Source: an uncultured Acidobacteriota bacterium
Lineage (GTDB): Bacteria > Acidobacteriota > CAIWXX01
Direction of reading: 5' to 3'
Assembly: GCA_903916735.1 (NCBI GenBank)
Contig: CAIWXX010000119.1
Span: 1-34,548, forward strand
DNA: 34,548 nucleotides
Part shown: piece by piece, positions 1-34,548 of the stretch
How positions within the stretch are numbered: position 1 is the first letter of the stretch
Layout: each line of letters opens with the position of its first letter
Program-made: the position numbers and the translations under genes
Notes under the pieces: model-generated
Databases searched by the model: none
What the model was told of the DNA's origin: nothing
What the model saw: only the letters and a program-made list of their open reading frames with translations

Positions 1-142
1 CCTTCAAGAGTTCCGGTGAGTTCAACCGCCGGAAGCGCTTCTCTGCGATCAGGAGCAACTTCCAGACGACAGCGGTCGCGTTGTCGACCTTTTTGAATCG
101 CCGCGCCGCATCCGTCCGGATTCTCAGCGAGGCGAAAGGTTC
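1..142 (-). pseudogene. C-terminal fragment of an IS256/mutator-type transposase, runs off left edge
   Basis: One minus-strand frame is open from about 142 to the window edge. It reads as the tail of a mutator-family (IS256-like) transposase: a segment starting EPFASLRIRTDAARRF, then KKVDNATAVVWKLLL, then AEKRFRRLNSPELL. Members of this family end with a similar arrangement (IEs-FA-vR-RT, then an ATA-hydrophobic helix and an AE-R-RrLNaP motif). No start codon exists for this frame. Just upstream (147 and beyond) the sequence switches abruptly to a repeat shared with 10224-10322, so the first several hundred codons are missing inside the window. Whether the stop is intact cannot be seen. The family call rests on motif memory only. 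Confidence 0.45.
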
Positions 143-146
143 CGTA

Positions 147-243
147 TTTTGTGTTTCCTTCCAGATCATATGTTGCGTAGAAAACCGCGTTAACAATTAG
201 TGGATAGGACCAGAAGATAGCCTCCGTACGCTACCTGCCCGGC
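147..243. repeat. Diverged direct repeat, copy 1 (partner 10224-10322)
   Basis: About 97 bases match 10224-10322 at roughly 85 percent by eye, in the same orientation. In both copies the minus strand reads a DGGY or YGGY segment followed by STNC and a stop codon. This is the 3-prime end of a repeat-protein gene plus its downstream sequence. Homology stops at about 147, where the transposase tail begins. Confidence 0.7.
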
Positions 244-306
244 GGCGACTGCCGTGAATGCATAACACATCGCCATAGCACAGGCGAGGATAAGTGTGTG
301 TTTCAT
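190..306 (-). pseudogene. Signal peptide fused by deletion to the last codons of a DGGY-repeat protein
   Basis: This 38-codon frame starts with MKHTLILACAMAMCYAF, ends the signal peptide at AVAAGQ, continues VAYGGYLLVLSTNC and stops. The signal peptide, its Shine-Dalgarno region (AAGGAG, ten bases upstream of ATG) and about 100 bases of leader are closely related to those of the 10562-12313 gene. The tail matches the remnant at 10269-10430, where the same residues follow SIGQ. The simplest reading is an internal deletion that joined a GQ codon pair at the end of the signal sequence to a GQ codon pair near the end of the gene and removed the mature protein. It could still make a short secreted peptide, but a functional role is unlikely. 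Confidence 0.6.
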
Positions 307-538
307 CTTGATTGTTCTCCTTCGTTGTTCGTTATCACCCGTAACCTCAGGTTCAGGCTTTGCTCCTTGAACCTGGGCATGCGTCATCTCATGTATCTCT
401 CTCCGTCACCAAGTGTCGGTGACCTGGGAATTGAATGCCGCCAAGGCGCCTATCCGATCGTGTCCTGTTCATGACACGGCTGTAATTGCAAAGTCGATGC
501 CACGTGATGAGTTGAGTCCGGCGAGAAATGGGCCTCTC

Positions 539-574
539 TCAATCGACTGAAAACACGTGCACAAAGTTCCTCAT
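539..574 (-). other. Conserved 11-codon micro-ORF in duplicated leader, copy 1
   Basis: The minus strand reads MRNFVHVFSVD then TGA. Copy 2 (5703-5738) reads MRNIARVFSVD then TGA. Start, length and stop are preserved although the middle codons differ. No strong Shine-Dalgarno precedes either ATG. It could be a translated leader, or simply a by-product of the duplicated block being similar. Confidence 0.25.
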
Positions 575-608
575 CGTTACATCGTTGCCGCCGATGCGAT
601 CCCGCGGT

Positions 609-645
609 CTAACCAAACGGTTAGAGTGTCTAACCGTTTGGCTAG
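609..645. promoter_or_regulatory. Tandem palindromic operator, copy 1
   Basis: Two 16-base palindromes lie side by side. The first (609-624) is CTAACC-N4-GGTTAG and perfect in its arms. The second (630-645) is CTAACC-N4-GGCTAG with one mismatch. A 5-base spacer puts their centres 21 bases apart, two helical turns, so two dimers could bind the same face. The whole is also an inverted repeat about GTG. The pattern is what TetR-family dimers commonly bind, but no regulator gene is in the window, so the family is inference. Confidence 0.6.
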
Positions 646-797
646 GACATAGGCGATTGCTCCTCGACCTCATTTGGAGGAATACTACGTGCGTAGTAAG
701 AAACCGCTGGTAGAACGAACTCAGGCCCCCATCGGGCATATGCGCTCGCAGACACTCATAGGCGCGCTGCTACCCGGCTCCCGAATGGTCTGCAATC

Positions 798-1304
798 CTA
801 ATAATCCGAAGCTAAAACGGAAACTGGCAACCGCACGCTGGCGCCCCGCAGTTTCCGGGTTCCTTTGAATTCGATGACCACGCGGATTCGCTTCGGCAAC
901 CTTAGCCCCAGAACCTGTTCGAGGACGTACCTGCGAGGGACCGGTACCTGCACTATCACGAACCCGTTCTCATCGGTCGACTGCCGGAGCATTATGATGT
1001 TGTTGGAGCTGGGTTGGTCTTCGAGTCTACTCATGATCGTGCCACCTGCCACTGGCTTTCCATCGCTCGTCCTCAACGCGACCTCGAACGTACCCAGCTT
1101 GCCCGAGTTGAAGGTCATACCGCGTCGGAGATTGACTGGAACTCCATCCTGAGTCACGGTCAGCTTAGTGGTCCTGGCAGCATGCAGTTGAGCCACGCTG
1201 CCAAGAGACACCAGCAACAGAAGTCCCAGCGAGCATGAGAGTCGGCCGTTGACAGCGTCTTGAAAGCGTCCGGCCGTTGTCCTTTTCACACATTCGTTCG
1301 ACAT
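798..1304 (-). CDS. Small exported protein with a predicted Ig-like beta domain
   Basis: This 168-residue protein has a long polar N-region, a hydrophobic core (SLGLLLLVSLGSVA) and a likely signal peptidase site after LHA at about residue 42. The mature part is rich in beta-strand patterns: a KLTVTQDGVPV strand, GTFEVALRTSDGKPVAGG typical of Ig-like or Big_1-like folds, a DENGFVIVQVPVPRRY turn, and strongly basic patches near the C-terminus. The ATG at 1304 is chosen because a GGAGGT Shine-Dalgarno lies six bases upstream; an upstream in-frame alternative start lies inside the preceding gene. It starts 22 bases after the stop of the M23-type lipoprotein gene and is the last member of that operon. 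The function is not recognised. Confidence 0.7.
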   Translation of the reverse strand: MSNECVKRTTAGRFQDAVNGRLSCSLGLLLLVSLGSVAQLHAARTTKLTVTQDGVPVNLRRGMTFNSGKLGTFEVALRTSDGKPVAGGTIMSRLEDQPSSNNIIMLRQSTDENGFVIVQVPVPRRYVLEQVLGLRLPKRIRVVIEFKGTRKLRGASVRLPVSVLASDY

Positions 1305-1326
1305 AGCTTCACCTCCTGACATGAGC

Positions 1327-2370
1327 TCAGTTGCTGATGACCACTGTGGTCCAATATTGACCAGTGTTCCCAGAAGCGTCCATTGCCGCGACACCTACCT
1401 TGTACACTCCATTTGGGTGGGCCGTGGTGTCCCAGCACCCTGACTCGGTGATGTTTCCCAGGTCATCGACGTTGGTCACGACATAGTAAGCCTTCTTCGT
1501 CCCGCAGTAGTCGCTGTTGGAAACGAAAGGTGTCGAGTTACGGTAGATAAGGTTCACCAAGCTGTTGTTGGGGAACTCGAGATCCATGACTTCGCCCCTC
1601 TGTACGACCGGGCTGTACTTGCCTAACAAGGGCTTGATGACCACGTACCAGATAGACTGAACGCCGGTTCTGTAATTGCCGAACTGCGTGTCGTATGCCT
1701 GCGCTACGATGTCGACTTTTCCTGTAAGGACTGGCCGGCCGTTGCTATCGGTGGGTAACTCAGTGTTCGTTCCGCCCTCCGTAAAATACACGCCCTCGAT
1801 GACTGGATCGCTAGTGTCGTTTCTTGGTGTTACGGTCCAGATGGGGTCGACGAGGAGTAGGGTCATACTCACAAGAAACTTCCGTATCTGATAGTGTAGG
1901 TGGTGGAATTGACACGAGGGCCAGATGTGCAGCCGAGCGACCTTGGAGCCCGCGGACAGTGCGCCCCAGGCTTTCGCGTCCGCATCTCGTACGGATTGCT
2001 GGATCGAGTTGTAGTCCAAGTGCCAGTATGTGTATTCGCGGCTGTCAGAGGTCGAGATGATGATGCCATTCTGGGTTGAGTTGCTGCCGTAGGTCGTCAG
2101 GGTGACATATCCGGTGCTCGTGACGATGACGAACGGGCCCTTAGGAGCCGGGTTGCCCATGATATCCATTCCCAGGTGTAGGTATGGAGCGGATGGTATG
2201 CTGAAGTCCTCGAATTCACTCCCGCTGTTTCCTATGGGGTGGGTCGAACCCGTTGGCTCGAGCGGCCAATACGTGACCGGGAACATCGTCCCGCCCGAAC
2301 AGCCCTGCAACATAATCGCAAGGCAGAGAAGGAGCAGGCTCAGCGTTACCGAAGAAACGTTCCTTGCCAT
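1327..2370 (-). CDS. M23-type (LytM-fold) peptidase lipoprotein
   Basis: The 347-residue product begins with a lipoprotein signal peptide and a clear lipobox, LQGC with Cys24. Residues about 60-165 form a LytM/M23 fold with all expected residues: His65 and Asp69 in HLGMD, His117 in YWHLD, and His157/His159 in HLH. By family analogy His65, Asp69 and His159 bind zinc, while His117 and His157 are catalytic. M23 enzymes cut peptidoglycan cross-bridges or other glycine-rich peptides. A beta-rich domain fills residues about 185-347 (IEGVYFTEGG, YKVGVAAMDASGNTG). The ATG at 2370 has GAGGAGGT just upstream. It lies 11 bases after the propeller gene and 22 before the next gene, so the three are almost certainly co-transcribed. 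The odd point is the diverged sequence between the two histidine motifs. Confidence 0.8.
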   Translation of the reverse strand: MARNVSSVTLSLLLLCLAIMLQGCSGGTMFPVTYWPLEPTGSTHPIGNSGSEFEDFSIPSAPYLHLGMDIMGNPAPKGPFVIVTSTGYVTLTTYGSNSTQNGIIISTSDSREYTYWHLDYNSIQQSVRDADAKAWGALSAGSKVARLHIWPSCQFHHLHYQIRKFLVSMTLLLVDPIWTVTPRNDTSDPVIEGVYFTEGGTNTELPTDSNGRPVLTGKVDIVAQAYDTQFGNYRTGVQSIWYVVIKPLLGKYSPVVQRGEVMDLEFPNNSLVNLIYRNSTPFVSNSDYCGTKKAYYVVTNVDDLGNITESGCWDTTAHPNGVYKVGVAAMDASGNTGQYWTTVVISN

Positions 2371-2381
2371 TCCACACCTCC

Positions 2382-3551
2382 TCAGTCGTGGGAAGAAATC
2401 GAGATCATGGTCATGACCTCGAGCGTGCGAATCAGGCAGTACCCGCCCATCGCATCGAATTGGACCACAGGAATCCACGCGTTGGATAGCGTGTGAGCCG
2501 TCTCCTTGCTGAAGATCTCAGTGCCTGTGGGATCGAGGATGAAGACCGTTCCGCTCCCCAAGCTGTCGTGTTGCGCCCCCAAGGCAACCACGCCGAGATC
2601 GTTCACGGCCACCGAGTTGATCGAGAGATGGGAATTCGGGACTGTGAAAGACCAAATCGGCTCGCTGCTGTTCGAGCCGAATGCACGCAGAGTCTTCGCG
2701 TCGGAAGCAAGGACGAAGCCACCGCTTGGGGAGATGCCCAGATTCCTGACGTTGTCAGCGAGCGTGTAGCCCCATCGAAGCTGCCCGGCCTGGTACAGTT
2801 CGGCCAGATTCCTCTGTCTGTCATCCGAGGCCACGACTTCATCGGTCGTCCCAACCGCCGGGGCGAAGAACTTCACCTTCTTGCTAATCCTCCATCGAAG
2901 GGATGCGTCTGCAACACTATAGGAAGAGAGGCCCTGCGCATTGCTGATGAGGAAGCATGTGCCGTCGGGGGTGTAGTCGGAATCCTTGGGCTGCGGGCCC
3001 GGCGACTGAACCTCGCCCCTGCTCGACCCCGACGAATCGAAGAACCGGTACACGAAATGATCCGCCTCAAACGGCAGAGAGGCACCACCGGAATCGATCC
3101 CGACGATGGAGTCGCCCTTGGGAGCGAGACGATAGTGGAAGTGTTCCGCACTCCATACCTGGGTCAGCGTCGCTCCTGACAAGTCGGTGACCTCGAAGCG
3201 AACGACGCGATCGCGATCATGCGTAAAAATTCCTACACGGGAGCCCTCGGCGGCGATAACCGCGCTACGGCCGGGGCCTAGCGCGAAGCGCAGAACGAAT
3301 TCATTCGCCACACCCACACTTAAGACCGCATTCGGAGTCGTTGCCACGACCTGGGAATCCCCCGGCAGGATCGCGACGTCGTCGATGATTCCCTGCAAGT
3401 TTGCGGGGATTGCGTACTCCCAGATCGGCACTGCAGAAAACTTGCTGGACGCTGCGCCCGAGCGTCTCACGAGAACGATGGTGGCCAATGCGATCACGAA
3501 GCAGAGCGATGTGACCGCTGCCCGCTGGATGGGTTTCTTACATCTGTTCAA
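2382..3551 (-). CDS. Exported beta-propeller (PQQ/WD40-like) protein
   Basis: This is a 389-residue protein. The start appears to be TTG at 3551, preceded by GAGGAGG nine bases upstream; no ATG fits. A signal anchor or signal peptide covers about residues 12-34 (VTSLCFVIALATIVLV, then AASS). The rest is a run of roughly 45-residue blade-like repeats: WEYAIPANLQGI, SVGVANEFVLRF, APKGDSIVGIDSGG, TPDGTCFLISNAQGL, SPSGGFVLASDAKTLRAFG, and a final FDAMGGYCLIRTLE. These are typical of periplasmic PQQ-like or lactonase-type propellers, usually scaffolds. It heads the operon with the M23 lipoprotein and the Ig-like protein, and may sense or position the peptidase. That role is inferred from context only. 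Confidence 0.75.
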   Translation of the reverse strand: MNRCKKPIQRAAVTSLCFVIALATIVLVRRSGAASSKFSAVPIWEYAIPANLQGIIDDVAILPGDSQVVATTPNAVLSVGVANEFVLRFALGPGRSAVIAAEGSRVGIFTHDRDRVVRFEVTDLSGATLTQVWSAEHFHYRLAPKGDSIVGIDSGGASLPFEADHFVYRFFDSSGSSRGEVQSPGPQPKDSDYTPDGTCFLISNAQGLSSYSVADASLRWRISKKVKFFAPAVGTTDEVVASDDRQRNLAELYQAGQLRWGYTLADNVRNLGISPSGGFVLASDAKTLRAFGSNSSEPIWSFTVPNSHLSINSVAVNDLGVVALGAQHDSLGSGTVFILDPTGTEIFSKETAHTLSNAWIPVVQFDAMGGYCLIRTLEVMTMISISSHD

Positions 3552-3604
3552 GGTTCTGTCCCTCCTCTCCGATCCCAGTCAAGTGCCCTCCTTGCGGAGG
3601 CCAC

Positions 3605-3721
3605 ATGAAGAAAATGCAATTCCCTACCATGGACGATCTCCTGGTGCATTTCCTTCCTTCAAGGCACCACAGATCTCCCTCGCCTGCGCCGGACGAACGC
3701 GTGATCCTGGTCAAGAGGTAA
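3605..3721 (+). CDS. Possible 38-residue small protein in the gap between two minus-strand genes
   Basis: A plus-strand frame begins MKKMQFPTMDDLLVHFLPSR and ends in VILVKR before TAA. GGAGG sits four bases upstream of ATG at 3605. It lies antisense to the transcript between the RCC1 gene and the propeller gene. Charge and composition look protein-like, but I recognise no family, and a chance ORF is quite possible. Confidence 0.2.
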   Translation: MKKMQFPTMDDLLVHFLPSRHHRSPSPAPDERVILVKR

Positions 3722-3774
3722 TCCTCCTCATGTCGATCCTCCTTCTTAGGTGGGGAAAGGATTGCGCGCACCAC

Positions 3775-5478
3775 CTATTTCACTGTGAAATTCACCGCAT
3801 TGCTCGAAGTACCGTTGACGGCCACGGTCACCGCGTACGTCCCATTCGCCACTTTTGGAATTGTCACCTTCAGGCTTGTTGTATTCGCCTTAGTGATGTT
3901 CTTGACCTTCTTCGTGCCGAAGTACACAACATCCTTTTTCTTGTCGGTTGAGAAACCAGTTCCGTAAATTGTCGCGGACGATCCGGCCTTACTTGTCTTA
4001 GACGTGACGTTGGTGATTGTCGGGCCGGATCCGGTGCCGCTGACGGTGATCGTGGCTGTGGCGCTGTTGGTTTGCCCACAAGTATTCGACAAGCGCACCC
4101 AAAAGCTCGTCGTGGTCGTGAGCGCTCCGGTTGAATAGGAATCGGCGTCGGTTCCAACAGTGTGGCTCGTGTATGGGTAGGTGCCCTGATACCACTGATA
4201 GTGAAGAGGCGCCATGCCGACCGCAACCACAGCCAAAGTCGCACTATCGCCATTCCCGATCGTCTGATTTTGGGGATCGGTCGTGATCGACGGCGAATCG
4301 CACCCGGGCTCGAAGCTGACAACGATGATGTGGCCCGCAACCGCTTTGCTGATGACATACGAGAGGGTAGCGGGCATGGCGACACTATTGTCGATGATCG
4401 AAGCAACCCGGTATCCGGCGTCTGGAGTGATGTTGACCGTCGCACTGCCGCCAACCGCGACCGGTTGCACAGCCGGACTCACGCTGCCGTTGCCTCCGGA
4501 GACCGACGCCCTGACTTCGTACCCGAAGAGGGCGAGGCTGTGATACGCGCTGCCTCCCGAGGCAATCGCCACATACTTGTGGCCTGTGGGTGGCGAAGCC
4601 TGCCCCTTGGAATTGCTCCCCCACCCGACGATGCTGCCGTCCGGCTTGAGGGCGAGGCCGTGGGCGTAGCCCGCCGCGATGGCCACGTAGCCGTAGTCTG
4701 TCGGCGAGTCGATCTCGCCGTTTCCATCAAATCCCCATCCCACGATGTAGCCGAGATTATTCAGGGCGAGGCCATGATAGTAGCCGGCCGCGATGGCAAT
4801 GTACTGACCCGATGGCGGTGTGTTGAGACCGTAGGAGGTGTCCCCCCAGACTGCGATCAAGCCATTCGACCTGAGGGCGATCCCGTGGTGGCCACCTGCG
4901 GCGATGGCCACGTAGTCGTTATCAGTTGGTGGCGTACCTAGGCCGTAGGAAGTGTCCCCCCAGACCACGATGCTGCCGTCCGATTTGAGGGCGATACTGC
5001 AGTCATCACCAGCCGCAATGGCGACATACTGGCTACCGGTCTGCGGGTTCGTCTCGCCATAGGTATTGTCTCCCCATCCCACGACGCTCCCATTGGACTT
5101 CAGGGCGAGACTGTGGCGGTTGCCCGCGGCAATGGCCACGTAGTTAGTGCCCGTCGGCGCGTTCCTCTGGCCGTAGACGTTGTTCCCCCAAGCTTCGATG
5201 CTGCCATCAGACCTGAGGGCGACGCTGTGATAGCCGCCCGCGGCGATGGCCACGTAGTTGTTGTTGGTTGTCGGAGGGGAGCCCTGGTGGTAGGTATTCG
5301 CTCCCCAACCAGCGATCCATCCGGATCCACCCATCGCACTTGCGGAAGCCTGGGGCTGGAGGGTGTCATCCGCCGGTTGTTCAGCATTGCCGCATTGGGA
5401 ACGCACTGGGCTGAGCAATAAAACCACCGCGCAAGACAAGACTAGCGTGAAAATCAAGAAAATAGAATTCTTCTTCAT
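3775..5478 (-). CDS. Secreted RCC1-repeat protein with InlB-type, Ig and IPT/TIG domains
   Basis: This 567-residue exported protein starts at MKKNSIFLIF (AAAGGAG Shine-Dalgarno seven bases upstream) with a signal peptide of about 27 residues. Residues about 45-335 carry seven RCC1-type blades of about 40 residues, each with the pattern YVAIAAG-x-HSLALKSDGSIVGWG. This predicts a seven-bladed propeller. Next come a bacterial InlB-type repeat (VSGGNGSVSP to VSFEPG, about 338-405), an Ig-like domain (ITTDPQNQTIGNGDSATL to TITVSG) and an IPT/TIG domain (SGPTITNVTSKTSKAGSSAT to the final VNFTVK). The last domain is nearly identical to the end of the protein at 10562-12313. RCC1 repeats in secreted bacterial proteins usually mediate binding. 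About 300 bases upstream lies the duplicated operator block. Confidence 0.85.
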   Translation of the reverse strand: MKKNSIFLIFTLVLSCAVVLLLSPVRSQCGNAEQPADDTLQPQASASAMGGSGWIAGWGANTYHQGSPPTTNNNYVAIAAGGYHSVALRSDGSIEAWGNNVYGQRNAPTGTNYVAIAAGNRHSLALKSNGSVVGWGDNTYGETNPQTGSQYVAIAAGDDCSIALKSDGSIVVWGDTSYGLGTPPTDNDYVAIAAGGHHGIALRSNGLIAVWGDTSYGLNTPPSGQYIAIAAGYYHGLALNNLGYIVGWGFDGNGEIDSPTDYGYVAIAAGYAHGLALKPDGSIVGWGSNSKGQASPPTGHKYVAIASGGSAYHSLALFGYEVRASVSGGNGSVSPAVQPVAVGGSATVNITPDAGYRVASIIDNSVAMPATLSYVISKAVAGHIIVVSFEPGCDSPSITTDPQNQTIGNGDSATLAVVAVGMAPLHYQWYQGTYPYTSHTVGTDADSYSTGALTTTTSFWVRLSNTCGQTNSATATITVSGTGSGPTITNVTSKTSKAGSSATIYGTGFSTDKKKDVVYFGTKKVKNITKANTTSLKVTIPKVANGTYAVTVAVNGTSSNAVNFTVK

Positions 5479-5702
5479 GGGTTTGCTCCTTTTGACTCCT
5501 CTCATCCTGAAGTAGAACGTTTGAGGGTGAGAAACTTCACAGGTTCCGTCGCGGCCATCTTGGTCGCAGCGGACGTGCCAAAGGCGATCAAAAGACAAGC
5601 GATCCTTCGCACTATTCCATTACTCCTTCTATTCATGACATGAGTACCACTGCAATGCCGATGCCACGTGATGAGTTGAGTCCGGCGAAAAATGGGCCTC
5701 TC

Positions 5703-5738
5703 TCAATCGACTGAAAACACGCGCGCGATATTCCTCAT
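5703..5738 (-). other. Conserved 11-codon micro-ORF in duplicated leader, copy 2
   Basis: The minus strand reads MRNIARVFSVD followed by TGA. It has the same length and same last five residues as the copy at 539-574. No convincing ribosome-binding site is visible. Confidence 0.25.
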
Positions 5739-5773
5739 CGCTACATTGCCGCCGCCGATGTGATCTTGCAGGT

Positions 5774-5810
5774 CTAACCAAAAGGTTAGAGTGTCTAACC
5801 GTTTGGTTGG
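5774..5810. promoter_or_regulatory. Tandem palindromic operator, copy 2
   Basis: Two 16-base palindromes, CTAACC-N4-GGTTAG at 5774-5789 and CTAACC-N4-GGTTGG at 5795-5810, are separated by five bases exactly as in copy 1. Between the copies the first palindrome differs only in its N4 core. Arms and spacing are kept while flanking bases diverge, which suggests selection. Confidence 0.6.
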
Positions 5811-5980
5811 CATCGTGAACGTGTACCTGGGCGCGGAAAAAGACAAATAGCAATGAAAACATTCATGTCGGCATCTGGATTCATGTTCGCGGTGGGAATG
5901 GGCGAGCGGCACGCGTTTTGCACGTCCCGCAGAAAGAGGAGGATGCGACGATGTCCCTGACGGAGTCGTGATCAGAACTC

Positions 5981-6320
5981 ATGGTCAGATGCCTGATCGG
6001 AGGTTCTCTCAGGCGGGTGGGCCGGCTGCTTCGAGATATTGTCATCCGCGCACTCTGTGTCTTGGCAGGAGAAGAAAAGCCGTCATCCTGCATCGTCTGC
6101 ATAGACGGACCGTGTGCCGGTCAATCTGCTGCGATTGGTGATCGTCCCCTCGGGGGGTCGGCCGCAGTTCGTCCAACAACATCGTCGTCATCGATCCGTG
6201 CGTGTCACGTCGTCATTGCATCATTGATCCCGATCACGGATGTTGGCGCGTGACGGATCTCGTCAGCCGCCACGGGACATTTGTCAACGAAAGGCCCATC
6301 AGGTCCTCCTGCATTGTAGC
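5981..6320 (+). pseudogene. FHA-domain protein fragment with a frameshift in a G6 run
   Basis: Two plus-strand frames together make a forkhead-associated (phosphothreonine-binding) domain. The first reads CIVCIDGPCAGQSAAIGDRPLG (about 6090-6156). The second, entered after the run of six G at 6152-6157, reads VGRSSSNNIVVID, then VSRRHCII, WRVTDLVSRHGTFVNE and RPIR (6157-6315). The core FHA signature GR, SRRH and GTFVN is present, but the last strands are absent. The start is uncertain: an AGGAGG at about 5938 precedes an ATG that stops after six codons, and ATG 5981 opens the longer frame. Homology ends around 6320, so the gene is both shifted and truncated. Base loss in the G run could also be an assembly error. 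Confidence 0.6.
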
Positions 6321-6372
6321 CTCCTATCGGTTACTTATGATTATATACTACGCTCTCCCGCCGTGCAGAGCT

Positions 6373-6398
6373 CCAGCCATAGCCGGAGGCTTGGCTGG
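6373..6398. repeat. REP-like hairpin beside the RAYT remnant
   Basis: CCAGCCA and TGGCTGG form an outer seven-base stem, and AGCC/GGCT an inner four-base stem around GGA, with one bulged T at 6380. It sits about 20 bases beyond the stop of the RAYT-type transposase remnant. REP palindromes usually lie beside such genes. The usual GTAG tetranucleotide occurs only on the other side of the hairpin. It could instead be a convergent terminator, but no T-tract follows. Confidence 0.4.
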
Positions 6399-6417
6399 TA
6401 GTGAAGCGCGGCTCCGG

Positions 6418-7373
6418 TCATTCAATCGCCTCTTGTTGCTCGATGTATTGCTTGAGCACAGACAACCTCAGAGGCGAAGGCTCGCTGCCAGGGTTCGGTT
6501 GCGCGCTGTCTCGGCTTGGATGGCTTTGGTGGCGACGGTCACGGCCGCCGGCGTTCGCGAGTACCGGCGAGCAATGTCATTGGAGCGAAGTGACAAGAAA
6601 CGTCGTGTCCCATAGAGCAACAGGCGGCCTTGGCGCCGGGCAGTGGCGCCGGCAAATTCGCTTCGGATCGCAGCCTCCACGTCCTCCGCTGACGCCAGTG
6701 CGGTTCTCCGCAACTGCCTCAAAGAGGGCACTTCGACGCTCTCTTGCCGACCGGCGAACAGACGGCGTATGTGCCTAACAGATTGATTCCCGACCAGCAC
6801 CAGTCCGGCAACTGCTCTCTCAAACGGCTCGACGGACTTCTCGCCCATGCTTCCACGTATGCCATGTATTGCGTGCCGTCGCCACCAAAGAGGCCCATAA
6901 CACGACCGGTCTCGACCCAATCGACCGGGGCGGGTCCACCGACGTAGTTCCGATAGCTCGACCAGCGGTACCGCTCAGCCGGCCGCGTGATCCTTGATCG
7001 ATTCGGATTCGGATGGATGTGTCGGGAGCACTCCGCCACGTAGTCGCCGTCTTCCACGACAATCGCACGGCCCCTGCCACAAGTGCCCAACTCGACGATG
7101 TCGACGATTGAACCAGCACGCATAGTCCCCATTGATGTACCGCATCCATCTCGATAGACCGCCCCGTGGGGTCTCGCAGAGGAGATGATAGTGATTGGGC
7201 ATCAGACAGAAGGCACAGACAACCAGATCGCCTTCCGCCACCATATCACGCACTCCCCTGAGAAACCGCGCTCGATCTTCGTTGCTCAGAAAGACCGGCA
7301 GACGCGCTACCCCGCGACACATCACACGGCAGAGCGCACCCTCGAGATCAACCCTTGCTGCACGGCTCATCAC
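6418..7373 (-). pseudogene. REP-associated tyrosine transposase (RAYT, Y1 family) with several frameshifts
   Basis: Reading leftward, 7373 to about 7080 encodes the N-terminal half: MSRAARVDLEGALCRVMCRG, then the metal-binding motif MPNHYHLL, GGLSRWMRYINGDYACWFNR and VGHLWQG. The frame then shifts near 7075, where VVEDGDYVAECSRHIHPNP and RYRWSSYRNYVGG continue in another frame. It shifts again near 6845 (EKSVEPFERAV, DVEAAIRSEF, SNDIARRYSRTPAAVTVATK, a DnaA-like C-terminal helix-turn-helix) and probably once more near 6450 before TGA at 6418. RAYTs are single-copy Y1 enzymes that process REP hairpins. The HUH histidines survive here, but the reading frame does not, so the gene is dead unless the indels are sequencing errors. 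Confidence 0.8.
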
Positions 7374-7551
7374 CTGCCATTGCCTTCGGTTCTGGATCAG
7401 ATGTCAAGAAAAAGTCGAAGATTAAGACGTGGGCTGCCTCTCCCGACGAATAATCGGTCACGTGCGAATGCGAAGCGGCAACTCCCGTCGCCAAGAACAC
7501 GCAACCAGCCAGCAGCGCCACGGCCGTGTGTCGAATATTCGTCGAGCTAAT
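7348..7551 (-). pseudogene. Signal-peptide ORF lacking a normal start codon, running into the RAYT remnant
   Basis: After an AGGAGG at 7559-7564 comes a frame starting with ATT (seven bases on). It reads SSTNIRHTAVALLAGCVF then LATGVAASHS, a good signal peptide, and continues HVTDYSSGEAAHVLIFDFFL to TGA at 7348. There is no ATG, GTG or TTG in the frame at that position. The ORF overlaps the start of the RAYT remnant by about 25 bases. I read it as a secreted-protein gene whose start has mutated and whose 3-prime part was replaced. An ATT start is possible but rare. Confidence 0.3.
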
Positions 7552-7600
7552 GTTGCATCCTCCTTGCGGCCCCCAGCCTGGCAGCGCGACGGTTATTCCT

Positions 7601-8755
7601 TCACCAGTTGTTGCTGATGACGATGCGCTCTTTCAGGCGGGCTGGCTTGGGCACCACGGGCTCACCCTCATAAAACTCCTGCGGAGGCGGCGGTAGCGCT
7701 CGTCCAAATCCGCGGACCACCATCCTCCCGCTAGCATATATGTCCAGGATTGAATACCCATAGTAGACGCCGCCGGCCGGCTGCCAAGAGGAGTCCAACG
7801 GAGCGCCCGCATTACCCGCGATAATCTGCCACACACCTCTGCCGTGTTGAAGCCGGAAAGCCTCCCACGAATGCGCGTGACAACAGAGATAGACTTTCAC
7901 TTTCTTGTTGCCCCGGAGGTCTGCGGAGAGTCGTGATGCGAATGGATGCGCCGCGTCATTCAGAATGCCCGTCTCCTCAGGGGAGTTGTCGTATGCCGGT
8001 GCCTCGATGAATCGGTGTCCGATCACGATGATTGCGGAGATCCCGCGGTTTTTCTTCGCAGCCGCGAGGTCCCGCTCCACCCAGTTGATCGGAATCCAGC
8101 CCGTATATGGCAGATGAGTAGACGGATCGATTTCGGTAGACAGTGTGTCCGTGTTGATCACAACGAAGTGAATGCCCTTCAGATTGAACGAGAACGTCAT
8201 GTTGCTCTCGTCGCGCACGAGCTTGTCGGGATTTGATCCGCCATGCTTTGGCCCGTTCCCCGCGCAATGATCGTAGCCATACCGGGCGATCCAAGCGAGC
8301 CACACATCGTAAGCATATGCATACGGCTCTGAAGCAAATGTTTGGAAGTTGAAGACGTCAGTCTCATGGTTGCCCGCTATCGGCAGGAGTTGCATGCCTT
8401 GGGGATGGCTGAACGACCTGTAGTACTGCTGCCAGCCTTCCAGCTGCAGTGACATGGCGTGGCCCTCATCAGGCAATAGACCCACGACCATGTCGCCCAG
8501 GAAAAAGAACAACCTGGGTCGAATCGGCTGATTCGTGATATCCATCAGAGTCTGGCGTAGCTGGGGAATGTTGGCTGAGCTGGGATTCTGGTCCTTGGTT
8601 TCCAGCCATGGGTCGAGCCCGATCTGGCTGTCGCCGGTGAAAGCAATGGAGAGCTTGAGTGGAGCCTGCCCGGCTCGCGCAAGGCCCGGCGTCGTGCTGA
8701 GGCAAATCAGCAAAACGAGCATTGTGCCTGTGAGCGCATTCAGTTTGGATCGCAT
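7601..8755 (-). CDS. Secreted calcineurin-like metallophosphoesterase
   Basis: This 384-residue protein has a signal peptide (MRSKLNALTGTMLVLLICL, cleavage near ARA at residue 28). The dinuclear-metal phosphoesterase motifs appear in order: TGDSQIG (Asp42), FFLGDMV (Asp88), IAGNHETD (Asn129, His130), VIGHRF and CHAH in the C-terminal part, the last a variant of the usual GHxH. Such enzymes hydrolyse phosphomono- or diesters; the substrate cannot be told. The ATG at 8755 has AAAGGA seven to eight bases upstream. The frame stays open upstream into the flavoprotein remnant, giving an artificial 589-codon ORF, but signal peptide and ribosome-binding site place the start here. The gene is intact. 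Confidence 0.85.
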   Translation of the reverse strand: MRSKLNALTGTMLVLLICLSTTPGLARAGQAPLKLSIAFTGDSQIGLDPWLETKDQNPSSANIPQLRQTLMDITNQPIRPRLFFFLGDMVVGLLPDEGHAMSLQLEGWQQYYRSFSHPQGMQLLPIAGNHETDVFNFQTFASEPYAYAYDVWLAWIARYGYDHCAGNGPKHGGSNPDKLVRDESNMTFSFNLKGIHFVVINTDTLSTEIDPSTHLPYTGWIPINWVERDLAAAKKNRGISAIIVIGHRFIEAPAYDNSPEETGILNDAAHPFASRLSADLRGNKKVKVYLCCHAHSWEAFRLQHGRGVWQIIAGNAGAPLDSSWQPAGGVYYGYSILDIYASGRMVVRGFGRALPPPPQEFYEGEPVVPKPARLKERIVISNNW

Positions 8756-8814
8756 CGTGAAATTCCTTTCCCGCAGAATAATTGCCGCCCCATCTGCGAG
8801 ATGGATGATATCAG

Positions 8815-9536
8815 GCCCACGTTGTCTTGCACAGTTCAGTCGCAGACCGAAGTACGGCCAGAGTGAGGAGATGATTGTCTTCAACTTCGGATTCCTGATC
8901 CGGGCATCCACCATATTTCCCCACGTCGCGCCGTAGGTTTTGTAGAGGTACGTGTATTCGACTGGAAACGTGCTCATGTCAATCTGACCTTTGGCGCTGG
9001 AGATCTTACCAACATCGGACGCCACTCCCTGCATGTCGCCGAAAATACCATCGATGCCTTCCGCCTCCTTGGGGAAGAGCTCCTTGAGAATGCCGATATA
9101 CTGCGGTAGATTCTTCTGCGGCACCCGGATATCGTGCTCAGGATAGATCACACGGTACAGATGAGGAGGCGACACGAACTCCACGTCGCTGATCTCGGGG
9201 AAACCGGGAATGAGGTTCGGGATTCCGTTCCGCTCGCCGATCGTGGTTGAGTGGAGCGAAACATCGAACGTAAAATCGTTCCTCGTAAAGGTTGTCGCGT
9301 AGCCGCCGGGTTTGGTGTGTTGTTCCAGGACAAGTGGCTTAAATCCCTGCCGAGCGAAGGCCGCCCCCACAGCTCAGGCCTCCCAGCCCGGCACCGATGA
9401 TGATGGCATCGTACCCACCTGTCCGTCCCTGGGTCAGCGAACCGTGTGGCAACGCATCCCAGTCGAGCAAATTCATCGAAAAGATGCCCGCGACGGACTT
9501 GAGAAAATCTCTGCGGTTAAAATCATCGATCGACAT
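8815..9536 (-). pseudogene. Tat-exported FAD-dependent oxidoreductase remnant (phytoene-desaturase/retinol-reductase type)
   Basis: Starting at ATG 9536 (GGGAG five bases upstream) the frame gives a Tat signal peptide (NRRDFLKSVAG) and the dinucleotide-binding motif YDAIIIGAGLGGLSCG. At the C5 run 9364-9368 (G5 on the coding strand) the frame breaks. Removing one base joins it to AAFARQGFKPLVLEQHTKPG and GGYATTFTRNDFTFD, the typical second part of an FAD Rossmann domain. Homology continues to about ISSLWPYFGL near 8830 and then stops; relatives are usually about 500 residues or longer, so the substrate-binding half is gone. The end runs straight into the promoter region of the phosphoesterase gene. 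The single-base shift may be an error, but the truncation is not. Confidence 0.7.
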
Positions 9537-9651
9537 GGTTACTCCCTTTAGGCCGCCGTCAAGCGCCGGCCTGGACTTTGTCGGCTTCAATCGCTTGCTA
9601 GACCGCAACGCGCACACCCCGCCTGCCATTCCGGGACGCCGCAACCGTCCA

Positions 9652-10146
9652 TCATTTGGTCATATGATAAACACGCGCAAGCCGTATGTGCCATTGCGAA
9701 TCCGTGCGTACCCCCAAGCCCACGCCAGAGTAGTGGAAGAGGGGAGTTTGGGTGTTGCCCGTCTTGGAGTCGGTTCCTACTATGTCCACTTCGAAATCCA
9801 CAGCCAACAACCCGGGAAGGATCACATCAAGCGCGCGAAGTGTTGTCACGTGTCGTATCTCAGGCGTGAGAGTTTGAAATCTCCCCGCAAAAACTTGCCG
9901 GATTTCATCACGCCCCCGCATCCTGATTCCCTCAACTGGAAATTCGAAACTCGCTTCCTGCACGAATATGGCGCTGAACCGGGCCGCGTCGCGAGCGTCG
10001 TACGCCGCGTCGAGCTCATGCAACAAGGCTGTGGCCGCCTCCCATTCAGCCGATGTGGTGCACTGGGCCTGCGTGACGGCAGGGTTGGGAGACGTCATGA
10101 GCATTGGATATCCGAGAACGAAGAGTAAACAAAACAGCACGGGCAT
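9652..10146 (-). CDS. Exported SnoaL-like / NTF2-fold protein
   Basis: The 164-residue product has an N-terminal signal peptide (MPVLFCLLFVLGYPMLM, cleavage around AQA, residue 27). The NTF2-like pattern is clear: EWEAATALLHELDAAYDARD (helix), FSAIFVQEASFEFP, RMRGRDEIRQVFAGRFQTL, HVTTLRALDVILPGLLAVDF, and a last strand with SQWHIRLARVYHM. It resembles the SgcJ/EcaC and DUF4440-type families, which include isomerases, cyclases and many binding proteins, so substrate and activity are unknown. The start has GAGGAGGT five bases upstream. A half-match to the operator motif (CTAA...TTAG, 10187-10201) lies about 40 bases upstream. It lies upstream of the flavoprotein remnant and may once have been co-transcribed with it. 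Confidence 0.75.
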   Translation of the reverse strand: MPVLFCLLFVLGYPMLMTSPNPAVTQAQCTTSAEWEAATALLHELDAAYDARDAARFSAIFVQEASFEFPVEGIRMRGRDEIRQVFAGRFQTLTPEIRHVTTLRALDVILPGLLAVDFEVDIVGTDSKTGNTQTPLFHYSGVGLGVRTDSQWHIRLARVYHMTK

Positions 10147-10223
10147 TACTACCTCCTCGGCTCCTCCAATATCGTGAGCCTGCGGTCTAACTAATGCTTA
10201 GATTGTTTCCACATAAACCCAGT

Positions 10224-10322
10224 TTCTTGTGTTTCCTTTCAGATCATATGCTGCGTAAAAAAACCGCGTCAACAATTTGTGGATATGACCAGAAGATAGC
10301 CTCCGTCCGCTATCTGCCCGAT
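10224..10322. repeat. Diverged direct repeat, copy 2 (partner 147-243)
   Basis: It matches 147-243 over its whole length at about 85 percent by eye, covering the end of the DGGY-repeat frame and about 45 bases after its stop codon. Copy 2 continues upstream into more repeat-protein sequence that copy 1 lacks. Confidence 0.7.
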
Positions 10323-10430
10323 CGACACGACGCTATCGGCCGGGCTGCCCCCGAGTGTCTTCTGCCAGATGACCTTGCCTTGGGCGTCGAGCCGAATGCA
10401 CCAGGCGGCAGTTCCGCAATGGGATCGCAT
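10269..10430 (-). pseudogene. C-terminal remnant of an exported LGGS/DGGY-repeat protein
   Basis: This 53-codon frame reads WCIRLDAQGKVIWQKTLGG, SPADSVVSIGQ, IADGGYLLVISTNC and stop. The WLIKLD-G-I-W-K-LGGS-D-SI-Q-DGGY pattern is the hallmark of tandem blade repeats in secreted bacterial proteins. Only one repeat is left, with no signal peptide or ribosome-binding site in front. From 10431 to 10561 I see nothing further. The lost upstream part probably resembled the parent of the 190-306 fusion. Confidence 0.6.
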
Positions 10431-10561
10431 ATGGCAGAGTAACAACAGAACCGCCGCACAACCTGCTGCTTGGATGGGAAACGAGAAAAATCAAATTTTC
10501 ACTTTAATCCCCGTTGAAATGTAAGCATACTTCATGGGAATTTCTTATTCCTTCACGCAAC

Positions 10562-12313
10562 TCACTTCACCGTGAAAGTGAATGCATTGCTTGTGACGCC
10601 ATTGACCAGAACCGTAACGGCGCACGTCCCTTTCCTCACTTTCGGAATCGTCACCTTCAGGCTCGTCGTCTTTACCTTGCTGATGTTCTTGACCTTCTTC
10701 GTGCCGAAGTAGACGACATCTTTCTTCTTGTCGGTTGAGAAACCGGTTCCGTAAATTGTCGCTGACGATCCTGCCTTGCTCGTCTTGGACTTGATGCTGG
10801 TGATCGTCGGGCCCGAGATGGTTGAGCCGGTGACGGTGATCGTGGCCGTCACGCTGTCGGCGCCGGCGAGGTTGCAGCCGTTTGTGACGCGCGCCCAGTA
10901 ACTGGTTGTGGAGAACAAGGCGGGCGTCGTGAAGCTATAAGAATCGGCGCTGGCCGGTGAGTGCGTGTCGCCGCTCGGGCCCTGATACCATTGATCTGTG
11001 AAAGGCGCGGTGCCACCTGCAATAACCGTCAATGTCGCTGTTTGCCCGCTGCTGATCGTCTGGCTTTGCGGCTGTATGACGATCGAGGCGGCTGTGCAGG
11101 CATCAGATACTCCAATCTGCCCGGTTTTCACACATGGTGTCCCCTCGACTGTGGCCGTCACCGTCCAGGTGAATGTGCCTGCATGAGAGTAGCTGTGATG
11201 AGCGTTCGACTGGAATGCGTGCAGACTGCCGTCACCGAAGTCCCAATCCCACATAATGGGTATGGACTTGACCAGCCGGAAGCCGAGAGACGGATATGAT
11301 GATACATCCGGGTACGTATAGCCGCGTGAGGCTGATCGACAAGCGCTGGGGTTGTTGGCGTAGTGACCTCCGCGAGCGATGCGGAAGGTGCCGGATGCAG
11401 GACCTGTGTAGTCAGTGACCGTGCCGGAGGGATAGCCGCTTTGCCAATCCCAGCACCATTCATCTGCGTTTCCGTGCACGTCTCTCAGATTCCATGGATT
11501 AGAGGATAGCGTTCCGACCTCGTGTGTCGTGCCACTGCTATTCCCACAGTACCATGCGACCCCCATCAGACTAAATAGAGCCGTGGTACATGAACTGCAG
11601 GTGGAGCTGCCATAATACTGTTCATTCACTGAGAACGGACCGGTTGTGCCCGCGCGTGCAAAGTACTCCCACTCGCCTTCCGTCGGCAGGCGATAACCAT
11701 CGGCCGTCATATCGAGGTAGATGGTATTGTTATTGTTGTAGTTGCTCGAATCGATGGGAGTCGTCTTGGTGCTATTGGTGTAGTAGCAACGATTAAATCC
11801 CCGCTGCACCGAAAGCAGGTTTGCGAACAACACCGCCTCGTACCAGCTGACCGACTCCACTGGATTGGCCGGCCATGGGTGACTAAAGCTCTTTGCGGGC
11901 AGCGTCGGCTGCAGGAATCGGAGGTTATCCCACGATGCCTGAGAAACCTCGGTTTCCATGACTGCCAGGTTGCGTGTGAGGATGTGCGTGAACTGTGATT
12001 CGTCGGCGCCGCTGTTGCGGCACGCCTCACCGGATGGCGAGCCTTGCCTGAAGCCGCCGGGACCGGTCGCGGGGGCGATGTAGAGACTGCCGACAATAGA
12101 GTCATTCCCGAAGAAGGTCCCGGGCGCAATGGAGAACATCCCATCGAACGGCACTGGCAGGCCCGTTTGGGCGTTTGCAGGCACGTTGGCGTTGCAGCCT
12201 GTCGCGGCCGATTGGATATTGCCGGACTGAGCCGGTTCCACTTGTCCGGCTGCAATCGGCGTGAGTGCATAACACATCGCCATGGCACAGGCGAGAATAA
12301 GTGCGCGTTTCAT
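10562..12313 (-). CDS. Secreted SUMF1-fold (FGE-like) protein with PKD, Ig and IPT/TIG domains
   Basis: This 583-residue protein starts at MKRALILACAMAM (AAGGAG ten bases upstream) with a 24-residue signal peptide. Residues about 40-330 are a formylglycine-generating-enzyme/SUMF1 fold: MFSIAPGTFF, NPVESVSWYEAVLFANLL, YRLPTEGEWEYFARAG, WNLRDVHGNADEWCWDW, ARGGHYANN, and the closing LGFRLVK. The two redox cysteines of true FGEs are not in place: GGHYANNPSACRSASR has one cysteine in a shifted position. A binding or structural role is therefore more likely than sulfatase activation. Then follow a PKD domain (WDWDFGDGS), an Ig-like domain (IVIQPQSQTISSGQTATL) and an IPT/TIG domain that matches the end of the RCC1 protein almost residue for residue. 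Confidence 0.85.
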   Translation of the reverse strand: MKRALILACAMAMCYALTPIAAGQVEPAQSGNIQSAATGCNANVPANAQTGLPVPFDGMFSIAPGTFFGNDSIVGSLYIAPATGPGGFRQGSPSGEACRNSGADESQFTHILTRNLAVMETEVSQASWDNLRFLQPTLPAKSFSHPWPANPVESVSWYEAVLFANLLSVQRGFNRCYYTNSTKTTPIDSSNYNNNNTIYLDMTADGYRLPTEGEWEYFARAGTTGPFSVNEQYYGSSTCSSCTTALFSLMGVAWYCGNSSGTTHEVGTLSSNPWNLRDVHGNADEWCWDWQSGYPSGTVTDYTGPASGTFRIARGGHYANNPSACRSASRGYTYPDVSSYPSLGFRLVKSIPIMWDWDFGDGSLHAFQSNAHHSYSHAGTFTWTVTATVEGTPCVKTGQIGVSDACTAASIVIQPQSQTISSGQTATLTVIAGGTAPFTDQWYQGPSGDTHSPASADSYSFTTPALFSTTSYWARVTNGCNLAGADSVTATITVTGSTISGPTITSIKSKTSKAGSSATIYGTGFSTDKKKDVVYFGTKKVKNISKVKTTSLKVTIPKVRKGTCAVTVLVNGVTSNAFTFTVK

Positions 12314-12473
12314 CTTGATTGCTCTCCTTCGTTGTTTGTTGCGAATCATCATCTCAGGTTCAGGTTCTACCCTTTGAACCTGCATATGCGTCATCTCATG
12401 CATTTCTTTCTGTCACCAAATAGAACGTGCGAAGAGCGAAATTTTCACAAAGGGAGTTTTTTTAGAAATTTCC

Positions 12474-12764
12474 GGGAGAGGTTAGGGAGCCATCGTTGTC
12501 GAAGCTATCTTGTTTGGTTGCGCCTATGCCGCATCAGTGTGTTACCGGTGAAATCTGGGCACAAAATGGCAAAAGCTGAGATCAGGCAGAGCAGTGAATT
12601 CTTCTCAGGAAGCCAGGAAGGGAGGAATGCAGGAATGGCTTATGAAACCACCGCTAGTAGAAATAAAAATCCGTTCCTGCCTTCATTTCTTCCTGAATTC
12701 CTGAGAGGTTCGGGTGCGATCGTAGCCGAAGCCCCCTTGTTTGGTTGTGGCTATACGGCGTTAG
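12474..12764. repeat. Composite repeat: large imperfect hairpin flanked by direct repeats
   Basis: Two 37-38-base arms (12602-12638 and 12671-12708) are inverted copies of each other at roughly 75 percent, around a 32-base loop. They are rich in AGGAAG and CTTCCT. A 64-base direct repeat (12474-12537 and 12701-12764) at about 70 percent flanks or overlaps them. No transposase or long ORF lies inside. The symmetry suggests a non-autonomous element or structured RNA. Nothing else is seen between 12314 and 12888. Confidence 0.5.
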
Positions 12765-12888
12765 GTTTCAAGACACTGATTTTCATGCCTCGTGGCGTCG
12801 CCTGTGGTATGGTCATCCATTAGCAAGTGATCGGAAATGTACTCCGAGTTACAAGATTGCCGGCTTGTGCGCCAGTGGCTATATCGTG

Positions 12889-13683
12889 TCAAGGGATGAT
12901 CGCGAATTGGTATTCCTGATGCAGTTTTTCTTGACCGTCCTTGTACCCGGTGACGATCACAGTCATCGGGCCCGGATGAATGGATGATCCTGGAATGGCA
13001 AGTGAAAAGCCGCCGAAGGATTTGGACGGTCGGAGCTCATCCACGGTCCAGAGAATCCGGCCCGATCCATCTCTGAGAGTAGCCTGGAAGTGTTGGAGGC
13101 TTTGAAGATCGGTCATGGTAGCAAGCTGCAAGAGTATGAGCGGATTGGAAGCACTCGCTTCAGGCACTCGGCCTTCGGAGCGTACAGCCCCGAAGAGGGT
13201 CAGTATTTGTATGTCGCTGATTGGCTGATTGATTTCTCCGGTGTTGATTCGCAATCTGCGGTTCTCGACGAGTCCGAGCCATGCGGGATAGAGGAGCAGT
13301 AGGATCGAGGCGGCTGCGCCGAGAGCCGCCCAAGAAGGAATGGAAAATTGTTTGTGCCACCATCGGTCAATTTTTGCTTTCTCCCTTGCCGGCGGGACTG
13401 TCGCGAAGATTCGTCTCTTCACCGCTTCGCTCACCTCGGGAATCTCATTCTCAGGAAGGCCGGCAACTTCGCTCATCAAACACGCAATGTGTCGTTCTTC
13501 CAGCATAACCCCCTGGCACTTCCCACAAAGGCCGGCATGCCGTGCGATACTCGCCATGGCATCCTCTCTGAGATTCCCATGTACGAAGGACAGGAGAGTC
13601 ATCTCATCAGGACAGGGCCCGGCTTCGGCGGAAATCTGCTGTGCAAGCCAACTTTCCAGTTCGTCGATTTCTTGATCACTCAT
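12889..13683 (-). CDS. Membrane anti-sigma factor with zinc-binding (ZAS-like) N-terminus
   Basis: The 264-residue product starts four bases before the end of the sigma gene (ATGA overlap), so the two are translationally coupled. The N-terminus carries the zinc anti-sigma signature: His49-x3-Cys53-x2-Cys56 (HAGLCGKC), preceded by an acidic helix. A single transmembrane helix spans about residues 115-138 (IPSWAALGAAASILLLLYP). The C-terminal periplasmic part (about 140-264) is beta-rich (LQHFQATLRDGSGRILW, MTVIVTGYKDGQEKLHQEY). Such proteins sequester their ECF sigma factor at the membrane until a signal triggers release, often by proteolysis. The signal here is unknown. Confidence 0.85.
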   Translation of the reverse strand: MSDQEIDELESWLAQQISAEAGPCPDEMTLLSFVHGNLREDAMASIARHAGLCGKCQGVMLEERHIACLMSEVAGLPENEIPEVSEAVKRRIFATVPPAREKAKIDRWWHKQFSIPSWAALGAAASILLLLYPAWLGLVENRRLRINTGEINQPISDIQILTLFGAVRSEGRVPEASASNPLILLQLATMTDLQSLQHFQATLRDGSGRILWTVDELRPSKSFGGFSLAIPGSSIHPGPMTVIVTGYKDGQEKLHQEYQFAIIP

Positions 13684-14282
13684 TCCGGCCGCTCCTCTTC
13701 GCTTGCAGAACCAAACTTCTTCCGCAGCTCACGCATGGCATTCTGGATGTGACTCCTGACCTGATCCGGCTCGGTATTTGTCAGCTCGCTGATCTCTTGA
13801 TACGAATTGCCGGATAGTTTCAGCAAAATGCATGTCCTCCGATTCTCTTCCATCGACTCGATGTGCACGCGTATCTCCTGCCAGCACGCGTGCGTCTCTC
13901 GTTTGGAAAGTGGAAGGTCACCCTGTTTGACGGCCATTCCTTGCCGTTCGCGCAACTGCTCTTCGTAGTAAAGCCACCTGACACGGTCCTTGCGTTTCTG
14001 ATCCCGGTAAAGGTTGGCGCAAATGGTGCACAGCCATGGGAAGATGTCACCATCAAGTTCTCTTCCTCCAGCAAGCGCGGACATAGTTTTTAGCATGGTC
14101 TCTGAAAGGAGATCCTCCGCCAGACTCTTCTCACGCGCAAGACGCAGGGCAAAGGCAAAGACACGTCGCGAGTATTTCTCATAGACCCACAGAAATCGCT
14201 CACGTACGGGATCGCGCCGTGCGATTCCGGGAACCGATGATCGCTCCAAACTCTCTTCATCCATAAGAATAACGTCCGACAC
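13680..14282 (-). CDS. ECF-type RNA polymerase sigma factor
   Basis: The 200-residue protein shows sigma-70 region 2 at about residues 27-95 (FLWVYEKYSRRVFAFALRLA, AEDLLSETMLKTM, FPWLCTICANLYRDQKRK) and region 4 at about 135-190 (MEENRRTCILLKLSGNSYQE, ISELTNTEPDQVRSHIQNAM). There is no region 1 or 3, as expected for ECF factors. GTG at 14282 gives the longest form; the ATG at 14264 (MDEESLER) is an alternative. Neither has a clear Shine-Dalgarno. The promoter at 14356-14384 supports either. The gene overlaps the anti-sigma gene and is divergent from the PDZ-TPR-CHAT gene, a likely target. Confidence 0.88.
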   Translation of the reverse strand: MSDVILMDEESLERSSVPGIARRDPVRERFLWVYEKYSRRVFAFALRLAREKSLAEDLLSETMLKTMSALAGGRELDGDIFPWLCTICANLYRDQKRKDRVRWLYYEEQLRERQGMAVKQGDLPLSKRETHACWQEIRVHIESMEENRRTCILLKLSGNSYQEISELTNTEPDQVRSHIQNAMRELRKKFGSASEEERPE

Positions 14283-14355
14283 GCCAATTACTCACACGCA
14301 GGAAATCAGGTGAGCTTCGATTTCATAGGAGGCAAAACAATCCACCTCAATTCTG

Positions 14356-14384
14356 CTTATAGCTCCACACATCCGCTTTGTCAA
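14356..14384 (-). promoter_or_regulatory. Sigma-70-type promoter for the sigma/anti-sigma operon
   Basis: On the minus strand TTGACA (14379-14384) and TATAAG (14356-14361) are 17 bases apart, close to consensus. The start site would be near 14349, leaving a leader of about 70-85 bases. This suggests housekeeping transcription rather than ECF autoregulation. For the plus-strand gene I could not pick a convincing promoter between 14385 and 14597. Confidence 0.65.
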
Positions 14385-14597
14385 TGCACGGGGGCATCGT
14401 TAGCGGGCCTCACGGATTTACCGGCGTCCGTTCAGACACAGGGTCTATTTTGCGCCGGCGTCATGATACACTGACACGAAAGAGCCCGGCATTCCTTGTG
14501 CCCGGCAATAGAAGGGCACGGACTTGCATGGTTCGTGCGCGAGGGTACCGATCATGATAGGCTTGTCGAGTCATCGGCAAGTTTGGGAGTTGAGAGA

Positions 14598-17500
14598 ATG
14601 AATAGCAACATGAAGTATTCTCCTCGCATGGTCTCAGGCTCAAGCATGCTCCTTGCTTTGATGCTGGTGTCTTGCTCCTTGGTCGCGGCTGAAGATGCGC
14701 CCATCGGCGTTGTCGTGGAGAACGTGTGGAAGGGATCGGCGGGTGAGAAGGCTGGGCTTACGCCAGGCGATCGATTGTTCTCCTGGGAGCGCCCTGCCAA
14801 CTCTCCTGCAAACCCCGAGTCAGCTGAAGGGGCGTACAGGTCCACTTTCGATTGGATGTGGGTGGAGATGGAGCAAGGCCCACGCGGCTCTGTAAAAATC
14901 AATGGCGAAAGAGATGGAAAGGCCTGTATTTTTGAAATTCCCATGGGAAGTTGGAAGATCGAGGTTCGTCCAAATTTGTCGGAGCGGTTCCTGAAGATTT
15001 ATTTGGAAGGCAAAGCGGCAATCGACGCGAATGATATCGAAAAGGGTGCTGGGTTGTGGCGAGATATTGTAAAGGGTGCCGATGCGGATGGGGACATGCG
15101 CCTGGCTTCCTGGTTGGATCTTCAAATCGGACATGCATACGATACTGCAGAGCGACCGAAGGAAGCCCAGGCTGCATTTAATGAGGCGATGAAGGCGGCG
15201 CAGCAATCAACCGATGCGGTTGCGCAGAGTTTCGTGCTGGATGCGATCGGAGAGTCATTTGAGGAGCAGAACGACATTGCAAAAGCCAAGGATGCGTATG
15301 ATGCGGCGAGGGCGTTTCGAGAGGAGAAATCGAGCGAGAGCTTAGGCCTGGCTGTGAGTCTGGTGAACCTCGGGTACTTGGAGGATCGCCATGGGGACTC
15401 GGGGAGAGCTGAGGCGTTATACAGCCGTGCACTGGCGATCCGGGAGAAACTCGCACCCGATAGTCTTGATGTCGCTCAAGCATTGGTCCGGCTGGGTTCG
15501 GTGGCCGAGGATCGAGGAGATCTGGATCAAGCCGAAGAGAGGCTTCTAAGCGGGCTGGCGATTCAAGAGAAACTCGCGCCGGACAGCATTGTTATGGCCT
15601 CCACGCTGAACAACCTCGGGATTACTGTTTCAGACCGAGGGGATTTGGATTCGGCTGAGGCATACTACGAACGAGCCTTGGCGATAAGCCAGAAACAATC
15701 ACCCGACAGTATCTCCGTTCTCCGCTCTCTGTGTAATCTTGGAGTGGCATTCGCGGAGCGCGGTAACCTTGCTTCGGCGGAGGCTGACTTCAGGCGAGCG
15801 CTTGCGATGGCCGGGAAGCTTGCACCCAACAGCTATTTCATGGTCTCCTGCCTGAACAATTTGGGAGCATTGGCCATACAACGAGGTGATCTCGCGGCAG
15901 CGGAGACGTCGCTGAAAAGTGCCCTCGCCATCCAGGAGAAGCTGACGCCTGAGGGCGTGCCAGTGGAGTTTGCATTGAATAACCTGGGAGCGGCCGCCCG
16001 CGCTCGCGGGGACCTTGCTGGAGCCGAGTCTTATTACAAGCGTGCTCTGGCAATTCAAAACCGGTCCGCACACGATCACCTGAACTCGGCTATTTTTTTG
16101 AGCAATCTTGGAGAGATAGCAGATGATCGTGGGGATATAGTGACGGCCGAGACGTACTATCAACATGCCCTGACGATACGCGAAAAACTCGCGCCCGGCA
16201 GTCTCGCAATGGCGACTTCCTTGTTCAAGATTGGAGAGGTGGCGCGCGAACGGGGAAAACTGATAATCGCAGAGAAGTATTATGGCCGCGCTTTGGTGAT
16301 TCGCGAGAAACTGGCGCCTGGAAGCCTATTCGAAGCAGAACCCTTAAATGCTTTAGCCGTCCTTTTCAATCAGACAGGTCGCCCATTACTTGCGTCGAAG
16401 TACTTTACGCGGTCAATTGATGCGCTGGAGTTCCAAGAAGGGAAACTCGGAGGATCGCAAGAGAAAAAGCCCGGCTTTGCCGCGAACTACATCCATTATT
16501 ACCAGGACTATATTGAATATCTCATCGCACAGGGCCGGCAGGCCGAAGCGTTTCACGTGCTCGAGAGATCCCGTGCACGAGGTTTTATTGAAATGCTCGC
16601 CGAACGAGACCTCGTCTTCACCGACATTCCTCGTGAATTGTCCCGTGAACAAAAGAAAATTGCTTTCGAGTACGACCAGGTTCAGTCGAAGCTCGGGGAT
16701 CTCAACCCCGTCAAAGAGCATTCGCAGGCCGAGACGCTTCTCGAACGGCTGCGTCAGTTGCGTGGCAAACGCGAAGAGATCAGGGAGCGGATTCGTGAGA
16801 AATCACCGCGGTTGGCGTCTCTGAAGTACCCGAAGCGGCTCACGCTAACGGAGGTGCAGAAGATCCTGGATCCAGGGACGGTGTTGCTTTCTTATTGCGT
16901 CACCAGGAATAAAACATTCCTTTTTGCCGTTCGCTCCGGCTTGCAGAGCTCTTCCCAACAAACAGCGGCACCTCAGAAGTTATTCGTTTACACCGTACCG
17001 ATCCATGCCGATGCGCTACGGAAGCAAGTGGATGCATTTCGAAATCTGATTCAAGATGCTGAAAAGGGAATAGCCGACCAGTCTGCGCTGATCGAGCCCG
17101 GCTCGAAGTTATTCGATGAGTTGATCAGGCCGGCTGAGCCGATGATTTCACCAGCCGACCGTTTGCTTATCTGCCCTGACGGCCCGCTGCATGTTCTGCC
17201 TTTCGCCGCCTTAATCCAAGCGACCGGCAATGCGCCCGATGTGCCGCCGCAGTACCTCGTCCAATGGAAGCCCCTGCACATTGTCCTTTCAGGTACCGTC
17301 TATTCGGAGCTTATAGAAACGCGCGGTCGCGTGTTGGGGAAAGCTCCCACGACACAACTCGTCGCGTTCGCCGATCCGAAGTACCCGTTATCCTGGCATG
17401 AGAGCCCTGATGGCATTTCGGATCCTCAAGCTCAATGGTTATTGACTCGTGGTCTCAATTTACAGCCGCTGCCTGCGACTCGAACGGAAGTTGAGGGGAT

Positions 17501-18041
17501 CGCGTCGGTTTTTCAGGACAAGATCGTTTCCTATATCGGTGAGGAGGCCACTGAAGAGCGCGCAAAGACGATTGGCAGCGATGTTCGCTATATTCATTTC
17601 GCATGCCATGGGTTTTGTGACGAACAATCCCCCCTCGACTCATCACTCGCCCTTACTGTTCCCGAACGACAGACACCGGGGCAGGACAACGGCTTTCTCC
17701 AGGCGTGGGAGATTTTTGAAAAGGTCCGAATCCGAGCGGATCTCGTCACGCTATCGGCTTGCAAGAGCGCCTTGGGGAAGGAATTGGGGGGCGAGGGACT
17801 CATCGGACTTTCGCGAGCCTTTCAGTATGCCGGGGCTCGATCCGTGCTGGCCTCGCTTTGGGATGTCTCTGATCAGACCACAGCCGAATTGATGAGACGT
17901 TTTTACGGGTACCTCAAAGCGGGGAAGACCAAGGATGAAGCTCTCAGAGCCGCTCAGATCGACCTCATCACGTCCCCAGCCAGGTTCACAGCTCACCCCT
18001 ACCATTGGGCCGCTTTCGAGCTCATCGGGGACTGGAAATGA
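14598..18041 (+). CDS. Exported PDZ-TPR-CHAT protein (caspase-like protease)
   Basis: This 1147-residue protein begins MNSNMKYSPRMVSG (GGGAG upstream of ATG 14598; an earlier TTG in frame lacks support). A signal peptide or lipoprotein signal runs to about residue 32 (LALMLVSCSLVAAED). Residues about 33-115 form a PDZ domain (APIGVVVENVWKGSAGEKAG, LTPGDRLFSW). About 160-600 hold some eleven TPRs, eight of them regular 41-residue units with RGDL-AE-YY-RALAI-EKLAP. A charged coiled segment (about 655-735) leads into a CHAT domain from about 745 to the end. The catalytic dyad is present: His1004 in HFACHG and Cys1055 in LSACKS. CHAT proteases cut after specific residues in partner proteins. The sigma/anti-sigma pair is divergent, with a 315-base gap. 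Confidence 0.85.
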   Translation: MNSNMKYSPRMVSGSSMLLALMLVSCSLVAAEDAPIGVVVENVWKGSAGEKAGLTPGDRLFSWERPANSPANPESAEGAYRSTFDWMWVEMEQGPRGSVKINGERDGKACIFEIPMGSWKIEVRPNLSERFLKIYLEGKAAIDANDIEKGAGLWRDIVKGADADGDMRLASWLDLQIGHAYDTAERPKEAQAAFNEAMKAAQQSTDAVAQSFVLDAIGESFEEQNDIAKAKDAYDAARAFREEKSSESLGLAVSLVNLGYLEDRHGDSGRAEALYSRALAIREKLAPDSLDVAQALVRLGSVAEDRGDLDQAEERLLSGLAIQEKLAPDSIVMASTLNNLGITVSDRGDLDSAEAYYERALAISQKQSPDSISVLRSLCNLGVAFAERGNLASAEADFRRALAMAGKLAPNSYFMVSCLNNLGALAIQRGDLAAAETSLKSALAIQEKLTPEGVPVEFALNNLGAAARARGDLAGAESYYKRALAIQNRSAHDHLNSAIFLSNLGEIADDRGDIVTAETYYQHALTIREKLAPGSLAMATSLFKIGEVARERGKLIIAEKYYGRALVIREKLAPGSLFEAEPLNALAVLFNQTGRPLLASKYFTRSIDALEFQEGKLGGSQEKKPGFAANYIHYYQDYIEYLIAQGRQAEAFHVLERSRARGFIEMLAERDLVFTDIPRELSREQKKIAFEYDQVQSKLGDLNPVKEHSQAETLLERLRQLRGKREEIRERIREKSPRLASLKYPKRLTLTEVQKILDPGTVLLSYCVTRNKTFLFAVRSGLQSSSQQTAAPQKLFVYTVPIHADALRKQVDAFRNLIQDAEKGIADQSALIEPGSKLFDELIRPAEPMISPADRLLICPDGPLHVLPFAALIQATGNAPDVPPQYLVQWKPLHIVLSGTVYSELIETRGRVLGKAPTTQLVAFADPKYPLSWHESPDGISDPQAQWLLTRGLNLQPLPATRTEVEGIASVFQDKIVSYIGEEATEERAKTIGSDVRYIHFACHGFCDEQSPLDSSLALTVPERQTPGQDNGFLQAWEIFEKVRIRADLVTLSACKSALGKELGGEGLIGLSRAFQYAGARSVLASLWDVSDQTTAELMRRFYGYLKAGKTKDEALRAAQIDLITSPARFTAHPYHWAAFELIGDWK

Positions 18042-18197
18042 TGGCAGGTCGGGAAAAGTGGAGCTTTCTGTATATCGAAAGAAAGACGGTTCCGATCTCG
18101 TCGTCGGCAGGTGTGCACATGAGTGTTCTTATGGTACAGGCTCTGTCTCCTCACCTTCTTCATATGGAATCTACGTCGAACCGATCCTGCGGCGGGT

Positions 18198-18707
18198 TTA
18201 TATGAGATCCGCGTCTGATGCCATTTCAATAATCCGATGCCCGAGGAGATCGACGGAGATGAGCACTTGCGGGGTGACGGGGCCTCCAGGAGCAGTATCT
18301 CCGGGTTGAATGCCGATGATGAGGACATCGGCCCCGATGCTTTCTTTCAGATATCGCAGAAGCATCGGGAGCGGTATTCGGTGTGTCGAGACATCATCAT
18401 CGACGATCCGACTCGGGTCGACAAAGAAAATTTCACCCGGGGGTTTCCCTCCGGCGACGCTGTCAAGGATCAGCACATGCGTTGGATGGTAATCTCTGAT
18501 CTCATGTGTGCAATTTTCCGGGACTTCAAACCCGATGATGATTTTAAGGCGAGCAGGATGCTTATTCTCGAGTTTTTGCAGGATGCTCTCCGCGCACAAC
18601 ACACCAGCGGCATCATCGGCTCGATCCTTATTGCCTATTCCTAGAATCACAAGTCGTGTGGCTGCTTCAAACGCTTCTTCGAGTTTATTCTGCCAGGCGA
18701 TGGTCAT
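18198..18707 (-). CDS. Hydrogenase maturation protease (HycI/HyaD family)
   Basis: The 169-residue enzyme has the signature LGIGNKDRADDAAG near the N-terminus (family GxGNxxxxDDxxG), then ILDSVAGGKPPGEIFFVD and STHRIPLPMLLRYL, which supply the usual nickel-sensing Asp and His, and a last LIIGIQPGDTAPGGPVTP. These proteases remove a C-terminal tail from [NiFe]-hydrogenase large subunits after nickel insertion. The large subunit two genes upstream has a 41-residue tail beyond its last metal-binding motif, a fitting substrate. It follows the ferredoxin gene by 83 bases and closes the operon. No strong ribosome-binding site is seen before ATG 18707. Confidence 0.85.
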   Translation of the reverse strand: MTIAWQNKLEEAFEAATRLVILGIGNKDRADDAAGVLCAESILQKLENKHPARLKIIIGFEVPENCTHEIRDYHPTHVLILDSVAGGKPPGEIFFVDPSRIVDDDVSTHRIPLPMLLRYLKESIGADVLIIGIQPGDTAPGGPVTPQVLISVDLLGHRIIEMASDADLI

Positions 18708-18790
18708 TTGCTAGCCATCAAGACCATTGGTTGATATTTGATTCAGTTCCGATGGATGGTCGAAGGCGAAATCAAGCTCATGAGGAAATT

Positions 18791-19213
18791 CTATGATGTC
18801 GGAGGTTTCGGGCCGGCATCGGCAACCTTCGGTTTGAGTACAGCCCGCACAAAGACCCACGACTTTTTCAGAACATGCCGGTTGAAATCGGCGTTCTCAT
18901 ATCTCATGTCAATATCCATGGCCTTGACTGGAGTGACAGGGCAGGAATCGACGCACTGAGCGCAATGGATGCATCGGTCGTTGTGGATGATCATTTGAAA
19001 GCGTTTTTCGGCTTCATTGACGGCCGTGATCTCGATCGCTTCCGCCGCACAATCTCGCTCACAGGCACGGCACGCAATGCAGAGCTCAGGATGGAGAAAA
19101 GGAGTCCCACGGAAATCCTTGGGAACTCCAAGTTTCTTGTATGGGTATTCAACGGTTGCGGGTTTCTTGAATATGTGCCTTAGTAATTCAGGGACAAAAG
19201 CCGCCGGTCTCAT
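18791..19213 (-). CDS. 2x[4Fe-4S] ferredoxin subunit of hydrogenase (EchF/NuoI-like)
   Basis: The 140-residue protein starts at MRPAAFVPELL (GGGGG upstream at about 19220; a longer form is less likely). After an N-terminal segment typical of this family (LLRHIFKKPATVEYPY) come two complete cluster motifs: CIACRACERDC and CIHCAQCVDSCP. Both have all four cysteines, so two [4Fe-4S] clusters are expected. It would pass electrons from a soluble donor to the small subunit. The C-terminus is longer than in minimal ferredoxins (FNRHVLKKSWVFVRAVLK). The gene lies 70 bases downstream of the large-subunit gene. Confidence 0.85.
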   Translation of the reverse strand: MRPAAFVPELLRHIFKKPATVEYPYKKLGVPKDFRGTPFLHPELCIACRACERDCAAEAIEITAVNEAEKRFQMIIHNDRCIHCAQCVDSCPVTPVKAMDIDMRYENADFNRHVLKKSWVFVRAVLKPKVADAGPKPPTS

Positions 19214-19283
19214 GATATGAACCCCCAGGTGAATTGACAGCGAAGGTAGAGGAAATTCTTGACGCCGCTCGTTGTTCTCTTCT

Positions 19284-20486
19284 TCAGAATGGCCATATAC
19301 CATTCCTTTTCGGAGGATCTTTCTTGAATCGCTCGTTTGCCTTATTTCTCAGTTCGCTCATTCTGACTGTCTTAGCGTCGCCACTCCGTGCGTCGACGAG
19401 CTCCACGGATCTCTCAGCGCAACAGATGCACGGGTCGATGGCGGCGAAGATGAGAGGAATATCGGCGATGAAGCCGCTTTTGAGCATTTCTATTGTCGCG
19501 GCGTAATTACCCAGCGTCGGCGCTCTGACCTTGAGCCGTTCCGGCTTGTCGGTTCCGTTGGAGATAATGTAGTGGATATTTTCACCGCGGGGAGCCTCGT
19601 AGCGGCTGATCACCTCATTGGGCTTCGCTTTTCGCGGGGCCTTGACGGTGATATTTCCCGATGGGAGATTTTTCATCAGGAACTCAATGATCTTATATGA
19701 TTCGAGGAGCTCCTTCACGCGGACAACCGTCCGGCCCAAAACATCACATGTGTCCGCCGTGCCGACGTCGAAAGGAACTTCGTCATAGACGGCATAAGGA
19801 TCATCCTTGCGGACGTCGCGAGTGATGCTGGAGGCCCGGGCGGTCGGCCCGACAGCGCACAGAGCAACGGCGCTTTCCTTGGACAGGTAACCCACACCGG
19901 CCAGTCTGGCGACAAAGGTCGGTTCACTGGCGCCGATCTTGAGATAGAATAGGCTCCGTTCTCTCAACGTATCCAGGGAATCGAGGATCTTTTTCTTTTG
20001 TGATTCGTCGATATCGCGCCGGACTCCACCAATGCTGTTGATCGAGTAGTGGACGCGATTGCCGGAAATGATCTCCAAAAGATCCATGACGATCTCTCGA
20101 TCTCTCCATGTATACATAAAGAACGAATCAAATCCGGCTTCATGGCCGGCGATGCCGAGCCAGAGCAGGTGGCTGTGGACCCGTTCCAGCTCGGAGACCA
20201 GCGTTCTGATGTAAAGGCCGCGCTTTGGCGGGATCAAATCCATGAGCATTTCGACGCCTTGAACGTAGCAGGTGGCATGTGAGTGGGAACAGATGCCGCA
20301 TATACGCTCCATGAGATAGATGTTTTGAACCCAGGTTTTTTCCTCAGCGAGTCTCTCCAGGCCTCGATGGTTATAGCCAAGTCGTAGGTCGGCGTTCTGA
20401 ATCACTTCTCCATCGACCGTCATGCGCAGGCTGATGGGTTCCTTGAGCGCCGGGTGTTGAGGTCCAATCGGGATTTGAATTTTCAT
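19284..20486 (-). CDS. [NiFe]-hydrogenase large subunit, group 4 (EchE/NuoD-like)
   Basis: This 400-residue catalytic subunit has both nickel-binding motifs: RICGICSHSH (Cys63, Cys66) near the N-terminus and DPCICCAER (Cys353, Cys356) near the C-terminus, so it should be an active hydrogenase and not a NuoD-type electron carrier. The opening IPIGPQHPALKEP and LGYNHRGLERL place it in the Ech/energy-converting group. A 41-residue tail after Arg359 suggests proteolytic maturation, in line with the HycI-type gene in the operon. Its ATG overlaps the last codons of the NuoC-like gene by four bases. It should reduce protons with ferredoxin-type electrons or oxidise H2 in the reverse direction. Confidence 0.9.
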   Translation of the reverse strand: MKIQIPIGPQHPALKEPISLRMTVDGEVIQNADLRLGYNHRGLERLAEEKTWVQNIYLMERICGICSHSHATCYVQGVEMLMDLIPPKRGLYIRTLVSELERVHSHLLWLGIAGHEAGFDSFFMYTWRDREIVMDLLEIISGNRVHYSINSIGGVRRDIDESQKKKILDSLDTLRERSLFYLKIGASEPTFVARLAGVGYLSKESAVALCAVGPTARASSITRDVRKDDPYAVYDEVPFDVGTADTCDVLGRTVVRVKELLESYKIIEFLMKNLPSGNITVKAPRKAKPNEVISRYEAPRGENIHYIISNGTDKPERLKVRAPTLGNYAATIEMLKSGFIADIPLIFAAIDPCICCAERSVELVDARSGDAKTVRMSELRNKANERFKKDPPKRNGIWPF

Positions 20487-20956
20487 GATTTCCCTCCAGG
20501 AATCGTCTCGACCGGCCGTTCAAATTTCCAGTCTTTTCGAAGCGGGTGATTTGCGGGCGGCCATCCATCCGGAAGAAGAAGCGGCCGTGCATCCGGGATG
20601 TGATCGACAATAATGCCGAACATATCCTGGAGCTCCCGCTCATAGAGAATCGCTCCTGGAATGACGTTGGTGATGCTCTCGATGCGCGGGTCGGCACGCG
20701 GCACGGCCGTCCTAACATTGAGGCATGTCCTTGTGTCGGCGAAGTGATAGACGATTTCGAAAAAATCGCCCTTGTCCACGCCGCTGATAGTGGCCAGGTA
20801 GGTCATGTCGAATTTGTCTCTCAGGATGGTGATGACAGGAATGAGAGAGTGGGAGTCGATCTTTAGAAAAATGCGCCGTGTCGATGGATTTGTGATGTCT
20901 CCGGCTTTTTCGGCCAGGGCGCTCTTGAGCGATTCTATGATCTCAGCATCGTTCAT
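20483..20956 (-). CDS. Hydrogenase 30-kDa-type subunit (EchD/NuoC-like)
   Basis: The 157-residue product starts at MNDAEIIESLK (GGGGA five bases upstream) and matches the NuoC/HycE-N family: MTYLATISGVDKGDFFEIVY, YERELQDMFGIIVDHIPD, and the closing LPDGWPPANHPLRKDW. The ERExxDMFG and PLRKDW motifs are diagnostic. It is a structural subunit without cofactors that joins the large subunit to the small subunit. Its 3-prime end overlaps the large-subunit start by four bases. Confidence 0.85.
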   Translation of the reverse strand: MNDAEIIESLKSALAEKAGDITNPSTRRIFLKIDSHSLIPVITILRDKFDMTYLATISGVDKGDFFEIVYHFADTRTCLNVRTAVPRADPRIESITNVIPGAILYERELQDMFGIIVDHIPDARPLLLPDGWPPANHPLRKDWKFERPVETIPGGKS

Positions 20957-20972
20957 GTGTTCCCCAATTAAA

Positions 20973-21392
20973 TTAGAGTTTCCCGAGGAGTTTGATGACG
21001 CCATCCATTATGGCATCCGGTCTTGCAGGGCAGCCGGGCACATAGACATCGACCGGCAGAACCTGATCGATGCCTCCCAAAATATTGTAAGCGCCCCTGT
21101 AAACACATCCGGATAACGCGCAGGCGCCAACCGCGATGACGAATTTGGGATCGGGAACCTGATTGTAAATTCGTAGCAGCCTGTCCTTGATCTGCAGGGT
21201 CGCGGGGCCTGTGGCGATGATGACATCGGCATGCCGGGGCGTGGCCTTGAGGAGGATTCCGAAGCGCTCAAGGTCAAAGCGAGGTGTCAGAGCGGCGACA
21301 ATTTCAATATCGCATGCATTGCAGGCGCCGGAATTGAGGTGCAAGATCCATGGGGATTTGATCCTTGACCAGCGAATCAAACGGTTCAGCAT
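20973..21392 (-). CDS. [NiFe]-hydrogenase small subunit (EchC/NuoB-like)
   Basis: The 139-residue subunit begins MLNRLIRWSR; ATG 21392 has AAGGAG five bases upstream, whereas the in-frame GTG six bases earlier overlaps that site. Cluster ligands are visible: SGACNACDIE (Cys24, Cys27), GACALSGCVY and PGCPARP. This is the NuoB-type proximal [4Fe-4S] cluster arrangement and short size of Ech small subunits. It heads the operon. Upstream lies a promoter-like element, then a divergent gene, so no membrane-subunit gene precedes it. Confidence 0.88.
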   Translation of the reverse strand: MLNRLIRWSRIKSPWILHLNSGACNACDIEIVAALTPRFDLERFGILLKATPRHADVIIATGPATLQIKDRLLRIYNQVPDPKFVIAVGACALSGCVYRGAYNILGGIDQVLPVDVYVPGCPARPDAIMDGVIKLLGKL

Positions 21393-21442
21393 CTTCACTC
21401 CTTGTGGTGTGCGCTATCAAGCGTAAAATTTTTATCAAATTA

Positions 21443-21470
21443 ATTATAACGATGAAACAATTTTTCTAAA
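21443..21470 (-). promoter_or_regulatory. Promoter of the hydrogenase operon
   Basis: On the minus strand TATAAT (21443-21448) is a perfect -10 box; TTTAGA (21465-21470) 16 bases upstream matches four of six -35 bases. The start site would be near 21436, giving a 45-base leader before the small-subunit gene. Surrounding sequence is AT-rich, unlike its neighbours. Confidence 0.55.
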
Positions 21471-21535
21471 GGGTTGTTTTCAAAAACCCCGCGGCGACAA
21501 ATTCGTTGTTGAAATGGAAAGTGCTGGCAACCCTC

Positions 21536-21562
21536 ACGGGTCATCCTGCGCGAAGCGAAGGA
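21536..21562. repeat. Short dispersed motif of the TCATCC-GCGAAGCGAAGGAT type
   Basis: The intergenic sequence contains a TCATCCTG...GAAGCGAAGGATCC stretch. Closely similar motifs are scattered through many bacterial genomes. Only one copy is in this window. The rest of the 21471-21756 gap holds no gene that I can see; a short phrase TGGTGGGAATCCC near 21620 recurs loosely at 21730. Confidence 0.3.
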
Positions 21563-21756
21563 TCCCATTCGCACGCCGTTTCAGCGGTTTGATTGGAGAG
21601 GCCGTCTTGATCAATGGTGGGAATCCCATCGCACAATGATGAGATGATGTTTATCTGGAAGTGGATGTCTGGGTTGATTCCTGTGCCGCACTGGATTTGT
21701 CTGTCGCCGCATGGTCTGTTAATCTGGCCCAAGTGGGAATCTGAAAATCGGTCACA

Positions 21757-22479
21757 ATGAAAAACATTTCAAAAATCAGAGTGCGAATTCTGCTGCGACA
21801 GTGCCGCTACGGCCTCCTACTGATGTTTGCGTGGTTCTCGTTCGGAGTCGTCGGCTTCTATCACTGGCATCATCTTTCTCTGAAGGAATCGCTGCTTGAT
21901 GCGCTCTATCTGAACACGCCCGATCGGACCTTTTGGGATTTGTATTCTTTCTGGGGCCAATGCCTTGTTTTTGGCATCATCGTGACTATTTTTATTCTGC
22001 AGGCGTTCGAACGATATAACCCGCTGGAGGGGTGCCGCATGTTAGCGAGGGAAATGAAGCATCACACGATCATCATTGGATATACGCACTTGGGCGCTCG
22101 TATCGTCGATCAGTACCGTCAGGAAGGCCGCCCCTATGTGCTCATCGAAAAAGACTCGACCGCCGTCGATCATCTCGTGCGGCTCGGCGAGCCGGTGATT
22201 GTCGATAATGCCAAGGAGACATCCACACTACAAGATGCCGGCGTCGGTCATGCGGAAAAAATCATCATCGCATCCAACAACATCGAGACCAGCCTGATTG
22301 TGACGAAGAAAGCGCGTGAGATGAATAAAAGCGCGCGGCTGATCGTTCGATGCTATCTGGATGAGTTTACCGAAATTCTGGAGGGCCTTGGCGCCGATGA
22401 TGTTATTTCAAGCTCAAAAAGCGCCTTCCGCGAATTGTCGGGCTTGATCAGCCATGAATTGCCGACAGAGCGTGGCTGA
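21757..22479 (+). CDS. Two-helix membrane protein with RCK (TrkA-N) domain and no potassium filter
   Basis: The 240-residue protein has a TM helix at about 18-38 (YGLLLMFAWFSFGVVGFY), a connecting pore-like segment (LLDALYLNTPDRTFWDLYSF) and a second helix at about 70-87 (CLVFGIIVTIFILQAF). This is the layout of a two-TM potassium channel subunit, but no TVGYG-type filter is present. Residues about 107-235 are an RCK Rossmann domain: IIIGYTHLGARIVDQY, YVLIEKDSTA, VIVDNAKETS, AGVGHAEKIIIASNN and RCYLDEFTEILEGLGADDV. RCK domains bind NAD(H), ATP or ions. A degenerate channel or a membrane redox/nucleotide sensor is likely. No clear Shine-Dalgarno. It is divergent from the hydrogenase operon. 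Confidence 0.75.
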   Translation: MKNISKIRVRILLRQCRYGLLLMFAWFSFGVVGFYHWHHLSLKESLLDALYLNTPDRTFWDLYSFWGQCLVFGIIVTIFILQAFERYNPLEGCRMLAREMKHHTIIIGYTHLGARIVDQYRQEGRPYVLIEKDSTAVDHLVRLGEPVIVDNAKETSTLQDAGVGHAEKIIIASNNIETSLIVTKKAREMNKSARLIVRCYLDEFTEILEGLGADDVISSSKSAFRELSGLISHELPTERG

Positions 22480-22601
22480 AATGCTTTTTCCCGGATCGTC
22501 AACGCGGATTGAGGAATCTGATTCCACTCTTGCGTTCTCTCGCATGAGTGTCACAATAGTATCTTTGACTTAAGCTCGATCACAATCTAAGGAGGATGAC
22601 A

Positions 22602-22808
22602 ATGAGCGAGAAGGCTTACAAAAAAATTCGAGTCGTGGGATGCTCTGTTCAGAACATGGAGAAAGCCATAGAAATCGCCGTGGCGAAGACGACAGATGGA
22701 CATCATGGAAATGGATGGTTTGAAGTGGTTGAGATGCGTGGGGCGATCACGGATGGCAAGGTGACCGAGTGGCAGGCCACGGTTGATATCGCCGCCAAAG
22801 TCGACTAG
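22602..22808 (+). CDS. Dodecin (flavin-storage protein)
   Basis: The 68-residue protein has the dodecin pattern: YKKIRVVGCSVQNMEKAIEI, AVAKTTDGHHGNGWFEVVEM, RGAITDGKVTEWQATVDIAA. Trp39 in WFEVVEMRG is the residue that stacks on the flavin in known dodecins. Dodecins form 12-mers that bind FMN, FAD or riboflavin, or CoA. The ATG at 22602 is preferred since GGAGG at 22591-22595 is then six bases away; an ATG six bases earlier touches it. The strong ribosome-binding site suggests high expression. Confidence 0.9.
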   Translation: MSEKAYKKIRVVGCSVQNMEKAIEIAVAKTTDGHHGNGWFEVVEMRGAITDGKVTEWQATVDIAAKVD

Positions 22809-22959
22809 AGGCCGCCCGGTTTCACGGAAGCGGTGGGAAGCGAGGGGGGGATCATCAGTGAATGACAATGTGCCTTCAATATGATTCTCCTGCCCCCTGT
22901 TGCCATATACGATGATGGATGTTAAGGCGTTTGAATGATTTTTCTCAAAAAAAGCGCAA

Positions 22960-23637
22960 ATGAAGAAAAAAATGATTCGATGCCTGATCTTTGATTTTGA
23001 TGGGGTTATTGTTGACAGCGAGCCTTATTGGGCTGAGGCTGATCGGCGGATCATCAAGGATGAAGGCAAACAACTTCTGCCGGAAGCCAAACGCGCCGTC
23101 ATCGGGCTCCGGCAAGATCTTGCCATGCGCACGCTGCTTGACATGCATGGCATCAATGCCGATCCCCATGTTCTCAACGTAAAACGCATAAGGTTGATGG
23201 AGGAATATTACCGCTATCAGGTTCCGCTCTTTGAGGGAGCCGTTGAAGTTCTCAATCAGCTGTCTGCTGAGGGGTATGCGCTCGCGGTCGCATCGAGTAC
23301 GCCGCTGAATCTCGTTCAAATCTCCCTCGAACGCCATAACCTCCGCTATCTGTTTTCTCATGTTGTCTCCGGCGACGGGGTGGAACATGGGAAGCCGGCC
23401 CCCGATATCTTCCTGCGTGTGCTGGAGCTGATGTCACTTGAGGCGGAATCCGTGCTTGTTATCGAAGATTCCCTCCCGGGAATTATCGGCGCCACCGCTG
23501 CGCGCATCCGCACCGTCTGGGTCAGGAATAAGGATGCTTCCGGGGCAATGGAGCACGCAACGTATGTCATTGATCTTCTCCATGAACTTCCTGCACTCGT
23601 GTCACGGATCGGCTGGAAGACTCATCCGAAAAAATAG
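22960..23637 (+). CDS. HAD-superfamily phosphatase (beta-phosphoglucomutase-like)
   Basis: The 225-residue protein has all HAD motifs: DFDGVIVDSEP with Asp12 and Asp14 (nucleophile and acid/base), ASSTPLNL (motif II), GKPAPDIF (motif III lysine) and IEDSLPGI (motif IV). A helical cap follows motif I, as in the beta-PGM/phosphoglycolate phosphatase subfamily. Substrate cannot be assigned. It lies 151 bases after the dodecin gene. ATG 22960 lacks a good ribosome-binding site. Confidence 0.85.
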   Translation: MKKKMIRCLIFDFDGVIVDSEPYWAEADRRIIKDEGKQLLPEAKRAVIGLRQDLAMRTLLDMHGINADPHVLNVKRIRLMEEYYRYQVPLFEGAVEVLNQLSAEGYALAVASSTPLNLVQISLERHNLRYLFSHVVSGDGVEHGKPAPDIFLRVLELMSLEAESVLVIEDSLPGIIGATAARIRTVWVRNKDASGAMEHATYVIDLLHELPALVSRIGWKTHPKK

Positions 23638-24027
23638 AAGTCCTCGAATTGTGATGTCCGCTGTTTTCCGTTTTGTGCTTTACTCACGATTGCTTTAAGT
23701 GTGAGTCCTCTTCGAATCCTTACCGGGATTTTGAGCTTATGATCCGGATAGCCCCAAGCATCTTGACCTAATCAAATCCGCCTTGTGAACCCCAAATAAG
23801 TTCCCGCACAAGCTTCCATTTCCGATCCGATTTGACATATCTCAGTCAATCGAACAGCTCATGTACAATCAGCTCTACGCGCCAGGATATCCAAGTGAGG
23901 GCAAACCCAGTCTAGAGCTACGCACATCCCTTCAAATATAGCAGTACAAATGTTTCCGTTTGTGACATTCAATAGGGCATGAGCCTGATTGATGCATATA
24001 AAATTATCTAACTGCTCTTTGCTAATT
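23638..24027. other. Non-coding gap without recognisable elements
   Basis: This 390-base region lies between convergent genes. I found no gene, tRNA or clear rho-independent terminator. A weak ACTCAC/GTGAGT inverted repeat with a 13-base loop begins near 23685 but is not followed by a T-run. A TTGACA at about 23836 has no matching -10 box. Confidence 0.4.
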
Positions 24028-27000
24028 TCAATTTTCAAGACCTGAACCCAACCCTATCACATCCTGCACTGCTTTTCTAAGCTCATCGATGGTATAGGGC
24101 TTGGCAACTACTCCGCTGAACCCGTGTTTTTTGTACTTGGCGATAACCGGGTCATCGGCATACCCGCTGGAAACGATGGCCTTTGCCCCGGGGTCTATCT
24201 TGAGCAGTTTCCTGATGGTCACTTCGCCACCCATGCCCCCGGCTATGGTCAGGTCCAGGATGGCTACGCTGAAGGGATGGCCCGATTCCAGGGCTGCTTT
24301 ATACAGTTTAATGGCCTCGGCGCCGTCTTCGGCAAACTCGACATCCTGATAGCCGATGTGCTTGAGTATGCGGCCGGCTACCTTCCTTACCTCCTGCTCG
24401 TCATCCATCACCAGGATCCTGGCCTTGCCGGCATGTTTGATGGTCATTTTCTCAGCCTGCTCTGGGGTAACCGTTTCCATGGAAGCGGGCAGGTAGAGGC
24501 AAAAGGTCGAGCCGGAGCCCAGCTCAGATTCAACGCTGATATGGCCGTCGTGATTGCGCGCAATAGAGAAGGAGGTGGCCAGCCCCAGCCCGCTGCCCTG
24601 CTGTTTGGTGCTGAAAAAGGGATCGAATATCTTACCCAGGTGATCACCGGGTATCCCGGTACCGTGATCCGCCACCGCGACCCTGATGTAATCCCCTGCT
24701 TTGATAGGCAGTCCCCTGCCTAAGCTCTGCGTTTCGCTGAGGGCTATATTTTCGGCGAGGAGTTCTATGCTTCCGCCTGTGGGCATGGACTGCTGGGCGT
24801 TGATGACCAGGTTATGTATGACCTGGCTTACCTGGCCCGCGTCTATCTTGGCATGCCACAGGTCAGCGGGTATGGAGAATTGACATATTACATTGGAGCC
24901 GCGCAGGGCAAAGCCGGCGGTATCCTTGAGCAGTCCCGCTAAAGAAGTTAATTTCGTTACCGGCGCCCCGCCTTTGGAGAAGGTCAGCAGTTGCACGGTC
25001 AGGTCCTTGGCCCGCAGCGATGCCTTTTCCGCCTGCTCCAGGCTGTTAAAAAGTTCACTGCCGGGCGCCGCCTCCGTCCTGGCCAGGCTGATATTGCCCA
25101 GGATGGCGGTCAGGATGTTATTGAAATCGTGGGCGATGCCGCCGGCCAGCATGCCGATGGCTTCCAGCTTTTCCACCCGCTGCTGCTCCTCCTCCAGTCG
25201 CTTGCGGTCGGTGATGTCGGTCAGGAAATTCATGGTTGCATGCCTGTCCTCCCAGGGAATAAGCGTTGCGCTAACCTCCGCCCACTTGATATCCCCCGGC
25301 TTGCTGATAAGGCGAAAAGTATATTTGTTTGGAATGTCCATGCCCTTTAAACGCTGACTATAGCGATCGGCCACCATCTGGCGGTCAGCGGGATGAATAA
25401 ATTCGATAAAATGCCTGGTGGTGAGCTCTTCCCGCGAATAGCCAGTAAGTGCTTCAATCCTGCCGTTGGCGAATTTGAGCATACCATCCACTAAAATGAC
25501 AATGGTCTCCTGGGCGCTCTCCACAACCATCCGGTACTTTTCCTCGCTCTCCCGCTGCGCCTTCTCCGCCCCCTTGCGCTTGGTGATATCGGTGAAAGTG
25601 CCGACTACGCCCTCGAGCTTGCCCACCTCATCGAGGAGCGGAGCGGCATTGACACTGATCCAGGAGACCGAGCCGTCCGGCTGCACGGCGCCCATCACGA
25701 CGTCCTTCACTGCACGCTTCTCCTTCATGGCGCGGGGACCGGCCATCTCTTCCGCCGGCATCGGTGTGCCGTCGGGGCGCAGCATCTCCCACTTCGGGCT
25801 ATCGTAGGTGCGCCCTTCGATCTGCGAATGTGCAAGCCCCAGGATACTCTCTGCCGCAGAGTTGGCGCTGATGATTTGCCCATCCGTGGCGATCAGGACG
25901 ACACCCTCGGACATTGTCTCGAACAGGCTGCGCAAACGCGCCTCTCTCTCCCGCAGCGCTTCTTCTGCCTGCTTGTGATTGGTGATGTCCTTGATCACCC
26001 CGTCGTACGATACGAGCCTATTCTCAGAATCAAACTGCAGGATGGGCGTATCTCTTATCCAGCGGATCTGCCCGTCTTTTAGCACAATCCGGTGTTCGAT
26101 GGGTGGGATGTTCTCTCCCGCCAGGATTCTCTGAACGCGCTCGAGGACCTGGCCGCGCTCCTCCGCCACTACCATGCTTATCCAGAGATTGGGATCGTCC
26201 GCAAACTCCTCTTTCGTGTATCCCGTCACTGCCTTGCACGCCTGGCCGTGCGTTGTCTCCACGGCCTGCCCATCCTGTAATCGCACCGTATAGAGATAGT
26301 CGGTCAACCCCTCGGTAATCCGCTGGTAGCGTGCCTCGCTCTCCTTCAGCGCCTCCTCCGCTTTCTTGCGCTCGGTGATGTCCTTCAGTACAGAGAGAAA
26401 ACACTGCTGCCCGCCAATTCTGATTGTCTCTACTGAAAGCAATCCTAAACGCGCCTCGCCTGACTTCATACAGAATTCGTATTCTGAGTTATGGATTTTC
26501 CCCTGGTCACGCATCATTTCTAACATCCTGACGCGAGAACCTGGTTTTGCCCAAATAGTCATCTCAATTGAGCTGAGGCCAATGACCTCCTCTCGAGAAT
26601 ATCCGGTGAAACGCAGAAAACTGTCGTTAACATCTATATATCGCCCATCCGCCAATGTGCTAATGGCCATTGGGATAGGAGCTGATTTGAAGGCTTTAGA
26701 GAACTTCTCCTCGCTCTCCTTCAGCGCCTCCTCCGCTTTCTTGCGCTCGGTGATATCTTGTAACGAGCCGACCAGACGGACAGGCCGCCCGCCCAGTGCC
26801 ATTTCGGCGACTCCACGCGCTATACATACCCGTGTCTCGCCGTCTTTCCGAATGGCCCGGAGTTCAAGCGTGTAAGGGGTTCCATCGGCGACAGCGACTT
26901 CGACGGCCTGCCGCAGGCACGCCATGTCGTCGGGGTGATAGAAGGCTTGTTGCTCGGCGAAACTCGGCGCTCCTTCCTGCGGGTCCCGCTGGAAGATTCG

Positions 27001-27192
27001 GAACAACTCGTTGGACCAGGTCACCGTGTCCGTTGCGATATCCCATTCCCAGCTTCCGACATGGGCAATACCCTCGGTCCGCGCAAGCATTATCTGTTCA
27101 CGCAGTAGCATTTCCTCCGCCTGCTTGCTCCCGCTGATGCCCGCCACTGACCCAACAATTCCCTTATTAGCCGGCTGCTTCTTCTTGACCAT
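24028..27192 (-). CDS. Soluble five-PAS hybrid histidine kinase with receiver domain
   Basis: The 1054-residue protein has no transmembrane helix. Five PAS/PAC units lie at about 35-150, 160-275, 285-405, 415-540 and 550-665, most ending in DITERKKAEEALKESE-type linkers. Next come HisKA with GGIAHDFNNILTAI (phospho-acceptor His in H-D-F-N-N), HATPase_c (NLVINAQQSM, HGTGIPGDHLGKIF, FFSTKQQGSGLGL), and a C-terminal receiver with DDEQ, ILDLTIAGG (phosphorylated Asp), SSGYA and KPY. It lacks any HTH, so its output must go to a partner, perhaps via phosphotransfer. GGAG lies eight bases before ATG 27192. It is divergent from the TonB receptor gene. The signals sensed are unknown. Confidence 0.9.
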   Translation of the reverse strand: MVKKKQPANKGIVGSVAGISGSKQAEEMLLREQIMLARTEGIAHVGSWEWDIATDTVTWSNELFRIFQRDPQEGAPSFAEQQAFYHPDDMACLRQAVEVAVADGTPYTLELRAIRKDGETRVCIARGVAEMALGGRPVRLVGSLQDITERKKAEEALKESEEKFSKAFKSAPIPMAISTLADGRYIDVNDSFLRFTGYSREEVIGLSSIEMTIWAKPGSRVRMLEMMRDQGKIHNSEYEFCMKSGEARLGLLSVETIRIGGQQCFLSVLKDITERKKAEEALKESEARYQRITEGLTDYLYTVRLQDGQAVETTHGQACKAVTGYTKEEFADDPNLWISMVVAEERGQVLERVQRILAGENIPPIEHRIVLKDGQIRWIRDTPILQFDSENRLVSYDGVIKDITNHKQAEEALREREARLRSLFETMSEGVVLIATDGQIISANSAAESILGLAHSQIEGRTYDSPKWEMLRPDGTPMPAEEMAGPRAMKEKRAVKDVVMGAVQPDGSVSWISVNAAPLLDEVGKLEGVVGTFTDITKRKGAEKAQRESEEKYRMVVESAQETIVILVDGMLKFANGRIEALTGYSREELTTRHFIEFIHPADRQMVADRYSQRLKGMDIPNKYTFRLISKPGDIKWAEVSATLIPWEDRHATMNFLTDITDRKRLEEEQQRVEKLEAIGMLAGGIAHDFNNILTAILGNISLARTEAAPGSELFNSLEQAEKASLRAKDLTVQLLTFSKGGAPVTKLTSLAGLLKDTAGFALRGSNVICQFSIPADLWHAKIDAGQVSQVIHNLVINAQQSMPTGGSIELLAENIALSETQSLGRGLPIKAGDYIRVAVADHGTGIPGDHLGKIFDPFFSTKQQGSGLGLATSFSIARNHDGHISVESELGSGSTFCLYLPASMETVTPEQAEKMTIKHAGKARILVMDDEQEVRKVAGRILKHIGYQDVEFAEDGAEAIKLYKAALESGHPFSVAILDLTIAGGMGGEVTIRKLLKIDPGAKAIVSSGYADDPVIAKYKKHGFSGVVAKPYTIDELRKAVQDVIGLGSGLEN

Positions 27193-27391
27193 ATAAGATT
27201 CTCCATCTGTTAAGCATATCCTTTGCCTCCAGTAGCCTGACAGAAATAACCGGTAACACCCCTATCCGCGAATAAGCATACACCTATTGCGACAAAATCA
27301 AAATGGTTTCGGAGCCTCTGCGGCACGGCTCGCGAGGATGCCGAGCCGTCATGCCGGGTCTATCGAGACTATCTGATGGCTTGCCCGTGAG

Positions 27392-27419
27392 AGCCGGGGG
27401 AGGGCAACCTCCTCCGGTT
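27392..27419 (+). other. Strong hairpin with GCAA tetraloop, resembling a group II intron domain V
   Basis: Twelve base pairs (AGCCGG/CCGGTT, GGGAGG/CCTCCT, with G-T wobbles) close a GNRA loop GCAA. The flanking GTGAGAGCC and CGGTT signatures resemble group II intron domain V, including the AGC triad. The usual two-base bulge is missing and no intron-encoded reverse transcriptase is near, so at most it is a relic. It is not followed by a T-run, so it is not a normal terminator. The rest of 27193-27391 shows nothing else clear. Confidence 0.3.
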
Positions 27420-27441
27420 ACTCGACGAGCCCGGTATATAC

Positions 27442-27469
27442 TTGACATTTTCTTTTTGTAAAGTATATT
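27442..27469 (+). promoter_or_regulatory. Promoter for the TonB-receptor gene
   Basis: TTGACA at 27442-27447 (perfect -35) and TATATT at 27464-27469 are 16 bases apart. The start site would be near 27476, leaving a leader of about 100 bases. It is one of the best promoters in the window. Confidence 0.65.
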
Positions 27470-27577
27470 AATACTCTTTGCGTGTACGTTACCTCAAAAG
27501 CTTTAGTAACTTTCTAGGAATGTTAGCCAAGGGCAGTATTTATCAAGACATAAAGAAAAGAATGGAAGGAGTCTCAA

Positions 27578-30316
27578 ATGTTGGAAAAAATGAAGCATTT
27601 GCTGGTCCACGTTTTTTCCCTTGTTCTGATGACCGGGCTGGCCTATTCCCAGAGTTCGATAACGTGCGCCATCGGGGGAAAGGTAACGGACAATGAGGGA
27701 ACCCCTCTTTCCGGGGTCTCGGTCACGCTCTCTTCTCCCGACCTGATCGGCGGCACTCAGAACAAGGTTACCAATGACGAAGGGAAGTATAGGTTTGCTG
27801 CCATCCCCCGGGGAACATACGTTGTCGAGGCTGTTTTGCCCGGGTTTGTCAAAACCAAAAAAGACAATATCAAGGTTTTTGTAGGAGAGACGATCACCGT
27901 CGACCTGTCCATAGAAATAGGCCGCCTGGAAGAAGAAATCACGGTCACGGCCGGGGCTCCGGTCATCGACATCAAGGACAGCCAGATGAATGCCACTAAC
28001 CTGGATAAACAGATGCTCCAGACCGTTGGCTCAGAAATGCGCTGGAAAAGTTCAACCAACTTGATCAACCTGGCGCCCGGAGTCAAGGACGGCAGCGCCA
28101 TGGGCGCTCCCTCGGCCGTCAGCAACCAGTGGCAGATCGACGGCCAGAGTCTTATCACTTATGTCGGCTCGGGTTCCGATTGGCAGTTCCCCGATATGGA
28201 CATCCTTGAAGAGGCCAAGATTTCAGGCTCGGGCGCCAATGCGGAATACGGGAATTTCACCGGTGCGGTGCTGAACCTGATCACCAAGAGCGGCGGGAAT
28301 ACCTTAGAAGGACTGATCTCGGCATCTTATTCCTCGTTCAACTGGAACCAGAAGAATTTTAATCCGAATGATCCCATGTTCTCTCTGTTTGGAACCCCTC
28401 CCCGCAACCAGTTCTCTGATTTCCATGCCGGCCTCGGCGGCCCCATCCTCAAGGATAAGCTCTGGTTCTATGTCGCCGGCGGATGGATGGAGCAACAAAC
28501 TGAAATCGAGAGCTCTGAAGCCGGTGCTGTTTTGGGCAAGGGGACGCAGAAAATTCCCAGGGGCTTTGGCAAGCTCAGCTACCAGATGAACATGGACACC
28601 AGGCTCTCCGCCTTCGTCGAATACGAATACTGGCAGCTCTTGAACAAGGGTCTGAGCGTCAACCGTCCGCCCGACGCAACATATGATGAGGAGGGCCCTG
28701 GTGTGCCCGTGGCCTGCAATCTCCTCCACACTTTCAGCGAAAACACTTTTACCGAAATCAAATTGGGCTACTACGATGAATTTTTCGAGCAGAAGCCCAA
28801 ACAAGGGAAGGATGTCCCCGAACACTATGACTATCAAACCGGGCTGGTCAGCGGGAACTATTCCACCTTTCAGAAAACCAATACCAATCAACTTACGGCT
28901 TCGGCGACACTGACCCACTATGCGGATGATTTCATCAAGGGTGCCCATGATTTCAAGGTCGGCGTCGAGTTCATGAAGGGGATCGACAACATGAAGCAGG
29001 GGTACACAGGCGGCTTCAAGTACACAGATAACTACCCCTACAGTTTCGTTTACCAGGATTATAGGCCAGTGACCCTGGCCTATTCCTATGGTTTTGATCT
29101 CAAGTCCAACGGATGGAAAGTCTCGGCGTTTGCCCAGGATTCCTGGAAAATAGGCAACCGGCTGAACATTAACCCCGGGGTCAGATGGAGCATGCAGAGG
29201 GGCTATCTCCCGAACTTGCAAAAGGAGGCCTTCTGGAAGCCTAAGAACTTCATCGAGCCGCGGATCGGGTTGACTTTCGATGTTTTCGGCGACCATAAAA
29301 CGGCGCTCAAGGCCCATTACGGCCGGTTCCATGAATCCTTCAAGACCTGGTACTTCAACGGCGTCGACCCCGGCTACCAGGATTGGATCGGGTATGAGGT
29401 CTTGCCGAACGGGACCAAGGTCGAACTCTGGAGAGTTCCTTACTCCAAATCGGCTGCCATGGATCCCAACATCGGCATCCCGTATTCGGATCAGTTCACA
29501 GTCGGGCTGGAAAGAATGATCATGAAAGACGTTTCCCTAGGACTGACTTACATCTATCGCGAATACAAGGATTTCACCGGCCGGGTGAACACGACGGCGA
29601 TATGGGAACCATTCTCCTACACATATCTGGACGAAAATGGAAATCCGCAGACGATCCAAGTCTTCCGCCAAACATCTCCAGCGGAGGATGACCAATTCAT
29701 GATCACCAATCCCAGGGCCGGCATGTTTCCCTCTCTTCTGCTTACTCCCAAGAACAAATATACCGGCATTTCCATCTCGCTGAACAAGACATTCTCTGCC
29801 GGCATGATGTTCCACGTCGACTATACTTACAGCCAGTCCAAGGGGAACATGTTCAACACCGGCACAGCATCCTGGGGTGGGAACTACTTCGAAAACCCCA
29901 ACCGGCAGATCAATGCATATGGCAATCTCTCATATGATGCACCTCACGCACTGAACGTCTACGGGACTGTTGATCTCCCCAAGGATTTTGTTTTCTCTCC
30001 CAGGTTCACGTACCAGAGTGGTGCGAACTGGACGCCCTATGTCCAGGTGAGCGAGGTTGCTGGCTCTCCCTGGGTTTACATTGAACCCCAGGGATCCAGG
30101 AGACTGCCGGCCCAGATCGCACTCGATCTCAGGTTGGAAAAGCTGTTTACGTTCTCCACGCAGTACAATATGGGCCTCATCCTGGACGCCTTCAATATTC
30201 TTAACCGTGGCGCGGTGGATGGGCTCAACACACGGGTTAACGGCGCCGACTATGGAAAGGCCAATTCGGTCTGCGATCCCAGGTATTTCCGGGTCGGGAT
30301 GAGGTTTAATTTCTGA
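27578..30316 (+). CDS. TonB-dependent outer-membrane receptor with carboxypeptidase-regulatory domain
   Basis: The 912-residue protein has a signal peptide (about 1-25, LVLMTGLAYSQ). A CarboxypepD_reg-like beta-sandwich follows at about 30-115 (IGGKVTDNEGTPLSGVSVTL, VTNDEGKYRFAAIPRGTYVV). Then come a plug domain at about 115-240 (ITVTAGAPVIDIKDSQ, AEYGNFTGAVLNLITKSGGN) and a long beta-barrel to the C-terminal FRVGMRFNF, with the terminal Phe typical of outer-membrane proteins. It resembles the Oar-type receptors abundant in Acidobacteriota. AAGGAG lies upstream of ATG 27578. It would import a ligand using TonB energy; the downstream hydrolases suggest a glycan or a similar oligomer. Confidence 0.9.
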   Translation: MLEKMKHLLVHVFSLVLMTGLAYSQSSITCAIGGKVTDNEGTPLSGVSVTLSSPDLIGGTQNKVTNDEGKYRFAAIPRGTYVVEAVLPGFVKTKKDNIKVFVGETITVDLSIEIGRLEEEITVTAGAPVIDIKDSQMNATNLDKQMLQTVGSEMRWKSSTNLINLAPGVKDGSAMGAPSAVSNQWQIDGQSLITYVGSGSDWQFPDMDILEEAKISGSGANAEYGNFTGAVLNLITKSGGNTLEGLISASYSSFNWNQKNFNPNDPMFSLFGTPPRNQFSDFHAGLGGPILKDKLWFYVAGGWMEQQTEIESSEAGAVLGKGTQKIPRGFGKLSYQMNMDTRLSAFVEYEYWQLLNKGLSVNRPPDATYDEEGPGVPVACNLLHTFSENTFTEIKLGYYDEFFEQKPKQGKDVPEHYDYQTGLVSGNYSTFQKTNTNQLTASATLTHYADDFIKGAHDFKVGVEFMKGIDNMKQGYTGGFKYTDNYPYSFVYQDYRPVTLAYSYGFDLKSNGWKVSAFAQDSWKIGNRLNINPGVRWSMQRGYLPNLQKEAFWKPKNFIEPRIGLTFDVFGDHKTALKAHYGRFHESFKTWYFNGVDPGYQDWIGYEVLPNGTKVELWRVPYSKSAAMDPNIGIPYSDQFTVGLERMIMKDVSLGLTYIYREYKDFTGRVNTTAIWEPFSYTYLDENGNPQTIQVFRQTSPAEDDQFMITNPRAGMFPSLLLTPKNKYTGISISLNKTFSAGMMFHVDYTYSQSKGNMFNTGTASWGGNYFENPNRQINAYGNLSYDAPHALNVYGTVDLPKDFVFSPRFTYQSGANWTPYVQVSEVAGSPWVYIEPQGSRRLPAQIALDLRLEKLFTFSTQYNMGLILDAFNILNRGAVDGLNTRVNGADYGKANSVCDPRYFRVGMRFNF

Positions 30317-30473
30317 TTACCGATGCAGTTCACTGACGGAGCTTTTGTCGTCTTTCCACGGCCAAGCAGGCTGGGCTGTCGTACCCGGACACCGGCCTTT
30401 TTCAGCGCACATCAGTTCAAGCGCCCAACGTGGAAAGGAAAATGGGGTCTTTTTCTTGAGCGGTTTTATCAAA

Positions 30474-31724
30474 ATGAAAAAAAACAATATTCAGTCAGCA
30501 TTATGCATTTTCTCATTGGGTTTTCTGTTTTCCTGCCATGCCGATCATGAAAAAAAGGATGTTCATCCCACGGAAGGAGCCGTACGTATTGACTCGTTCC
30601 TCAATGCGGCAGTTCACAACAAGGAGATACCCGGGGCGGTGGCCTATATCGTTCATGACGGCAAAGCAGTCTACCACAAGGCATTTGGTTGGAGGAATCT
30701 TGAAACACATACGGCCTTGAGGGAGAATGATATTTTTAGAATGGCTTCAATGATGAAGGGGTTGACGGCAGTTGCCATATTGCAACTTTCGGAAAGGGGT
30801 CTGCTGTTTCTTGATGACGACGTCGGCATGTACATCCCCGAGTTCAAAAATCCACGGGTTTTGATCAAGATATTGCCAGACTTGACCTGCATTTCACGCC
30901 CGGCAAAAAGTGGGATATCCATCCGGCAGCTTTTGACTCATACGTCCGGCATAGGATACGGTTTTCAGGATGATCACTACAATGCCCTGATCTTGAAGAA
31001 CAATGTGAGTGAAGGGTTTGAAGATGACGACAGGACTTCGCTGGAAAACATTCAACGATTGGCCAGGATACCTCTGCTCTGCGATCCGGGAGAGCGCAAT
31101 ATTTACAGCATGAGCTATGATGTCCTCGGAGTTGTTGTTGAGAAGGTCACGGGGTTGCGATTTGACCGATATATCACCCGGTACATTTTTGACCCGCTCG
31201 GCATGAAAGACAGTTGTTTCGTCGTTCCAAAAAATGAACGGCACAGGTTGGTGAGCGTTTATCAGCCCACAAGCGATGGCAAGGGACTGGAGCCCGCGAC
31301 CTATCCCGACACGATATACCCGACGATCGATTCGCGGCAGTACTTTTCGGGGGGGGCCGATTTGTGCTCCACTGCAGAGGATTATGCAAAATTCGTTCAA
31401 ATGATCCTCAACAAGGGTTCATTCCACAATGTCCGGATCATTGGCAAGCGATACGTCGAAATGATGCTATCTAAACAGACCCGATTCGATGATGGTGATT
31501 CCGATCAAGGATTTGCAGCATGGGTTACCAACGCGGCAGGTGCAGCCAAAGGGCCCATGTCGGAGGGTTCGTTTGGATTTGGCGGGTTTTTTGACACCTA
31601 TTCATGGGCTGATCCCAAGGGCAACTTCGTTGCCGTGCTGCTCATGCAAATATATCCCAACAACCCGCATCACATTCATGAAAAATTCCAGAATATCGTA
31701 TACGGGGTTATCGATGAATGGTGA
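30474..31724 (+). CDS. Lipoprotein serine hydrolase, beta-lactamase/class C fold
   Basis: The 416-residue protein starts MKKNNIQSAL with a lipobox LFSC (Cys21). The active-site motif SMMK (Ser92, Lys95) and the YSMS tyrosine motif are present; the third motif, usually HxG, reads FGFGG, so the histidine is missing. Other family markers are LLTHTSGIGYG, DPGERNIYSMSYDVLGVVVE and a SFGFGGFFDTYSWADP end. Related enzymes include esterases, D-peptidases and true beta-lactamases. It lies 157 bases after the receptor gene and 87 before the glycoside hydrolase gene, in the same direction. The ribosome-binding site is weak. Confidence 0.85.
   Translation: MKKNNIQSALCIFSLGFLFSCHADHEKKDVHPTEGAVRIDSFLNAAVHNKEIPGAVAYIVHDGKAVYHKAFGWRNLETHTALRENDIFRMASMMKGLTAVAILQLSERGLLFLDDDVGMYIPEFKNPRVLIKILPDLTCISRPAKSGISIRQLLTHTSGIGYGFQDDHYNALILKNNVSEGFEDDDRTSLENIQRLARIPLLCDPGERNIYSMSYDVLGVVVEKVTGLRFDRYITRYIFDPLGMKDSCFVVPKNERHRLVSVYQPTSDGKGLEPATYPDTIYPTIDSRQYFSGGADLCSTAEDYAKFVQMILNKGSFHNVRIIGKRYVEMMLSKQTRFDDGDSDQGFAAWVTNAAGAAKGPMSEGSFGFGGFFDTYSWADPKGNFVAVLLMQIYPNNPHHIHEKFQNIVYGVIDEW

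Positions 31725-34548
<2,824 letters not shown>

Follow-up and report, generated by a model that had tools for sequence, protein, structure and literature searches.

The window analysed here is a stretch of 34,548 nucleotides from an uncultured Acidobacteriota bacterium, and is contig C119 of the source genome (5.4 Mb, 183 contigs, 98.7% complete). Three genes are located at positions 12889-18041 (Table 1). The genes for an ECF sigma factor and its anti-sigma factor overlap by 4 bp, and this pair is divergent from a gene for a protein with a signal peptide, a PDZ domain, TPRs and a CHAT domain. The arrangement had been described in a first-pass annotation of the window, and is confirmed by Pfam, NCBIfam and AlphaFold.

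Table 1. Positions of the genes and features of the sigma/anti-sigma/CHAT locus in the window.
Feature	Positions	Strand	Basis
Class I (ZAS-like) membrane anti-sigma factor, 264 aa	12889-13683	-	HxxxCxxC, TM, AlphaFold, orthologue
Anti-sigma periplasmic β-sandwich (predicted), residues ~158-263	12895-13212	-	AlphaFold, pLDDT mostly 86-96
Anti-sigma transmembrane helix, residues 113-139	13267-13347	-	Hydropathy; AlphaFold helix 117-144
ECF sigma factor, 200 aa, GTG start	13680-14282	-	Pfam, NCBIfam
ECF sigma region 2, residues 34-100; region 4, residues 137-186
Candidate promoter of sigma/anti-sigma genes, TTGACA-17 nt-TATAAG	14356-14384	-	Read off sequence; weak evidence
PDZ-TPR-CHAT protein, 1147 aa, predicted exported	14598-18041	+	Pfam, AlphaFold, start-site context
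N-terminal signal peptide (predicted), residues 1-34, possible lipobox LVSC	14598-14699	+	Hydrophobic N-terminus in relatives
PDZ domain, residues 38-125	14709-14972	+	Profile match, predicted fold
TPR superhelix, residues 129-667	14982-16598	+	Pfam E 4e-58, AlphaFold
CHAT domain	17097-18032	+	Pfam PF12770, E 4e-68 and 5e-69
Catalytic His1004 (by alignment)	17607-17609	+	Invariant in relatives
Catalytic Cys1055 (by alignment)	17760-17762	+	Invariant in relatives

The sigma factor is of the ECF type, with only regions 2 and 4 in about 200 residues. Both regions score above the Pfam cut-offs (Sigma70_r2, E 2.8e-9; Sigma70_r4_2, E 5.5e-8), as does the NCBIfam model sigma70-ECF (TIGR02937). The orthologous pair in a relative (locus L036, genome G005) shows 47% identity for the sigma factor and 39% for the anti-sigma factor. 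The candidate promoter of the two genes is missing from a consensus scan because its final base is G.

The anti-sigma factor is assigned to class I (ZAS) from its overlapping gene downstream of sigma, its HxxxCxxC motif (H49-x3-C53-x2-C56) and its single transmembrane helix. It has no matches in Pfam, and no family model of Pfam or NCBIfam is above cut-off, the NCBIfam anti-sigma model giving a weak match (E 8e-4). In the AlphaFold model, N-terminal helices are followed by a long transmembrane helix and a C-terminal β-sandwich of about 100 residues. A fold search with the β-sandwich returned just generic Ig/cupredoxin-like matches, which were rejected as an identity for this domain.

The start of the CHAT gene is placed at an ATG with GGGAG upstream; a TTG at 14496 merely gives the longest open reading frame. 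A signal peptide is predicted in this protein and in most of its full-length relatives, with the type of sequence conserved and its letters divergent, and export of the window protein is probable. The PDZ domain falls under the Pfam cut-off for the window sequence alone. However, PDZ_6 is matched by all eight family members, a profile of the domain finds the PDZ domains of DegQ/DegP (E 1e-9) and RseP (E 5e-5) in the PDB, and AlphaFold gives a PDZ-like fold at high confidence. The CHAT domain scores 230 bits against a cut-off of 24, and its His/Cys dyad is invariant in two alignments, of 11 and 21 relatives. The first-pass annotation was thus correct on the intact dyad and on the numbering of Cys1055, and its N-terminal PDZ domain is supported. 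The periplasmic part that it gave to the anti-sigma factor is present in the predicted structure, but at about 120 residues its description as large was generous.

Several other genes of the window were noted. The reverse-strand gene at 10562-12403 encodes an exported protein that combines an FGE-sulfatase domain, Ig/PKD-like parts and a C-terminal TIG module. A similar gene (locus L006, 5804-7396, reverse strand) is found near the other PDZ-TPR-CHAT gene of the genome, and the TIG modules of the two proteins are almost identical. An RCC1-repeat protein (3775-5598) ends in the same TIG tail, which is possibly a surface-attachment tail or an additional partner. At 18198-21398, a hydrogenase maturation protease is located beside a ferredoxin-like protein and subunits of 49, 30 and 20 kDa that resemble those of complex I/group-4 hydrogenases. 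At 24028-31724, a multi-PAS hybrid histidine kinase is divergent from an outer-membrane β-barrel protein with a carboxypeptidase-regulatory domain, whose gene is followed by that of a β-lactamase-fold serine hydrolase.

The source genome has five CHAT genes and about 14 true ECF sigma factors (among 21 region-4 matches). A sigma/anti-sigma pair adjoins three of the five CHAT genes, those of the window and of contigs C46 and C49; the chance of three or more such linked genes is about 1.4e-4. C46 and C49 both carry sigma-anti-sigma-CHAT operons. The CHAT protein of C46 has a signal peptide and a C-terminal transmembrane helix, and the anti-sigma factor of C49 is among those CHAT-linked anti-sigma factors in which the β-domain is absent, bearing TPRs instead. 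The remaining two CHAT genes have no sigma gene nearby. The first, on C20, encodes the closest paralogue of the window protein, with the same PDZ-TPR-CHAT build, and also has no anti-sigma gene in its vicinity; the second, on C126, is divergent from a Ser/Thr kinase gene. Genes for M50 (site-2) proteases are present in the genome.

A CHAT profile scan over 84,980 species genomes gave 76 CHAT loci, around which sigma genes were detected with a home-made ECF profile. The density of sigma genes per 100 kb is 12.7 at distances below 1 kb, 7.3 at 1-2 kb and 0.6 beyond 6 kb, and 26 sigma genes were observed within 2 kb of the 76 loci, compared to 1.6-4.9 expected. The arrangements at these loci include sigma-anti-CHAT and CHAT-sigma-anti operons as well as convergent and divergent forms. 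Gene calls in these G+C-rich contigs are based on open reading frames, so a few starts are wrong. Two genomes of the order of the source genome were surveyed, and both have the triad, divergent in the window and convergent in the relative.

Variants of these arrangements were also seen. At four loci (L072, L076, L079 and L087), the CHAT gene converges on an ECF sigma gene, after which a transmembrane Ser/Thr kinase takes the place of the anti-sigma factor. Acidobacteria bacterium Mor1, which has at least 21 CHAT genes, has a sigma/anti-sigma pair followed by CHAT genes in tandem (L035/L089), and both CHAT genes encode a signal peptide and a C-terminal transmembrane helix. In two genomes of family f31 (G050 and G062), at least 21 CHAT genes per genome were scored, of 66 candidates, some of them in tandem, which is a striking expansion.

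A second sample took the best-scoring CHAT protein from each of 20 genomes across the Acidobacteriota phylum. Nearly all of these proteins have a hydrophobic N-terminus; a sigma gene is located within 1.1 kb in seven cases and within 2.1 kb in eight. Sigma linkage is therefore common, not universal, and many exported CHAT proteins have no sigma gene in their vicinity. According to the first-pass annotation, its proposal would be in difficulty if CHAT homologues in most genomes lacked the sigma pair. This is half the case, as about 35-40% of the CHAT genes in the phylum sample have a sigma gene within about 2 kb, and sigma-less paralogues such as those of C20 and C126 are common.

The linkage was also followed from the anti-sigma side. 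A profile built from 14 CHAT-linked anti-sigma factors was run over 247 Acidobacteriota genomes, and the best 40 full-length matches absent from the profile were taken. A sigma gene adjoins 38 of the 40, and a CHAT gene is located within 2.5 kb of 29. Five of the 11 loci without CHAT end at a contig edge; with flanks of at least 1.4 kb, CHAT is found beside 29 of 35. By orientation, 22 triads are sigma-anti-CHAT operons, 5 are convergent and 2 divergent. In comparison, among 20 weaker matches with similarity confined to the zinc/TM part (generic anti-sigma factors, used as control), sigma is found beside 18 and CHAT beside three (Fisher p 3e-5 for all loci, 1.5e-6 for uncut loci). The survey of co-occurrence called for in the first-pass annotation thus finds strong sigma enrichment near CHAT and CHAT as a near-constant neighbor of such anti-sigma factors.

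In a tree of the sigma factors, CHAT linkage is clustered yet spread over several ECF lineages, with 17 changes of the linkage label compared to 34.8 in shuffles, at least six being forced. The window sigma factor and its orthologue form a separate lineage in this tree. The window β-domain shows weak similarity to its counterpart in the main anti-sigma family (probability 59 and E 9e-5 in hhalign), with the similarity of the window anti-sigma pair alone below significance by hhalign, and the reverse search therefore applies to the window partly by analogy. The linkage of CHAT, sigma and anti-sigma genes is not due to chance.

The catalytic dyad is retained in 117 of the 118 CHAT domains in which both columns are readable. 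In many of the triad CHAT proteins, a signal peptide is combined with one C-terminal transmembrane helix and an Arg-rich tail behind it, as called by hydropathy-based heuristics, and others have lipobox-like N-termini. By the positive-inside rule, the C-terminal helix and the Arg-rich tail would place the TPRs and the CHAT domain in the periplasm, facing the periplasmic side of the anti-sigma factor. At a control locus (L202, 5995-9243), a sigma gene is located beside a gene for a single ZAS-TM-TPR-CHAT protein, a natural fusion of anti-sigma factor and CHAT. Both catalytic residues are replaced in this fusion and the fold is kept; therefore CHAT can occur on an anti-sigma factor without cutting.

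The three genes may form an envelope-to-nucleoid signalling module. The cytoplasmic helical domain of the anti-sigma factor is proposed to hold the neighboring sigma factor at the inner membrane, with its β-sandwich, which CHAT may contact or use as substrate, exposed to the periplasm and facing the exported CHAT protein. The TPR/PDZ part of the latter would meet a cue or a partner; a PDZ domain of the DegQ/DegP/RseP kind fits such envelope sensing. The CHAT cysteine protease would then cut or otherwise destabilize the periplasmic part of the anti-sigma factor, and an M50 site-2 protease, followed by a cytoplasmic AAA+ protease, would complete the breakdown and free the sigma factor. The conserved dyad suggests that the anti-sigma factor is cleaved. 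Moreover, dozens of relatives keep the three genes together, and the protease therefore probably controls the sigma switch. That CHAT cleaves or gates the periplasmic domain of the anti-sigma factor and so releases sigma is a proposal for which belief and doubt are about equal.

Placing CHAT on the input side of the sigma factor is the best-supported reading, since the CHAT-linked anti-sigma domain and CHAT itself are both predicted to be periplasmic, fusions carry CHAT on the anti-sigma factor itself, and in both precedents (Csx29 and DdvA, see below) CHAT is placed upstream of sigma. The reverse order would make CHAT an output, a periplasmic protease turned on by the sigma factor against other envelope proteins, for quality control, defence or self-destruction, with the anti-sigma factor sensing something else. 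Most triads are sigma-anti-CHAT operons, as in sigma autoregulons, and exported paralogues without sigma are common, both of which are in line with an output role. However, this role leaves unexplained the pairing of a single kind of periplasmic domain on the anti-sigma factor with CHAT across several sigma lineages, as well as the L202 fusion and the input-side precedents. In addition, a comparison of the sigma and CHAT upstream regions, for the window and for its orthologue, gave no convincing shared ECF-like promoter motif, a weak test. An output role is the main rival reading, and we consider it unlikely.

CHAT and the anti-sigma factor might instead form a sensor complex, equivalent to a split DdvA, in which CHAT binds without cutting. 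The L202 fusion, with its fold retained and its dyad lost, would suit such a complex, as would the solved DdvA structure, whose single chain comprises a transmembrane part, helical repeats and CHAT. The near-complete retention of the dyad would be superfluous for pure binding, however, and makes this arrangement quite improbable. The genes could also be neighbors through chance or local gene traffic, and functionally unlinked. The window genes are divergent, not co-transcribed, and C20 and many other CHAT genes have no sigma gene. Against this stand the decay of linkage with distance, the reverse search, the survival of linkage through rearrangement and the natural fusion, and for the family as a whole such an origin is very unlikely.

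Known systems resemble the window locus in part. The exported CHAT paralogues of Acidobacteriota (such as that of C20) have the same PDZ-TPR-CHAT build, without adjoining sigma and anti-sigma genes. The RseA-DegS-RseP sigma-E pathway has a membrane anti-sigma factor, a periplasmic PDZ protease and a site-2 protease. Counterparts of these are present by prediction, with a PDZ protein in the window that would face the periplasmic part of an anti-sigma factor, and a site-2 protease in the source genome. The catalytic type is different, a trypsin-like serine protease in the sigma-E pathway and a CHAT cysteine protease with TPRs in the window, and RseA-type domains were not found.

Structural matches to the window CHAT model found with Foldseek include separase, Csx29 and DdvA (E 2e-15 to 6e-15 for DdvA). 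Csx29 and DdvA are both confirmed by a search of the PDB with the CHAT profile, in which DdvA scores E 1.5e-8 and its His and Cys align with the dyad, whereas phmmer with the CHAT domain alone found nothing useful there. In type III-E Craspase, which the first-pass annotation overlooked, the TPR-CHAT protease Csx29 cleaves Csx30, the inhibitor of the ECF sigma factor CASP-sigma (PMC10028731). Protease, inhibitor and ECF sigma factor are thus encoded at one locus, as in the window. Craspase is cytoplasmic, whereas in the window a membrane protein of the ZAS type takes the role of inhibitor and the CHAT protein carries a predicted signal peptide. The window system was rejected as a Craspase: the 98.7% complete source genome has no RAMP (Cas7-11/gRAMP) match, and the Csx29 model scores 26.8 bits on the window protein against a cut-off of 300.

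DdvA of Myxococcus xanthus is reportedly the anti-sigma factor of DdvS. PDB entries 8rot and 8rw5, titled transmembrane anti-sigma factor DdvA, are deposited as a CHAT domain-containing protein, so the premise of the first-pass annotation, that the CHAT proteases known in detail are cytoplasmic, needs to be corrected. As in the window, an ECF sigma factor, a transmembrane anti-sigma factor and a CHAT domain after helical repeats are found, with the catalytic pair aligned. DdvA has anti-sigma factor and CHAT in one chain, as does the L202 fusion (ZAS, TM, TPR and CHAT beside sigma). In the window they are two proteins, with a β-sandwich on the anti-sigma factor and a PDZ domain on the CHAT protein. 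An antiphage island under DdvS control includes a type III-B CRISPR system (PMC12288465). Around the window triad no defence genes were recognized, with generic TPR matches alone.

In the literature searched, which includes few subscription papers, one pathway of a CHAT protease and a sigma inhibitor turned up, tied to CRISPR, and no description of an exported CHAT protease paired with an ECF sigma/anti-sigma pair was found. The kind is known from Craspase and DdvA; within this literature its two-protein, exported form is new. Tentatively, and with somewhat more doubt than belief, a widespread, unnamed ECF switch may operate in Acidobacteriota, in which exported CHAT proteases act in trans on membrane anti-sigma factors. 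If so, this common, CRISPR-free pathway with the protease outside the cytoplasm would be a new route for envelope or invader signals to transcription, and would provide compact protease-substrate pairs for tests in laboratory strains. DdvA would be the fused form of this switch, and Craspase its cytoplasmic counterpart, possibly originating from it, with an RNA-guided complex replacing the envelope signal.
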